From positions 1 to 57,453 of the IMG/VR virus record IMGVR_UViG_3300043409_000487: 57,453 bases of DNA, one strand, 5' to 3'. Numbering within the stretch: position 1 is the first letter of the stretch; each line of letters opens with the position of its first letter. Below are positions 1-57,453 of this stretch, piece by piece. Position numbers and translations under genes: made by a program. This DNA is from a virus. A model generated the notes under the pieces. The model did not search any database. It was not told the origin of the DNA and was given only the letters and a program-made list of their open reading frames with translations.

Positions 1-705
1 TCGCCAGTGGTATTGAGCCAGTTACTAACGTGGCAGGAACTACAGTACCAACAACGAAGTCAACTAACGTGATAACTGTCAACGGCAAACTTTACCGTTG
101 GAACGGAACTGCTTACGTTGCGAGTGTCGCCAGCACTGATATCAGTGGACAGTTGACAGCTGCGCAGATTGCATCAATTGCAGCCACACAAGTCACTGGG
201 CAGTTGACTTCTGCGCAGATTGCGTCATTAGACGCTACAAAGGTAGCAGGACAGCTGACAGCTGCGCAGATTGCATCAATTGCAGCTTCACAAGTCACTG
301 GACAGTTGACTGATGCCCAAGTGGCAGCTGTTAGTGCTGCCAAAGTCACTGGACAGTTGGTCAGTACACAGATAGCAGATGCAGCGATTACAGTTGCGAA
401 GTTCGCCAGTGGTATTGAGCCAGTTACTAACGTGGCAGGAACTACAGTACCAACAACGAAGTCAACTAACGTGATAACTGTCAACGGCAAACTTTACCGT
501 TGGGACGGAACTACTTACGTTGCGAGTGTCGCCAGCACTGATATCAGTGGACAGCTGACAGCTGCGCAGATTGCATCGATTGCAGCCACACAAGTCACTG
601 GACAGTTGACAGCCTCTCAAATAGCCAGTGTCGCTTCGACTCAAATCACTGGGCAGTTGACTGATGCCCAAGTGGTAGCTGTTAGTGCTGCCAAGGTGAC
701 TGGGC
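1..705 (+). repeat. 402-bp direct repeats inside the J gene (copies A and B)
   Basis: Copy A occupies 1-402 and copy B begins at 403 with the same bases (TCGCCAGTGGTATTGAGCC). Copy B then diverges gradually after about 620. A third, partial copy ends the window (57253-57453). Within each copy a shorter 54-bp unit encoding GQLT(A/S)AQIAS recurs. Near identity at the nucleotide level, including third positions, points to recent duplication or ongoing homogenisation. Confidence 0.9.
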
Positions 706-1925
706 AAATAACAGGAACACAGATAACAGATGGTGCAATCAGCACAGCAAAACTTTCTGCAGGGGCAGTTACAGCCAATGAAATTGCAGCAGGAACCATT
801 ACCTCAGCAAACATTGCCTCTGGTGCAATCACCACTGCTAAGTTGTCAGCAGGGGCAGTGACCGCTACTGAATTGGCAGCAGGTTCAGTTGTAGCAGGTA
901 AGATTGCTGCGAGTGCAGTGACCGCTACTGAATTGGCAGCTGGAGCGGTGACTACTGCTAAGTTGTCCGCAGGTGCAGTAACCGCTGCGACAATAGCCTC
1001 TGGAGCAGTGACCGCTGGAGCATTGGCAGCGAATTCAGTGACCGCAAGTGCCATTGCTGCAGACGCCATCACAGCAGGTAAAATTGCAGCAGGGGCAGTA
1101 AGTGCGAGTGAAATTGCAGCAGGGGCAGTGACAGCGAGTAAGCTGTATGTCACTGATAGTAGTAACATCTACCCTGACTTCGATATGATTGACCCAGACT
1201 TCTATATGTCGGCTGGTACAATAACCTTCACAGGAACAACTTCTACCCCTCTTGGGCAAAAATACCTGAACATCGGAACGGCAGGTGCCACAGTCTATTC
1301 CGACTGGATAGCAGTCGATTCTGGCGAAGAATTCTGGGTAGAAGCCCTATCTTGGGTCGGTACAGCTGTGAGTGGGAACAGTTGTACAGTTGGGGTGCAG
1401 ACAGGCACTCTTGCCAGCACTGGTGTGGTCACTGCAACAAGGACATTGGCTGTTAAGAATAATGCGTTGGGGTTTGGTGCAACAACCTCCTTAGGCACTC
1501 TGTCAGTAACCACAACCACATCAGAACGTAGAATTAGATTCTACGCAACAAACAATGGTACGGGTGTTGATTCAAGAACAGGTGGGTGGAAGTTACGACG
1601 TAAGAACAATGCAGAACTGATTGTGGATGGAGCCATAACCGCTTCAAAAGTAGCCACAGACGCCATCACAGCCGTTAAGATTGCAGCTGGGGCAGTTACT
1701 GCTGACAAGATAACTGTTGGTAGTTTATCTGCAATTAACTCTAACCTAGGCACTATTACTGCTGGTTCATTGAGCATCAACAATAAGTTCATTGTTGATA
1801 GTTCTGGCAATACAACTATCCGTTCAGCAACATCTGGTGCACGGACAGAAGTAACCAACTCAGTGATAAAAATCTTTGACGGCAGCGGTATACTACGTGT
1901 CAAAATTGGTGACTTGAGTGCTTAG
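1..1925 (+). CDS. J: J-type tail-tip / host-specificity protein, C-terminal part (gene continues from window end)
   Basis: The reading frame is open from base 1, whose first two bases complete a codon, and it stops at 1923-1925. It is the continuation of the gene that starts at 54641 and runs off the right end. The segment holds two copies of a 134-residue module carrying GKLYRWNGTAYVAS and ISGQLTAAQIAS-type heptads. Next come many GAVTA(T/S)ELAA-like repeats, a globular region (about 1150-1620) and a final coiled or fibrous tail. Such repeats form trimeric shafts in lambda J-type central fibres. The role, receptor binding at the tail tip, is inferred from family and position downstream of M, L, K and I. 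About 640 residues lie here. GTG at 30 could be mistaken for a start, but the frame is open upstream. Confidence 0.88.
   Translation, partial: ASGIEPVTNVAGTTVPTTKSTNVITVNGKLYRWNGTAYVASVASTDISGQLTAAQIASIAATQVTGQLTSAQIASLDATKVAGQLTAAQIASIAASQVTGQLTDAQVAAVSAAKVTGQLVSTQIADAAITVAKFASGIEPVTNVAGTTVPTTKSTNVITVNGKLYRWDGTTYVASVASTDISGQLTAAQIASIAATQVTGQLTASQIASVASTQITGQLTDAQVVAVSAAKVTGQITGTQITDGAISTAKLSAGAVTANEIAAGTITSANIASGAITTAKLSAGAVTATELAAGSVVAGKIAASAVTATELAAGAVTTAKLSAGAVTAATIASGAVTAGALAANSVTASAIAADAITAGKIAAGAVSASEIAAGAVTASKLYVTDSSNIYPDFDMIDPDFYMSAGTITFTGTTSTPLGQKYLNIGTAGATVYSDWIAVDSGEEFWVEALSWVGTAVSGNSCTVGVQTGTLASTGVVTATRTLAVKNNALGFGATTSLGTLSVTTTTSERRIRFYATNNGTGVDSRTGGWKLRRKNNAELIVDGAITASKVATDAITAVKIAAGAVTADKITVGSLSAINSNLGTITAGSLSINNKFIVDSSGNTTIRSATSGARTEVTNSVIKIFDGSGILRVKIGDLSA
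737..1142 (+). repeat. GAVTA-type short repeats in J shaft
   Basis: About thirteen imperfect units of ten residues (consensus AGAVTATELA / AGKIAAGAVT) are encoded here, with related but not identical DNA. The pattern is protein-level fibre repetition, typical of phage central tail fibres, not a CRISPR array: there are no unique spacers and the frame is open throughout. Confidence 0.8.
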
Positions 1926-1934
1926 GAGAAAACT

Positions 1935-2234
1935 TTGGCATACGGCTTCAGCGTAACCACAGGGCAAGATGGTGGTGGAAAGGTTACTATTAGTGACCAA
2001 GACATTGCTCCAGGACTATGGTTGGACATGTTTGATGTTGCTTACGAGACGACTGTAAGCAAGTCCTACAGCCCAGCAAGTGGGAGTCAGCTGCTAGTTC
2101 AGTCGTATTCTCAGGCAAGCAATCTCTCTCCGATTGTTAACATAAGCATAAATGGTCTGAGTCTAACTGTAACCGTTCAGACTGGACGTAACACCAACCA
2201 AGTTGGTGCACGAATTATTGTTATGGTGGTTTAA
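1935..2234 (+). CDS. Small tail-tip accessory protein (MAYG family)
   Basis: A 99-residue, beta-rich, Gly/Ser/Thr-rich protein. The start is TTG at 1935, chosen because AGGAGA at 1924-1929 is correctly spaced and because the product then begins MAYG like its downstream neighbour. It follows J by nine bases and its stop overlaps the next ATG (TAATG). Small proteins of this kind, starting MAYG and located just after J, occur in several siphoviruses and are presumed to be tail-tip or fibre-associated. No catalytic motif is visible. Confidence 0.6.
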   Translation: MAYGFSVTTGQDGGGKVTISDQDIAPGLWLDMFDVAYETTVSKSYSPASGSQLLVQSYSQASNLSPIVNISINGLSLTVTVQTGRNTNQVGARIIVMVV

Positions 2235-2878
2235 TGGCATATGGAATTGAAGTCCGAGGACAAAACAATGAGTTGTTATTCTCAGATGGTACACCTTGTG
2301 TAGTCCTCTGGGGGAAGGTGTCTTTGGGCGGTGGTTCAACGACAGTGCAAACTTTCACCACAAATGCCCCAAACTTCCCAATTGTGTTCGCACATGGTGG
2401 AAACCCAGTGGGGGTGGTGTCTGTGTTGGGTAGTGCTGGGAACTGGTCTGTAACCGTGACTGGGGGTAGTGTCACGCTCTACATCTTCTGTAGGATACCG
2501 AATGTCGCACAGAACACAGGCTGGGGCTTGAATACGTATGATGCTTCCTCCCTAACATTCTCCACTAACTACAGAGTGCTAAGAATCGTTGGTAGGAAGG
2601 TTCTCAACAATAGTTCAATGGTTCAGAATCTTGACTTCGGTACGATACCAGATACCTACGCAGTGTCTTGTCCCTATGTTGGGTTTAGGATTGTTGCCTA
2701 TGGTTGTTACGGCATTGCCTTCAAACTAGCAGCAAGAAGATACAATGCTAGTCAACTCGAACTGTACATAACGACAGTAAGCGACAATCTGCAGGTTCCA
2801 GCAGTCTTTAATAGTGAAGCACCATTTTGGATACAGAACCAACTGGTGCTTTTCATCAACCCTTCGGAGTACGACTAA
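2234..2878 (+). CDS. Tail-tip accessory protein, longer MAYG paralogue
   Basis: A 214-residue protein whose first half (MAYGIEVRGQNNELLFSDG, then valine- and glycine-rich strands) resembles the preceding gene. The second half is additional. It is translationally coupled on both sides: TAATG with the upstream gene and TAATG with the downstream gene. It may sit on the tail tip or fibre, inferred from position only. No enzyme motif is visible. Confidence 0.6.
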   Translation: MAYGIEVRGQNNELLFSDGTPCVVLWGKVSLGGGSTTVQTFTTNAPNFPIVFAHGGNPVGVVSVLGSAGNWSVTVTGGSVTLYIFCRIPNVAQNTGWGLNTYDASSLTFSTNYRVLRIVGRKVLNNSSMVQNLDFGTIPDTYAVSCPYVGFRIVAYGCYGIAFKLAARRYNASQLELYITTVSDNLQVPAVFNSEAPFWIQNQLVLFINPSEYD

Positions 2879-3183
2879 TGGCATTTTACAAAGAGATACT
2901 TACTGACCAAGGTATAACTACTACGTACCACGTAGTGACAGTCATAGCCTTGGATAAAGAAGGTCAAGGCATAACTCAGCTTTTAATTGACAGCTGGATA
3001 ACAAAAGAGGCTAAGATGGAAGGTAAGTTGCCTTTTGAGCGTGGTACTGTGTTTATACCAGAACTCCCAGACCCGAACCTCACTGTTGCTGAACTTCCTT
3101 CTTGGGCTTATGGGTTATTGTCTAAGCCAGAGAATGCAAAATACTTTAACGTCGAAAAATACAGAAATGGAGAACCAGTATGA
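2878..3183 (+). CDS. Unknown small protein, paralogue of gene at 3633
   Basis: A 101-residue protein starting at the ATG of TAATG (2878). An in-frame ATG-less extension upstream is not needed. It shares with the gene at 3633 an N-terminal DQG...TYHVV/QYHVI strand, a central T(V/S)..WAY block and a C-terminal K.NVE/AKNVEAF segment. The pair therefore looks like a tandem duplication split by a lipoprotein gene. Position after the tail-tip genes suggests a virion or fibre-related role; function unknown. Confidence 0.55.
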   Translation: MAFYKEILTDQGITTTYHVVTVIALDKEGQGITQLLIDSWITKEAKMEGKLPFERGTVFIPELPDPNLTVAELPSWAYGLLSKPENAKYFNVEKYRNGEPV

Positions 3184-3587
3184 AATTACTATTAGTGTTG
3201 GTTACCTTAGCTCTCACAGGCTGTGCAACATTCCCAGAAAATGACCTGATGAAGTCTGCTAAAACTGAAATTTACAAACAGCAGAAGTATGCTTTGATTG
3301 CCCAAACATACATCAATAATCCAAATACCTCTATCCCGCAGTTCATGTTCTGGAAGATGGACGACAAGATTAAATTACGTGACGAAAGCATTGAAGGTTG
3401 CTTGCACAACACCAAGGTGTATAACAAACAGGCTCAATCTTTAGTTGGGGCAGCTGGCAATGAGTTCAAGAACCCACCTATCCTAGACGGTGGTCAATGC
3501 CTACCTTACTGTGACGATGCACGTCTGTGCTACAAAGGAATTGTCAAGCCGTCAAACGGCAAAGTGACAGTGATAACCGTAAACTGA
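3180..3587 (+). CDS. Putative phage lipoprotein
   Basis: A 135-residue protein with a short positive N-terminus, a hydrophobic stretch and a lipobox LTGC at residues 12-15, so it is probably cleaved by signal peptidase II and lipidated at Cys15. The rest is soluble with five further cysteines (GCLHN, GGQCLPYCDDARLCYKG). It starts inside the end of the previous gene (overlap of four bases). Phage lipoproteins may act in lysis or block receptor-mediated superinfection; nothing here decides between them. Confidence 0.6.
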   Translation: MKLLLVLVTLALTGCATFPENDLMKSAKTEIYKQQKYALIAQTYINNPNTSIPQFMFWKMDDKIKLRDESIEGCLHNTKVYNKQAQSLVGAAGNEFKNPPILDGGQCLPYCDDARLCYKGIVKPSNGKVTVITVN

Positions 3588-3610
3588 CTATAATTCAGTT
3601 AGTCTAACCA
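3548..3610 (+). promoter_or_regulatory. Hairpin / possible promoter ahead of 3633
   Basis: AACTGA (3582-3587) pairs with TCAGTT (3595-3600) around a loop containing TATAAT (3589-3594). A GTGACA about 19 bases upstream is a poor -35. It could be a weak promoter or a transcript-processing hairpin. Low confidence. Confidence 0.25.
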
Positions 3611-3632
3611 CCAACCAAACTGGAGAAATACC

Positions 3633-3938
3633 ATGGGTATTAAGAAAAACGTCGAAGACCAAAATACAGGGGCAATTGCCCAGTACCACGTCATCAACGG
3701 TATTGCAACTGACAAGCTGAGTAATGTCACTGTAATCACTGTAACATCGTTTGCGTCAGAAGAGGCGTACAACGCCACACCTCGCAAGAATTCAATGGGT
3801 GTTGAGCAAATTGTCCTGCAGACAGTAGTCCCAAATGAAGTGGATATGTGGGCTTGGGCTTACAGTCAAGTTACTGATGCAAAGAATGTGGAAGCATTCA
3901 GCATGACTGATAAATTCGTTGGTGGTAAAAAGGTATAA
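3633..3938 (+). CDS. Unknown small protein, paralogue of gene at 2878
   Basis: A 101-residue protein with a good ribosome site (TGGAGA, nine bases before ATG). It has the same length and overall layout as the product at 2878-3183, including a QYHVI strand near residue 20, a MWAWAY block near residue 75 and AKNVEAF near the end. No transmembrane segment or catalytic motif is visible. Probably a virion or host-interaction accessory protein; function unknown. Confidence 0.55.
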   Translation: MGIKKNVEDQNTGAIAQYHVINGIATDKLSNVTVITVTSFASEEAYNATPRKNSMGVEQIVLQTVVPNEVDMWAWAYSQVTDAKNVEAFSMTDKFVGGKKV

Positions 3939-3943
3939 CTAAC

Positions 3944-4471
3944 ATGAAACTACTCCAAACACACGGTGTTCCAGACCGCAAGACCCTATCTAAGCGTTCC
4001 GTGATAATTGGTGCTGAGGCTGGTTTTATTTTGGCGGTTTTCTGTCAGCCAGTTATCATGATGTTGACAAAACAGACGGCAATACACCGATTCGTATTGG
4101 AGTACGGCTTCCCTGCTTGGGTGTTCGCTTGGGTTACGCTGTTCTGCTTGTCTGTGTTGATTTACGACACGTATTGTTCTATCAGCGATTTACGTAGAAA
4201 TACAAACTTCACAACCTCGAAACTATATAAAATCATCTCACGTTACCGTGGTTGGTTTATACTTATACCTTCGTTCTGGTCACTCATGATGATGACCACT
4301 GTAAAGGCTGAAAACGGCTATGGTGCTGTCCTTGCCTACGCTCTATTCTTTGTTGCGGACGCAGTCTTCGGACTTGTGCTTGCACTCAGAGATGGGTGTA
4401 TAGACAACCGCATACTGAAATACAGGACAGCATTATGTATGAATGGATTACGCAGCCACAAACCATACTGA
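3944..4471 (+). CDS. Four-helix membrane protein, lysis-region unknown
   Basis: A 175-residue protein with about four hydrophobic segments: near residues 22-42, 55-75, 100-120 and 128-146. It precedes the probable holin and overlaps its start. A role in lysis timing or superinfection exclusion is an inference from location. No homologue is recognised. Confidence 0.5.
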   Translation: MKLLQTHGVPDRKTLSKRSVIIGAEAGFILAVFCQPVIMMLTKQTAIHRFVLEYGFPAWVFAWVTLFCLSVLIYDTYCSISDLRRNTNFTTSKLYKIISRYRGWFILIPSFWSLMMMTTVKAENGYGAVLAYALFFVADAVFGLVLALRDGCIDNRILKYRTALCMNGLRSHKPY

Positions 4472-4776
4472 ATATACTCACAGCAATCATTGCCCTGACC
4501 TTTGGTGCATCCATGCGCACAATTCGCATACTGAAGTCTCCAAAGGTTCATGTTGAGCATTCTTTTGACTTGTGGTTGAAGACACAATCTGAGTCGCTGC
4601 CAATTGGCTTAATGGCTTTGTTTGGTGTGCCTCACTTCTACCCAGAAGTGCAACCTGCTGAAATGCTGGTTGTCATGTTGGGGGTTGGCTTCTTCAGTAC
4701 TGAGGCATTTAACTTCTTGAAGTCAAAGGTAGATTCAACAACGAAAGGTGACGACAATGAACAACCTCCTAGCTAA
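4435..4776 (+). CDS. Probable holin
   Basis: A 113-residue protein with a hydrophobic segment near residues 10-28, a second near 78-95 and a charged, hydrophilic C-terminus (KSKVDSTTKGDDNEQPPS). This size and layout match small phage holins, and the spanin pair follows directly. The ATG at 4435 is preferred to an upstream in-frame start at 4396 because it puts AGGA at a normal distance and begins at the first helix. It overlaps the previous and following genes. Holins form lethal lesions in the inner membrane and so control lysis timing. Confidence 0.6.
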   Translation: MYEWITQPQTILNILTAIIALTFGASMRTIRILKSPKVHVEHSFDLWLKTQSESLPIGLMALFGVPHFYPEVQPAEMLVVMLGVGFFSTEAFNFLKSKVDSTTKGDDNEQPPS

Positions 4777-5359
4777 GTTGGCAAAGTCCAGTCTTGGTGC
4801 AGCCTTCTCTGTTGTACCTCCTTGGGCTTACATCCTACTTCTTGTCATTGGTTCTTGCTTGTTCGGTGGTTGGGTCAACGGCATGAGGGTGTCACAGCAG
4901 TACCAAACCAAAGTAACAGAACTCAAGACTCAGTATACTGCCAGAGAAAACGCACTCAATCTTGAATTGGCTGCACAACAACAGAAGGTGATTGTTGCTG
5001 TACAGAAGAACCAAGAACAGACGGCAGCGTTGGATGCGAAGTTCTATAAGGAGAAGCAAGATGCAAACAAAACTATTGATAACTTGCGTGCTCAGTTGCA
5101 CGCTGGCACTGTTCGGCTGCGCAAGCCAACAACCTCTGGTGGTGGCAGCACCCAACAAAGTGCAACCGACGAAGCCAGCAGCGTGGGCAATGGAGAAAAC
5201 TCCCAGCAAGGAACAAGTCCAACTGGAACTGAACAAGGTATTCTCGAGCACACCTTGAATATCGCAGAAATGGCGAACACCTGTATATCCCAACGGGGCT
5301 ACCTGCAGGAAAAGATTAAGACCGATACAGAAATGGAGACTGCAAAATGGGGGCAATAA
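4757..5359 (+). CDS. Rz: i-spanin (Rz-like)
   Basis: A 200-residue protein with an N-terminal inner-membrane anchor (around residues 22-42), then a long periplasmic alpha-helical, coiled-coil-like region rich in Gln, Lys and Glu, and a Gly/Ser/Thr/Gln-rich stretch. This is the i-spanin design: an inner-membrane anchor with a periplasmic domain that meets the o-spanin and fuses the two membranes at lysis. The ATG at 4757 follows AAAGGTG with a six-base gap; a GTG at 4748 is less likely. The gene contains the o-spanin in another frame, as in lambda Rz/Rz1. Confidence 0.82.
   Translation: MNNLLAKLAKSSLGAAFSVVPPWAYILLLVIGSCLFGGWVNGMRVSQQYQTKVTELKTQYTARENALNLELAAQQQKVIVAVQKNQEQTAALDAKFYKEKQDANKTIDNLRAQLHAGTVRLRKPTTSGGGSTQQSATDEASSVGNGENSQQGTSPTGTEQGILEHTLNIAEMANTCISQRGYLQEKIKTDTEMETAKWGQ
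5061..5258 (+). CDS. Rz1: o-spanin (Rz1-like), nested in Rz
   Basis: A 65-residue lipoprotein read in the +1 frame wholly inside the i-spanin gene. It begins MQTKLLITCVLSCTLALFGC, with lipobox LFGC at residues 17-20, followed by a proline-rich linker (PLVVAAPNKVQPTKPAAW) typical of o-spanins. AAGGAG at 5048-5053 lies eight bases before this ATG. An in-frame ATG further upstream (4992) would bury the signal peptide and is rejected. The mature protein would be anchored in the outer membrane and span the periplasm with the i-spanin. Confidence 0.85.
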   Translation: MQTKLLITCVLSCTLALFGCASQQPLVVAAPNKVQPTKPAAWAMEKTPSKEQVQLELNKVFSSTP

Positions 5360-5670
5360 ATGTAGTGACTGGGGATACCCTATCCGTAACTGTTGAATTC
5401 TTGGAAGCAGACAATACAACCCCACGCTCAACACAAGGGTCTACAGTGCGGTGTGCCATACTCAATAAGCAAACCAAGGCGATAAAGGAACTGGGGATTG
5501 TGGAACTGGACTCAACACAAGGAGTATACCACATATCAGCCTCACCGCAACAAACCTCCACATGGGCTGTTGGTGAATGGGAACTTGAGATAGAACTCAC
5601 CACACCCAACGGTGTGGTCACCTCTTCTAAGAGAATATCATTTACTGTTCTAGGTGGTATTGTTAAATGA
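5347..5670 (+). CDS. Beta-rich structural protein, unknown
   Basis: A 107-residue protein that starts inside the end of the spanin gene. It opens NVVTGDTLSVTVEFLEADNTTP and continues with predicted strands ending SFTVLGGIVK, resembling immunoglobulin-like N-terminal domains of baseplate or fibre proteins. It overlaps the next gene by ATGA. A tail-fibre or receptor-binding accessory role is inferred. Confidence 0.5.
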   Translation: MGAINVVTGDTLSVTVEFLEADNTTPRSTQGSTVRCAILNKQTKAIKELGIVELDSTQGVYHISASPQQTSTWAVGEWELEIELTTPNGVVTSSKRISFTVLGGIVK

Positions 5671-6041
5671 GCAACATCAGACTGAGACAGAATAATACAC
5701 CACTAACTGTGGGAATTGGTTCTAGCACACTGTTCATCAGATTAACTAACCAATTGACACAGGCTGTTGTGAACACTGGACAACAACTAAGCTCATCAAT
5801 AAAACTCACGGTGAACAAGCCTGTAGATACAACAGTAACAAACACCCCAAATCAAGTTTTGAGGTTGTCACAAATGCTCAGAGGGGACAATGGCTCAATT
5901 CCAAACCACCGTTGGGTTGGGAATTCTCTGCAGGTGGAGACAGGTTCTGGTTGGGGTGAACTTTCTCCAGATTTACGTGGTGAAGGTATACAGAATTTTA
6001 GTGGTGACCCATTGGCAATATACATATTAGCAAAGTCTTAG
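5667..6041 (+). CDS. Unknown protein, probable fibre/tip component
   Basis: A 124-residue protein coupled by ATGA to the upstream gene. It is Thr/Asn-rich and beta-like in the first half. Residues 70-115 contain W-V-G-N-S-L-Q-V, of a kind common near the head-binding or connector ends of phage fibres (R.W.GN.L....G.W). It lies in a run of five small genes between spanins and endolysin; a structural role is likely but unproven. Confidence 0.45.
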   Translation: MSNIRLRQNNTPLTVGIGSSTLFIRLTNQLTQAVVNTGQQLSSSIKLTVNKPVDTTVTNTPNQVLRLSQMLRGDNGSIPNHRWVGNSLQVETGSGWGELSPDLRGEGIQNFSGDPLAIYILAKS

Positions 6042-6051
6042 GAGGACTATC

Positions 6052-6564
6052 ATGGCAACATTAGAGGAAAGATTAAATAGTTTAGCAGTTGGTATCGCAG
6101 CAGACTACAAGGCACTAAACCTAGCCAAGGGGGACTTGGGTTCTCTGTCAACCACGGCAAAAGGCAACTTAGTTGCTGCGATAAACGAAGTTATGTCGCT
6201 TGCATCCACAGGCACACAACTCATTAACGATTCTGCTGGTGATGGGGTTGTAAATAAGACTTGGTCTGCGGACAAGATAGGAGACACCATTCTTGGTGCT
6301 ATCACTTCTCTCAGGAACGAACTTACTGGTGGTGGTGCTGCTGCGTTAGACACATTCGCTGAGTTGGCTGCTGCCATTTCGAATGATGCAACTTTTGCAC
6401 AAACCTTGGCAACTTCAATGTCTAAGAAAGTTAGTGTGGAAGCCCAAACCTTTAGTTTGGCGGAAAAGTTGCAGGCTAGGGAAAACATAGGTGCTGTGGC
6501 TGTTGCAGATGTAGGTGACACAAATGTTGACTTACTATCTATCTACAACACAGCTAAGCAGTAA
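6052..6564 (+). CDS. Putative tail fibre protein
   Basis: A 170-residue protein with AGGAGG directly upstream. It contains LSTTAKGNLVAAINEV (residues 32-47) and LAEKLQARENIGA (residues 140-152). Both resemble the heptad motifs (such as TTAKGNLVAAINE and ARENIGA) of trimeric phage tail fibres and their chaperone-like ends. Its length suggests a short fibre or a connector. No depolymerase motif is visible. Confidence 0.6.
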   Translation: MATLEERLNSLAVGIAADYKALNLAKGDLGSLSTTAKGNLVAAINEVMSLASTGTQLINDSAGDGVVNKTWSADKIGDTILGAITSLRNELTGGGAAALDTFAELAAAISNDATFAQTLATSMSKKVSVEAQTFSLAEKLQARENIGAVAVADVGDTNVDLLSIYNTAKQ

Positions 6565-6570
6565 TACAAA

Positions 6571-6825
6571 ATGTCTCTAGCTTCTATTCTAACTCAGGTT
6601 ATATCAGCTATTGGTGCTGATATAAAGCAATTGCGTGATGCTGGCACAACTAACTTGGTCGAGTACACTGATGCTGACCCAGCAGAGGCTGCTGTGGGTG
6701 CTCAATGGGTGAGAAAAAACTCAGTGGTGGAGGGTCAGTTGGTTGCATTAGTTGGTGGGGTTCCAGTGGTGTGTCAGGAACCAACCGTGTCTGTAAGAAC
6801 TAAAACTTCGTGGGGTGTCGTATGA
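6571..6825 (+). CDS. Small unknown protein downstream of fibre gene
   Basis: An 84-residue protein, MSLASILTQVISAIGADIKQLRDAG at the N-terminus. This heptad-like start recurs at the start of phage fibre proteins, and a short beta-rich remainder follows. No strong ribosome site is seen. It is coupled by ATGA to the next gene. Possibly a fibre subunit or a split domain of the fibre at 6052. Confidence 0.45.
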   Translation: MSLASILTQVISAIGADIKQLRDAGTTNLVEYTDADPAEAAVGAQWVRKNSVVEGQLVALVGGVPVVCQEPTVSVRTKTSWGVV

Positions 6826-7460
6826 CCAACACAAACGTAAAAATTCAAGAAGGTGGGGCTTCTAGTCTTTCAGCCTTCACCAACACCTCGGTTAGTGGGG
6901 AAAAGATTAGTGCAGTTGTTCCTGTGGATGAGGCTGGGAATGCCCTACACAACCTGCCACCAGATGTCTCACGGAGACACATAGTGGTTGCTGAAGTTGT
7001 CCCTACGATACTTACCTCTGGGGCTACCGTGTTAAGTTTACGTAACCCAACAACAAGTAAGCTGTATGTGTCAAGAATAGAAATTGTTTCACTGTTCCAT
7101 GGAACAGCTGCGGCAAGTAAGGCAGCATTCAGGTTCAAAAGGTTCTGGAACTGCACAGGTGTTACAGGTACACTAACAACAGTAACACCGTCGAAGAGAG
7201 ATTCTACTAATGCAGCTTCTCAGGTGGAATGTAGAATTGCTCCTGCAGGGATAACATTAACTGGAGCTACCGTCGAACCAGACGGCTTCTGTCAATTTAT
7301 GCACCCTAATCAACTTGGTGTGGTCATAGAAAAAGATTGGGAATTTAGCAAATTCCCAATAGTTATCAGACAAAACGAAGGTATTTGTCTACAGTTACAG
7401 GGCGCAATACTTGCCAACACCGCCATTTGCGCCTCAATCCAATACGGAGAAATACAATGA
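6822..7460 (+). CDS. Unknown structural-type protein
   Basis: A 212-residue protein beginning at the ATG of ATGA. It is beta-rich with many Thr/Val strands and no membrane segment or catalytic motif. It lies between fibre genes and the endolysin, which it overlaps (ATGA-type coupling at 7457). A virion surface or fibre-associated role is inferred. Confidence 0.45.
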   Translation: MTNTNVKIQEGGASSLSAFTNTSVSGEKISAVVPVDEAGNALHNLPPDVSRRHIVVAEVVPTILTSGATVLSLRNPTTSKLYVSRIEIVSLFHGTAAASKAAFRFKRFWNCTGVTGTLTTVTPSKRDSTNAASQVECRIAPAGITLTGATVEPDGFCQFMHPNQLGVVIEKDWEFSKFPIVIRQNEGICLQLQGAILANTAICASIQYGEIQ

Positions 7461-7984
7461 AACATGTAGTAATAACCGCTGGGCATGGTGGTAAGGATAG
7501 TGGTGCTGTAAACGGCAACATCACAGAAGCCAACATTGCCACTGAGATGCGCAACATTATTGCTTTTTACCTGCAGCGTGACCACAACATCAAAGTGACC
7601 ACAGACGGTGAAGGTAATACAAACCTGAGTCTTGTTGAGGCTATTGCCCTAGCTAAGAAAGGGGAACTGGCAGTAGAAATTCACACGAACGCTGCATTTG
7701 ATGCACGTGCAAACGGTGTTGAATCAATCTCGAGCCCAGCCAAGAAGCGTTACGCCCAAGGGTTGTCCGCAGCTGTGTCCCGTGTACTTGGCTCTAAGTT
7801 GCGTGGTGATTCTGGGTACATAGACCAGAGTAAGAGTGCCCGTGGGCGTTTGGGCTATGTAAACCAAGCTGATGGTATTATCTTGGAGTTGTTCTTTATT
7901 TCAAACGCAACTGAACTGAAACAATACCAAGAAAAGAAATGGCTGCTTGGCAAAGAACTCGCAAGCACAATCGCTGGGTTTTAG
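7457..7984 (+). CDS. Endolysin, N-acetylmuramoyl-L-alanine amidase (Amidase_3)
   Basis: A 175-residue zinc amidase that cuts the bond between muramic acid and the stem peptide. Zinc ligands and catalytic residues fit the family: AGHGG (His10), Glu24 in TEAN, VEIHTNA (His76) and a late GIILELFF glutamate. No signal peptide or transmembrane segment is seen, so release depends on the holin. ATG at 7457 is preferred over an in-frame upstream start because the fold begins there (MKHVVITAGHGG). It is the last gene of the lysis/fibre block and is followed by a terminator-like hairpin in the non-coding element. Confidence 0.9.
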   Translation: MKHVVITAGHGGKDSGAVNGNITEANIATEMRNIIAFYLQRDHNIKVTTDGEGNTNLSLVEAIALAKKGELAVEIHTNAAFDARANGVESISSPAKKRYAQGLSAAVSRVLGSKLRGDSGYIDQSKSARGRLGYVNQADGIILELFFISNATELKQYQEKKWLLGKELASTIAGF

Positions 7985-7987
7985 GGT

Positions 7988-8279
7988 TGTCTTCAATTTT
8001 TGAGTTTTGACTCAACTTTTCTAACAGAAGACAACAAGGTAAGTCACTCCAAACCCTCTAGCCCAGAGGGTTTGCACAAATCTGTCTTCACTAACTTCAC
8101 TAACTCAACCAAAATAAAATTGCTAGGTAAAACAGGAAAAGACTCAAAATAGGCTTCTAGACTATATCTCTCTCTCTTAATGAAGAGAGATAAGTATTTA
8201 AGTCAGCCCTGTAGAGACAACACTTTGCGGTGTCTTACCCTGTTGTCTTTTGTCTAAAGAATTGAGTCAGTGAAGACAG
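7988..8279 (+). repeat. 292-bp duplicated non-coding element, copy 1
   Basis: This aligns without gaps to 36346-36637: I count 45 differences in 292 bases, about 85% identity. It contains TGTCTTC...GAAGACA inverted sites (7988 and 8028), a GAGTTTTGACTC mini-palindrome, a hairpin at 8051-8073, and an inverted-repeat pair CTGTCTTCACT (8091-8101) / AGTGAAGACAG (8269-8279). It also has an AT-rich segment, a TATCTCTCT / AGAGAGATA hairpin, and TGTTGTCTTTTGTC near the right end. The whole gene-free stretch 7985-8344 is this element plus a short leader for 8345. It may be a replication origin, a regulatory RNA or a promoter region. Confidence 0.85.
8051..8073 (+). terminator. Hairpin after endolysin (within element copy 1)
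   Basis: AAACCCTCT (8051-8059) pairs perfectly with AGAGGGTTT (8065-8073) across a five-base loop, with three T in the arm end and then GCAC. It could terminate lysis/fibre transcripts. In copy 2 the same position keeps most pairing, including one C:G to G:C exchange. Confidence 0.55.
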
Positions 8280-8344
8280 CCAAATCAAGGACAACAAAGA
8301 ACCTCCTTTGGGCAATAATACAAACCAGAAAAGGAGTCCTAAGA

Positions 8345-9853
8345 ATGTACACCCCAAAACACAAGCCATTCCAACACCAAGCTGAACTCTTCGAGAAGAC
8401 CAAAGACCTCAAGTCCTTTGCCTTCTTCTGGGAACAAGGCACTGGTAAGTCCAAAGAGATTATTGACACGGCTGGGTATCTGTTCACCACGGACAAAATA
8501 GATGCACTGTTTGTGGTTGCACCCAACGGGGTTCACCGTAATTGGGTTGTGAACGAATGCCCAACTCACCTACCAGATTCAGTGCTGAAACAAACATACA
8601 TGCACTTTTACCAAGGTCAGAAGGCTCACACCAAGGGACACAAGACTGCCCTGCAGCAAGTACTGAAGCACAAAGGCTTTGCGGTGCTCACTATGTCGTA
8701 CAACAGTTTTATGACAGAGGCTGGCAAGAAGGTTGCAAAGGATTTTTTGTCGAAGCGTTCAGCACTGTATGTGCTGGATGAATCGTCAGCAATTAAAAAC
8801 CCAACTGCCAAGCGTACCAAAACGATTCTTGCTTCATCTTCGTATGGGGCGTACCGCAGAGTGCTTGACGGAACACCAGTTAGCAACAGCCCATTCGACA
8901 TTTACACGCAGCTGCAATTCCTGGAAAAAGACTTTTGGGTGAACCACAAGTTCAGCAGCTTCACTGTGTTCAAGCACCATTTTGGTATTTGGAAAAACGG
9001 GTTCAATTCACAAAGTGGCAGAGACTTTGAGTTCGTCGTTGGGTATCACCACTTACCAGAGTTGCACGAAATTGTAGACACCATATCTTCACGTGTGTTG
9101 AAGGAAGATGTGCTCGATTTACCACCGAAGTTGTACCAGAAGCGTTACTTCGATATGAACCCTGCCCAGCAGAAGGCATACGCAGAACTTCGTGACGAAG
9201 CCATCACGTTCCTTTCTGGGCTCAACGAGGAAGATCTAGAGGGCTTACCAGACGAAGATGCTGTGGAGTTGTTTGAGCAAAGTATGTCAAACGTGGTAGA
9301 GGCTCCTCTGGCAATTGTAAGACTGCTTCGACTGCAGCAAGTAACCTCTGGTTACGTACCCAACACAGAAGGTGAATTCTGGGAATTCGAAGGTGTAAAC
9401 GCCAGACTTGCTACGTTGGCTGAGGTTTGTGAGCAAACTGTAGGCAAGGGCATTATCTGGGCTAAATTCACCCGTGACATAGACCTGATAATGAAACTGC
9501 TTGGCGACACTGCCGTTCGATATGATGGACAAGTCACAGATGAAGAACGTGGTGAGTCCATCGAGAAGTTCCAAAGTGGCACTGCGAAGTGGTTCGTTGC
9601 GAACCCTGCTGTTGGTGCTACTGGGCTCACTCTCACTGCTGCCACAACAGTTGTCTTCTACAACAACACATTTAAGTTGTCACAGCGGTTACAGGCAGAA
9701 GACCGTGCACACCGTATTGGTCAAGAGCACCCAGTAAACTATGTGGACATAATTGCTGCAGAGACCATCGACGAGAAGATTGTACAGGCGTTGGTGAATA
9801 AGATGAACATTGCGTCACAGGTAACTGGTGATGTACTAAAGGAGTGGTTATGA
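8345..9853 (+). CDS. SNF2/DEAD-type helicase
   Basis: A 502-residue superfamily 2 helicase. Walker A EQGTGKSKE is near residue 32 and the Walker B box DESS near residue 146. LDGTPVSNSP (motif III) is near 180, and the C-terminal RecA lobe ends with RAHRIGQ (motif VI) near 455. This is the SNF2/Rad54-like phage helicase type, presumably used in replication, recombination or transcription-template remodelling. The start is set by AGAAAAGGAGT before ATG 8345; an earlier in-frame ATG (8270) lies within the non-coding element. It opens the early block. Confidence 0.88.
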   Translation: MYTPKHKPFQHQAELFEKTKDLKSFAFFWEQGTGKSKEIIDTAGYLFTTDKIDALFVVAPNGVHRNWVVNECPTHLPDSVLKQTYMHFYQGQKAHTKGHKTALQQVLKHKGFAVLTMSYNSFMTEAGKKVAKDFLSKRSALYVLDESSAIKNPTAKRTKTILASSSYGAYRRVLDGTPVSNSPFDIYTQLQFLEKDFWVNHKFSSFTVFKHHFGIWKNGFNSQSGRDFEFVVGYHHLPELHEIVDTISSRVLKEDVLDLPPKLYQKRYFDMNPAQQKAYAELRDEAITFLSGLNEEDLEGLPDEDAVELFEQSMSNVVEAPLAIVRLLRLQQVTSGYVPNTEGEFWEFEGVNARLATLAEVCEQTVGKGIIWAKFTRDIDLIMKLLGDTAVRYDGQVTDEERGESIEKFQSGTAKWFVANPAVGATGLTLTAATTVVFYNNTFKLSQRLQAEDRAHRIGQEHPVNYVDIIAAETIDEKIVQALVNKMNIASQVTGDVLKEWL

Positions 9854-10185
9854 CAGTCTATGCTATCCAGAACCAACAACGTTGGGACGAGAAGTCACAA
9901 TCATTGGTTCCTAAATTCAATATTGATGCAGCCTATGAGTATGGCGAAGTAAAGTTCTTACTAAGCCCAAGTGCGTCGCCATTCAAAAGCGAATCAATTA
10001 TCCAGCAACTACGCACTGAGTTGGCTTCGTTTACGGATGATGACCACCTATTGCTTGTTGGCAACCCGTGCTTCATCGGTTGGGCTACTGCTATTGCTGC
10101 AGAGTTCAGTGGTGGAGAAGTGAATTTACTTCAGTGGTCTGGCAAAGACCAGAAGTACATACCCGTCAGAAGTAAACTATTCTGA
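9850..10185 (+). CDS. Conserved phage protein, unknown
   Basis: A 111-residue protein that overlaps the helicase end. It contains AYEYGEVKFLLSPS, LASFTDDDHLLLVGNP (residues 57-72) and an AIAAEF helix. This pattern recurs in small early proteins next to helicases in lytic phages, but no activity is established. ATG at 9850 is preferred to GTG at 9844 because of GGAG spacing. Confidence 0.55.
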   Translation: MTVYAIQNQQRWDEKSQSLVPKFNIDAAYEYGEVKFLLSPSASPFKSESIIQQLRTELASFTDDDHLLLVGNPCFIGWATAIAAEFSGGEVNLLQWSGKDQKYIPVRSKLF

Positions 10186-10240
10186 CAATAATTGGCAAAG
10201 TATGCCGTAACATTCAACTTGTAAAGAAAAGGAGCATTAT

Positions 10241-10783
10241 ATGCAACCCACACCAAACTACGACTACGGTGACACCGCTGCCAGCACTGACATATTGGCA
10301 CGTCTTGCCACACTGGCAGGTGAGCAACGTAAAGCAGAGATTGCTGTCTTGGAGGCTGAAGAAGCCTTGTCAAAAGCAAAGAAACACCTTGCGGACGTTA
10401 GCGAACGACAAATCCCTGAATTGATGGATGAGGCAGGTGTCGCAGAGTTCACCACTGCCGACGGACTCAAGATTCAAGTGCTGGAGAAAATACGTGCCAG
10501 TATCCCAAAGACCGCACAAGGGGCAGCGTTCGCATGGCTAAGAGAACATGGTCACGAATCACTTATCAAGAACATCGTTGAAGTCAAATTTTCAGCTGGT
10601 GAAGATGAAAAGGCTGAAGAAATTCTGCACCTACTGCAAGAGCATGGTACAGAACCTTCTGCCGAAAAATCAGTACACGCAAGCACACTTGCAGCCTTCA
10701 TCAAAGAGCAATTGACAGCTGGTGTTGAAGTTCCGTTGGAACTGTTTGGTGCATTCCGTCAGCGTTACGCTAAGATTAAGTAA
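10241..10783 (+). CDS. Conserved early phage protein with coiled coil
   Basis: A 180-residue protein with AAAGGAG nine bases before ATG 10241. Residues 25-60 form an Ala/Glu/Lys-rich helix (probable coiled coil). A small domain with TADGLKIQVLEKIRASIP follows, and the C-terminus is helical. It precedes the putative ssDNA-binding gene and probably belongs to the replication machinery, by position only. A 55-base leader precedes it. Confidence 0.55.
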   Translation: MQPTPNYDYGDTAASTDILARLATLAGEQRKAEIAVLEAEEALSKAKKHLADVSERQIPELMDEAGVAEFTTADGLKIQVLEKIRASIPKTAQGAAFAWLREHGHESLIKNIVEVKFSAGEDEKAEEILHLLQEHGTEPSAEKSVHASTLAAFIKEQLTAGVEVPLELFGAFRQRYAKIK

Positions 10784-10888
10784 AGAATACCGCCACATGG
10801 TTGGTTGTGGGCGTGGTCTGGCAGGACTAAATTCCATCGGCTACGGGAATTAAAAGTGCGTACCCATTTAAATGTAAAGGAGTCAGAA

Positions 10889-11707
10889 ATGACAAAGGCA
10901 AATGAAGTAGCAGAATTGAAGTCTAACTTACCAGTTGTTGCACATGACTACGGTGTCGATGCTGGGGCAGGCTTTGAAAACCAAACCTCTGAAGACTATG
11001 CAATTCCGTTTATCGGTGTGTTGCAAGCGTTGTCACCGCAAGTTGGTGACCCTTCTGATGGTGGTATTGAAGGTGCTAAGCAGGGTATGTTATTCAACAC
11101 TGTGACGAACGAACTGTTCGAAGCCAAATCAGGCTTGGGCTTCGTGCCAGCAACAACAACACATGTGTACGTCGAGTGGGTTCCACGTGACTCAGGTGGT
11201 GGTTTTGTTGGGGTTCATCAACTGGACAGTCAAGTTGTGCGTGATGCAAAATCAAACTCTGCATCATTTAATGGCTTGAAGACATCAACTGGCAATGACT
11301 TGGTAGAAACATTCTACGTGTATGGTGTCTTGCTGGATGAAGAAGGTGACCCTAGTGGTATGGGCGTGATTGCGTTCACGTCGAGCAAAATCAAGGTTTA
11401 CAAAAACTGGAACACCAAGGTGAAGATGTTTACCATCAAAACACCAGACGGTCGTAAAGTAAACCCACCGTTGTTTGCGCACCAAGTTCGTCTGACATCC
11501 ACAAAAGAAAAGTCAGCAAAAGGCGACTACCACAACTTTGCTATGTCCCCACTCAACGGGACTATTGCTGAGTCTTTATTGCCTCCTGACAGCCCAGTTC
11601 TGGCAGCTGCTAAGCAGTGTAAAGAAATGGTTGAAGGTGGTGTTGCACGTGCTTCGTATGAAACACAGGACGGTGGTGCTAAGTCTGACGTTGATGCTCC
11701 GTTCTAA
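10889..11707 (+). CDS. Conserved phage protein, possible ssDNA-binding protein
   Basis: A 272-residue protein. The N-terminus carries DYGVDAGAGFENQTSEDYAIPFIGVLQALSP-type sequence seen in a widespread phage early family. The middle is beta-rich and the end is acidic (DGGAKSDVDAPF). An acidic tip after a beta-rich body is what phage ssDNA-binding proteins show, but I cannot confirm an OB fold. It has AAAGGAG before ATG 10889 and an upstream leader with an AATTCC/GGAATT hairpin (10830-10851). The function is a guess. Confidence 0.5.
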   Translation: MTKANEVAELKSNLPVVAHDYGVDAGAGFENQTSEDYAIPFIGVLQALSPQVGDPSDGGIEGAKQGMLFNTVTNELFEAKSGLGFVPATTTHVYVEWVPRDSGGGFVGVHQLDSQVVRDAKSNSASFNGLKTSTGNDLVETFYVYGVLLDEEGDPSGMGVIAFTSSKIKVYKNWNTKVKMFTIKTPDGRKVNPPLFAHQVRLTSTKEKSAKGDYHNFAMSPLNGTIAESLLPPDSPVLAAAKQCKEMVEGGVARASYETQDGGAKSDVDAPF

Positions 11708-11789
11708 GTAAGAATGGTATGAACTTATGTGCTGAGAACTTCCATTGAAGAGTAAGTAACACACGAGTGGGTGAGAAGCCCACGCCCAC

Positions 11790-11867
11790 ACGGCATTAGT
11801 TCAGTTGGATAGAACAGCAGTCTTCTACACTGCGTTGTCGGGGGTTCGAGTCCCTCATGCCGTGCCA
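11790..11867 (+). tRNA. tRNA-Arg (UCU)
   Basis: The 78-base sequence folds as a full cloverleaf. The acceptor is ACGGCAT with ATGCCGT, discriminator G and encoded CCA (11865-11867). The D arm is GTTC/GAAC, the anticodon stem GCAGT/ACTGC with loop CTTCTAC, and the T arm GGGGG-TTCGAGT-CCCTC. Anticodon TCT (bases 34-36) reads AGA and AGG. The phage uses these codons fairly often, especially in several late and small genes, so the tRNA probably corrects a codon mismatch with the host. Confidence 0.95.
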
Positions 11868-11998
11868 ACTGGAGAGTGTTTTGTGCTTTGTAGCGAAGGG
11901 TTGTTGCTTCGTGTGGATAACTCTTCGACACGTTGCTATGACAATCGACGCACAAGAGTAAGAGAGTTTGAGTGTGTCCCAGAACACTCCCCAGTTGG
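11865..11998 (+). ncRNA. Structured RNA candidate downstream of tRNA-Arg
   Basis: CCAACTGGAGAGTGTT (11865-11880) pairs with AACACTCCCCAGTTGG (11983-11998) at 15 of 16 positions. The left arm begins at the tRNA CCA. Inside, TTGTGC (11881-11886) pairs with GCACAA (11950-11955), TAGC (11891-11894) with GCTA (11935-11938), and CGAAG with CTTCG or CGTGT with ACACG form inner hairpins. The 319-base gap 11708-12026 otherwise holds only the tRNA and the ribosome site of 12027. No open frame of note. Function unknown; it could be a processed small RNA, a leader of the helicase, or a tRNA-processing decoy. Confidence 0.55.
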
Positions 11999-12026
11999 GC
12001 TTTACAATTCAGAAAAGGAGAATCAT

Positions 12027-13238
12027 ATGCAGTTCAGCACCAAGCAACAAAAGGCACTTGCCGATGTTGAACGCTGGTACAGAAGTAAGACCAATGAGCA
12101 ACAAGTGTTCCGTGTCTTTGGGTACGCTGGCACGGGCAAGACTACGCTAGCCAGACACTTTGCTTCTAACATCGAAGGGCTTGTGTTGTTCGCTGCCTAC
12201 ACAGGCAAAGCAGCACACGTATTGCAACAGTCTGGGTGTGAAGGTGCAACAACAATCCACTCACTAATCTACATCTCAGCAGAAAAGAGCAAAGAACGAC
12301 TCAAGACCCTCAAGCAGCAGCTTGTGGAACGAACAGAATTCCTGCAGCAGCAAGGTAAGGATGTTGAATCGGACGTTCGTGTTCGTGAGTTGAAACGCTT
12401 GGTGGGTGAAGAGGAGAAGAGTGCAACCAGACCAATGTTCAGGTTGAACAACGACTCTCCTGTCAAGGGCGCAAAGTTAGTTGTCATTGATGAGTGCTCT
12501 ATGGTGGACGAACGGATGGCAGAAGACCTAAAGTCTTTTGGCGTACCAATTCTGGTTCTTGGAGACCCAGCACAGTTACCTCCTGTTGGTGGTGAAGGCT
12601 ACTTCACCAATGCTGAACCAGACGTCATGCTCACTGAGATTCATAGACAAGCCCAAGACAACCCAATAATCAGACTCGCAACCATGGCGAGAGAAGGCAG
12701 AAGACCTTCTTTGGGCGGTTATGGAGATAGCCTAGTAATACCCAAGGGGACAATCACCCCTGAACAGGCTTTGGCTGCAGACCAAATACTTGTTGGTAAG
12801 AACAAGACAAGACACTCAATCAATGCAAGAATTCGCAGCCTGAAGAATATGCCAATTGAACACCCAATAGTTGGTGACAGGGTAGTTTGCCTGAGAAACA
12901 ACCATGAATTAGGACTATTGAACGGTGCTGTCAGCGATATAATTGCTGTCACCGTCTATGATTCTGAAGAGATAATCATGACAGTGGATACCAATGGGAG
13001 ACCAACAGACGTTGTGGCTCACATGGCACACTTTCTTGGCAAAGAACTTGGGTGGTGGGAAAAGCGTGAACGTGAAGAGTTTGATTATGGGTACGCAATG
13101 ACCGTGCACAAGAGCCAAGGTTCACAATGGCAGAATGTCTTGTTGTTTGATGAAAGTTCATCATTCAGAACGGACTGGAATCGGTGGTTGTACACGGGTA
13201 TAACACGGGCTGCAGAAAAACTAACAATCGTTATCTAG
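12027..13238 (+). CDS. SF1 helicase, RecD/Dda-like
   Basis: A 403-residue ATP-dependent 5'-3' helicase type. Walker A GYAGTGKTT is near residue 35, Walker B VIDECSMVDE near 155, GDPAQLPPVGG near 178, and motifs V/VI YAMTVHKSQGSQW and LYTGITRAAEKL near 355 and 390. The Dda/RecD2 family loads at forks or displaces proteins. The start is set by AGAAAAGGAG before ATG 12027; a longer in-frame reading would begin inside the tRNA. It is followed eight bases later by nrdA. Confidence 0.88.
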   Translation: MQFSTKQQKALADVERWYRSKTNEQQVFRVFGYAGTGKTTLARHFASNIEGLVLFAAYTGKAAHVLQQSGCEGATTIHSLIYISAEKSKERLKTLKQQLVERTEFLQQQGKDVESDVRVRELKRLVGEEEKSATRPMFRLNNDSPVKGAKLVVIDECSMVDERMAEDLKSFGVPILVLGDPAQLPPVGGEGYFTNAEPDVMLTEIHRQAQDNPIIRLATMAREGRRPSLGGYGDSLVIPKGTITPEQALAADQILVGKNKTRHSINARIRSLKNMPIEHPIVGDRVVCLRNNHELGLLNGAVSDIIAVTVYDSEEIIMTVDTNGRPTDVVAHMAHFLGKELGWWEKREREEFDYGYAMTVHKSQGSQWQNVLLFDESSSFRTDWNRWLYTGITRAAEKLTIVI

Positions 13239-13246
13239 GAGTTAAC

Positions 13247-15043
13247 ATGACAACACTATCCCGTGAGCGTGACCAATTGCTCACTGACTTTGGAAAAGCA
13301 ACACTCAATGACCGCTACTTACTTCCAGGAGAATCCTACCAAGAAGCCTTTGCCCGTGTGGCTTCAGCCTACGCAGAAGACGAAGCCCACGCCCAACGAA
13401 TGTATGACAACATCAGTAAGTTGTGGTTCATCCCAGCGACACCTGTTATGTCCAACGGTGGAACAGACCGTGGGTTGCCAATTAGCTGTTACCTAAACAA
13501 CGTCGATGACAGTATGCAGTCAATCAGCGACAAGTGGACAGAGAATGTTTGGCTGGGTGCTGGTGGTGGTGGCATAGGTACATGCTGGTCAGACGTTCGT
13601 AGTATCGGTGAACCAGTCAAAGGTCGTGGGGGTTCTAGTGGAATTATCCCGTTCATTCGTATTTTAGATTCACAGGTGTTAGCAGTAAGTCAAGGTTCAT
13701 TAAGACGTGGTGCTGCAGCTGTGTACTTAGATGTGTCACACCCTGAAATTGAAGAATTCTTGGAAATTCGCAAACCCTCAGGTGACTTCAATCGCAAATC
13801 TCTGAACCTGCACCACGGAATCGTCTTGACAGATGCATTCATGGAAGCGGTTCGGGACAATCTGTCATGGGAACTTGTAGACCCACATTCGAATCAGGTG
13901 AAGAAGACTGTAAGCGCACGCAACATTTGGCAAAAGATTTTGGAAATACGTCTTCAAACTGGCGAGCCTTATTTATTATTCAAAGACAATGCCACCCGTG
14001 GTATGGCAGAGCACCAACGCCAGCTTGGCATGGAAGTTAAGCAATCAAACCTGTGCTGTGAGATTATGTTGCACACTGGCTTAGACCAACACGGCAAGGA
14101 CAGAACTGCGGTGTGCTGCTTGGGTTCTGTAAACCTAGAAAAGTGGTACGAGTGGAAGGATGACCCACAGTTCATCCAAGATTGCCTACTGTTCTTGGAC
14201 AATGTGTTGCAAGACTACATCGACCGCACCGAAGGTATGCAGGGGTTCGAGGCTGCACGCTATGCTGCATCACAGGAGCGTTCCGTTGGGCTTGGGGTCA
14301 TGGGCTTACATTCGTTATTCCAGCAGCGCAATATTCCTTTCGACTGTGCCATTGCCAAGAGCATGAACATGTCAATCTTCAAAAAGTTACGTGAAGACTG
14401 TGATGCTGCCAATGAGGCAATTGGAACACTGAAGGGTGCTTGTCCAGACGCTGCTCAGGTTGGCAAGAACTTAAGATTCAGTCATTGCATGGCGATTGCA
14501 CCAACTGCATCAATCAGTATTATTGGTGGTGGTGCTTCCCCGTGTGTTGAACCTTGGAACACGAACATCTTCACGCAGAAGACTCTTAGCGGTTCGTTCG
14601 AAGTGCGCAACAAGTACCTTGAGCAATTGCTTGAATCAGTTGGGGAAAACACAGAGAGCGTGTGGGATTCAATCCTAGAGGAACATGGTTCAGTACAGCA
14701 CCTGCCGTTCTTAACCCAAGAGCAAAAGGATGTTTTCAAGACTGCTTGGGAGATTGACCAACGCTGGGTGGTTGACTTCGCTGCAGACCGCACCCCACAT
14801 ATCGACCAAGGACAATCAATCAACCTGTTCCTGAAAGGTAACGTGGACAAGTGGGACTTGCACATGCTGCACTACACAGCGTGGAAGTCTGGGGTGAAGA
14901 GTTTGTACTACCTACGCAGCATGTCAACACAACGTGCTGGCTTTGTTGGTGGTGTGGAAAAAGATAACACAATTGAACGGGAACAGGTATTGGCACATGC
15001 TACTGGACGTTCGGACTATGAGGAGTGCTTAGCATGTCAGTAA
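13247..15043 (+). CDS. nrdA: Ribonucleoside-diphosphate reductase, large subunit (class Ia)
   Basis: A 598-residue alpha subunit that converts NDPs to dNDPs. Family residues are visible: LPISCYL (first active-site Cys), NLCCEI (catalytic Asn, Cys and Glu), VCCLGSVNL (partner Cys), PTASIS, LYYLRS (radical-transfer tyrosines) and a CLACQ C-terminal redox pair. It begins almost at the catalytic domain, so the N-terminal ATP-cone of cellular enzymes is missing. The start ATG 13247 has TAGGAG upstream. It overlaps nrdB by ten bases. Confidence 0.93.
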   Translation: MTTLSRERDQLLTDFGKATLNDRYLLPGESYQEAFARVASAYAEDEAHAQRMYDNISKLWFIPATPVMSNGGTDRGLPISCYLNNVDDSMQSISDKWTENVWLGAGGGGIGTCWSDVRSIGEPVKGRGGSSGIIPFIRILDSQVLAVSQGSLRRGAAAVYLDVSHPEIEEFLEIRKPSGDFNRKSLNLHHGIVLTDAFMEAVRDNLSWELVDPHSNQVKKTVSARNIWQKILEIRLQTGEPYLLFKDNATRGMAEHQRQLGMEVKQSNLCCEIMLHTGLDQHGKDRTAVCCLGSVNLEKWYEWKDDPQFIQDCLLFLDNVLQDYIDRTEGMQGFEAARYAASQERSVGLGVMGLHSLFQQRNIPFDCAIAKSMNMSIFKKLREDCDAANEAIGTLKGACPDAAQVGKNLRFSHCMAIAPTASISIIGGGASPCVEPWNTNIFTQKTLSGSFEVRNKYLEQLLESVGENTESVWDSILEEHGSVQHLPFLTQEQKDVFKTAWEIDQRWVVDFAADRTPHIDQGQSINLFLKGNVDKWDLHMLHYTAWKSGVKSLYYLRSMSTQRAGFVGGVEKDNTIEREQVLAHATGRSDYEECLACQ

Positions 15044-16023
15044 TACAACTAAAACAACAATCCGTTGGATACAAGCCGTTCCGTTACCCTTGGGCTTACC
15101 AGTTTTGGAAAGCCCAGCAGCAAGTCCACTGGCTGCCAGAAGAAGTGCCGTTGTCAGAAGACGTTCGTGATTGGGCGACAAGACTGTCAGACAACGAACG
15201 TGAACTGCTGACACAGATTTTCAGGTTCTTTACCCAGTCAGATATCGACGTGAATGACAACTACATGGAGAAGTACACGCAGGTATTCAAGCCCACAGAA
15301 ATTCGCATGATGTTGTCAGCGTTTTCAAACATGGAAACGATTCATGTTGACGCATATTCACTGCTGGTGGAAACTGTGGGCATGCCAGACGCTGAGTACA
15401 AGGCTTTCATGGACTATCAGGCAATGCGGGACAAGCACGACTTCTTAGGTCAGTTCAATGTCGACTCTGACAGAGACATCTTGAAGACTATGGCAGTGTT
15501 TGGTGCATTTACTGAAGGGCTTCAGTTGTTTGCTTCGTTCGCTATGTTGCTGAACTTCCCACGCTTCGGCAAGATGAAGGGTATGGGGCAGATAGTTACT
15601 TGGTCGGTGCGTGACGAGACTCTCCACTGTGAAGGTATTATCAAGTTATTCCACGAGTTTGCTGCTGAAACTGGTGCGCTGGACGAAGAACTGAAGCAAG
15701 AAATTCGCCAGATTGCACAACACGTGGTAGAACTAGAGGATAAGTTCATTGACCTAGCATTCGGTGTTGGTGGTATTGAAGGCATGACACCTGAAGACAT
15801 CAAGGCTTATATACGGTATGTTTGTGACTGGAGACTTAGTCAGTTGAAGCTGGAACCAGTGTTCGGCATAGATGTGCACCCACTGCCGTGGCTGAAGTCA
15901 CTGCTCAACGGTATTGAGCATGCTAACTTCTTCGAGACACGTTCTACGGAGTACAGCAAGGGTGCTACAAGCAGCACTTGGGAGGACACTTGGAATCATT
16001 TTGATTCTGTTGTGGTAAAGTAA
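15034..16023 (+). CDS. nrdB: Ribonucleoside-diphosphate reductase, small subunit
   Basis: A 329-residue beta subunit that houses the diiron-tyrosyl radical. Ligands and radical residue follow the family spacing: SDIDVND (Asp), METIH (Glu101, His104) with the radical Tyr108 four residues after the His, AFTEGLQ (Glu), and RDETLHCEG (Glu, His). The C-terminal tail (WNHFDSVVVK) presumably docks to NrdA. It starts inside the nrdA end and is followed by a promoter region. Confidence 0.93.
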   Translation: MSVIQLKQQSVGYKPFRYPWAYQFWKAQQQVHWLPEEVPLSEDVRDWATRLSDNERELLTQIFRFFTQSDIDVNDNYMEKYTQVFKPTEIRMMLSAFSNMETIHVDAYSLLVETVGMPDAEYKAFMDYQAMRDKHDFLGQFNVDSDRDILKTMAVFGAFTEGLQLFASFAMLLNFPRFGKMKGMGQIVTWSVRDETLHCEGIIKLFHEFAAETGALDEELKQEIRQIAQHVVELEDKFIDLAFGVGGIEGMTPEDIKAYIRYVCDWRLSQLKLEPVFGIDVHPLPWLKSLLNGIEHANFFETRSTEYSKGATSSTWEDTWNHFDSVVVK

Positions 16024-16075
16024 GATAGTTGGCAAAAGGCAACAAACTAAAATAATTTACAAAAGTATTGTTTTA

Positions 16076-16134
16076 GTTGTTGTCTTTTGTCGTTGTTGGA
16101 GGCATAATGATGTCATGGTCGTGAATGTCATGAC
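16076..16134 (+). promoter_or_regulatory. Early promoter with TTGTTGTC motif and leader hairpin
   Basis: GTTGTTGTCTTTTGTCG occupies 16076-16092. Reading TTGTCT (16080-16085) as -35 leaves 17 bases to CATAAT (16103-16108). A GTCATG (16112-16117) / CATGAC (16129-16134) hairpin lies in the leader before AGAAAAGGAG and ATG 16159. The same long motif recurs at 29116, 31618 and 34532. Confidence 0.65.
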
Positions 16135-16158
16135 CCAACCCAGAAAAGGAGAATCAGT

Positions 16159-16683
16159 ATGTTTACTTTATCACAAATCACCGCCCTCACTTCTTCAGAA
16201 GAAACCAAAACAGCTGAGATGTTGTCTGTGTACAACGAACTCGCAACTGCGTTGGGCTTGAAGTCAGTTAATAAATTCGCAGACCGCAAAACAGCAGTTC
16301 GTCGCTTGAATGAAATTGTCACCCAAGCAAATGAAGCTGGCATTTTAGAATCAGAAAAGCCAACCAAAGTAACAAAGGTCAAAGAACCAAAAGAACGCAA
16401 ATCAATTGCTGTGAACTATCTTGGTATGCGTGCTGACCTTTACCCAAATGGCGTTCAACAAGTCCCAACACGTGGTGCAACTTGGCTGAAATGCTTTGAG
16501 TTGTTGCGTGCTGGTGCCACTGAAGAGCAGTTGCTTGGCGTGTGGGAAGGCAATCCAAAGGCTAAGACTAATGCTTACGAAATGACACGTATTTTCTGCA
16601 CTCGCTTCGGCTGGGGCACTCGTTCGGAAGACGGGAAAATCTTCTTAATAACTCTCGAAGAGAAACGCAATGCAAGCAAATAA
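16159..16683 (+). CDS. Probable DNA-binding protein of the hypermodification operon
   Basis: A 174-residue basic protein. Residues 25-60 carry LGLKSVNKFADRKTAVRRLNEIV, a motif found in many small phage and bacterial DNA-associated proteins. A Lys/Glu linker (about 72-88) leads to a C-terminal domain with RAGATEEQLLGVW and YEMTRIFCTRFGW that looks like a winged helix. It is the first gene after the 16076 promoter and overlaps the next gene, so it may regulate or assist the DNA-modifying enzymes. No enzyme motif is visible. Confidence 0.5.
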   Translation: MFTLSQITALTSSEETKTAEMLSVYNELATALGLKSVNKFADRKTAVRRLNEIVTQANEAGILESEKPTKVTKVKEPKERKSIAVNYLGMRADLYPNGVQQVPTRGATWLKCFELLRAGATEEQLLGVWEGNPKAKTNAYEMTRIFCTRFGWGTRSEDGKIFLITLEEKRNASK

Positions 16684-17518
16684 GATGAAGATTGAGGAGT
16701 TCGGAGCAATGCTCCTCTCCACAAAAGACCTTGACCCTGTTTACGTGGCTTTGGTAAACAGTGGTTGGGATTCTGAAAAGATTAAGCGGTGGATGGTAGC
16801 CTACTGGTGTCTATACCACTGCGGTGTGTCCTGCCATATCTCAGAATTTGAAGGTAAGGAATTTTGGGACAAGTTGATGGAAGCAGCTAAGAATGAAACA
16901 GCTTCCCCAATTGGTGAGCGTTGGTCACGTGGTGCTGAACGGAGACATTGGCGTGGTCAACAGGCGGTATCTTCTGCGCAGGAATTGATGGACAAGTACG
17001 AACGTCCAGAGCAGATGGTGGACTATATTGCTGGTGAAGGTGGAACATTCGCTGAAATTAGCAAGCGTGCACAAACTCACCGTGGGTTTGGTGACTGGAT
17101 TGGGTTCAAAATTGCTGACATGTGCGAACGTGTGCTTGGCAAGCCAGTTGCATTTGACAATGCAGCGGTGTTCATGTTCAAAGACCCAGAGAAGGCTGCG
17201 TGGATGCTTTGGGCAGAACGTAACCCTGAAATTGCCAACAACCCACATGCAACACCCAAACGAGAAGTTGTGCTGAATGGTGTGGCAGACTACCTGATGA
17301 ACCACTTCGCAGGTTACACTGCTCCACCACTGCACGACAGACCAGTGAACATCCAAGAGGTTGAGACCATACTGTGTAAGTGGAAGTCACATATGAATGG
17401 ACACTACCCTGCAGTCAAGGACATTCGTGAAATTCGACACGGGTTGGAAGACTGGTTTAGTGCTTCTGTGTCCGCACAGCAACTATACGCAGCAATGCCA
17501 ACTGGAGAATCATCATGA
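16670..17518 (+). CDS. Amino acid:DNA transferase / alpha-glutamyl-putrescinyl-thymine pyrophosphorylase-type enzyme
   Basis: A 282-residue protein whose helical core has WMVAYWCLYHCGVSCHISEF, RWSRGAERRHWRGQQA and GFGDWIGFKIADMCERV followed by VFMFKDPEKAA. I recognise this as the helical superfamily that replaces the pyrophosphate of pyrophosphoryl-hydroxymethyluracil in DNA with an amino acid or polyamine. The transferase (AADT) clade is my best match, but the two related clades cannot be separated here. It lies next to the flavoprotein (ATGA overlap at 17515). The start at 16670 is not strongly supported; ATG 16685 is an alternative. Confidence 0.7.
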   Translation: MQANKMKIEEFGAMLLSTKDLDPVYVALVNSGWDSEKIKRWMVAYWCLYHCGVSCHISEFEGKEFWDKLMEAAKNETASPIGERWSRGAERRHWRGQQAVSSAQELMDKYERPEQMVDYIAGEGGTFAEISKRAQTHRGFGDWIGFKIADMCERVLGKPVAFDNAAVFMFKDPEKAAWMLWAERNPEIANNPHATPKREVVLNGVADYLMNHFAGYTAPPLHDRPVNIQEVETILCKWKSHMNGHYPAVKDIREIRHGLEDWFSASVSAQQLYAAMPTGESS

Positions 17519-18369
17519 TTGCAGACACCATTGTAATTGGCAACGGCTTATTCGGTGCAATCATAGCCAAGTCTTTGAGAGCAATTGGACAAACTGTATT
17601 TGTCATTGACTCCAACGAAGAACGTGCTGGCAGTAAGCCAGCAGGGTGTTTGATGAAGCCAAGTTGGTACTCTGGACTTGGTAAAGAGGTTCATGAACCA
17701 AGTATGAAATTGCTTGATTCTTTGTACGGGGTGCAAACAGTCCAATTCAGCATAAAGCCAGTTGGTTCTGCAGAAGTGTATTGGATACCACCGTCCTCAA
17801 TACTCTCAGGTGAATATTGTGTCGGAAAAGTGACAGACATTAAACAAGCTGATGGTGGTTGGCTTGTTGCCGCAGATATTGGGGACTTTGAGATGTACCA
17901 CGCATGCAAGAATCTCGTGGTTGCTGCTGGTGTTTGGACGGAAAAGCTGCTTGAAAAACTTGGTGTATTCCCCAAAGGAGGTATGGCAGCCCAAACAGGT
18001 ATTAGCTGGGTGTGGGATGGTGCACTCAAAGAAAATACCATATCAGTGTGGGCACCATACCGTCAGTTAGTCGCTATGAACTTCGGTGAAGGCAAGTGTT
18101 GGGCTGGAGACGGAACGTCAATCAAGGATGTAAACTTCGGAGAGAAGCATGTACAAGCCAGCTGGAATAGATGCTCACCGTACGCAGAGGCTTCAGGTGG
18201 ATTTACTAACGGCAAGGGTATTATTGGCATGCGTCCATATATGAAGGGGCATAAGCCTTGCTATCTGGCAGAACCTCTGTCAGGACTTTGGGTTGCTACG
18301 GGTGGTGCTAAGAATGGTACTGTGGCAGCTGGTTATTGTGCACACGTTATAACGGAGGCTTTGAAATGA
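17515..18369 (+). CDS. FAD-dependent oxidoreductase (DNA hypermodification flavin lyase type)
   Basis: A 284-residue protein with the dinucleotide-binding loop GNGLFG at residues 9-14, an acidic strand end (FVIDSNEERAGSKPAGC) and a late GLWVATGGAKNG typical of the D-amino-acid-oxidase fold. In phages making modified thymidines, such a flavoenzyme acts on an amino-acid adduct on DNA; after glycine addition it would leave an aminomethyl base. The neighbours (transferase, GNAT, kinase) make that role likely. A generic amine or glycine oxidase is the alternative. Confidence 0.75.
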   Translation: MIADTIVIGNGLFGAIIAKSLRAIGQTVFVIDSNEERAGSKPAGCLMKPSWYSGLGKEVHEPSMKLLDSLYGVQTVQFSIKPVGSAEVYWIPPSSILSGEYCVGKVTDIKQADGGWLVAADIGDFEMYHACKNLVVAAGVWTEKLLEKLGVFPKGGMAAQTGISWVWDGALKENTISVWAPYRQLVAMNFGEGKCWAGDGTSIKDVNFGEKHVQASWNRCSPYAEASGGFTNGKGIIGMRPYMKGHKPCYLAEPLSGLWVATGGAKNGTVAAGYCAHVITEALK

Positions 18370-18788
18370 TTACTATTCGAACGGCAGTGGTTGAAGACCA
18401 CAATGAAATACTGAAGGTTGCAAAGCAGTCTAAGTACACCAAGGACTTCAGCAACACGGTCATGTTTAGTTCACCCGAAGCCTATGCCAAGGGGTGGATT
18501 CGTGTTGCTGAAGAAGACGGCAAGGTTATTGGGTTTACCTGTATCCGTGAAAAAGTAAGGCAGCCAGAAACTGTGCTCTACTTCATAACTGTTGACAAGG
18601 ACACAAAGGGCAAGGGTGTGGGCAAACTGTTGATACAAGACATCATCGACAGAACTCGACACAATACATTGGCACTCAACGTGGCAAAGGACAACACTGA
18701 AGCCAAGCAGTTTTATGACACCCTTGGGTTTGTTGTGGTCGGTGAATCGCTTGCAGGCAAGGGCTGGGCTTTGCGCAAAAGTTGGTAA
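18366..18788 (+). CDS. GNAT N-acetyltransferase
   Basis: A 140-residue GCN5-type acetyltransferase. The acetyl-CoA loop appears as KDTKGKGVGKLLIQ (residues about 79-92), followed by LNVAKDNTEAKQFYDTLGF, the usual substrate-side strand and helix. It overlaps the flavoprotein gene by four bases. By comparison with PaMx11-like phages, in which a GNAT acetylates 5-aminomethyl-uracil in DNA, this enzyme probably caps the modified base. Acetylation of another small amine cannot be excluded. Confidence 0.75.
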   Translation: MITIRTAVVEDHNEILKVAKQSKYTKDFSNTVMFSSPEAYAKGWIRVAEEDGKVIGFTCIREKVRQPETVLYFITVDKDTKGKGVGKLLIQDIIDRTRHNTLALNVAKDNTEAKQFYDTLGFVVVGESLAGKGWALRKSW

Positions 18789-18795
18789 CTTACGG

Positions 18796-18839
18796 ATTGA
18801 CCGTAACAAAAGAAAATGTATACTTCTGTTACGGTCAAT
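18796..18839 (+). promoter_or_regulatory. Strong hairpin before the DNA-kinase gene
   Basis: ATTGACCGTAAC (18796-18807) and GTTACGGTCAAT (18828-18839) are perfect complements over 12 bp with a 20-base loop. It sits between the GNAT stop and the ribosome site (AGAAAAGGAG) of 18868. Without a T-run it looks more like an mRNA stabiliser, processing site or translational operator than a terminator. No sigma-70 promoter is convincing. Confidence 0.6.
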
Positions 18840-18867
18840 GTTGGCTGAATTAGAAAAGGAGAATCAA

Positions 18868-19428
18868 ATGATTATCTCAATACGTGGAACCTCTGGTTCT
18901 GGCAAGACAACTTTAGTACGTTCCGTGCTGGAGAAATACCCAAATAAAGAACCAGAGTACATTCAAGGCAGAAAACAGCCGATTGGATACGTGATGTCTG
19001 GTTCTTCAGAACTTCGTGATTGCTATGTTGTTGGGCATTATGAAGCAGCCTGTGGTGGGTGCGACACAATCACATCTTACGAACAAGTGTTCGAAATTGT
19101 GCGTGAAAAGGTTCAGCAGTACCCAGCAGTGTTGTTCGAGGGTTTGCTCCTAACAGCAGAGAACAAGCGTTCAGCAGCATTGGCAGGGGATTACCCAGAC
19201 ACACACTTCGTGTTCCTAGACGTTCCTCTAGAGCAGTGCATTGCTCAGGTAAACCAACGTCGTTGGGCTAAAGATGCAAGCAAGCCTCCAGTGAACCCTA
19301 AGAATACTGCGAGTAAGCACAAAGGTGCTGTCTCCAACAAACGTCACTTGGATTCAGTTGGAGCTAATACATATTTACTGCCACATGCTGATGCAACAGC
19401 TAAGGTGTTGGAGTTATTGCATGTCTAA
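18868..19428 (+). CDS. P-loop kinase, putative 5-hydroxymethyl-uracil DNA kinase
   Basis: A 186-residue P-loop NTPase with Walker A GTSGSGKT at residues 7-14 and a VLFEGLLL Walker-B-like strand near 90. VFLDVPLEQCIAQVNQRR lies near 115-132. It probably phosphorylates hydroxymethyl groups of hmdU in DNA (twice, giving a pyrophosphate leaving group) as in M6- and ViI-like phages. The reading that it is a hydroxymethyl-dUMP kinase making the triphosphate is open. It overlaps the next gene by eight bases. AGAAAAGGAG precedes ATG 18868. Confidence 0.72.
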   Translation: MIISIRGTSGSGKTTLVRSVLEKYPNKEPEYIQGRKQPIGYVMSGSSELRDCYVVGHYEAACGGCDTITSYEQVFEIVREKVQQYPAVLFEGLLLTAENKRSAALAGDYPDTHFVFLDVPLEQCIAQVNQRRWAKDASKPPVNPKNTASKHKGAVSNKRHLDSVGANTYLLPHADATAKVLELLHV

Positions 19429-20302
19429 GCAGCCAATGGCAGTTGAGCGTGTAGTTGACTTCTTCAACTATGCTGCCAAGCGTCAAGCCATAAAAGACGC
19501 ACGGGATGCTGGAGTTCCCTTCCCATACAACAACACAGACCCAATTCTGCAGAACTATCGATTCTGCAACGTGTTCCGTGAAGACGACACTGTCACAACG
19601 TGGTTCAGAGAAAACATCCGCAGCAAGTTAGAAGGCGATAGCAAGGTGTTCATTGCAACAGTTGCCTTCCGTTGGTTCAATCGTGTGACAACGGGGGAAT
19701 TGATTAAGGACGTTTTAGTCGACAAGGGCTGGGATGCTGCTGAAGTCACCCAACGGCTTACTGGTGTCAGTCCAGTCACAACTGGTGCTTACATGATAAA
19801 GACTCCTGCAAAGATGTCCAAGTTGGATGGCTTAGTTCAGTGTATAAACAACATTGCGATAGATGTGCAGTTGGAACCAGAAAAAGTTTTCAATATCACA
19901 GAAAACACCACATTAGAGCAAGTCTGGGAGCAGCTAAGAAAATACCCGTACATGGGTAACTTCATGGCATATGAAGTTGTCACAGACCTTCGACACACAC
20001 ACCTGCTGCGCAATGCACCCGACACCAACTCTTGGGCTTCCGTTGGTCCAGGAGCAGCCAGAGGTATTGAGCGCATACTTAACGTCCCTGTGGGCAGTAA
20101 GTATTCCTACGCTAGCCAAAAAGACATACCAGTTTTGCTTGAATACATGCAAGAACTGTTAGAACTCTCTCGTGTCTATTGGTCAGGTGACAGATTGTGG
20201 GAAATGAGAGAGGTAGAACACACACTATGTGAGTTCGACAAATACGAACGTGCCCTAACAGGCGAAGGTAAACCAAAACAAATCTTTAGAAAAGGAGTAT
20301 GA
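19421..20302 (+). CDS. Helical hypermodification enzyme (hmdU DNA kinase helical domain / pyrophosphorylase-like)
   Basis: A 293-residue all-helical protein with DPILQNYRFCNVFREDD (residues about 36-52), WFRENIR, and GAYMIKTP. The DPIL..YRF.NV.REDD signature belongs to the helical domain that in some phages is fused to the hmdU DNA kinase and is related to alpha-glutamyl/putrescinyl-thymine pyrophosphorylases. Here it is a separate gene coupled to the kinase. It probably helps activate or substitute the base; its exact step is not decidable from sequence. Confidence 0.65.
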   Translation: MSKQPMAVERVVDFFNYAAKRQAIKDARDAGVPFPYNNTDPILQNYRFCNVFREDDTVTTWFRENIRSKLEGDSKVFIATVAFRWFNRVTTGELIKDVLVDKGWDAAEVTQRLTGVSPVTTGAYMIKTPAKMSKLDGLVQCINNIAIDVQLEPEKVFNITENTTLEQVWEQLRKYPYMGNFMAYEVVTDLRHTHLLRNAPDTNSWASVGPGAARGIERILNVPVGSKYSYASQKDIPVLLEYMQELLELSRVYWSGDRLWEMREVEHTLCEFDKYERALTGEGKPKQIFRKGV

Positions 20303-20304
20303 AA

Positions 20305-20883
20305 ATGGCTACTATTAAGTTGTCAGAACGTCTAAGAGGCATGATTCAGAAACACATAGTCAATGATTCTGCACAAAAGGCTGCATTATCTGCAGTAAGG
20401 GAAGCACGACAAGAACACAACAAGACGTTCTATGAGGCGTGGTATACCAAAGAAGAACGTGAGTTACTTGCATCTTTGCCACGCACTTGGGTGAAGAATA
20501 AGCAGTATGCTGAGATATTCTTGGAAAATGACCGTGGTTGGGACAATTGTGACTTTGGTGAAGAAAAGCCACTTGATTATAACGGTGGGAACAGATTCTC
20601 AGTCCCCAAAGACCACCCGTTCAGTATTCGTTACTATCAGCTGAAGCGTAAGTTAGAGGAGGCTGAAACTGAACTTGGTGTACTGGAACTCAAGGTGAAG
20701 GGTGTGCTCAGCAGCTTTACAACAGTAGCAGCTTTGCAAAAAGGCTGGTCAGAAATTGAGCCGTATATTCAAGCAGCCTTGACCGAAAACGGTATGGACG
20801 GTGGTAAAGTTTACCTCCCAGCAATTCCAGTTGCTGAGTTGAACGACATCCTCAAACTTCCAAAACAAGGTGAACAACAATGA
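20305..20883 (+). CDS. Unknown protein in hypermodification cluster (Nmad5-like?)
   Basis: A 192-residue, strongly helical protein (LRGMIQKHIV at the N-terminus, YQLKRKLEEAETELGVLELKVKG coiled coil near 110-130). It has KTFYEAWYTKEERELLASLP around residues 40-60. It is sandwiched between the transferase-type gene and the thymidylate-synthase homologue and is coupled to the latter (ATGA). The layout recalls the 'nucleotide modification associated' small helical families, but this is a weak match. The second ATG, 20305, is preferred because GGAG is too close to the first ATG (20299). Confidence 0.5.
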   Translation: MATIKLSERLRGMIQKHIVNDSAQKAALSAVREARQEHNKTFYEAWYTKEERELLASLPRTWVKNKQYAEIFLENDRGWDNCDFGEEKPLDYNGGNRFSVPKDHPFSIRYYQLKRKLEEAETELGVLELKVKGVLSSFTTVAALQKGWSEIEPYIQAALTENGMDGGKVYLPAIPVAELNDILKLPKQGEQQ

Positions 20884-21962
20884 TAGTTATTCGTGCTAAA
20901 AACGTACAAGATGCGTTGTGGCGTGGTATGGGCTTACTCGGAACTTCAGGTGTAAAGCGTGATTCCAGAAACGGTACTGTGTTGATGGCTCCAGAGCCTG
21001 TAACTACGGTTTATGAAAACCCAACGGAACGTGTGTTGTTCTGGCAACCACGTGATGCAAACCCATTCTTTCATTTGTTTGAAAGCCTATGGATGTTGGC
21101 TGGTAGAAACGACACCGCTTTTGTCTGTGAGTTTGTCAAGCGCATGTCCGACTATTCTGACGATGGTGAGACCTTCCACGGTGCGTATGGATACCGCTGG
21201 GTTCAACACTTTGGGTTTGACCAATTACAGCCAATAGTTGAAGCGTTGTGGAAAAATAAAGATGACAGACGTCAAGTGCTGCAAATCTGGGATGCTACTG
21301 CTGACTTAGGTAAACAAGGCAAGGACTTCCCCTGCAACATTGCGGTGCACTTCCAAGTGAATGTCAACGGTGCATTGGACATGTCTGTGTTCAACCGTTC
21401 CAATGACATGATATGGGGTGCGTATGGTGCAAATGCTGTTCACTTCTCCGTGCTTCAAGAATATATGGCAGGGGCAATTGGGATTCCAGTTGGTCAGTAC
21501 AGACAGGTGAGTGATAACTTCCATGCGTATACAGCAGTTTGGGAGCCTCTGGCTGAAGCCATGATGTACCAACCCCACGGTGAAGGCAGCATACTCAATA
21601 CCAACCACTACTTGAACCACACAACCCAAACCACCCCCTTGGGCGTTACACCAGAAAACCACGAAGAATTCATCCAAGACTGTATTGAATTCTGTCAGTA
21701 TGTTGTAACTGGAATTCCCAGTACATACACACCTAAGTCACAGTTCTTTAGCGGTGTGGTCATGCCAATGTTCATTGCCCACCAGAACTACAAACAAACT
21801 TCTGGTGTAGAAAAGTATGACTCCACCCTCCAGTTACTGGACGAGGTTACTGGACAAGATTGGGCGTTGGGTGCTTCCCTTTGGGTCATGTCAAGACGTG
21901 ACAAGTTCATGAAAGCCCAGCGGTTGCAACGTGCGCAGGACGATGGGGTATTCTATGAATAG
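20880..21962 (+). CDS. Thymidylate-synthase homologue, probable dUMP hydroxymethylase
   Basis: A 360-residue protein with the thymidylate-synthase nucleophile motif PCNIAVHF (Cys near residue 150) and the dUMP-binding RSNDMIWGAYGANAVHFSVLQEYMA segment. A QVSDNFHAY segment follows. Family members in hydroxymethyl-uracil phages use water to trap the methylene-folate intermediate and make 5-hydroxymethyl-dUMP rather than dTMP. That assignment rests on context (hmdU kinase and transferases), since methylase and hydroxymethylase look alike at this level. It overlaps the HD hydrolase gene by eight bases. Confidence 0.78.
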   Translation: MIVIRAKNVQDALWRGMGLLGTSGVKRDSRNGTVLMAPEPVTTVYENPTERVLFWQPRDANPFFHLFESLWMLAGRNDTAFVCEFVKRMSDYSDDGETFHGAYGYRWVQHFGFDQLQPIVEALWKNKDDRRQVLQIWDATADLGKQGKDFPCNIAVHFQVNVNGALDMSVFNRSNDMIWGAYGANAVHFSVLQEYMAGAIGIPVGQYRQVSDNFHAYTAVWEPLAEAMMYQPHGEGSILNTNHYLNHTTQTTPLGVTPENHEEFIQDCIEFCQYVVTGIPSTYTPKSQFFSGVVMPMFIAHQNYKQTSGVEKYDSTLQLLDEVTGQDWALGASLWVMSRRDKFMKAQRLQRAQDDGVFYE

Positions 21963-22461
21963 CCTAGAACTTGTTCAAGAGTACAGAACTGCCACGAAGG
22001 TGGAGCGTTGTCACACAATACCCCACCATGGTTCTTACTCCATTGGACAACATTCTGCGGATGCCTTGGCTTTGTTATTTGCAATAAAGCCAACTGTCAG
22101 CGCAAACCTTTGCAAGGCTATGTTGATGCATGACTTTGCTGAGCAGTACCTTGGTGACTTGCCAGCAACTGCAAAGTGGGAAAACCCAAAGTTGAAGCAG
22201 GTGTATGAAGAGGCTGAAGAACAAGCGTTGAAGAGCCTCTGTGGTGACTTTGACCTGACGGAAGAGGAAGCTATTTGGCTCAGATGGGCTGACATTCTGG
22301 AATTCTTCTTTTGGTGCTTAGACCAACAACGTCTTGGCAACATGAATGTGCAGCAACCTTTGAAAAATGCAGCTGGGTGGATTCAGAAGAACTTGAATAC
22401 TGCACCAGAACAAATCATACAACTGATAGGAGAAATTACGGATGAGAACAAGCAAGCCTAG
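21955..22461 (+). CDS. HD-domain nucleotide phosphohydrolase (YfbR-like)
   Basis: A 168-residue HD hydrolase. Metal ligands are visible as RCHTIPHHGSYSIGQHSADA (His33-like), AMLMHDFAEQYLGDLPAT (His-Asp pair) and a late RWADILEF Asp. It probably removes phosphate from deoxynucleoside monophosphates. In phages that replace thymine it may hydrolyse dTMP so that hmdUMP is used; that substrate is inferred. ATG 21955 lies inside the end of the synthase gene. Confidence 0.75.
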   Translation: MNSLELVQEYRTATKVERCHTIPHHGSYSIGQHSADALALLFAIKPTVSANLCKAMLMHDFAEQYLGDLPATAKWENPKLKQVYEEAEEQALKSLCGDFDLTEEEAIWLRWADILEFFFWCLDQQRLGNMNVQQPLKNAAGWIQKNLNTAPEQIIQLIGEITDENKQA

Positions 22462-22642
22462 TCCAGCAGTTGAAGTGGACGTCGAAGTAAGACGTGAAAC
22501 GGAAAAGGCTTATTTGGTATTTTGTGTTGACAAGGAACATTGGATACCAAAAAGTCAAATCAGCGACACAGTCGAAGAGAATGGCAAAATAACTGCCGTC
22601 TTTATCCCAGAATGGTTAGCGAATGAAAAGGGCTTAATATGA
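22442..22642 (+). CDS. Small phage protein of WIPKSQI family
   Basis: A 66-residue protein that starts inside the HD gene end. It contains EKAYLVFCVDKEHWIPKSQISDTVEE, a pattern met in many small phage proteins with no assigned function. It overlaps the downstream DUF3310 gene (ATGA). Confidence 0.55.
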   Translation: MRTSKPSPAVEVDVEVRRETEKAYLVFCVDKEHWIPKSQISDTVEENGKITAVFIPEWLANEKGLI

Positions 22643-22983
22643 CAACTGCGAATGATAAACAAGTTGGTGGAGAACACTACCAGAGTGAATACCAACACTG
22701 GGACTATGTCCCACAGGCTGAGTTGGACTACCACCAAGGGTGCGCAACAAAGTATTTGCGCTTTCGTAAAAAGAATGGCATGCAAGACCTGCAGAAGTTA
22801 CGGCACTATGTAGAGAAGTTGCAGGAGAAGCAGGAGAAGCGCAGAGAACTGTCCGAACGGTTTGGTGGGGCAAACGGCTTAACTGCCCAAGAGACAGCAC
22901 TAGCGGTTGCAATAGCCACGTCAGACTTTGATAAGGCTTTGCGTATTGTTGATGACTTAATCTTCGAGTGGGACGGAAAATGA
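22639..22983 (+). CDS. DUF3310 (SaV-like) small protein
   Basis: A 114-residue protein with KQVGGEHYQ...YQHWDYV near the start and GCATKYLRFRKKNGMQDLQKLRHYVEKL around residues 35-62. These features define the DUF3310 family, which is common in phage genomes near replication genes. A helical, charged C-terminal half follows. Role unknown; possibly a nucleotide or DNA metabolism accessory. Confidence 0.75.
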   Translation: MTTANDKQVGGEHYQSEYQHWDYVPQAELDYHQGCATKYLRFRKKNGMQDLQKLRHYVEKLQEKQEKRRELSERFGGANGLTAQETALAVAIATSDFDKALRIVDDLIFEWDGK

Positions 22984-24854
22984 TGCAAGGCATACTGTTC
23001 GAACCACAAAGTGCATGGACTCCACCCAACTTGGCGGACTTGCCAAGTTGGAAGGACGTTAAGCGTGTTGGGCTTGACACAGAAACAAAAGACCCTGACA
23101 TCAAGAAGTTTGGTCCAGGAGCGTTGCGAGATAACAGTTGGGTGGTGGGCATATCGTTTGCTTTTGAAGATGGCAAGTCTTACTACTTACCAATACGACA
23201 CAAAGGTGGTGGGAACTTGGACGAAGTTCAGGTGTTGAACTATCTACGTGAACAAGCTGAACACTTCACGGGTGAAATTGTCGGTGCCAACCTTTCTTAT
23301 GACTTGTTGTTCTTGGCTGTGGAAGACATCTGGTTCAAGTGGGCTACGTTCCGTGACATACAGATTGCTGACCCACTTATCTACGAGTTGCATGATTCTT
23401 ACAGCCTCAACAACATTGCCAAGCGGTATGGGTTCGAAGGTAAAGATGAACAGTTACTGCGTGAAGCAGCTTCAGCGTTTGGTGTTGACCCAAAGGCAGA
23501 CATGTGGAAACTGCATTCACGTTATGTTGGTGCATATGCAGAGGAAGATGCTGCATTACCACTGAAGATTTTGCGCAAACAAGAAGAAATAATTCTGAAG
23601 GAAGACTTGACAAGAATATGGGACTTGGAGTCCAAGGTATTGCCTGTTCTTGTCAAGTTAAAACTTCGTGGTGTTGCTGTGGACGAAGACAGACTCGAGC
23701 AAGTGGAACTTTGGTCAATGGAACAAGAGACCAAGGCACTTGAAGAAGTGTACGCCAGAACTGGGGTACGTATTGCAGTTGGGGACGTGTGGAAGCCAGA
23801 CGCAATTGCCCCAGCGATAAAATCCTTGGGCATAGACATGAGTCTAACAACCACAGGCAAGGTGTCCATCGATAAAGACTTTCTTGACAGCATAGACCAC
23901 CCCGTTGCCAAGGTTCTTGGTTGGGCACGTAAAACAAATAAACTGAGAACAACATTCGCAAATTCTGTACGTGTGAGGTTGATACACGGCAGGATTCACT
24001 GCTCATTCAACCAACTTGCAAGAGACGACGGAGAAGGTGGCGTCCGTGGTGCACGTTACGGTAGGTTGAGTAGCGAACAACCTAACTTACAACAACAACC
24101 TGCGAGGGATGAATTCGCAGCCATGTGGCGTGGTATCTATGTCCCAGACGGTGTTGGCAATTTATGGGCTGCATTGGACTATTCTCAGCAAGAACCACGG
24201 CAGTTGATACACTACGCAGAACTGTGTCAACTACCAAGGGCTTCTGAAGCAGCACAGCGATACCGTGATGACCCGAATACAGACAACCACCAGATGATGG
24301 CTGACCTTGCTGGCATTGCACGTAAGCCAGCCAAGGAACTATTCCTAGGTAAGTGCTATGGTATGGGCGGTGCGAAACTTTGCCACAAACTTGGACTGCC
24401 AACAAAACACATCACCACACGTGCTGGTAAGATTGTTGAAGTTGCTGGAGACGAAGGTCAGGCAATCATTGACAGGTTCGATAGTCAGTTACCTTTTGTC
24501 AATCAGTTGGCTAAGATGTGTGAGGCTTCTGCACAGCGCAAAGGGTACACACAAACCGTTGGTGGTCGCAAATGCCACTTCCCCAAAGATGTAAACGGCA
24601 ACTACGACTGGACGCACAAAGCACTAAACAGATTGATTCAGGGTAGTTCAGCAGACCAAACCAAGACGGCAATGGTTGCTGTGGATGCTGCTGGGTATGA
24701 GATTCAGCTGCAGGTGCACGATGAACTTGACTTGACTGTCAGTTCTAAAAAGGAAGCAGAAGACATTGCAGAGATTATGATGAACTGCTTACCACTGCGT
24801 GTACCTTCCAAGGTTGACGTGGAAGTTGGTGCTAGTTGGGGAGAAGCAAAATGA
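22980..24854 (+). CDS. DNA polymerase I family (family A) with 3'-5' exonuclease
   Basis: A 624-residue replicative polymerase. Exo motifs are VGLDTETKD (near residue 25), VGANLSYDLLFL (near 108) and YAEEDAALPLKI (near 185). Polymerase motif A is LDYSQQEPR near 400, motif B KPAKELFLGKCYGMGGAK near 452, and motif C LQVHDELDL near 580. In the O-helix the site equivalent to Phe762/Tyr526 is Leu. Thumb and palm are compact compared with T7 (704 residues). It overlaps the DUF3310 gene by ATGA. It probably copies hmdU-containing DNA. No thioredoxin-loop is evident. Confidence 0.92.
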   Translation: MMQGILFEPQSAWTPPNLADLPSWKDVKRVGLDTETKDPDIKKFGPGALRDNSWVVGISFAFEDGKSYYLPIRHKGGGNLDEVQVLNYLREQAEHFTGEIVGANLSYDLLFLAVEDIWFKWATFRDIQIADPLIYELHDSYSLNNIAKRYGFEGKDEQLLREAASAFGVDPKADMWKLHSRYVGAYAEEDAALPLKILRKQEEIILKEDLTRIWDLESKVLPVLVKLKLRGVAVDEDRLEQVELWSMEQETKALEEVYARTGVRIAVGDVWKPDAIAPAIKSLGIDMSLTTTGKVSIDKDFLDSIDHPVAKVLGWARKTNKLRTTFANSVRVRLIHGRIHCSFNQLARDDGEGGVRGARYGRLSSEQPNLQQQPARDEFAAMWRGIYVPDGVGNLWAALDYSQQEPRQLIHYAELCQLPRASEAAQRYRDDPNTDNHQMMADLAGIARKPAKELFLGKCYGMGGAKLCHKLGLPTKHITTRAGKIVEVAGDEGQAIIDRFDSQLPFVNQLAKMCEASAQRKGYTQTVGGRKCHFPKDVNGNYDWTHKALNRLIQGSSADQTKTAMVAVDAAGYEIQLQVHDELDLTVSSKKEAEDIAEIMMNCLPLRVPSKVDVEVGASWGEAK

Positions 24855-25345
24855 CCGAATGGGATAAGCGTTTTATGCAGATGGCACAACTTGTGGCTTC
24901 TTGGAGTAAAGACCCAAGTACAAAGGTTGGTGCGGTATTGGTTGGGGAAGACCGCTCAATACTTTCTACTGGGTTTAATGGATTGCCTAGAGGGGTGGCG
25001 GACTTACAACAACGACTGGAAGACCGTCCGACAAAATATTCAATGACCGTGCACGCAGAAGTAAACTGTATAATTCAAGCACCAAAGTTAAAAGGCACAG
25101 AAACTCTGTACGTGTACCCTTTGTTCTGTTGCTCTGCTTGTGCTGGGGTGGTTATACAGTCTGGCATACGCAAGGTGGTATTCCCTGCAGGGGCAGTGGA
25201 CAACGAACGATGGACAGATTCATTCAACCTAGCCTCTGAAATGTTTAAGGAGGCTAATGTCACTATGGAGTTTATTGATGTCGGAGAAGTTGATGCGCAA
25301 CAAGGTTGTCCAGCTGCTCAAACGGCTGGATGCGGTTGCTGTTGA
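24851..25345 (+). CDS. dCMP/deoxycytidylate deaminase-like
   Basis: A 164-residue zinc deaminase. Catalytic HAEVNC near residue 64 provides a zinc His and the proton-shuttle Glu. FCCSACAG supplies the Cys pair. The Pro normally preceding the first Cys is a Cys. Expected product is dUMP, the precursor of thymidine or hydroxymethyl-dUMP. The C-terminus is unusually Cys-rich (GCPAAQTAGCGCC). The start ATG 24851 overlaps the polymerase stop. Confidence 0.85.
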   Translation: MTEWDKRFMQMAQLVASWSKDPSTKVGAVLVGEDRSILSTGFNGLPRGVADLQQRLEDRPTKYSMTVHAEVNCIIQAPKLKGTETLYVYPLFCCSACAGVVIQSGIRKVVFPAGAVDNERWTDSFNLASEMFKEANVTMEFIDVGEVDAQQGCPAAQTAGCGCC

Positions 25346-25676
25346 GAATCCAGCCTATCCTGGAACACCTGATGTGAACTACATTGGTGGTTGGGTAGAA
25401 CTGAAATACATGAGAGTTTGGACACACGGTGCTGGTGTTGTTAAGATACACCACTTCACACCACAACAACGGGCTTGGTTACACAGACGTTGGCGTAAGG
25501 GTGGTGCTGCGTGGTTGCTTCTGAAGGTTGGTACGCAATGGTTACTGTTTGATGGTGCAACAGCAGCGACAAAGGTCGGTAAGACCACGAGATTGGAATT
25601 AGAACGGTTAGCCAAACACACCAAGTTTGGACAACCCACAAGCGAGGAGTTAGAACAATGGTTATTGAGGAATTAG
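25293..25676 (+). CDS. PD-(D/E)XK nuclease, VRR-NUC/resolvase-like
   Basis: A 127-residue nuclease-like protein. The core is YPGTPDVNYIGGWVELKY (Asp...Glu-x-Lys, residues about 23-40) with a basic patch (RAWLHRRWRKGG) and a LLLKVGTQWLLF strand. It may be a Holliday-junction resolvase or host-DNA nuclease; the family cannot be split here. I prefer ATG 25293 because GGAGAAG lies about 5-10 bases before it; ATG 25257 and 25278 are alternatives. It overlaps the deaminase end by 53 bases. Confidence 0.65.
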   Translation: MRNKVVQLLKRLDAVAVENPAYPGTPDVNYIGGWVELKYMRVWTHGAGVVKIHHFTPQQRAWLHRRWRKGGAAWLLLKVGTQWLLFDGATAATKVGKTTRLELERLAKHTKFGQPTSEELEQWLLRN

Positions 25677-26044
25677 AACTGACAGCAGGTGAGCGATTGT
25701 TCACGATGCGTCGTCGATTAAAATTACGGCAGAAATACTTAGCTGAATCCCTTGGGCTTACATACCACGAATACTCAAGTATGGAACACGATAAACGTCC
25801 TGTTGTGGGTGACGAAACTCTGCTAAACTTGGAAGAATTCCGTGAATTCAGAACAACCCAACGCACCATGAAAGAACTGGTGTTGGAAGAGTACGAGAAG
25901 TTAGTCATCCTGCGTAGACGTACTGGTGTTAAGCAAGTAGAAATTGCCCATGAGCTGAAACTCTCCAGAACTTGGCTTAACCGCATTGAGCGTGGTTTGG
26001 TGGATTGTTCACCCTTGCGGTGGTTCTGGGAGAACCGTGCATGA
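25658..26044 (+). CDS. Tandem XRE-type HTH regulator
   Basis: A 128-residue protein with two consecutive helix-turn-helix units. Unit one (residues about 12-47) includes RRRLKLRQKYLAESLGLTYHEYSSMEH. Unit two (about 80-118) includes ILRRRTGVKQVEIAHELKLSRTWLNRIE. The pair looks like an internal duplication of a Cro/C1-type DNA-binding domain. With no lysogeny genes near, it is probably a regulator of phage promoters, perhaps those with the TTGTTGTC site. It is coupled to the primase-helicase by ATGA. Confidence 0.75.
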   Translation: MVIEELELTAGERLFTMRRRLKLRQKYLAESLGLTYHEYSSMEHDKRPVVGDETLLNLEEFREFRTTQRTMKELVLEEYEKLVILRRRTGVKQVEIAHELKLSRTWLNRIERGLVDCSPLRWFWENRA

Positions 26045-28422
26045 TACAGGACGCAATTGATTTTCTGAAAAAGTACGCACCAGAGGGTGCTTGGGTTCTG
26101 ACTTCAATTGACCCCAACAAACGTGGTATCCAAACTCGCACATTTTACCCTTCAGACGAACCTGTGCTGTTGGACTGGCTTGCCCAGAATAATGGTGAAC
26201 GTAACATATACTTCCACGTCAACAAAACAATCCGTGACCTTCAGAAAAAGGCAGAACGTGAAGACATTGAGAACATGGGTTGGCTGCATGTGGACATTGA
26301 CCCCAAGGCTGGGGAAGATATTGTGCAGGAACAAGAACGTGCCTTAGCACTGCTCAAAAACCCTCCTGGAAATGTCCCTGCCCCAACTGTTATTGTATTC
26401 TCTGGGGGTGGGTATCAAGGCTTCTGGAAGTTACGTGAACCAGTCCAAATCAACGGTGACTTGGGTAAGGCTGAAGATGCAAAACGCTACAACATGCAAT
26501 TAGAAGTGCTGTTTGGTGCGGACAATTGTCATAACATTGACCGTATCATGCGTCTTCCAGGAACGATGAACGTACCAGACGCACGCAAGCGCAAGAAGGG
26601 GCGTGTTGCTGTAGAAGCCAAGTTGGTGGAGTTCAATAGTGACCTTGTCTATGACATAACACAATTCACCCCTGCCCAAGCGGTACAACTTGCTTCTGAC
26701 TCTGGGTTTGGTGGTTCGAGTACTGTCAAGATTAGCGGTAACATCAAGCGTTTAGATTCGGTTGAAGAACTGGATTGTCCAGACCGAATCAAGGTCATTA
26801 TTGTGCAGGGCAGACACCCAGACGAAGGTGCAAAGGCTGGTGACGATTCACGCAGTGCGTGGCTGTTTGATGCAATCTGTGGCATGGTTCGAGCAGACGT
26901 ACCAGACGATGTTATCTTCTCAGTTGTGACAGACCCTGACTTTCGTATATCAGATTCAGTGTTGGACAAAGGCACAGCAGCAGAACGCTATGCACTAAGA
27001 CAGATTGAACGTGCCAAAGAAGAATCAATTGACCCGAACCTGCGAATACTGAACGAAAAGCACGCAGTCATCAGCAATATGGGTGGGCGTTGTAGGGTGG
27101 TTGAGGAGGTTATGGACTTTGCTCTCAACCGCACACGAATCACCAAGCAATCATTCGAGGACTTCCGCAACCGATACATGCACAAGTCTGTGCAAATAGG
27201 CACTGATTCAAAGGGCAACCCACAATTCATGCAGATGGGTAAGTGGTGGTTGCAGCACCCAAACCGAAAGCAATACGACACCATTGTCTTTGCTCCTGGA
27301 AAGGAAGTTCCTTCAGCCTTCAACCTTTGGAAAGGCTTCGCAGTAGAAGCACGTCCAGGAAATTTGCACCAAAAATACCTGAAACATATTCTTGACAACG
27401 TGTGTTCTGGTGACCAGTCCCATTTTGACTACACAATTGGCTGGATGGCTTCTGCGGTGCAAAAGCCCGATTCTCCAGGACAGACCGCAATTGTCCTGCG
27501 TGGGCGTCAGGGGACAGGTAAGTCGTTCTTCATTAAGATGTTTGGTCGTTTGTTTGGACGCCACTATATGCAAGTGTCAGACCCCAAACACTTGGTTGGC
27601 TCATTTAACAGCCATTTGCGTGACTGTGTGGTGCTGTTCGGTGACGAGGCTTTTTATGCTGGCGACAAGAAACACGAATCAGTGCTCAAAACACTAATCA
27701 CAGAAGAGACAATTACCATTGAAGCAAAGGGTGTTGATGCAGAGGCAGCAATGAACTGTACCCACGTGCTGTTGGCTTCGAACAATAGTTGGGTTGTCCC
27801 TGCTGGAGTTGATGAACGTCGCTACTTTGTGCTGGACGTTGGTGACCACCAGATGCAAAACTCAGGCTACTTCGAAGAGATTGCAAAGGAGTTGGAGAAT
27901 GGTGGGTTGGGCAATCTGTTGTTTTACCTGACACAGTATGACCTCAGTAAATTCAACGTGCGTAACGTGCCAAAGACGGCTGCACTACGTGAACAGAAAT
28001 TGTACACGCTGTCACCCGAAGAAGAATGGTGGTACAACAAACTGCAGGAAGGCAGACTCAACCAAGAATCAGAGGTTTGGGAGTCTGACATTCAAAAGGA
28101 CACACTATTCCTAGACTATGTGGAGCACCAGAAGTTGGTCGGTATCTTCCGCAGGGCAACCCCAACCACCTTGGGCAAATTCTTAGCCAAGGTTTGTCCA
28201 GAGGGCTATCCGAAGTCCCTCCAAAAACTAATCACCGTTAAGATACCAGACGGTCAGGGGTGGAGTAAGGAAGTTAAACGCAGACCGTATTTTTACCAGT
28301 TCCCAGACCTTGAGACGTTAAGAAGCCACTGGGACACACACTTCCAAACTGGCGAGGCGTGGCAGCAAGTAAGTCAAGAACCAGTACACCAACAGACAAT
28401 ACACCAAGGAGAACCATTCTAA
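26041..28422 (+). CDS. Primase-helicase (AEP primase plus SF3-type ATPase)
   Basis: A 793-residue two-domain replication protein. An N-terminal archaeo-eukaryotic-type primase core is suggested by MGWLHVDIDP (near residue 80), SGGGYQGFWKL (near 124) and DRIMRLPGTMN (near 173). The C-terminal ATPase has RGRQGTGKSFF (near 492) and Walker B VVLFGDEAF (near 535) and LLASNNSWVVP. The His often found in the second primase motif is Gln here, which some RepB-type primases share. It should prime and unwind at the replication fork with the family A polymerase. Confidence 0.82.
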   Translation: MIQDAIDFLKKYAPEGAWVLTSIDPNKRGIQTRTFYPSDEPVLLDWLAQNNGERNIYFHVNKTIRDLQKKAEREDIENMGWLHVDIDPKAGEDIVQEQERALALLKNPPGNVPAPTVIVFSGGGYQGFWKLREPVQINGDLGKAEDAKRYNMQLEVLFGADNCHNIDRIMRLPGTMNVPDARKRKKGRVAVEAKLVEFNSDLVYDITQFTPAQAVQLASDSGFGGSSTVKISGNIKRLDSVEELDCPDRIKVIIVQGRHPDEGAKAGDDSRSAWLFDAICGMVRADVPDDVIFSVVTDPDFRISDSVLDKGTAAERYALRQIERAKEESIDPNLRILNEKHAVISNMGGRCRVVEEVMDFALNRTRITKQSFEDFRNRYMHKSVQIGTDSKGNPQFMQMGKWWLQHPNRKQYDTIVFAPGKEVPSAFNLWKGFAVEARPGNLHQKYLKHILDNVCSGDQSHFDYTIGWMASAVQKPDSPGQTAIVLRGRQGTGKSFFIKMFGRLFGRHYMQVSDPKHLVGSFNSHLRDCVVLFGDEAFYAGDKKHESVLKTLITEETITIEAKGVDAEAAMNCTHVLLASNNSWVVPAGVDERRYFVLDVGDHQMQNSGYFEEIAKELENGGLGNLLFYLTQYDLSKFNVRNVPKTAALREQKLYTLSPEEEWWYNKLQEGRLNQESEVWESDIQKDTLFLDYVEHQKLVGIFRRATPTTLGKFLAKVCPEGYPKSLQKLITVKIPDGQGWSKEVKRRPYFYQFPDLETLRSHWDTHFQTGEAWQQVSQEPVHQQTIHQGEPF

Positions 28423-29084
28423 TGACTATTCCAGCAACCCCATCCAACGCTCAACTTTGGTTCCACTGTGCAGGTTCTCTGACACTCCTAGAAGCCCAAA
28501 CGAACAAACGGAAGGCAAACCTCGGAACAGTGACCCATTCGCTTGCGGAGGTGTGTTACAAAGACGGTGCTGACCCATTTAAGTTGGCTGAATATGCAAA
28601 GTTCTATGTGGATTACATGCGTACCACTTTCAAAGACTGTGACGTTCGTTTAGAGCAGGAGTTTGACGTCAGTGACTGGATGTTGTCGCCAGATAAAACA
28701 CATGCGGCTAGACCAGACGCTGTCGTGTTCGGTAAGGAAGATGGTTGGGTTTACGTCACAGACCTGAAGACGGGACATGAAGCAGTTTATGCTACCAATA
28801 ATCCACAACTACGGTTGAGCGCACTTGGTGTTTGGGCTTCTGTTTATCGTGATGAGGAGACCTTTGGTAAGATTAAGGGCTTCGTATTGCAGATTATCCA
28901 ACCACCACACAAAGCAGTGGATGAAGAACGATTGACAGTAGAGGAGTTACTGGGTTGGGGTCAACTTGCCAAAGAACGCTACAAACTTATCCCTACAGAG
29001 CAGTTCTCTCCAGGATACTATTGTGGTAGGTGTTACGCTGCAAACCGTTGTCCTAACAAGCGTATAGAGGAAGCGTTGTTTTAG
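28422..29084 (+). CDS. PD-(D/E)XK nuclease, DUF2800/Cas4-like, compact
   Basis: A 220-residue nuclease. Catalytic residues are ARPDAVVF and VYVTDLKTGH (Asp, then Asp-x-Lys). A C-terminal CGRCYAANRC cluster (Cys-x2-Cys-x6-Cys), plus an N-terminal Cys (HCAG), may hold an iron-sulphur centre, as in Cas4/AddB-like exonucleases. DUF2800 proteins are usually longer. It is coupled to the primase-helicase (TAATG) and probably works in recombination-dependent replication. Confidence 0.75.
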   Translation: MTIPATPSNAQLWFHCAGSLTLLEAQTNKRKANLGTVTHSLAEVCYKDGADPFKLAEYAKFYVDYMRTTFKDCDVRLEQEFDVSDWMLSPDKTHAARPDAVVFGKEDGWVYVTDLKTGHEAVYATNNPQLRLSALGVWASVYRDEETFGKIKGFVLQIIQPPHKAVDEERLTVEELLGWGQLAKERYKLIPTEQFSPGYYCGRCYAANRCPNKRIEEALF

Positions 29085-29115
29085 AGCAACAAAAGTTCAC
29101 TTACTATGCAAAATA

Positions 29116-29187
29116 GTTGTTGTCTTTTGTCGTTACAGAAGACAAGATTCACTTACGGTTTGTGTGAACCGCAATTTAGAAAAGGAG
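29116..29187 (+). promoter_or_regulatory. Early promoter/leader, copy 1
   Basis: GTTGTTGTCTTTTGTCG at 29116-29132, followed by GTTACAGAAGACAAGATTC, a CGGTT...AACCG hairpin and AGAAAAGGAG. TTGTCT could be a -35 with CAAGAT 17 bases later as a weak -10. The segment is repeated nearly base for base at 34532-34602. TTGTCTT and AAGACAA within it also form an inverted repeat. Confidence 0.6.
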
Positions 29188-29194
29188 CAATATC

Positions 29195-29521
29195 ATGGGT
29201 GACCGAGTACTGATGCAAATTCATAGCAGTAAAACTGGTGAATTTGGTCCAGTTGTTTACGGACATTGGTCTGGTGGAAAAGCGGTTGAGATATGCGAAT
29301 CGCTAAAACAAAAGATGAACACAAGACAAGGTGATGTCAGCTATTCTTCAGCAAGATTGGTGCAGTTGATGATTCAACTTTCTGGCGTGGCTGATGAAAA
29401 CACTTCAGTCGGAATTTGGAACACAGAAAAGAAATTGACCAACGCAGATTCTCATGGTGATGAAGGTGTGTTCCTCATAGACTGTGATAACAACCACTCT
29501 TATGAACAAATCGGCAACTAA
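29195..29521 (+). CDS. Unknown early protein (GPVVYGHWSGG)
   Basis: A 108-residue protein, MGDRVLMQIHSSKTGEFGPVVYGHWSGGKAVEI at the N-terminus. The block VVYGHWSGG recurs in phage early proteins of unknown role. No membrane segment. First gene after the 29116 promoter; the next gene starts inside it. Confidence 0.55.
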   Translation: MGDRVLMQIHSSKTGEFGPVVYGHWSGGKAVEICESLKQKMNTRQGDVSYSSARLVQLMIQLSGVADENTSVGIWNTEKKLTNADSHGDEGVFLIDCDNNHSYEQIGN

Positions 29522-29783
29522 TTCCCTAACCTGCAAATGCCCTGCATATCGCTTCCCTCATCGCTTCGGCTGGGGGAAGTGTACAGGATACTGGGTTGTT
29601 GAAGAACACTGGCAAAGAACCTACGGTGGTTGTGAAGATTGCAAACGCTGTAATTCACGAGACATCGAGAATGGAGAATGTCAAGTCGTCAGTGGACAAG
29701 AATCAGTAACTGAATGCACTGTTTGGCAAGAGTACGTCCACTTCAATGAGGCATATTTACCGAAGAGGCTTAGAAACAGATGA
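29502..29783 (+). CDS. Cys-rich small protein, possible zinc binder
   Basis: A 93-residue protein with CKCPAY, GWGKCTG, GCEDCKRCN and later single cysteines. The CxC, CxxCxxC spacing suggests zinc or disulphide clusters. ATG 29502 is taken over a GTG at 29484. It overlaps the previous and following genes. Function unknown. Confidence 0.5.
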   Translation: MNKSATNSLTCKCPAYRFPHRFGWGKCTGYWVVEEHWQRTYGGCEDCKRCNSRDIENGECQVVSGQESVTECTVWQEYVHFNEAYLPKRLRNR

Positions 29784-29983
29784 AACTGCTAATAATCGGA
29801 ACTATACTTTTGTCTGGGTGTGTTGTTACTCCAAAAGTGTACCAAACTTCACCAAGAGGTTGGTATGGGGAATTACCACCAGACCCAGTTCAGGTTGAGC
29901 CTGAGTGGTACAAAAAGCAGAAGGCTGATTGCTTTAAGCCTTCATTGTATGACAGACCTATTTGTGATGTTTGGAGAAAGTGA
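29780..29983 (+). CDS. Small putative lipoprotein
   Basis: A 67-residue protein with signal MKLLIIGTILLSGC; lipobox LSGC places the lipidated Cys at residue 14. The mature part has a Pro-rich PPDPVQVEPEW and two further Cys (DCFKPSLYDRPICDVW). An early-expressed lipoprotein could act at the envelope during infection. It is coupled to the SprT-like gene (TGATG). Confidence 0.6.
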   Translation: MKLLIIGTILLSGCVVTPKVYQTSPRGWYGELPPDPVQVEPEWYKKQKADCFKPSLYDRPICDVWRK

Positions 29984-30579
29984 TGAGTGAAAAGAACCGT
30001 GAGCAATGGCTCAACGAAGGTATGGAACTGCTGAAGAACAAATACTTCGCAGAGTATGACACCACCGTTGGCAGGTTCCCTGAAAAACTTCGGGTGAGTG
30101 TTGGTTGGTGTCGTTCCAAGAAGGCAATTGGAGAGTGCTGGAAGCCAGAGTGCTCGACAGAAGATGCAGTAGAGATGTTTATTTCACCAAAACTGGAAGA
30201 ACCTATTGAAGTGCTGGCGACTTTGCTGCACGAACTGATTCATGCCTTTATTGGAAATGACAAGAAACATGGTGCTGAGTTCAAAGAACTTGCTAGAAAG
30301 TTTGGACTTGCTGGAAAGTTGACAGCAACTTATGCAGAACCAGAAAGTATCCTGTGGGTGGAACTGAAGGGGCTTGCTGAACAACTTGGTGACTACCCAC
30401 ACAAGGCAATGATGCTGAGTGGTTTGTTGGTGAAAGAACCTTCAACCAAAGAAAAACTTTGGGTACGCTATGTGTCCACTAAAATACCTTCGTACAAAGT
30501 CGTTGCTTCAACAAGGCAGGTAGACCAATACGGTGTTCCACGTGACCCACTCGGTGAAGAAATGGTGGTGGCAACATGA
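29983..30579 (+). CDS. SprT-like zinc metalloprotease domain protein
   Basis: A 198-residue protein with HELIHAFIGNDKKHGAEF (HExxH plus a third His) near residues 86-103, the zincin motif of the SprT/Spartan family. The zinc site may degrade DNA-protein crosslinks or host proteins. An N-terminal helix and a Cys pair (GECWKPEC) precede it. ATG 29983 has TTGGAGAAAG upstream. Confidence 0.78.
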   Translation: MSEKNREQWLNEGMELLKNKYFAEYDTTVGRFPEKLRVSVGWCRSKKAIGECWKPECSTEDAVEMFISPKLEEPIEVLATLLHELIHAFIGNDKKHGAEFKELARKFGLAGKLTATYAEPESILWVELKGLAEQLGDYPHKAMMLSGLLVKEPSTKEKLWVRYVSTKIPSYKVVASTRQVDQYGVPRDPLGEEMVVAT

Positions 30580-30767
30580 ACCACCCTTCTGTATTTATGG
30601 TGCATTGTGAGTACCCAACAGGGCAGCGTGAAAAGATTGCCGTCCCAGCCTACACACCAGACCAAGCAAGAAAGTCAATCAGTGAGATGGTTCGTGAGGG
30701 TTCTTTACCAGAACGCACGAAAATCCTGAAAATTAAACTGAAAATGAAGGGGGAAGGTGATGCGTAA
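30576..30767 (+). CDS. Small basic protein, unknown
   Basis: A 63-residue protein that overlaps the protease end (ATGA). It has YTPDQARKSISEMVREG followed by a Lys-rich tail (ILKIKLKMKGEGDA). No recognised family. Confidence 0.45.
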   Translation: MNHPSVFMVHCEYPTGQREKIAVPAYTPDQARKSISEMVREGSLPERTKILKIKLKMKGEGDA

Positions 30768-30963
30768 CTTAGTCTCTGTGGTGTTGTTTGTGGCTCTAAC
30801 TGCTATTGTATTCTTAACTGCTTGCTGGGCACTTGACTTACCTGTTGTGTCTGTTGATTTTGAAGGTAACTGTGTGAAAGTGGAAACCAAAGAGGGCTTG
30901 GGTTCTTGTGACTCTTTGCCAGAAAAATATGATTTAGTCTATGTGAGAGGAAACTCGGAATGA
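30760..30963 (+). CDS. Small membrane or lipoprotein
   Basis: A 67-residue protein with a hydrophobic first 24 residues ending in FLTAC. LTAC satisfies a lipobox, so this may be a second early lipoprotein; otherwise a single-pass membrane protein with an outside acidic domain. ATG at 30760 is favoured over GTG 30757. It overlaps its neighbours on both sides. Confidence 0.5.
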   Translation: MRNLVSVVLFVALTAIVFLTACWALDLPVVSVDFEGNCVKVETKEGLGSCDSLPEKYDLVYVRGNSE

Positions 30964-31613
30964 ATGTAAACACCCTTAAACTTGTCGGTGAGTTCCAACA
31001 AGCGTTTGACCCAGCCAATGTTGGGCATGAACAACCAATCAAGCTGCCAGAAAGTATGCCAGACTTGGCTGTTTTGGCTACCAAGATGACAGAACTCGGT
31101 GAGGAACTACACGAGTTTGCCAGAATTAAAAAGGAAGCAGGAGAAACTCTCGAATCCACCTTGGGCTTAAGACTACAACTCTGCCAAGAAGAACTAGCTG
31201 AATTGGCAACTGCCATGTCCAGTGGTGACCAACTCGAATGTTTGGATGCACTGACTGATATGCAGTACGTGCTGGATGGAACGTACCACACCTTGGGCTT
31301 GGCTCACTTAAAAGGAGAGGCGTTCTTGGAAGTACAACGCAGCAATATGTCTAAACTGGGTGAAGACGGCAAACCAATTCGGAACGAAGCAGGTCGTGTT
31401 GTCAAGGGTGCAAACTACTCCCCACCAGACATAGAAAAAATCCTATCAAGTGGTGGTAAACCAAAGCAGGTGCAGCAAATCAGCAAATCCCACTTCTACC
31501 ATATGCAGTGTTCCAGCTGTAAGCAATGGTGGGCGGTTGAAGACCCCAACCACAACAAGTCAGAATACTACTGTCCACATTGTGGTGCAGAAAATAAAGT
31601 TGAGACAGCATAA
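30960..31613 (+). CDS. MazG-like NTP pyrophosphohydrolase with zinc ribbon
   Basis: A 217-residue protein. A MazG/HisE-type helical core is indicated by LCQEELAELATAMSSGDQLECLDALTDMQYVLDG-type sequence (E-E-x-x-E and E-x-x-D metal ligands, residues about 75-110). It is followed by LEVQRSNMSKLGEDGKP, a common tail in phage MazG. Residues 182-210 add CSSCKQWW...YYCPHCGAEN, a zinc ribbon. It may remove unwanted (d)NTPs such as dTTP or host alarmones; the substrate is open. Confidence 0.78.
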   Translation: MNVNTLKLVGEFQQAFDPANVGHEQPIKLPESMPDLAVLATKMTELGEELHEFARIKKEAGETLESTLGLRLQLCQEELAELATAMSSGDQLECLDALTDMQYVLDGTYHTLGLAHLKGEAFLEVQRSNMSKLGEDGKPIRNEAGRVVKGANYSPPDIEKILSSGGKPKQVQQISKSHFYHMQCSSCKQWWAVEDPNHNKSEYYCPHCGAENKVETA

Positions 31614-31617
31614 AATA

Positions 31618-31680
31618 CTTGTTGTCTTTTGTCGAAGTTAGACTATAATGATATTCATGGTCAATGGTGACCATGAAACT
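31618..31680 (+). promoter_or_regulatory. Early promoter with TTGTTGTC motif and operator-like palindrome
   Basis: TTGTTGTCTTTTGTCG at 31619-31634. TTGTCT (31622-31627) and TATAAT (31644-31649) are separated by 16 bases, the best sigma-70 match among these sites. TCATGGTCA (31655-31663) with TGACCATGA (31668-31676) is a perfect 9-bp inverted repeat at the expected transcript start. Confidence 0.7.
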
Positions 31681-31703
31681 GAACCCAGAAAAGGAGTAAC
31701 ACT

Positions 31704-32399
31704 ATGAGCCACTTTACCGTATTAGTCATTGGCGAAAACCCAGAACAGCAATTAGCACCATTCGACGAGAATGAAAGCGTCCCAGAGTATGTTCGATACA
31801 CCAAAGAACAATTGATTGAACGTGGTAAACAAGAAATTGCCAACTACAACACCAATGTGTACCAAAAATACTTGGCTGACAAAGAAGCCTACGCAGCAGA
31901 CTGCCGTAACCCAGACCACCTAACGTACCTTGAAACTGAATTCCCAGCGAAGTTAGGCTGGACAGAAGAAGAAATTTATCAGGACGCCATTAAGCACTGT
32001 GAGCCAGAAGAACTTAATGCTGAAGGTGGGATTCTGTCAACGTACAACCCACTGTCTAAGTGGGACTGGTACCAACTTGGTGGACGTTGGACGGGGTTCT
32101 TCAAGATGAAGGAAGGCTGTGTTGGAACCATTGGTGAGAAGTCTTGGGCTTCTGAACAACCTCCTGTAAACACAGCAGACCAAGCGTTGAAGCGTGACAT
32201 TGATTTTGCTGGTAGCCTCAACAACGGACGTACTTTTGCGGTATTGAAGGATGGACAGTGGTACGAACGTGGAGAAATGGGCTGGTGGGGTATTGTTATC
32301 GACGGTAAGGAAGATGAGCAGTGGGAACAGGAATTTGATAAACTGTTGTCTGAGTTGCCAGAAGACACGCTGTTGTCAGTGTACGACTGTCATATCTAA
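31704..32399 (+). CDS. Conserved phage protein, MSHFTVLVIG family
   Basis: A 231-residue protein with AAAAGGAG before ATG. MSHFTVLVIGENPEQQLAPF opens many homologous early phage proteins. It also has NPLSKWDWYQLGGRWTGFF and WYERGEMGWWGIVID. Function unknown. A strong hairpin follows the stop. Confidence 0.65.
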   Translation: MSHFTVLVIGENPEQQLAPFDENESVPEYVRYTKEQLIERGKQEIANYNTNVYQKYLADKEAYAADCRNPDHLTYLETEFPAKLGWTEEEIYQDAIKHCEPEELNAEGGILSTYNPLSKWDWYQLGGRWTGFFKMKEGCVGTIGEKSWASEQPPVNTADQALKRDIDFAGSLNNGRTFAVLKDGQWYERGEMGWWGIVIDGKEDEQWEQEFDKLLSELPEDTLLSVYDCHI

Positions 32400-32407
32400 C
32401 TAAACCT

Positions 32408-32434
32408 GAGTAACTACCAAGTTGGTAGTTACTC
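32408..32434 (+). terminator. Perfect hairpin after 31704 gene
   Basis: GAGTAACTACCAA and TTGGTAGTTACTC are exact complements around one G, giving realistically an 11-bp stem with a five-base loop. It is followed by TCTTCAAAC, so T-run support is weak. It may reduce read-through or stabilise mRNA. Confidence 0.55.
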
Positions 32435-32455
32435 TCTTCAAACTTGGAGGTTATT

Positions 32456-32701
32456 GTGCCGCAAGTCACAAACATATACAGTCGTGATGTTTACTTCAAC
32501 CAAGTCTTCACGTGCAGCAACTGTGGTAAGAAACAACTGGGAGACAGAGTTTGCACAACAATCCATTGCAGTTCTCCCAGCGAAATTGCTGAACAACTTG
32601 AACGTATTCCACTCAACCCAAACAATATGCCTGTCGGTTGGGGTAGTGGTGGGCGTGGATTTTATAATTGTGGGTGTGGTTCTTCGGTAAGGGGTGGGTG
32701 A
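32456..32701 (+). CDS. Small zinc-finger-like protein
   Basis: An 81-residue protein that starts at GTG 32456 with GGAGG five bases upstream. It includes CSNCGKKQLGDRVC and a GFYNCGCGSS end, consistent with metal binding. TTG 32444 is in frame but sits on the ribosome site. It overlaps the next gene (TGATG). Unknown role. Confidence 0.5.
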   Translation: MPQVTNIYSRDVYFNQVFTCSNCGKKQLGDRVCTTIHCSSPSEIAEQLERIPLNPNNMPVGWGSGGRGFYNCGCGSSVRGG

Positions 32702-33015
32702 TGAACTTAGAACAATACTTGGCAACTCAGGGAATTTTCAACATCGTTGACAAGGGTGGTGTCATTTGTGGGCTGAACGACTACCTCACCACCCGTGCGA
32801 TTGTCGTTGGGCTTGGTGAACTTGGGTATGAACTGCGGTACTGTTACCCAACAAGGCAAGAAGCAGACGCTGCATTAGAACAGTGGGACGGTATTGGACA
32901 TCCTCCTGGAAATTGGGTAAAGGCAAAAGGTATTTATCAAGGAGAACCTGTAGACATGTTGAACCCTGAATACTTGGATTCAGTAGAACGCCCAAAGTCT
33001 TCTGGCAGGACTTAA
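32701..33015 (+). CDS. Unknown early protein
   Basis: A 104-residue protein beginning MNLEQYLATQGIFNIVDKGGV. It contains LTTRAIVVGLGELGYELRYCYPTRQEADAAL and WDGIGHPPGNWVKAKG. The second half resembles small phage domains with GNWIKAKG endings. Function unknown. Confidence 0.55.
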   Translation: MNLEQYLATQGIFNIVDKGGVICGLNDYLTTRAIVVGLGELGYELRYCYPTRQEADAALEQWDGIGHPPGNWVKAKGIYQGEPVDMLNPEYLDSVERPKSSGRT

Positions 33016-33084
33016 AACTGCCACCAATCAATTTATGGAACGCACCTTTGATGTGGTTCCGAAACAGAGAAAAGGAGTAACAGC

Positions 33085-34311
33085 ATGCGTCATGTAGTAT
33101 TTAAGAATAGTGGTGTTCTAGACCCACGTTCAATCATTACCTTTGGTGTGTCAGCCAAGGCAGGTAAGTCCCCAATCGGTTACTTTGGTACTGGACTAAA
33201 GTATGCAATCGCTGTGTTGATTCGCAATGGTATTGACATCTCAGTGTTCTCTGGGGAACGACTTTACACCTTTGGTAAGGCAGAAGTCACTATCCGTGGC
33301 ACTGGGTTCAGCTTGCTGAAGATGTGTACGCATGACCTTGCTGGCGAGCTACTGTCAGAGCAGGAACTTGGCTTCACCACTGAGTTGGGTAAGAACTGGA
33401 CTGTGCGACAGGCGTTCCGTGAACTGTATTCCAATATGCTGGACGAAAGTGGCACTTGTGAACTTATGGGTGATGAACAGTTGGTAGACATACACCTTGA
33501 AGAAAACACGACAATTGTTGTCAGCGGTCAGCCATTCATTGACGTGTTCTACACCAAAGGTGAAACATTCTTGCAGACCCCAGCCAAACTTGAGTATGAG
33601 CGCATGGAAGTTCACTCTGGGGAACCAACTTGGGCGTATTACCGTGGGGTGCGAGTACATGAACTGCAAAAGCCCACTCGATTTACGTACAATTTAGTTG
33701 GTGCAGTAGAATTGACAGAGGACAGAACGCTAAAGTACTCCTTTTACTTCACGGACTGGCTTAAATACACAATCAGCCAAGCAACTGATGAAGAATTCAT
33801 TGAACAAGTCCTTATCTGTGGAGAAAACTACACAGAACATACGCTGGACTTCTCCTCAGTGGATGAAGAACCAAGTGAAGCGTACATGACAGTGCTATCA
33901 CGCTATGTGGATGACCGAAGCAGTCGCATAAACCATTCAATGATTACTTACTACAAGCGGTTCTCAGCTAAAACTGGTACTGTAAAGCAGGTTGAGCTGA
34001 CACCAGTAGAATTACAGCAGTTGGACAAGGCGAGAAAGTTTGTGGAGAACGTCCTTGGGATGAAGACAGACACATACCCAATATACGTTGTGGACTTCCT
34101 CGGTGACGACGTTCTAGGGCTTGCAGAGAACGGCTGCTGCTTTATCTCCAGACGTGTGTTCAGGCAAGGCACGAAACAGGTTGCTGCAACCCTGTATGAA
34201 GAGTTCTTACACCTTTCTGAGCACCTACAAGACTGTACTTATGGTATGCAGAACTATCTATTCGATGTCATTTGTTCGTTGGGCGAACAAATTCAAGGAG
34301 AACCGTTATGA
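33085..34311 (+). CDS. GHKL-type ATPase with zincin-like C-terminus
   Basis: A 408-residue protein. The N-terminus carries GYFGTGLKYAIAVLIRNG (GxFGxGxK lid, residues about 32-49) and FRELYSNMLDESG (E..sN..D N-box, near 112-124), as in Hsp90/MutL-like ATP folds. Near the C-terminus YEEFLHLSEHLQD looks like a degenerate metal-protease helix (E-x-x-x-H). Such phage ATPases have no established job. The leader has a GGAAC/GTTCC hairpin and AGAAAAGGAG. Confidence 0.6.
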   Translation: MRHVVFKNSGVLDPRSIITFGVSAKAGKSPIGYFGTGLKYAIAVLIRNGIDISVFSGERLYTFGKAEVTIRGTGFSLLKMCTHDLAGELLSEQELGFTTELGKNWTVRQAFRELYSNMLDESGTCELMGDEQLVDIHLEENTTIVVSGQPFIDVFYTKGETFLQTPAKLEYERMEVHSGEPTWAYYRGVRVHELQKPTRFTYNLVGAVELTEDRTLKYSFYFTDWLKYTISQATDEEFIEQVLICGENYTEHTLDFSSVDEEPSEAYMTVLSRYVDDRSSRINHSMITYYKRFSAKTGTVKQVELTPVELQQLDKARKFVENVLGMKTDTYPIYVVDFLGDDVLGLAENGCCFISRRVFRQGTKQVAATLYEEFLHLSEHLQDCTYGMQNYLFDVICSLGEQIQGEPL

Positions 34312-34532
34312 GTAACACACCAACAAAAACTTACCTCCGTCCATGGTTCATCCTCCTTGTAGACCTCTTTGTTCTTTGGGTTATGGTTCGAGAAGGCTTC
34401 TTCAACGGCAATCCTTGGGTGTTCTTGTTGTTACTACTGTTGTTCCTAGGCACATTCTTTGCTGGTATTGCCTCTGGTATTGGTTGGGTTGGCAGTAAGC
34501 TGATTGAAACAATTGACAAATATTCAAAATAG
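34308..34532 (+). CDS. Small two-helix membrane protein
   Basis: A 74-residue protein with hydrophobic segments near residues 14-30 and 37-60, mostly Leu/Phe/Val. It overlaps the previous gene's end. It is followed directly by the 34532 promoter. A membrane effector, perhaps exclusion or energy-related; unknown. Confidence 0.5.
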   Translation: MSNTPTKTYLRPWFILLVDLFVLWVMVREGFFNGNPWVFLLLLLLFLGTFFAGIASGIGWVGSKLIETIDKYSK

Positions 34533-34602
34533 TTGTTGTCTTTTGTCGTTACAGAAGACAAGATTCACTTACGGTTTATGTGAACCGCAATTTAGAAAAG
34601 GA
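34532..34602 (+). promoter_or_regulatory. Early promoter/leader, copy 2
   Basis: Nearly identical to 29116-29187 across the TTGTTGTC motif, GAAGACAAGATT segment, CGGTT...AACCG hairpin and AGAAAAGGAGCA. The motif starts in the last base pairs of the membrane-protein gene. It serves 34610. Confidence 0.6.
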
Positions 34603-34609
34603 GCATAAA

Positions 34610-34948
34610 ATGCTATCAGATATTCTTCGCAAACTCGCTGACGAACTTGAAGAACAGGAAAAGCCTGAACTTGGTACAGCGGTTGCTAAACTTGACAACA
34701 TCATCCCAATGTTCTACATCAAAGGCGTGGATGACGAAGGTGACCGCTTCAAGTGTCAAGTGCCTGCAGACACAGACCTCGAAGAAATTGAAGTCTTCAA
34801 CAACTTGATAGAACAAGGGTGCAGCGATATTACTGCGAAGGCAATTGCAGAATGTTGGGGCAAACACATTGTCATGATTCGCAAGGCAAAGGAAGCAGCA
34901 ATGGCAATGCACGCTTCTGAACGCCCAATCAGCAGCACTAAACACTAA
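34610..34948 (+). CDS. Small acidic early protein, unknown
   Basis: A 112-residue protein. An N-terminal helix (MLSDILRKLADELEEQEKPE) is followed by a beta region around FKCQVPADTDLEEIEVFN. A helix with HIVMIRKAKEAAMAMHASE lies near the end. Possibly an anti-host factor; unknown. It has its own promoter-like leader. Confidence 0.5.
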   Translation: MLSDILRKLADELEEQEKPELGTAVAKLDNIIPMFYIKGVDDEGDRFKCQVPADTDLEEIEVFNNLIEQGCSDITAKAIAECWGKHIVMIRKAKEAAMAMHASERPISSTKH

Positions 34949-34951
34949 CCA

Positions 34952-34983
34952 CTGAACACCCTCTGGGCTTCTGTTCAGAGGGT
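34952..34983 (+). terminator. Hairpin after 34610 gene
   Basis: ACCCTCTG (34958-34965) pairs with CAGAGGGT (34976-34983); CTGAAC with GTTCAG is a competing stem. No long T-run. It may act as attenuator for the next small genes, the first of which uses GGAG just after it. Confidence 0.4.
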
Positions 34984-34995
34984 TGGAGAATCAAA

Positions 34996-35109
34996 ATGGG
35001 ATACGTATTATTGTTCGCAGCAACTGCACTTGTCATCTTCGGTATTTATAGACTTTTCACTAAACGTCCTGTAGTCGTGGAAGAACTTCGTTTGAAGAAC
35101 CCCCATTAG
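34996..35109 (+). CDS. Short membrane protein, or N-terminal half of a frameshifted gene
   Basis: A 37-residue product starting at ATG 34996 (GGAG upstream). Residues 2-20 are a transmembrane helix (YVLLFAATALVIFGIY) and a basic cytoplasmic tail follows. It stops just after five C (35100-35104). Reading one base back at that run continues into the 35100-35417 frame, giving one credible single-pass protein. Confidence 0.5.
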   Translation: MGYVLLFAATALVIFGIYRLFTKRPVVVEELRLKNPH

Positions 35110-35417
35110 AAAAGTGGGAAGACTTGTACCCAATAGAACCTAAGGCGGTTCAGCATAAACCTGTGGTTGAAAAGCCCAAGCGGTATGACACACCACGTTC
35201 TTCAACGACATCTCATAGTTCAAGCAGCACCAGTAGCGATTCAATGCAGGACTTAGCTGTGCTGGCACTGATGACACAGCAGCCAATGGACTCTACGACT
35301 GAACGACTATTGGATAGGACAGAACCAACACCGACTTACTCTGGTGGGGGTGGTGAAGCAGGAGGGAGAAGGCTGCGTGAGCAAGAAAATACCCCACACC
35401 CACCACACACCGATTAA
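35100..35417 (+). pseudogene. C-terminal half of split membrane protein (frame -1)
   Basis: This open frame has no good start of its own (TTG 35124 lacks a ribosome site) but follows the C5 run in phase -1. It encodes a Lys/Pro-rich linker, SSTTSHSSSSTSSDS, a short hydrophobic helix (DLAVLALMTQQP) and a YSGGGGEAGG end. This layout is typical of small phage membrane-anchored proteins. A homopolymer error, a real lesion or programmed slippage are all possible. Confidence 0.5.
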
Positions 35418-35886
35418 CAGACAAACAGCAATTGTAATGAATCAAAGTGGGTGTGAAGATAACATACTGGAAGACCAACAGACACAATTACTGCTGTTGC
35501 GCAGAAACCTAAAACTAGAGGCTGACAAACTTCAATCAGAAGTTATGGAACTAAACAATAGGTTGAAGCAAATAAAGCAGAAGTATGTTGGCAGAAGACC
35601 AGAACACACCAGAGGTAACTACCACACCAAAGTTGTACCATTGGAAAACAGAAGAAGGGAACTTGGGCTCAGGTTGCAGGAAATACACAAGAAGCTGAGA
35701 CAACTCCCAACTGAAACTGGCGGTAAGTGGGACAGGGTTCTTTTGGAAGAATTCATGGAAGTTGCACGGATGTCCTTGGCTCCTGAAGAATATCAAAAGT
35801 GGCTGGACATCAGCAACAAGAGAACTTTGGAACGTATGCGTAAATTACTTGACGAAGTAGGAGAATCAAATGAAAGTCGAACTTAA
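35377..35886 (+). CDS. Coiled-coil protein, unknown
   Basis: A 169-residue protein from GTG 35377, chosen for GGAGGGAGAAGG upstream; ATG 35437 is an alternative. Residues 35-65 (LLLLRRNLKLEADKLQSEV) form a coiled coil, with a second basic helix (LENRRRELGLRLQEI). Function unknown. It overlaps the split gene and the following gene. Confidence 0.5.
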   Translation: MSKKIPHTHHTPINRQTAIVMNQSGCEDNILEDQQTQLLLLRRNLKLEADKLQSEVMELNNRLKQIKQKYVGRRPEHTRGNYHTKVVPLENRRRELGLRLQEIHKKLRQLPTETGGKWDRVLLEEFMEVARMSLAPEEYQKWLDISNKRTLERMRKLLDEVGESNESRT

Positions 35887-36199
35887 AGAATACCTGATGG
35901 TTCTTGCTGGAATAAACCCCAGCCTGACAATCTGCGAAACCTCATTCAAACAGATGTGCGAAGTTGAGGCACGTGCTGGCTGTGCACAAACTTCAATTAG
36001 TGTTCGTGCGGACTACGTAGAAAAGTTCAAGAAATTCGTTGAACAAACTGGACTTACCGCTGCGGAGTATAGATTCTTTGGTAACATCACATTTATTGTT
36101 GCTTGGGGGAAACTTCGTGACCCGTTGATGCACCCTGTCGCAAAATACAGACTGGGTTTTGACGGGAAGTTCACGTTGGTTCCACGACAAAATACCTAA
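35870..36199 (+). CDS. Last early gene, unknown
   Basis: A 109-residue protein beginning MKVELKEYLMVLAGINPSL. It has VSVRADYVEKFKKFVEQ-like helices and a FFGNITFIVAWGKL strand. It precedes the terminator and marks the end of the early block. Unknown. Confidence 0.5.
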   Translation: MKVELKEYLMVLAGINPSLTICETSFKQMCEVEARAGCAQTSISVRADYVEKFKKFVEQTGLTAAEYRFFGNITFIVAWGKLRDPLMHPVAKYRLGFDGKFTLVPRQNT

Positions 36200-36218
36200 A
36201 ACAATCATTTTCTTACAC

Positions 36219-36250
36219 ACGGCTCTCAATCTGGGAGCCGTATTCATTTG
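36219..36250 (+). terminator. Terminator at end of early block
   Basis: ACGGCTC (36219-36225) and GAGCCGT (36235-36241) form a 7-bp GC stem with a nine-base loop, followed by ATTCATTTG. A reasonable intrinsic terminator after 36199. Confidence 0.65.
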
Positions 36251-36345
36251 TGGTTTGCGTTGGACTTTTGTTGTGAATCTTGTCTTTTGGTTGTTCTGCC
36301 ACGTGAAAATAGCCCAAAACGGGGCAAAATCTGACTCAATTTATC

Positions 36346-36637
36346 TGTCTTCAATTTTTGAGTTTTGACTCAGTTTTTCTAACAGAAGACAACAAGGTAA
36401 GACAGCTAAAACGCTGTGCCCGACAGGGTTTACGTCAATCTGTCTTCACTAACTTCACTAACTCAGCCAAAATAAAATTGCTAGGCAGAGAGCAAAAACA
36501 GCGAAAAACGGCTCCTAGTCTATATCTCTCTCTCTTAATGAAGAGAGATAAGTATTTAAGTCAAGCCTTTTGAGTACAGGGTTTGCGGTGTCTTACCTTG
36601 TTGTCTTCTGTCTAAAGAATTGAGTCAGTGAAGACAG
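36346..36637 (+). repeat. 292-bp duplicated non-coding element, copy 2
   Basis: Same length and orientation as 7988-8279. Conserved blocks include TGTCTTCAATTTTTGAGTTT, AACAGAAGACAACAAGG, CTGTCTTCACTAACTTCACT and CTATATCTCTCTCTCTTAAT, then TTGCGGTGTCTTACC and GTCTAAAGAATTGAGTCAGT. Variable blocks lie between. The 596-base gap 36200-36795 holds the terminator, this element, and then a leader with a GGGC/GCCC hairpin (about 36670-36685), a GGTCA/TGACC pair near 36695 and a TATAAT before TerS. Confidence 0.85.
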
Positions 36638-36726
36638 ATTGAATTTTGGTGGTTTTGGATAAAAGAGGGGGCGATTTTGCCCTTACCTTGGGTCATGCAC
36701 CAGTGACCTAGGTTCTAGAGAAACGG

Positions 36727-36756
36727 ACAAACCTTCTGGGCTTTCTGTCATATAAT
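36727..36756 (+). promoter_or_regulatory. Candidate late promoter
   Basis: TATAAT at 36751-36756 lies 40 bases before the TerS start; a -35 such as ACAAAC (36727-36732) would be 18 bases away and weak. It may depend on an activator binding within element copy 2. Low confidence. Confidence 0.3.
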
Positions 36757-36795
36757 TACAGTTATTGATAATCATGAATCACAAGGTGTCCTTAC

Positions 36796-37332
36796 ATGAC
36801 GACAGAAGACAACGTAACACCGAAACCAATCAACGGTACGAAGATGACGCCTGAGAACAAGAGGCTATATTGCCAACGGTTGGCAGAAACTGGGATGCGC
36901 ACTGTGGCTTGTGGCTTTATTGGTGTGCGTCAAAACACAGTCATGAACCACATTGCAGCAGACCCTGACTTCGCACAGGCTGTTGAGGATGCTATGGCAT
37001 GCTTCCGTGATAAGTTGGAAGCTGAGGCTATTCGACGTGCTTACGGTGGGCATGAGAAGTTGGTGTTGTTCAAGGGTGAACTTATCGTTGACCCACGCAA
37101 GCCAATGGACGACGAGGGCAATCCAAACTATCTCACTGAGAAGGTATTCAGCGACAGGTTAATGGAACTTGTGCTGAAACGCCACATCCCAGAGTACAGA
37201 GAACGCTCTACGATTGACGCAAACATTAGCGGTGGGGTTTTGGTTATTCCGTCCACTGCAGCGTCTCCTGCAAGCTGGGAAGAGGAACATTTTGGTGAAC
37301 GTGAGTTGCCTACTGAACATGAGGACGAGTGA
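36796..37332 (+). CDS. Terminase small subunit
   Basis: A 178-residue protein with an N-terminal HTH (TGMRTVACGFIGVRQNTVMNHI, residues 31-52) and a coiled middle. It directly precedes TerL (TGATG). It should recognise the packaging site and start DNA packaging. The assignment rests on context plus the HTH architecture. Confidence 0.75.
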   Translation: MTTEDNVTPKPINGTKMTPENKRLYCQRLAETGMRTVACGFIGVRQNTVMNHIAADPDFAQAVEDAMACFRDKLEAEAIRRAYGGHEKLVLFKGELIVDPRKPMDDEGNPNYLTEKVFSDRLMELVLKRHIPEYRERSTIDANISGGVLVIPSTAASPASWEEEHFGERELPTEHEDE

Positions 37333-38873
37333 TGCAGGGTGCACGCATTGAATGGGTTGAAGAGGAATCTGGCTTAGTTGCATACTATGTCAACGAAGGT
37401 TCACGCATTCGTGCTGTCTGGGCACCACAAAAAGGTTCGCAGGAAGCGTTCCTCACATGCCCTATAGGTGAGGCTCTGTATGAAGGGACACGTGGTCCAG
37501 GAAAAACTGACACGCTACTGATGGACTTCGCACAGCACGTTGGCACTGGCTTCGGTGCAGAGTGGCGTGGTATTCTGTTCCGTAAAACATACCCAGAACT
37601 ACAGGACGTTATCGACAAGTCCAAGAAGTGGTTCCCACTCATCTTCAAAGGCGCATTCTTCAACGAAGCCAAGACCTTCTGGGAATTCAAGGACGGTGAG
37701 AAGCTGTTCTTCAGACAGTTTGCCAAGCCCAGTGACTATTGGTCGTATCACGGTCACGCATACCCTTGGATAGGCTGGGAGGAATTAACAACTTGGGCTG
37801 ATGACAAGTGCTACAAGTCGATGTTCTCCTGCTCTCGTTCCACTCGCAAGGGCATTCCAATCAAGATTCGTGCTACAACTAACCCGTATGGGGTTGGGCA
37901 TAACTGGGTGAAGAACCGCTGGCGTCTGCCAGTACCACCCAAACACATCATTGGTAAGATAATCGCAGACTCACGTGACCAAGACGGACATCTGGAACCA
38001 CCAAGAGTTGCAGTACATGGACACTTGCGTGAGAATCGCATACTATTGAATGCTGACCCCACTTACATCAGTCGTATTCGTGCAGCAGCCCGTAACCCAG
38101 CCGAACGTGAAGCGTGGTTGAATGGTTCTTGGGACATTGTGGCTGGTGGTATGTTCGATGACGTCTGGTACGAAGTACGCAACAAGGTTGTTGTACCAAA
38201 ATTCGTTGTGCCTGAGTCTTGGACAATTGACCGTTCGTTCGACTGGGGCAGCAGTAAGCCGTTCTCAGTGGGTTGGTGGGCAGAGTCAGACGGCACTGAC
38301 CTCAAATTCCCAGACGGTCGTGTGATGTCAACCGTCCGTGGAGACCTGTTCAGGATACACGAGTGGTACGGCTGGAGCGGTTCGCCCAACGAAGGTTTGC
38401 GCATGCTTGCCAAGGACGTTGCACGTGGTATTGTGGAGCGTGAACTACAGTGGGGTATCCATGACAGGGTAGTTCCTGGAGTAGCTGACACCAGTATCTT
38501 CGATGAGGAGAACGGTAACTCAATCGCAGAAGACATGGCTCAGGATGTCAGAATAGATGGTAAGATGTATGATGGCGTCTTGTGGGAACGTGCGGACAAG
38601 TCTCCTGGAAGTAGGAAGCAAGGTTGGGAACAAATACGTAAGTACCTTGCCAGCGTCCAACGCCCTGCAGGAAGTACCCGTGAACACGCAGGGCTGTTCA
38701 TATGCAACAACTGTGAGCAGTGGACTCGAACTGTGCCTTCCTTACCACGTTCCGACAAAGACTTGGATGACGTTGACACAGAAGCAGAAGACCATATTGG
38801 AGACGAAACACGTTACCGTGTCCGTCAAGAACGTAGAGTATCAAGAGTCAGTAAGTCAACTGGCTTGTACTAA
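37332..38873 (+). CDS. Terminase large subunit
   Basis: A 513-residue packaging motor. ATPase motifs are GTRGPGKTDTLLMD (Walker A, near residue 54), GILFRKTYPELQD and YPWIGWEELTTW (Walker B, near 140). The nuclease domain includes DRSFDWGSSKPF (near 300) and VADTSIFDEEN (near 382). It cuts concatemers and translocates DNA into the prohead. Start ATG 37332 overlaps the TerS stop. Confidence 0.93.
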   Translation: MQGARIEWVEEESGLVAYYVNEGSRIRAVWAPQKGSQEAFLTCPIGEALYEGTRGPGKTDTLLMDFAQHVGTGFGAEWRGILFRKTYPELQDVIDKSKKWFPLIFKGAFFNEAKTFWEFKDGEKLFFRQFAKPSDYWSYHGHAYPWIGWEELTTWADDKCYKSMFSCSRSTRKGIPIKIRATTNPYGVGHNWVKNRWRLPVPPKHIIGKIIADSRDQDGHLEPPRVAVHGHLRENRILLNADPTYISRIRAAARNPAEREAWLNGSWDIVAGGMFDDVWYEVRNKVVVPKFVVPESWTIDRSFDWGSSKPFSVGWWAESDGTDLKFPDGRVMSTVRGDLFRIHEWYGWSGSPNEGLRMLAKDVARGIVERELQWGIHDRVVPGVADTSIFDEENGNSIAEDMAQDVRIDGKMYDGVLWERADKSPGSRKQGWEQIRKYLASVQRPAGSTREHAGLFICNNCEQWTRTVPSLPRSDKDLDDVDTEAEDHIGDETRYRVRQERRVSRVSKSTGLY

Positions 38874-38885
38874 GGAGAATCAGAC

Positions 38886-40304
38886 ATGCCAGTAAACAGT
38901 AAACACCCTTCGTATGACAGATACGCACCAGACTGGAAACAGCTGAAGGACACCTATGGTGGTGAACGTGTTGTCAAAGAAGCAGCGCAGGAATATCTTC
39001 CACCAACAGCAGGTATGCGTGAAGACGGTATGGAGGCAGGTGCTGCTGGTGCTGCAGCATACAGCGCATACAAGACTCGTGCTGTGTTCCACGACTTTGT
39101 TCGACAAGCAGTTGAGGGCATGGTTGGCATTATGCACCGTGAACCTGCACACATTGAACTGCCAGCACAGTTGGAGTCATTGCGAGACTCAGCCACACCC
39201 TCTGGTGATTCTCTCCAAGGACTGTTGCGCAAGATTAATGAACAGCAGTTACTGCTTGGGCGTGTCGGTATCTTGGGTGAAGTACCTTCTGGCGTGACCG
39301 TGGACAAGGCAGTGCCCAAGATTCTGACATACACCGCTGACAACATCATCAACTGGGATACTGGGTTGGTCGTGCTTGACGAATCAGGCAGTGTTCGACT
39401 GGACAACTTCGAGTGGAAGCAGGAAACTCGCCACTTAGTGCTGATGTCTGGAACAGTAGCCCAACAGGTGGTTGGAACTGAGTTGGCTCCCAAGGCTGTA
39501 TACACAGTTGCTGTGGTAAAGAACAATGGCGACATTGCAGGTGCTGAGGTAGTACAGCCTCAGATAGGTTCTAACTTCCTCGAAGAAATTCCGTTCGTCT
39601 TCATCAACTCTGCGGACACGAACCCAGAACCAGACCAACCACCCCTGCTGGGCTTGTCGAACTTAGCCTTGGCAATCTACCGTGGTGAGGCTGACTATCG
39701 CCAGACCTTGTTTATGCAAGGTCAGGAGACGCTGGTCATTACCAACACCCGTGAATCTAAGGACGGTACAAGACGTGTTGGGGCTGGTGCAGTGCTGGAG
39801 TTACCCAAGGATTCAGATGCTAAGTTCATCGGTGTGAACTCCAGTGGCTTGTCAGAGCAACGTATGGCACTTGAAAACGACAAACGCCATGCCTCCACCA
39901 TGTCTAGCCAATTGGTCGATACTGGTGATTCAGGAACCTCTCAACAATCTGGGGAAGCACTAAAGACCCGTGTTGCTGCGCAAACAGCCAACCTAACTCA
40001 GATAGCGCAGACAGGTGCAGCTGCCTTACAAGATATGCTTAGAAAGTTAGCGGTGTGGGTTGGTGCAAATCCTGAAGAGGTTATTGTTGAAGCCAACACA
40101 GACTTTGCTTCGGAAACATTAGTTGGTCAAGAGTTGTTGGCGTTTATGCAGGCCAAACAGATGGGTGCTCCTCTCAGTATCCCTTCGATCCACAGGTTGT
40201 TGATGAAGCGTGACTTGACCACACTGACCTATGAGGAAGAATTGGCAGAGATTGAGGCTGAGGCTCCTCTTGTATCGAACACACCAGACAGCACACAACC
40301 ATGA
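38886..40304 (+). CDS. Portal protein (DUF4055 family)
   Basis: A 472-residue protein of the DUF4055 portal type. The N-terminus reads KHPSYDRYAPDWKQLKDTYGGE; AYSAYKTRAVFHDFVRQAVEGMVGIMHREP follows; a long helix (MALENDKRHASTMSSQL) lies near 318. It forms the dodecameric DNA gate. GGAG precedes the ATG. The last 50 codons (from about 40150) contain the only GGCC and one of two GATC found in the window. Confidence 0.85.
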   Translation: MPVNSKHPSYDRYAPDWKQLKDTYGGERVVKEAAQEYLPPTAGMREDGMEAGAAGAAAYSAYKTRAVFHDFVRQAVEGMVGIMHREPAHIELPAQLESLRDSATPSGDSLQGLLRKINEQQLLLGRVGILGEVPSGVTVDKAVPKILTYTADNIINWDTGLVVLDESGSVRLDNFEWKQETRHLVLMSGTVAQQVVGTELAPKAVYTVAVVKNNGDIAGAEVVQPQIGSNFLEEIPFVFINSADTNPEPDQPPLLGLSNLALAIYRGEADYRQTLFMQGQETLVITNTRESKDGTRRVGAGAVLELPKDSDAKFIGVNSSGLSEQRMALENDKRHASTMSSQLVDTGDSGTSQQSGEALKTRVAAQTANLTQIAQTGAAALQDMLRKLAVWVGANPEEVIVEANTDFASETLVGQELLAFMQAKQMGAPLSIPSIHRLLMKRDLTTLTYEEELAEIEAEAPLVSNTPDSTQP

Positions 40305-40474
40305 GCACAACCATGAACATAACCGTAAAGGAAGGCTCTAAGGAATGGGTGGAGTTGGAGAGTAAGATTGAATCCCACTTCTCGGAGATAGAACAGGCAC
40401 TGACTGACAAGAAGTCCACAGAGGGTTTTTCTCTCATCGGAACTAAGGTAGTGAGTACAGGGGAGGATGACTGA
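40301..40474 (+). CDS. 57-residue unknown protein between portal and head protein
   Basis: MSTTMNITVKEGSKEWVELE begins a 57-residue acidic protein. ATG 40301 overlaps the portal stop (ATGA) and its TGA overlaps the next ATG (TGATG), so it is tightly coupled and likely real. Its helical middle (SKIESHFSEIEQALTDKK) has no recognised homologue. Confidence 0.6.
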   Translation: MSTTMNITVKEGSKEWVELESKIESHFSEIEQALTDKKSTEGFSLIGTKVVSTGEDD

Positions 40475-42363
40475 TGCCAATCACCATATCCCCACTCACC
40501 CCTGTGCGGTTTGACCTGAAACAAAAGGCAGAGGAAATTGTGTCTCTGTACACTGAGCTCGCGAGTCAGATAGAATCCCTTGGGTTTGATGATGTGCTCG
40601 TCTCCTTCAACAACCCCCTTGGGGTTGGTACGAATGATGTGTTTGTTAGAATAGTGGCGTCTAATTCCACAGACAAAGAGAACAAGAATCTAACTGTAAG
40701 GAGAATATTAACAATAGACGGCAATGAACCTGAGAAGTCTTATCTAAAGAATTCCTTGTTGGAAATTGGCTCTGGTTCTAAGAACGCTGGGTTGTCAAAC
40801 TTAGTGAACGAGTACGGAGTGAAGGCACTTCACAAGATTGGCGGTACTGCAATTAAGGTAGTTGCAAACATCACAGACGGTGCATACGTGTGGCTCCGCA
40901 AGGGATATGTCCCAGATGGCAACCCTGTTGAGGTATTGTCCAACATCCTGAGGCAAAATAAAAATTGCCCAAAGAACTTACTGGCTAGGGTAGATAGATT
41001 GAACCCTTCTGAATTCAAGGAATTCGTAACCTCTGAAGAGTTTAGAGAGTACAAAGAATGGCTTTACAGAACTGACTGGAAGGGTAGTCTTGATATAACA
41101 GACGAACGCTCCGTAAAATTATTGACGAAGAAGTCATTCAAGGAACTTGGCATTGTAAAAGAGTCAGTTGTTGACACAGATGCTAACATTACTCAAAGTG
41201 CTAATGACAAGTACCTCGACGCAATGATTCGACACCAAATAGGGTTGAGTCGTTTGTCTGCTTCTATGAAGCAACGAATCATAGAACTGCTTGACGCAAC
41301 AGAACCAAAACTGCGTGAAGAGATTGAGAAACGCATGTCGCAGTTGGTTGGTCGTTCGTTTGGTGACACCATAACAGAACGCAGGTTACAGGCTCTCAAG
41401 GAATTGATTGAAAGCACCCGTGGTAAGGCATTTGACTCTGCGATTGCTGGCTTGAACGATGAGTTGAAAGACTTGACCGTTGCTGAAGCACAGTTTGTCG
41501 CAGGTACTGCTAACTCAGTGATGCCTGTGGTGCTGGAGACGGTTGTCCCAGCTACACCACTGCTGCACGCCTTGGTGTCCACGAACCCGTTTGAAGGTAG
41601 GGTGTTGAAGGAATGGGCTGCTGGGCTAAAGGCTGCTGACTCTGACCGAATACTACAAACAATTCGTATTGCCATGGTTCAGGGCAGCACACCACAACAA
41701 ACAGCAAGGGCAGTGTTTGGAACAATCTCCTTGGGCAAGAAGGATGCTGCTGTGGAGATGACCCGCAAGAACGTTGAGTCCGTTGTGCGAACAGCTGTGA
41801 ACCACTTCTCCAACCAAGCAAAGCAATTGACCTATGCAGCCAACCCAGACCTATATGAGTGGGAGTTGTTCGTTGCTACTTTGGATTCACGTACTACGCT
41901 CACTTGCATGGCTGAAGACGGTAAGAAGTACAGACGTGGGGAAGGTAGAATACCACCACTGCACTTCGCTTGCCGTTCTTTGCGAGTTGCCATACTAAGC
42001 AATGGATTGCCTATTGGCATGCGCCCAATGAAGCCGTATACTGAACGTATGTTGCTCGATGAATACAATGCTAAGTACGGCACTGAAGCCAAGTCCCGTG
42101 ATTCACTGCCCAAGGGACACAAGGGTAAGTTCGACGACTATGCAGGTTCGAGGGTTCGTGAACTAATTGGCAGAACACCTGCCTCAACGAACTACGGAGA
42201 GTTCCTGCAGCGTCAAACAGAGTCGTTCCAACGTGAGGTGTTGGGTAGTACAAGGTATGAACTGTGGAAGACGGGCAAAGTCTCGTTGGACAAATTCACA
42301 GACGGTTCTGGCAGAATTATCAAGGTTGCAGACCTGAAACAAATATATGATTTAGTAAACTGA
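40474..42363 (+). CDS. Mu gpF-like head morphogenesis protein with extra N-terminal domain
   Basis: A 629-residue protein. The Mu F-type domain (residues about 395-525) ends with WELFVATLDSRTTLTCMAEDG and IPPLHFACRSLRV, the usual D.RT...C...G....PP.H..CR pattern. It is a minor capsid protein. Residues 1-200 are additional and include ANITDGAYVWLRKGYVPDG, a stretch like GNAT-type or ejected-protein domains. The N-terminal third uses mostly AGA/AGG for Arg (8 of 11), unlike the rest (mainly CGN). Confidence 0.75.
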   Translation: MPITISPLTPVRFDLKQKAEEIVSLYTELASQIESLGFDDVLVSFNNPLGVGTNDVFVRIVASNSTDKENKNLTVRRILTIDGNEPEKSYLKNSLLEIGSGSKNAGLSNLVNEYGVKALHKIGGTAIKVVANITDGAYVWLRKGYVPDGNPVEVLSNILRQNKNCPKNLLARVDRLNPSEFKEFVTSEEFREYKEWLYRTDWKGSLDITDERSVKLLTKKSFKELGIVKESVVDTDANITQSANDKYLDAMIRHQIGLSRLSASMKQRIIELLDATEPKLREEIEKRMSQLVGRSFGDTITERRLQALKELIESTRGKAFDSAIAGLNDELKDLTVAEAQFVAGTANSVMPVVLETVVPATPLLHALVSTNPFEGRVLKEWAAGLKAADSDRILQTIRIAMVQGSTPQQTARAVFGTISLGKKDAAVEMTRKNVESVVRTAVNHFSNQAKQLTYAANPDLYEWELFVATLDSRTTLTCMAEDGKKYRRGEGRIPPLHFACRSLRVAILSNGLPIGMRPMKPYTERMLLDEYNAKYGTEAKSRDSLPKGHKGKFDDYAGSRVRELIGRTPASTNYGEFLQRQTESFQREVLGSTRYELWKTGKVSLDKFTDGSGRIIKVADLKQIYDLVN

Positions 42364-42421
42364 CTAAAGCAGTAAAATATGATTGTCACAATGTGTGACT
42401 AACTTTCTATGGAGAAAAGAC

Positions 42422-43234
42422 ATGAAGTTGAAAAGCAAATACGCAACGAAGGCAGAAATTCCAGCAGGGTTTGAAAGCCTATTTGAAGAACAAGATGGTG
42501 AATTCGTACTCACTGGTATTGAAGGCGTTAAGACTGATGCTGACATTGCACGTTTGCAAGAGTCACTTCGCAAGGAACGCAGTGACCACAAAGAAACTAA
42601 GGAACGCTTGGCAAAGTTTGCCAATGTTGACGCTGAAAAGATTCACGATGACTTGGACGAATTGGAAGAGTTACGTGCGTTGAAGGACGCAGGTGGTGAA
42701 GGCAAGGGTGTTGACCAAGCCAAGATTGATGAATTGGTGCAAGCCCAAGTGAAGCGTAAATTGGCTCCAGTTGAGCGTGAACGTGACCAAGCCAAGTCGA
42801 AACTTGAAGAACTGACCAAGTCTAACGAACAATTGCAACAAACAATCACCACAACCAAAGTGCATGATGCGCTTCGTGCTGCAGCAACCAAGGCTGGTGT
42901 TACCCCAACCGCTGTAGAAGACATCCTTTTGCTGGGTGAACGTACATTTGAAGTGGCAGCAGACGGTGCTATCGTTACCAAAGATGGCTTGCCTGCAGAA
43001 ACATGGCTCTCTGACCAAAAGAACAACCGTCCTCATTGGTGGGCTGTTAGCCAAGGTGCTGGTGCACGTGGTAACGAAGGTCAGGGTGCTGGTGCAAACC
43101 CTTGGGCTAAAGACAACTGGAACTTAACTAAGCAAGGCGAATATGTGCGTCAACACGGTGTTGAAAAGGCTAAGGCTGCAGCACAATCCGCAGGTGTGGA
43201 ATTAGGTTCTACTCAACCCATGGCACAAAAGTAA
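42422..43234 (+). CDS. Scaffolding protein
   Basis: A 270-residue, highly charged, helical protein with a long coiled coil (about residues 40-155: KERSDHKETKERLAKFANV, VERERDQAKSKLEELTKSNE). It lies between the head protein and the capsid gene, the canonical scaffold position. A small C-terminal region (NNRPHWWAVSQGAG) may bind the capsid. TATGGAGAAAAGAC precedes ATG 42422. Confidence 0.8.
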   Translation: MKLKSKYATKAEIPAGFESLFEEQDGEFVLTGIEGVKTDADIARLQESLRKERSDHKETKERLAKFANVDAEKIHDDLDELEELRALKDAGGEGKGVDQAKIDELVQAQVKRKLAPVERERDQAKSKLEELTKSNEQLQQTITTTKVHDALRAAATKAGVTPTAVEDILLLGERTFEVAADGAIVTKDGLPAETWLSDQKNNRPHWWAVSQGAGARGNEGQGAGANPWAKDNWNLTKQGEYVRQHGVEKAKAAAQSAGVELGSTQPMAQK

Positions 43235-43367
43235 GGTATAATGCCTCGCTTTGTTGTAAAATAGACAACTGGAGGATGAACCTATGGTTGTCACCCAAGC
43301 AAGAACTCGCCATGGGGCAGGGTATCAAAATTCTTTGAACTTATGCCAACGATAGGAGAATATCATC

Positions 43368-44420
43368 ATGGCGACTACTAAAATTGCAGACGTGATTGTT
43401 CCTGAGGTGTTTACACCTTATACCCAACAACTCACACAAGAAAAATCAGCGTTGATTCAGGCAGGTGTCTTGACACGTGACCCTTCAATGGACAGTAACT
43501 TGGCTGGTGGTGGCTTGACATTCAATGCCCCTTCATTCAATGACTTGGACAATGAAGATGAAAACGTGAGCACGGACAATGACGGCTCTAACTCAACACC
43601 TTCAAAAATCCAAACCAGTCTTGAAGTGGCAGTGCGTTTGAGCCGTAACAAGTCTTGGTCAAGCATGGACTTGGCGTCAGCCTTGGCTGGTGCTGACCCA
43701 ATGCAAGCGATTGCCTCACGTGTGTCCGAGTACTGGGCACGTCGCCTCCAAGCAGCGTATGTTGCTACGATGCAGGGTGTGTTTGCGGATAATGCTGCTG
43801 CTCCAACTGGTGCAGACAAGCATGCCCAAAACGACATGACCTTGAACGTGGCTGGTTCAGCGTTCAGTGCTGGTGTCACCAACTTTACTGCAGAAGCCTT
43901 CTTGGATGCAGCAGTAACAATGGGTGACAGCATGGAACAATTGACAGCAATCATGGTTCACTCTATCGTGTACAACCGTATGCAGAAGAACAACCTGATT
44001 GACTTCATTCCAGATGCTACTGGTCAGGTCAACATCCCAACTTTCTTAGGTCGTCGTGTGATTGTTGATGACGGTTTGCCCAACCCCGCAGGACGTGGTG
44101 CTGCCCAAACTTCAAGTGGTGTGTTCCACTCTTGGATTCTTGGTAGCAATGTTGCACGTTTTGGCTTAGGTCAGGCTAAAGTTCCAACGGAAGTTGAACG
44201 TAAGGCAGCTGCTGGTGACGGTGGTGGTCAAGACATTCTCCACAACCGTGTTGAGTGGGCGTTGCACCCTGTTGGTCATGCCTTCGTTGGTACGGCTGCA
44301 GCAGGTGGACCAAATAACACTGCGACAGCAGGTAACTTGGCTCATGCAGACAGCTGGCGTCGTGTCTATGGCGAACGTAAGATGATTCGTGTTGCACGTC
44401 TCATCACTCGTGAGTCTTGA
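43368..44420 (+). CDS. Major capsid protein
   Basis: A 350-residue protein resembling Gp13-like/HK97-fold coat proteins: KIADVIVPEVFTPYTQQLT at the N-terminus, SRNKSWSSMDLASALAGADPM, WARRLQAAYVATMQGVF, MVHSIVYNRMQKNNLIDFIP and RRVIVDDGLP. The 133-base region before it holds a GTTGT/ACAAC hairpin and a TATAAT (43237). Position and size fit the shell protein. A terminator-like hairpin follows, consistent with high expression. Confidence 0.88.
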   Translation: MATTKIADVIVPEVFTPYTQQLTQEKSALIQAGVLTRDPSMDSNLAGGGLTFNAPSFNDLDNEDENVSTDNDGSNSTPSKIQTSLEVAVRLSRNKSWSSMDLASALAGADPMQAIASRVSEYWARRLQAAYVATMQGVFADNAAAPTGADKHAQNDMTLNVAGSAFSAGVTNFTAEAFLDAAVTMGDSMEQLTAIMVHSIVYNRMQKNNLIDFIPDATGQVNIPTFLGRRVIVDDGLPNPAGRGAAQTSSGVFHSWILGSNVARFGLGQAKVPTEVERKAAAGDGGGQDILHNRVEWALHPVGHAFVGTAAAGGPNNTATAGNLAHADSWRRVYGERKMIRVARLITRES

Positions 44421-44431
44421 TAGACTGCCGT

Positions 44432-44456
44432 AAGCCCAGACTAACCCTCTGGGCTT
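44432..44456 (+). terminator. Hairpin after capsid gene
   Basis: AAGCCCAG (44432-44439) pairs with CTGGGCTT (44449-44456) around a nine-base loop, then CTTCCC. A partial terminator would raise capsid mRNA over downstream connectors. Confidence 0.55.
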
Positions 44457-44483
44457 CTTCCCAAGAACCTACTGGAGATGAAC

Positions 44484-45071
44484 ATGACTAAAGTAGAAAA
44501 ACAAATTGTCGCAGCTTTGGGTTTGTTAGACCACAAAGACGACACACAATGGACAGATGATGGCTTGCCATTACTCGAAGTTGTGGCTAAGTTGGCAGAA
44601 CTGCCTGAAGTTACTCGTGAGCAAATCACCAAAGTGGCACCGAACTTGGTTCGTGAATTGGGTGACAAACCTGACGAAGGTGACAAACCTGACGAAGGTG
44701 ACAAACCTGACGAAGGTGAACTTACAGAACAGGAACAGCTGGAAGCTGTAATTGATGCAGCAACAAAGGCTGTTGATGCTGCTCGACAAGCCAAGGAAGA
44801 TGCAACCATTGCTCTTGAAAAGGCTGAAAAGGAACACACTGCATTGGTTGAAAAGCGTAACGCAGAGTTCCCTCCACTTTCTCAGGCTGAAGCAATTGCA
44901 CAGTTCCAAGCGTCACAACAAGCCCAACGGGAAGCACGTGCACAACACGTAAATGCTTTGCGGGAAGCAGGACTAAACCCGTCCGCAGTTGGTGCTGGGG
45001 TATCTGCTCTTGACCAGTCAATGGCACGTAAGCCTACATTAGGTACACAACGCCCACCTGCTCGAGTATGA
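44484..45071 (+). CDS. Acidic helical protein with GDKPDE repeats
   Basis: A 195-residue protein. ATG 44484 is preferred to 44478 because the GGAG is too close to the latter. Residues 60-77 are three identical GDKPDE units, then an Ala/Glu/Lys helix (residues about 85-150) resembling a coiled coil. It could be a head decoration, a scaffold-like or a head-completion factor; unknown. Confidence 0.5.
   Translation: MTKVEKQIVAALGLLDHKDDTQWTDDGLPLLEVVAKLAELPEVTREQITKVAPNLVRELGDKPDEGDKPDEGDKPDEGELTEQEQLEAVIDAATKAVDAARQAKEDATIALEKAEKEHTALVEKRNAEFPPLSQAEAIAQFQASQQAQREARAQHVNALREAGLNPSAVGAGVSALDQSMARKPTLGTQRPPARV
44661..44714 (+). repeat. Three exact 18-bp tandem repeats
   Basis: GGTGACAAACCTGACGAA occurs three times in a row with no change, encoding GDKPDE each time. 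Copy number is likely variable among relatives. Confidence 0.9.
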
Positions 45072-45075
45072 TATC

Positions 45076-45204
45076 ATGGCTAACTTAACCCACGCACAAA
45101 GAGTTGCTGCCTACCTACGCAGTCAGTCACGTAAACGTAGGGTTGAGCAGTCACGCTTGAAGCAACAGCAGGAAAAGGAGCAGTCTAATGGCACTGGTTC
45201 TTGA
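45076..45204 (+). CDS. Possible 42-residue basic protein
   Basis: ATG 45076 opens MANLTHAQRVAAYLRSQSRK and ends 17 bases inside the next gene; the product is very basic. No convincing ribosome site. It may merely be the leader of the next gene. Low confidence. Confidence 0.3.
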   Translation: MANLTHAQRVAAYLRSQSRKRRVEQSRLKQQQEKEQSNGTGS

Positions 45205-45679
45205 AGATGGAACTGGGTTGGTGAATGCCAACTCATACACATCACTCTCTGCAGCCAATGACTACCTCACCCTCCGTGGGCGTCCTGTCGTAGAAGAAGT
45301 ACACCTGATTCAGGCTACTGACTACATCGACACCCGTTGGGGTGACCAGTTTGTTGGTGAACCGCTGAAAGATACACAAGCATTGGCGTTCCCACGAACT
45401 CAAGTGACAGGAATACCCAAACAACTAAAGATTGCAGCTGCTGAGTATGCCTCATTTGTTCAGAGTGGTGGTGTGTTGTTGGGTGTTGTGGAGTCTGGAA
45501 ACATCCCAGTCTCAGAGAAGTCAGAGAAAGTTGGTCCAATTACTGAGACAACTAAGTACGCAGTAGAAGCACAACAGTCCTCTGGGCTTGTCGCTTCAAC
45601 CGTATACCCCGTCATCCCAGCTGCAGACCCACACATTGAAAGACTTTTACGTGGGTTTGTGTCGAGGGTTCTGAGATGA
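45188..45679 (+). CDS. Head-tail adaptor, DnaT-like domain family
   Basis: A 163-residue protein with GTGLVNANSYTSLSAANDYL (residues 7-26), LIQATDYIDTRWGDQFVG and PRTQVTGIPKQLKIAAAEYA, the pattern of phage proteins filed as 'DnaT-like', which are head-tail connector components. GGAAAAGGAG lies upstream. Coupled to the following gene (ATGA-type overlap). Confidence 0.75.
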   Translation: MALVLEDGTGLVNANSYTSLSAANDYLTLRGRPVVEEVHLIQATDYIDTRWGDQFVGEPLKDTQALAFPRTQVTGIPKQLKIAAAEYASFVQSGGVLLGVVESGNIPVSEKSEKVGPITETTKYAVEAQQSSGLVASTVYPVIPAADPHIERLLRGFVSRVLR

Positions 45680-46065
45680 GTCACACAACACTAGCGAACA
45701 CAGCCTCTAGGCTAATAGAGAAACACGGCAGGAGCGTCGTTTTGGTGACTAAGGGGAGTGCTTCCCCTGACCCAACAAAACCGTGGAGAACGTCTGCTGC
45801 TGAAGTTGAATCTACAATTCGTGGTGTTATGGTTGACCCATCAGACGGTTCATTTGGCTACATAACTCCAGCTGAATCAGCCCAGCTGATTGCAAGGGGT
45901 AGTAAGGTGTTCTTGGTAGCAGCAAAGTCAATTGATGATACGTTACCACCAGAAGACCTTTTGCGTATAAAGGATGATGATAATTCCTCGTGGAGAATAT
46001 TGTCGGCAGAACTTTTACGTCCTGGAAATGTTAAGATTTTGTGGAAGTTGGAGGTGCAGCGATGA
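45676..46065 (+). CDS. Head-tail connector/stopper candidate
   Basis: A 129-residue protein containing IRGVMVDPSDGSFGYI and a C-terminal LRIKDDDNSSWRILSAELLRPGNVKILWKLEVQR-like strand set (shown in part) that fits small connector proteins which plug or extend the portal. Position between adaptor and tail terminator supports it. Confidence 0.6.
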   Translation: MSHTTLANTASRLIEKHGRSVVLVTKGSASPDPTKPWRTSAAEVESTIRGVMVDPSDGSFGYITPAESAQLIARGSKVFLVAAKSIDDTLPPEDLLRIKDDDNSSWRILSAELLRPGNVKILWKLEVQR

Positions 46066-46487
46066 GCCTTACCAGAGAACTTGCACGTGATGAAATGCTC
46101 ACAATTTTACAGTCAAAAGTGGCTGCATCAGAGTATAATTCAATTTTGGTGCTTTACGATGACCAAGGTGGCTCTGTCCCAGATAATGGTGCTGATTCTT
46201 ACCTTAGAGTTACTGTTAAGCACAATTTAGCTGGACAATCCACCATGGGTGGTGAATGTGTACGTTGGAACCGCAAGGGCTTGGTGTTCGTGCAGGTGTT
46301 CACAAAAACTGGAAACGGATTGGTATTGTCAGATAAACTGACTAAAATATGCGTTGACGCATTCGAAGGTCAAACAACACCAAGTGGTGTTTGGTTTAGA
46401 AATGTACGGTCAAACGAAGTTGGCGCAAATGGGTCATGGTATCAGGTCAATGTCATTGCGGAGTTTGAATACGACGAATTGAAATAG
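46062..46487 (+). CDS. Tail terminator-like protein
   Basis: A 141-residue protein with VTVKHNLAGQSTMGG, VRWNRKGLVFVQVFTKTGNG and WYQVNVIAEFEYDELK, resembling small proteins that cap the tail tube. It is coupled upstream (ATGA) and followed by the tube gene nine bases later. Confidence 0.65.
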   Translation: MSLTRELARDEMLTILQSKVAASEYNSILVLYDDQGGSVPDNGADSYLRVTVKHNLAGQSTMGGECVRWNRKGLVFVQVFTKTGNGLVLSDKLTKICVDAFEGQTTPSGVWFRNVRSNEVGANGSWYQVNVIAEFEYDELK

Positions 46488-46496
46488 GAGAGTATC

Positions 46497-47966
46497 ATGG
46501 CAACTTGCCCAACGAATAAAATCGATAGCAATATCACAGGATTACGTGTAGCAACTGAAGAATGCTTGAAGCAGTTACCTGCAACTGGTGTTGTTTGGAC
46601 TCCACTCGAACCGAATTCATACGGTGACTTCGGTGCACAATACAAGACAACCGCACGAAACGCCATCAACCCATCACGTCAGCGACAAAAAGGTGCTGTC
46701 ACGGACATGGACGCTTCTGTTAACTACCAGACAGACTTCACAGGAAACAGCCTACGCACCATGATGGACGGCTTCTTGTTCGCTGCGTGGCGAAATAAGA
46801 CCACTGCTGCAGTGACCGCAGTTATTGCTGGTGGCTATACAGTTGGCACAACTGCAGTTGCTACGTTCAACGTGGGAGACTTGGTGTTCGCTTCTGGATT
46901 CACGCTCCCTGAAAACAATGGCTTGAAGTTGGTAACGGCAAAAACCACCACAGCACTAACAGTAGCTGGTGTCACTGCAGAAGCAACAGCAGGTACTGTG
47001 CAAAAGGTTGGTGTTCAGGCAGGTGCTGGCGACTTAAATATCACCGTGACGAGTGGTATTGTTGCCTTGAATTCGACAACACTGAACCTTACCACCTTGG
47101 GCTTGATTCCAGGAGAATGGGTGTGGGTCGGTGGTGATGCTGCAGGAACTGCATTCACGGCAACTTCAAACAATGGATTCTATCGTGTGCAGACAATTGC
47201 AGCCAATAAGATTGTTTTTGACCGTGTGCCTTCTACTGCCGTTGCAGACGCTGGTACTGGTGCCACAATCCAAGTATTCATCGGTGATGTTGTCAAGAAT
47301 GAATCTGACCCAGCATTGATTAAGCGTACCTCGTATCAGTTTGAACGTAGTTTTGGTGCCACTGATTACGAATATGTAGCTGGTTGTGTGCCAAATAGCA
47401 TGGAAATAAACGTAAGTACTGCGGAAAAACTTACCGTTGACTTGGGCTTTTTGGGTTCGTCTGTTGAAACTACCATTGCAGCAAAAACAGGCACACGTCC
47501 TGCGTTGGTTGCGAAGGACGCCTTCAACAGTTCAAGCGACATGACCCGTTTACGTTTAGTCAAGGAAGATACCAAACAAACATTGTTCACTTATGTGACT
47601 GAACTTAAACTTAGTGTCAACAACAACGCTCAAGCGACAAAAGCGGTGGGAGTTCTGGGTGCGATGGATGTCTCTGTGGGTGACTTTGTGGCGTCTGGTA
47701 ACGTGACTGCTTTCTACACGTCCGCAGACGCAGCAAACGCAGTTAAAAACAATTCAGCGGTGTCGTTGGATTTTGGGGTGGCTAAGAACAACACAGGTTG
47801 GTTGTTTGATGTGCCCTACGTAGTATTGGGTGATGGTCGTCGTAAGGTTGAAAAAGACCAAGCGGTTCAACTGCCATTATCTGCTGAAGGTGCTGAGCAC
47901 CCAACACTTCATCACACAATGTTGGTGATGAATTATGCGTATTTGCCAACGGTGGCAGAACAATAG
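46497..47966 (+). CDS. Major tail (tube) protein
   Basis: A 489-residue protein. Start NKIDSNITGLRVATEECLKQLP and VWTPLEPNSYGDFGAQYKTTARNAINPSRQ-type sequence match the phage tail-tube protein family of similar size; a long beta-rich middle (residues 90-245) may be a surface-exposed insertion. GGAG precedes ATG. Highly expressed structural role is expected. Confidence 0.8.
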   Translation: MATCPTNKIDSNITGLRVATEECLKQLPATGVVWTPLEPNSYGDFGAQYKTTARNAINPSRQRQKGAVTDMDASVNYQTDFTGNSLRTMMDGFLFAAWRNKTTAAVTAVIAGGYTVGTTAVATFNVGDLVFASGFTLPENNGLKLVTAKTTTALTVAGVTAEATAGTVQKVGVQAGAGDLNITVTSGIVALNSTTLNLTTLGLIPGEWVWVGGDAAGTAFTATSNNGFYRVQTIAANKIVFDRVPSTAVADAGTGATIQVFIGDVVKNESDPALIKRTSYQFERSFGATDYEYVAGCVPNSMEINVSTAEKLTVDLGFLGSSVETTIAAKTGTRPALVAKDAFNSSSDMTRLRLVKEDTKQTLFTYVTELKLSVNNNAQATKAVGVLGAMDVSVGDFVASGNVTAFYTSADAANAVKNNSAVSLDFGVAKNNTGWLFDVPYVVLGDGRRKVEKDQAVQLPLSAEGAEHPTLHHTMLVMNYAYLPTVAEQ

Positions 47967-47975
47967 GAGAAACAC

Positions 47976-48437
47976 ATGAAAGACCAAAAACCAGATACAG
48001 CAGAAGTTGCTGCACAAAGTCCATACGCCTTGTTCGGCACTGACCAGAACATGGAGAAGAAGGGTATTGTATTAGACTACGGTGGCTTTAGCATTCGCAT
48101 TGCACGTGCTGGTGGCTCCAACAAGTCATTTGCCAAGGCTCTTGAATTGAAGTTGAAGCCATATCGTCGTGCTATGCAAACAGACACCATGGACGAAGCC
48201 GTTGCTGACAAGTTGATGAAAGAAGCATACGCTGAGCAAGTGGTTCTTGGTTGGGCTTCAACGGCTTATGGTGAGGGTAAGATTCCTGGAAAAGATGGTC
48301 AGGCTGTAGCATTCACTAAAGAAGCGTGTATCCAATTGTTCTCCGACTTACCTGACCTGTACGCAGACATCCGTGAACAGGCGCAACGTGCTGTGTTGTT
48401 TAAGTCTGAAGAGACGGAACTCGACGCAAAAAACTAA
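47976..48437 (+). CDS. G: Tail assembly chaperone (gpG-like)
   Basis: A 153-residue protein with DYGGFSIRIARAGGSNKSFAKALE (residues about 30-53) and a helical C-terminal half. It acts in tape-measure folding. Its last codons before TAA (48435-48437) form A-AAA-AAC, the classic -1 slippery site, so a fraction of ribosomes should continue into 48434-48772. Position between tube and tape measure is canonical. Confidence 0.82.
   Translation: MKDQKPDTAEVAAQSPYALFGTDQNMEKKGIVLDYGGFSIRIARAGGSNKSFAKALELKLKPYRRAMQTDTMDEAVADKLMKEAYAEQVVLGWASTAYGEGKIPGKDGQAVAFTKEACIQLFSDLPDLYADIREQAQRAVLFKSEETELDAKN
48428..48434 (+). promoter_or_regulatory. -1 ribosomal slippery site AAAAAAC
   Basis: The zero-frame codons GCA-AAA-AAC-TAA hold heptamer A AAA AAC immediately before the stop. 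Shifting back one base keeps both tRNAs paired and reads on as CTA ATT GAC GTG into the downstream frame. Same position and logic as lambda G/GT. Confidence 0.85.
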
Positions 48438-48772
48438 TTGACGTGCTTTTGTACTTCCTGGAGCACGGGGAAGTAGAAACTGCTCTGATAGAGGCTTGCT
48501 TCAAACGTAAGCAACCTCTTCCAGATGCGATACAGGAAGCACCAGAATTATATCCGTGGAATGCTTGGGTGTTCGAAGCGTTCCAAGAACTCGGAACTTG
48601 TAGGAATGTTGGCTTTTCAATTGGACAAATACCTTGGACTGCCATACATGAATATGCAAACAGATACGGAATTGTTGGGGATGACTTCGACGAGTTAAAT
48701 TACTTAATACGTTCGATGGACGATGCGTTCTTAGAATACAAAGAGGAGCATAAGAGTGAGCACTCTGGCTGA
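48428..48772 (+). CDS. T: Tail assembly chaperone frameshift extension (gpT-like)
   Basis: This frame is open across the slippery site and adds about 112 residues (LIDVLLYFLEHGEVETALIE at the start) to gpG. GTG 48443 has no ribosome site, so the product is probably made only as a GT fusion. It has PWNAWVFEAFQELG and helical content. It overlaps the start of the next gene. Confidence 0.8.
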   Translation, partial: KKLIDVLLYFLEHGEVETALIEACFKRKQPLPDAIQEAPELYPWNAWVFEAFQELGTCRNVGFSIGQIPWTAIHEYANRYGIVGDDFDELNYLIRSMDDAFLEYKEEHKSEHSG

Positions 48773-49175
48773 ATTTTCTAGGCGTATTGCAGCAATTGAT
48801 GTTGTTGGTAACATTAACCGTGGAATGCACGAAGTAGCGATTGCCGTTGACCAAACAGTTGTCCTTGCTACTCCAGTGGATACTGGCAGAGCACGTTCCA
48901 ACTGGTTAGTGCAATTAGACAGCCCAACCAACGACACAGTGGAACCTGCTGGAGTTGGTGAGGCTGCAACTCAGCCCTCGATAGACGCAGCTAAAGCAAC
49001 AATCAAAACATATGATTGCAGAGCAAATACTGCAATCCACATCACAAACAACCTCCCATACATTGAACCCCTGAACAACGGACATTCTGCCCAAGCACCT
49101 GCTGGGTATGTGGAACAGGCTATCCAAGCTGGGGTTGAGGCTGTCAGAAACATCAGGGTGCTAAATGACAACTGA
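48756..49175 (+). CDS. HK97 gp10-like tail completion protein
   Basis: A 139-residue protein from GTG 48756 (AGGAG nine bases upstream). TPVDTGRARSNW (residues 40-51) and NNLPYIEPLNNGHSAQAP (residues 92-109) fit the HK97 gp10 family of small tail/neck proteins. It is unusual only in lying after the chaperones. It overlaps the tape measure by 11 bases. Confidence 0.68.
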   Translation: MSTLAEFSRRIAAIDVVGNINRGMHEVAIAVDQTVVLATPVDTGRARSNWLVQLDSPTNDTVEPAGVGEAATQPSIDAAKATIKTYDCRANTAIHITNNLPYIEPLNNGHSAQAPAGYVEQAIQAGVEAVRNIRVLNDN

Positions 49176-52100
49176 AAATATTGACATCCGCATACGGGAA
49201 GATGGCTCCAGAGTAGTTACACGTAACTTGCGTGAGATGGCTCAGGAGGCTATGTCTAGTGACCGTGCTGTCGGACTACTGAAGAAAAGTTTGTTGGGCT
49301 TGGCTTCTGGGTTTGCAATATCTCAACTTATTCGTGAAGCAACAACTGCCTCACGTGAATTTGGTAAGGCAGTTGCCAACGTAAACACGCTGTTGGACGA
49401 TACTCCAGGACAGCTGGACAAACTGACAAAGTCTATTAAAGAACAGGCAGTAGCCTTTGGTTCTGACCCAACAAAACAAGCAGAAGCCATGTACCAAGTG
49501 CTGTCAGCTGGTGCAACAGACGCTGCAGATGCCATGAAAACACTTGAGGCTGCAAACAAACTGGCAGTTGGTGGTGTGACTGATGTATTCGTTGCTGCTG
49601 ATGGCTTGACTTCCGTCATGGGTGCATACGGTGATGCTGTCGGTTCAGCCACTGAAGTCTCGGATTCTATGTTTATTGCAGCCAAGGCAGGTAAAACTTC
49701 CATCAACGAACTTGCTTCTTCATTAGGTAAGGTTGCTCCTCTAGCAGCAACAATGGGTGTGAGTCTAGACGAACTGAACTCATCAATCGCTGCACTAACT
49801 AATGGTGGTATCTCTACGAGTGAGGCAGTCACTGGGATGAGGGCTATTCTTGCAGCTGTTGCCAAGCCCAGTAAAGAGGCTGCGGACATGGCTAAGTCTT
49901 TGGGCTTAGAATTCAATTCAGCTGGTGTCAAGGCAAAGGGATTCACTGGGTTCTTGAAAGACCTGACTGAAAAGACTGGCGGTTCTATGGACAAGATGGC
50001 TGTCTTGTTCGGTGGGGTTGAGGCATTGGTACCAGTCTTGGCATTGGCAGGAAACGCAGGTGAAGATTTTGCCAAAACGCTAGAAATGATGAAAGAAAAG
50101 GGTGGTGCAACTGAAGAAGCCTTCCGCAAGATTACTGAATCTGGTGATTTTCAGATGAATCGTCTTGCAGCAGTCGTGAAGACCGCAATGATTGATATTG
50201 GTGACTCAATCATGAACATTTTAGCACCTGCTGCTAAGTTCATTGCTGACAACTTCGACAACATTGCGAAAGCAGCAGCAGTCCTTGGTGCTGCTTTGCT
50301 GGTGGCATTTGCCCCAGAAATAATCGCATTGATTGGTGTTGGTCTGACGGGTGCACTGTCACTGGCTACTGGTGCTGTTTGGACTCTTACTGCTGCCATT
50401 GCTTCCAACCCGTTGGGCGCACTTCTGGTTGCAATCACTGCTGGTATTACTGCACTTGTTATGTGGCGTGATGAAATATCTGTGACCGCAGATGGCTTGG
50501 TGTCACTTGGGGATGTTGGTACTGCTGTTTGGGAGATGATGGCTGGAGGTATCGAGGTAGTCACTAACTACATGGGTGAGGCTTGGGACACAGCAACAGC
50601 ATTCGTTAGTGAACTGTTTGCTGCTTTTGGACAGAATGCTGGTTCTGTGTTGTCAGCTGTTGCAAACTTCGCAAAGAACACCATTAACGCTCAAATTGGC
50701 TTCTGGGTGTTTGCCTTCAACAGCATTCTCTCCGTGTGGAGAGGCTTCCCAGCTGCTTTCGTGGACTTTGTCCTTAGTGCCGTCAACGGTGCTATTGGAC
50801 TGCTTGAAGGCTTAATAAATAAATCAGTTGCTGGTGTCAACAGAATCATTGGCATGATGAATTCAGTAAACGCAGCACTTGGTGGTGATGCTGCCTTTGT
50901 ACCAGAGGTAAGTGCAGTTGCTCTAGGCAGGGTGAGCAACTCGTACGCAGGTGCTGGTCGTGCGTTAGGTAGGGAAATAAAGGCTAACTTCATTGGAGCC
51001 ATGAAAGAAGACTACGTTGGGGACTTTACTAATGATGTCATGGCTAAGGCTAGAGCAGCTTCTGAGAAAAGACGTGCTGCTGCAGCTGCCAAGCCCACAG
51101 TGCCCAAAACAGCTGTTCAGGAACTTGGGGATGCTGCAGGTGGTGCTGACGGTAAAGGCGGTAAGGGTGGTGGTGCTGACGGTGAAGATAAAAAGCCAGA
51201 AGAAACTGAAGCAATGAAGTTGAAAGCCCAGCTGCTCAAGGAAATTACTGGGTATCAAACAGACTACAACATGAAGCAGCAAGCACTAAACGAACTGTTG
51301 AAAGAGGGTTCTATAACAAATGAACAGTATGCAGCTGCGTTTGATAAGATTCGTGTTGAATATCTGTTGGCTAAGGGCGGAATTGAGAACGGCATTGAAG
51401 CTGGGTTGATTAGTCTGCACAAAACTGCCCAAGATACTGCCAAGGGTGTTGCTTCTGCTATTGGGCAGATGTACAACGAGATTCGTGGCTATGAAAATGA
51501 CTACATGACCAAGCAACAAGCACTCGATGCTCTGCTGAAGAATGGTTCCATCACAAATGAAGAATATGCAACATCCTTTAGCAAGATTCGTGCGGAATTC
51601 TTGCTTTCACAAGGTGGGTTGATGGCTGGAGTTGAGGCTGGGTTCTTACGCATGCACAAGTCTTCCAAAGACTTGGCTACTGAGATGGCTTCTTTCACCG
51701 AAAGTGCCTTCGGCAAGATGGGTGATGCCATGGCAGAATTTGTGTTGACAGGTAAGGCAGACTTCAAGGGACTTGTTAGTTCAATCCTTTCTGACCTTGC
51801 ACGGATGTTGATGAAGTACTTGATTACACAGGCTATAATCAAGGCTACGACAGCCATGTTTGGCGGTGGTTTTGCCAACGGTGGAGCATTTAGTGGCGGT
51901 TCAGAAGTAACTGCCTTTGCAAACGGTGGTGTGGTGTCAAGCCCGACTATGTTCGGCATGTCGGGTGGTCGTGTTGGACTTATGGGTGAGGCAGGTGCTG
52001 AGGCAATCATGCCTTTACGTAGAACTAAGTCTGGTAGATTGGGCGTAGAACTGACTGGGGCGCATGGTGGAGGTTCTTCACAAAATGTGTTCTCACCTTC

Positions 52101-52260
52101 TGTTGTTGTGAATGTGGAGAGCAAGAAGGGTGAAGACAGTCAGAAAACTGGCGACAATATTGGCAAAGAAGTCAACCGTCAACTGGAACAAGCAATGGCT
52201 GAATTCGTGAGAAAACAACAACGTCCTATGGGCATGCTTAACGCTGGGAGCAAGATGTAA
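49165..52260 (+). CDS. Tape measure protein
   Basis: A 1031-residue protein that sets tail length. TP901-type core: AFGSDPTKQAEAMYQVLSAG (residues about 92-111) and ASSLGKVAPLAATMGVSL. There are hydrophobic segments near 375-425 and 515-555. The C-terminal lambda-like tail domain reads GGGFANGGAFSGG and RVGLMGEAGAEAIMPLRR. Residues about 690-830 hold two 90-residue repeats (EITGYQTDYNMKQQALNELL and EIRGYENDYMTKQQALDALL). It is by far the longest complete gene in the window. Confidence 0.9.
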   Translation: MTTENIDIRIREDGSRVVTRNLREMAQEAMSSDRAVGLLKKSLLGLASGFAISQLIREATTASREFGKAVANVNTLLDDTPGQLDKLTKSIKEQAVAFGSDPTKQAEAMYQVLSAGATDAADAMKTLEAANKLAVGGVTDVFVAADGLTSVMGAYGDAVGSATEVSDSMFIAAKAGKTSINELASSLGKVAPLAATMGVSLDELNSSIAALTNGGISTSEAVTGMRAILAAVAKPSKEAADMAKSLGLEFNSAGVKAKGFTGFLKDLTEKTGGSMDKMAVLFGGVEALVPVLALAGNAGEDFAKTLEMMKEKGGATEEAFRKITESGDFQMNRLAAVVKTAMIDIGDSIMNILAPAAKFIADNFDNIAKAAAVLGAALLVAFAPEIIALIGVGLTGALSLATGAVWTLTAAIASNPLGALLVAITAGITALVMWRDEISVTADGLVSLGDVGTAVWEMMAGGIEVVTNYMGEAWDTATAFVSELFAAFGQNAGSVLSAVANFAKNTINAQIGFWVFAFNSILSVWRGFPAAFVDFVLSAVNGAIGLLEGLINKSVAGVNRIIGMMNSVNAALGGDAAFVPEVSAVALGRVSNSYAGAGRALGREIKANFIGAMKEDYVGDFTNDVMAKARAASEKRRAAAAAKPTVPKTAVQELGDAAGGADGKGGKGGGADGEDKKPEETEAMKLKAQLLKEITGYQTDYNMKQQALNELLKEGSITNEQYAAAFDKIRVEYLLAKGGIENGIEAGLISLHKTAQDTAKGVASAIGQMYNEIRGYENDYMTKQQALDALLKNGSITNEEYATSFSKIRAEFLLSQGGLMAGVEAGFLRMHKSSKDLATEMASFTESAFGKMGDAMAEFVLTGKADFKGLVSSILSDLARMLMKYLITQAIIKATTAMFGGGFANGGAFSGGSEVTAFANGGVVSSPTMFGMSGGRVGLMGEAGAEAIMPLRRTKSGRLGVELTGAHGGGSSQNVFSPSVVVNVESKKGEDSQKTGDNIGKEVNRQLEQAMAEFVRKQQRPMGMLNAGSKM

Positions 52261-52607
52261 TGGCAACACCAACCTTACCCAATTACCCTGTCTCATACGG
52301 TTCTGACGTGTCCAGTGAAGCCAAGGTACTTCAGGCAGACTTTGGGGATGGCTACACCCAACGGGCTGGGGACGGCTTGAATAATGTCCGTAGAACGTGG
52401 GAGGTAAGTTGGGAGAATTACCCCAACGCCTCAATTGTGGAACTTGAGACATTCCTCAAGGGTCAGGGTGGTTACAAGTCATTCTTTTGGACTCCACCAA
52501 ATTCAACTATTGCTGCCAAGTGGTCGTGCAAGACTTGGAAAAGCAAGCCAGCTGGGTTCGGAATATCCACGCTGAGTGCAACATTCGTTGAGGAATTTGA
52601 CCTATGA
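52260..52607 (+). CDS. M: Minor tail protein M
   Basis: A 115-residue protein of the lambda gpM family: ADFGDGYTQRAGDGLNNVRRTWEV (part) and SFFWTPP. It is part of the tail tip. TAATG overlap with the tape measure; the next gene overlaps its end. Confidence 0.88.
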   Translation: MATPTLPNYPVSYGSDVSSEAKVLQADFGDGYTQRAGDGLNNVRRTWEVSWENYPNASIVELETFLKGQGGYKSFFWTPPNSTIAAKWSCKTWKSKPAGFGISTLSATFVEEFDL

Positions 52608-53314
52608 CAGATACAATTCAGTCCCTTAGCCAACAACCAGAAGCAGGTGACTTGGTGCAACTGTTTATTGTTGACTTGACAAATATCGGTGGGACAATCT
52701 ACAGGTTTACCCCAGCACCGCTTGACAGTCATACTGTCAAGCTGGGCGGTGCTGAGTTCTTCCCAGTACCTGTTGAGGCAGATGGCTTTGAGTGGAATGG
52801 CACAGGAACTTTACCCACACCAACTCTAAAAATATCCAATGTTGAGAACATTGTGTCTTCAGCGATTGCTGAGTATGGTGACCTCATCGGTGGTGTTGTC
52901 ACCAGAATTAGGACATTCAAGCAATTCTTGGATGACGGTGCAACCCCTGACCCAGACGCACTATTCCCATTAGATGTGTACACTATTGAACGCAAGGTTG
53001 CTCAGAACAAGACCTACGTTCAGTGGGAATTGTCTGCAGCCATAGACCAAGAAGGTGTCAAACTTCCAAAAAGACAAACATTGAGGGATGCTTGTACACA
53101 TAGATACAGGATATTCTTTGCAAGCACTGGGACTTTCGACTACAATAAGGTGACATGCCCTTACGTTGGTTCCAGTTACTTCGATAAGTTTGGAAATGCA
53201 ACTACGATAGACAAAGATTCCTGTGGTAAGAAACTGTCAGATTGCAAACTTCGCTTCGGTGAAGGTGCAGTACTCCCGTTTACAGGCTGTCCAGGAATGG
53301 CAAGGATAAGATGA
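52604..53314 (+). CDS. L: Minor tail protein L
   Basis: A 236-residue gpL homologue. Four C-terminal-half cysteines (RDACTHRYR, VTCPYVG, KDSCGKKLSDC, FTGCPGM) match the family's iron-sulphur/zinc-binding region. It joins M and I at the tip. Coupled by ATGA on both sides. Confidence 0.88.
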   Translation: MTDTIQSLSQQPEAGDLVQLFIVDLTNIGGTIYRFTPAPLDSHTVKLGGAEFFPVPVEADGFEWNGTGTLPTPTLKISNVENIVSSAIAEYGDLIGGVVTRIRTFKQFLDDGATPDPDALFPLDVYTIERKVAQNKTYVQWELSAAIDQEGVKLPKRQTLRDACTHRYRIFFASTGTFDYNKVTCPYVGSSYFDKFGNATTIDKDSCGKKLSDCKLRFGEGAVLPFTGCPGMARIR

Positions 53315-54030
53315 TGCTGACCAATGAACAAGTATTCGAGATTAAGAAGGCATTTGTGGCTTCATACCCACAGGAGGCTGTATTTTTACTCACTAAAAGT
53401 GGACTTAGGCAAGTACCCAATGTTGCCCCAAACCCAGAAGAAGACTTTGCAGTGTCAAGAGAAGACACGATAGAAGCGCAGCGTGAAGGCTTACTGGCAG
53501 TCATACATTCTCACCCAGACGGACAAGAGTTCCCAAGTCTAAGCGACATGGAACACCAAGTTGCTTCCAATGTCCCTTGGGCTATTGCAGTTTGCAACGG
53601 TGAAGAATGTGCAGACCTCTTCTGGTTCGGTACAGAACAACGTGAGCCGTTGGTTGGACGTGGGTTTAGGTTCGGTGTGACTGACTGTTATTCAATAATC
53701 AGGGACTATTACCACGACGAAAAGGGAATTGAACTCCCAGAATTCCCAAGAGAATGGGAATTCTGGAACAAGGGCAAAAGTCTCTACGTGGACGGATTCG
53801 GCAAAGCTGGATTCAAGGTCATCGACGAAAGCGAAATTCAAGAAGGTGACGTGTTCCTTTCACAGATACGTTCCCCAGTACCGAATCACGGTGGTGTGTA
53901 CTTGGGTAATGGGTTGATTATCCACCACACCACCAGTACGTTACCTGTGGATATGTCAAAACTCTCTGCCAGAGAACCAATAACACGGTGGCAGCAATAC
54001 ATAACACACTGGTTGAGGTATATGGGATGA
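53311..54030 (+). CDS. K: Tail tip assembly protein K (JAB/MPN plus NlpC/P60)
   Basis: A 239-residue two-domain protein. An N-terminal metal-dependent JAB-like motif is HSHPDGQEFPSLSDMEH (residues 67-83). A C-terminal NlpC/P60 Cys-His pair is VTDCYS (Cys about 127) and NHGGVYLGNG (His about 192). It likely processes tail proteins or opens peptidoglycan during assembly or entry. Confidence 0.9.
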   Translation: MMLTNEQVFEIKKAFVASYPQEAVFLLTKSGLRQVPNVAPNPEEDFAVSREDTIEAQREGLLAVIHSHPDGQEFPSLSDMEHQVASNVPWAIAVCNGEECADLFWFGTEQREPLVGRGFRFGVTDCYSIIRDYYHDEKGIELPEFPREWEFWNKGKSLYVDGFGKAGFKVIDESEIQEGDVFLSQIRSPVPNHGGVYLGNGLIIHHTTSTLPVDMSKLSAREPITRWQQYITHWLRYMG

Positions 54031-54632
54031 TTAGGACAATCTACTTGGACGGTGCACTTGGTGCAAAGTATGGAACACAATTTGAACTGGAAGTAGACAC
54101 TATACCAGAAGCAGTGCGTGCTCTTTCAATGCAACTCAAGGGGTTGAAGGAAGATATTGAGTCAGGTTCATTCTTCATCTCTAGAGGCTCTCTAGACATT
54201 GGAGCAGAGATGCTTGGCGTAACCTTGGGCAATACCAAAGAAGTACGCATAACTCCTGTGCTGGAAGGTTCTAAGAACAGTGGTGTAGGTAAAGTTATTA
54301 TTGGTGTGCTGATTATTGCTGCTGCCTTCTTTACCGCAGGTGCTTCACTTGCAGCAATGGGTGCTGTATCTGTTATGGGTGTTAGTATGACCTCAGTTGC
54401 AATGTATGGCTTGGCGATTGCAGTTGGTGGTATCGCACAGATGTTGGCTCCAACTCCTAATGTTGGTGATTATGGGAGTCGTGAAAAGGATGAGAAACAA
54501 TCGTTCCTGTTTAATGGCGCAGCCAATACTGTTGAACAGGGTGGTGCTGTGCCATTGATATATGGCACAAAAATCAGAACTGGTTCTGTGGTCATATCTG
54601 CAGGGCTTAGTGTTGAACAAATTGCGGTTTAG
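54027..54632 (+). CDS. I: Tail tip assembly protein I
   Basis: A 201-residue gpI-type protein. A ubiquitin-like N-terminus (MIRTIYLDGALGAKYG) is followed by Gly/Ala-rich hydrophobic segments (residues about 89-147) and PLIYGTKIRTGSVVISAGL. Start ATG 54027 overlaps the K stop (ATGA); an earlier start 13 codons upstream would overlap K further. Confidence 0.88.
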   Translation: MIRTIYLDGALGAKYGTQFELEVDTIPEAVRALSMQLKGLKEDIESGSFFISRGSLDIGAEMLGVTLGNTKEVRITPVLEGSKNSGVGKVIIGVLIIAAAFFTAGASLAAMGAVSVMGVSMTSVAMYGLAIAVGGIAQMLAPTPNVGDYGSREKDEKQSFLFNGAANTVEQGGAVPLIYGTKIRTGSVVISAGLSVEQIAV

Positions 54633-54640
54633 GTGCATTC

Positions 54641-57453
54641 ATGACAGATATTAAAAAGTTGCGTGGTTCAAAGGGTGGTGGTTCACAACATACTCCCGTA
54701 GATGACCCAAACACACTCCGAAGTAAGTCCATCGCACGATTGGTGGACTTACTTGGAGAAGGTGAGATTGGTGGATTGCTGAATGGATTGCAATCTGTCT
54801 TCTTGGATGGAACACCAGTACAAAACCCAGACGGGTCAATGAACTTCGGTGGGCTTCGCATCGAAGAGAGAAAAGGCACACCAACCCAAGACCACATTGC
54901 AGGGTTCACTGGTACTGAACGTGAAGTTGGTGTGGGCATTAAGTTGTCTTCCGGAATTGGACTAACTAGAACAATCTCTGACAGCAACATTGACGCTGTG
55001 CGCATTAAACTGCAAATGCCTTCTGCCCTAAAGGTAGAAGATAACGGAGACAGACACGGGGTATCCGTTCAGTTCAAGATTGAAGTCAAGAAAGACAACG
55101 GTGTTTTTACAGAGGTGCTGAACACAACACTGTCTGGGAAGACAACGGCTGCGTACGAAACTCAATATAGAATCAACTTACCTGCTGGTGGGACTTCGTA
55201 CCAGATAAGAGTGACCCGTGTTACTCCTGATTCAACAAACACACAAGTGTCCGACACTCTATACTGGTCGTCAATGACTTTACTGACAGACGTAAAACTG
55301 TCATACCCAGATATGGCATTGATTGGTATAGAATTAGACGCTTCAACATATGGTACGAATATCCCAGCAAGGTCGTATGAAGTTGCTGGTAAGATTATCA
55401 AAGTGCCAACAAACTATGACCCAGTGACCCGTGCTTACTCTGGGTTGTGGAATGGAACATTCAAGAATGTTGTATCAGACAACCCTGCGTGGGTTCTGTA
55501 TGATATTCTAACCAACACTAGATACGGCTTGGGTGAACAGATTCAAAGTTCTCAGGTAGATAAGTGGGCGTTGTATGAGGCTGGTAAGTATTGTGATGAA
55601 CTTGTGGACAACGGCAAGGGTGGGCAAGAACCACGCTTCACATTCAACACTGTAATTGCGACTCAAGAAGAAGCATACCGTGTGGTGAATGCCATTGCTT
55701 CTGCATTCAGGAGTATGACGTATTGGTCATCTGGCACAATCACCATAGCACAAGACGCACCTGCAGACCCTGTCAAGTTAGTCACCCCTGCCAACGTAAT
55801 TGGCGGTAACTTCGAGTATTCTGGCACTGGATTAAAAGCCAGACACACAGTAGCACTAGTAACTTGGAATGACCCTGACGACGAATACCGAACAGCCGTT
55901 GAAATTGTAGAAGACCCTGTGGGTATCCAAAAGTACGGGTGGAGGCAAATCGACGTTGTATCCTACGGATGTACTTCTCGAGGTCAAGCACATAGGCACG
56001 GCAGACATATCCTAGACACTGAGCAGAACGAAGTTGAAACAGTAACCTACCGTGCTTCATTCGACCACCTAGACATTCGTCCTGGAGCGATTATCGCTGT
56101 TGCTGACCCTGCCTACGCAGGTAAACGTATGGGTGGTCGTGTTCGTTCAGCCTCTGGAACTTCTATTGTGTTGGACAAAGCACCAGAATTGGTGTCTGGA
56201 CAAACACACAAACTGAAGGTTGCGTTGGAAGACGGTAGCATTGATGAACGCACAATTACTTCTTGGTCTGGAGATACTCTGCAACTAAACACTGCATGGA
56301 CAACCGTTCCGAAGACTAATGCTGTTTGGGTTATTGCTTCCACTGACCTAAAGCCAAGACCCTTCAAAGTCATCTCTGTCAACGAAGAATCACCAAACAT
56401 TTATGCTGTGACTGCATTGCAGCACGACTCAACTAAGTTTGCACGTATTGACGAAAATGTCAACTTACCTGTGGAGCCATACACCGCTCTGCCCACTGGT
56501 GAGTTGCCAAAACCGACACAACTGGTGTTTGCTGAGTACCAGTCAAAGAATGAGGGTGCACAATCAACAACCAAGGGGATGTTGAGTGCCACTTCTCCCA
56601 ATGATTCACGTGTGCGTTTGATTGAGTACCAGATGAAGTCAGAAGACGGAGGTGATTGGTTCGCCTTGGGCTTCTCTGGGGATGGTGGGGTAGAGGTAAA
56701 TGAACTGCAGGTAGGTATGACCTATTCGTTCAGAGCACGTTGTGTCTCCTACACCTCGTTGAAGTCTGCTTGGACTACTGTAACTTCTACCAACATTCAA
56801 GGCAACACGCTCATACCACAGGCTCCAACAAATGTTGTGGCAGCAGCTGGGGTGTACAGCGTCACCCTAAACTGGACGAACCCTGTCTTGTCTGACTTCA
56901 AGTACATAGAAGTCTGGGCAGCTGGTTCCAACAACATAAATGCAGCAACTAAAATTGGCACAACAACAGATAACTGGTATCTACATGAACCTGTTGCAGC
57001 TGGTGTCCCAGTCTTCTATTGGCTAAAGACTGTCATACACTCCCCCACCAACAATACTTCTCTGCCAAGTGCATCAGTCACAGCAACCCCAAGAAAGGTC
57101 ATAAACGGAGACCTAGAAACAGCTTCTGTAACTGCTGATAAGATTGCTGATGCAACTATCACCACAGCAAAGTTCGCTGCAAGTATCGAGCCAGTAACAA
57201 TCTGGTCTGGTGCGAGCCTCCCAACAACGAAACAAACTTCCACCATATTTTGGAATGGCAAACTTTACCGTTGGAACGGAACTGCTTACGTTGCGAGTGT
57301 CGCCAGCACTGATATCAGTGGACAGTTGACAGCTGCGCAGATTGCATCAATTGCAGCTTCACAAGTCACTGGACAGTTGACTGATGCCCAAGTGGCAGCT
57401 GTTAGTGCTGCCAAAGTCACTGGACAGTTGGTCAGTACACAGATAGCAGATGC
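54641..57453 (+). CDS. J: J-type tail-tip / host-specificity protein, N-terminal part (runs off window)
   Basis: An open frame of 937 complete codons with no stop, from ATG 54641. The start is LRGSKGGGSQHTPVDDPNTLRS, then LVDLLGEGEIGGLLNG, DGTPVQNPDGS, NPAWVLYDILTNTRYGLG and VLDK. These are the lambda J N-terminal signatures. Fibronectin-like domains near 56800-57100 lead into the first module copy. It continues at base 1; total would be about 1,585 residues if 20 bases are missing. It is the receptor-contacting tip protein. Confidence 0.92.
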   Translation, partial: MTDIKKLRGSKGGGSQHTPVDDPNTLRSKSIARLVDLLGEGEIGGLLNGLQSVFLDGTPVQNPDGSMNFGGLRIEERKGTPTQDHIAGFTGTEREVGVGIKLSSGIGLTRTISDSNIDAVRIKLQMPSALKVEDNGDRHGVSVQFKIEVKKDNGVFTEVLNTTLSGKTTAAYETQYRINLPAGGTSYQIRVTRVTPDSTNTQVSDTLYWSSMTLLTDVKLSYPDMALIGIELDASTYGTNIPARSYEVAGKIIKVPTNYDPVTRAYSGLWNGTFKNVVSDNPAWVLYDILTNTRYGLGEQIQSSQVDKWALYEAGKYCDELVDNGKGGQEPRFTFNTVIATQEEAYRVVNAIASAFRSMTYWSSGTITIAQDAPADPVKLVTPANVIGGNFEYSGTGLKARHTVALVTWNDPDDEYRTAVEIVEDPVGIQKYGWRQIDVVSYGCTSRGQAHRHGRHILDTEQNEVETVTYRASFDHLDIRPGAIIAVADPAYAGKRMGGRVRSASGTSIVLDKAPELVSGQTHKLKVALEDGSIDERTITSWSGDTLQLNTAWTTVPKTNAVWVIASTDLKPRPFKVISVNEESPNIYAVTALQHDSTKFARIDENVNLPVEPYTALPTGELPKPTQLVFAEYQSKNEGAQSTTKGMLSATSPNDSRVRLIEYQMKSEDGGDWFALGFSGDGGVEVNELQVGMTYSFRARCVSYTSLKSAWTTVTSTNIQGNTLIPQAPTNVVAAAGVYSVTLNWTNPVLSDFKYIEVWAAGSNNINAATKIGTTTDNWYLHEPVAAGVPVFYWLKTVIHSPTNNTSLPSASVTATPRKVINGDLETASVTADKIADATITTAKFAASIEPVTIWSGASLPTTKQTSTIFWNGKLYRWNGTAYVASVASTDISGQLTAAQIASIAASQVTGQLTDAQVAAVSAAKVTGQLVSTQIAD
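57253..57453 (+). repeat. Third, partial copy of J module at window end
   Basis: From GGCAAACTTTACCGTTGGAA (57258 onwards) it repeats the copies at 85 and 487 with few changes, but it lacks the middle GQLTS-LDATKV section of copy A. It stops at GATGC, matching base 382 of copy A. The 20 bases before base 403 in copy A (383-402) are therefore absent at the junction. Confidence 0.85.

Follow-up and report, generated by a model that had tools for sequence, protein, structure and literature searches.

A PaMx11-type operon for thymidine hypermodification, with 5-acetylaminomethyl-dU as its likely product, in a mosaic phage

Which DNA base would be made by the modification genes of IMG/VR virus record IMGVR_UViG_3300043409_000487, and in what kind of phage do they lie? 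The window, that is, the whole stretch analysed (57,453 nucleotides), was read in all frames, and its proteins were compared with Pfam, PHROGs and NCBIfam. Eight genes follow one another at 16670-22461, in the order amino acid:DNA transferase (AADT), flavin-dependent lyase, GNAT, P-loop kinase, HMUDK_hel, Nmad5, thymidylate-synthase (TS) homologue and HD phosphatase. They are listed here with a gene at the head of the operon and two genes beyond its end:

16159 to 16683, + strand: small gene of unknown function at the operon head, overlapping the AADT gene by 14 nt (weak phrog_4730 match, 1.2e-5)
16670 to 17518, + strand: AADT, predicted 5-phosphomethyl-dU glycinyltransferase (PF18724, 4.6e-27; PDB 8z2m, 2.9e-103)
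17515 to 18369, + strand: FAD-dependent enzyme, predicted flavin-dependent lyase giving 5-aminomethyl-dU (PF01266, DAO, 3.6e-13)
18366 to 18788, + strand: GNAT acetyltransferase, predicted capping enzyme for the aminomethyl group (PF00583, 6.1e-15)
18868 to 19428, + strand: P-loop kinase, predicted hmdU DNA kinase (Walker A GTSGSGKT; phrog_800, 4.4e-21)
19421 to 20302, + strand: HMUDK_hel, helical partner domain of hmdU DNA kinase (PF18723, 2.8e-43)
20299 to 20883, + strand: Nmad5, nucleotide modification associated domain 5 (PF18757, 5.2e-13)
20880 to 21962, + strand: TS homologue, predicted dUMP hydroxymethylase (phrog_5131, 1e-127; PF00303, 1.5e-19)
21955 to 22461, + strand: HD-domain nucleotide phosphatase, YfbR-like (PF12917, 2.4e-9; 43% identity to the PaMx11 HD protein)
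22968 to 24854, + strand: family A DNA polymerase (PF00476, 1.4e-46; 59% identity to PaMx11)
24836 to 25345, + strand: putative dCMP deaminase, possible source of dUMP (41% identity to a PaMx11 protein annotated as putative dCMP deaminase)

All frames of the operon are open, without internal stops, and the genes overlap by 4 to 14 nt, the sole exception being a 79-nt gap 5' of the kinase. Starts have Shine-Dalgarno-like sites or are coupled to the preceding gene; for the kinase the most likely start is 18868, preceded by a strong AAGGAG site. A sequence-only reading had placed six protein classes at 16670-21962, and profile matches recover each of them there, the match of the P-loop kinase to a named hmdU-kinase profile being weak. 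The HD hydrolase expected 3' of this set is also present, its start being corrected to 21955. The products of 16670 and 19421 both belong to DNA-modification families (PF18724 and PF18723); the latter had been taken for a second, pyrophosphorylase-type helical protein and belongs instead to HMUDK_hel. The classes named in that reading were thus all found, but the Nmad5 gene had been missed.

The AADT protein matches the 'glycinyltransferase' of PDB entry 8z2m, whose title designates the PaMx11 5-PmdU glycinyltransferase gp46/PUGT, and it is 58% identical to PaMx11 gp46. In the AADT tree the window protein groups with PaMx11 and Epa5, with weak support (82/67). Directly 3' and overlapping by 4 nt comes the flavoenzyme, which matches two PDB structures of a 'flavin-dependent lyase' (8z2o, 2.6e-64; 8z79, 2.6e-63) and carries a GNGLFG dinucleotide-binding motif, although it is only about 41% identical to its PaMx11 counterpart. 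As a single-protein query it had no match in IMG/VR; relatives were gathered there with alignment queries, which did give matches. The GNAT gene follows the lyase gene directly, again with a 4-nt overlap, and its product shares 65% identity with PaMx11 gp48, the best conserved pair of the operon. Structure comparison found no close solved relative of this protein, and 5-aminomethyl-dU is its presumed substrate.

The kinase matches the HMUDK_HMUD1 profile at 3.2e-4 only, under the curated cut-off, but the kinase of PaMx11 likewise misses the cut-off of the named hmdU-kinase profiles. The window kinase is 47% identical to PaMx11 gp49, the gene of which is annotated 'terminase small subunit', and about 27% identical to that of M6. 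Two hmdU-kinase-like genes occur in the related operons of L017 (at 13493 and 14083), L025, L074, L075 and L077, possibly reflecting two sequence specificities. For HMUDK_hel, an AlphaFold model built on 20 metagenomic relatives reached a pLDDT of 93.7. Its best PDB matches, the PaMx11 glycinyltransferase and 8-oxoguanine DNA glycosylases, are all weak (E 0.02 or worse), and these fold matches would be consistent with a base-flipping DNA-binding role. In the TS homologue, the catalytic PCN Cys152 and Asn185 are invariant in an alignment with the proteins of PaMx11, M6, CN2, Sonora and TM26, and the uracil-binding Asn is kept in an alignment that includes the PaMx11 and M6 proteins.

Operon genes, families, gene order and orthology to PaMx11 are directly established. 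Pseudomonas phage PaMx11 (Mesyanzhinovviridae, Bradleyvirinae, Abidjanvirus) has in its operon gp46-gp52 the same AADT, flavin lyase, GNAT, kinase, HMUDK_hel, TS and HD genes in the same order beside the polymerase, at about 40 to 65% identity, but no Nmad5 between HMUDK_hel and TS. In Pseudomonas phage M6 and Bordetella phage CN2, the genes for AADT, kinase, HMUDK_hel, Nmad5, TS and HD are arranged relative to one another as in the window. The place of flavin lyase and GNAT, however, is taken there by PLP and radical-SAM genes (the 5-NedU route in M6), and the kinase is of a different subtype, with about 27% identity to that of the window. Stenotrophomonas phage Sonora (Mesyanzhinovviridae) shares AADT, flavin lyase, kinase, HMUDK_hel, Nmad5 and TS with the window, but has no GNAT, and its kinase is of the M6 subtype. 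A product of the M6 type (5-NedU) was rejected, since PLP and radical-SAM genes are absent: the M6 proteins had no match in the operon region, where flavin lyase and GNAT fill their place. Plain hmdU as the final base was rejected as well, given the presence of AADT and flavin lyase.

The Nmad5 gene, placed between HMUDK_hel and the TS homologue, has family members at the same place in M6, CN2 and Sonora and none in PaMx11. A tblastn search of phages with the window protein gave no match because the family diverges fast, and presence in the three phages was settled with the Pfam profile. The Nmad5 model is of low confidence (pLDDT 70); a fold search with it returned as best matches phage proteins that are unnamed or annotated as Nmad5, and no functional lead. 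It is a rather doubtful idea that Nmad5 might steer or alter the modification in this lambda-tailed phage, for example its sequence choice or extent, and so give a base pattern unseen in PaMx11.

From the work on PaMx11 and M6 we infer each reaction and the final base. Before replication, the dCMP deaminase would supply dUMP, which the TS-like enzyme would convert to hydroxymethyl-dUMP; the HD enzyme would remove competing nucleotides, and the phage polymerase would incorporate hmdU into DNA. After replication, the P-loop kinase and its helical partner would phosphorylate hmdU within DNA, AADT would swap the phosphate for glycine, the flavin-dependent lyase would trim the glycine adduct to 5-aminomethyl-dU, and GNAT would acetylate the latter to 5-acetylaminomethyl-dU, which may shield phage DNA from host nucleases. 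According to 2018 and 2022 papers of the Weigele group, PaMx11 DNA reportedly carries acetylaminomethyl-dU, made by its GNAT.

Gene content was compared over 83 AADT loci, among which some contigs are present as repeat copies. Flavin lyase and the PLP gene were never found together, and GNAT was present only alongside flavin lyase; this argues that the window follows the PaMx11 route. The interval between lyase and kinase in flavin-lyase relatives contains GNAT, or Amidoligase_2 and low-molecular-weight (LMW)-phosphatase genes, or neither. GNAT occupies it in the window, PaMx11, Epa5 and four metagenomic contigs. An amidoligase is found in 20 of the 83 loci, 19 of them also with the LMW-phosphatase; the pair lies 5' of the lyase in a few loci, and in one of the 19 PLP and radical-SAM genes replace the lyase. 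Loci L008, L011-L017, L019, L023, L025-L027, L029, L030, L035, L036 and L065 mostly have both Amidoligase_2-like and LMW-phosphatase-like genes, an example of the interval being L012:4452-5797. Matches to the Amidoligase_2 profile are weak (8.1e-5 to 0.009, with none in one homologue), the proteins being 42 to 60% identical to one of them used as query; matches to the LMW-phosphatase profile are firm, down to 6e-14. GNAT and amidoligase never occurred in one locus among the 83. Such mutual exclusion suggests that GNAT on the one hand, and amidoligase plus phosphatase on the other, add two alternative acyl caps to 5-aminomethyl-dU. Among the papers searched, none joined hydroxymethyluracil with an amidoligase; the 2022 pathway paper, which reportedly surveyed gene combinations across viral metagenomes, may already describe the pairing.

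Two elements near or within the operon are candidates for its regulation:

16076 to 16094, + strand: 19-bp intergenic motif GTTGTTGTCTTTTGTCGTT, candidate regulatory repeat upstream of the operon
18797 to 18838, no strand assigned: perfect 12-bp inverted repeat TTGACCGTAACA flanking a promoter-like TTGACC-16-TATACT, between GNAT and kinase

The 19-bp motif has three exact copies in the window (16076, 29116 and 34532) and one with 3 mismatches (31618), compared to 0.04 expected by chance. It recurs upstream of operons, one copy preceding the hypermodification operon; around the copies at 29105 and 34521, identity is 98% across 85 nt. The element at 18797-18838 looks like a regulated internal promoter.

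The surrounding genome had been described as otherwise non-Yua-like. This holds for the head-tail part, but not for the replication block (8258-28419) and the two terminase subunits, which are colinear with PaMx11. When the window and the complete PaMx11 genome were compared in translation, orthologues from helicase to primase proved colinear, mostly at 41 to 60% identity, and the terminase subunits matched at 34% (small) and 61% (large), which makes the replication part Mesyanzhinovviridae-like. A tRNA-Arg gene (anticodon tct, 11790-11867) lies directly 5' of a Dda-like helicase gene. The ribonucleotide reductase genes (13184-16023) are only 27 to 29% identical to those of PaMx11 and in swapped order within the otherwise colinear block, so they are probably of other origin than their surroundings. 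The polymerase tree unites the sampled Mesyanzhinovviridae (PaMx11, Epa5, M6, CN2 and Sonora) in one clade (99/96) and places the window outside it, and a search for close DNA relatives among phages found none near. For the structural half, matches to PaMx11 were few and weak, short of a head-tail module related to Mesyanzhinovviridae; PaMx11 has other head-tail genes, without the lambda-type L and K tail families found here:

52260 to 54632, + strand: lambda-type tail-tip genes, homologues of M, L, K and I (phrog_14, phrog_18, phrog_30 and phrog_32, 2.5e-30 to 3e-75)

These matches confirm the lambda-type tail noticed earlier. In genomes that carry this pathway such a tail is unusual: no match to phrog_18 came from any of 35 other records that have AADT or flavin-lyase genes, and none to phrog_30 from the 17 of these that were tested for it; some of the records are fragments. 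Among tape measures, those of Dinoroseobacter phages come closest to the one in the window. Repeats of a tail-fibre-like gene (30-1925), lying at 1-659, are found again at 57141-57430 with 76 to 81% identity; the presence of fibre-gene repeats at both contig ends indicates that the genome may be circularly permuted and the contig broken within a repetitive fibre region.

Family matches, solved enzymes of the PaMx11 type and the PaMx11 gene order all back the earlier reading of a PaMx11-like thymidine hypermodification, and we consider it likely that the operon is of this type and yields 5-acetylaminomethyl-dU. The route might be the same up to 5-aminomethyl-dU and end on another base than in PaMx11, if the GNAT moved a different acyl group or acted elsewhere. 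The substrates of GNAT enzymes are hard to predict, and the cap clearly varies within the group, as relatives hold amidoligase and phosphatase in this slot; we nevertheless judge this outcome improbable, the GNAT being in the same position as its PaMx11 counterpart and forming with it the best conserved pair of the operon. Decay or poor expression of the operon, leaving only hmdU or an intermediate in the DNA, might be imagined for a metagenomic contig, but seems very unlikely with open frames, starts that are coupled or preceded by Shine-Dalgarno-like sites, and motif residues that are kept.

If the contig joined two phages, the association of the PaMx11-like block with the lambda-type tail would be an assembly artefact, and the operon itself would be unaffected. 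The lack of this tail family in the 35 other records speaks for such a junction. However, the PaMx11-like terminase genes lie directly 5' of a portal that is not PaMx11-like, GC is uniform along the contig, and two copies of a 292-nt noncoding repeat, 85% identical, lie 5' of the early block (7988-8279) and of the terminase block (36346-36637). Even GC and the shared repeat make a chimeric contig unlikely, and we hold the probability of two joined phages to be very small. The repeat has 74-nt inverted-repeat arms and is possibly a control region.

The system itself is already known, and what we describe is another PaMx11-type operon, in a mosaic phage. In pelagiphage podoviruses, TS and aG/PT-PPlase1 genes have been reported, and phylogenies tie them to M6-like and PaMx11-like genes (PMC9599517), so that hypermodification genes were already known outside Yua-like genomes. 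With the present operon, the gene set predicted to make acetylaminomethyl-dU is now also seen in a phage that has another type of tail. This supports the movement of replication and modification genes as a block between virion types, and the swappable capping position, occupied by an acetyltransferase or by an amidoligase and a phosphatase, leads to testable predictions on undiscovered DNA bases.
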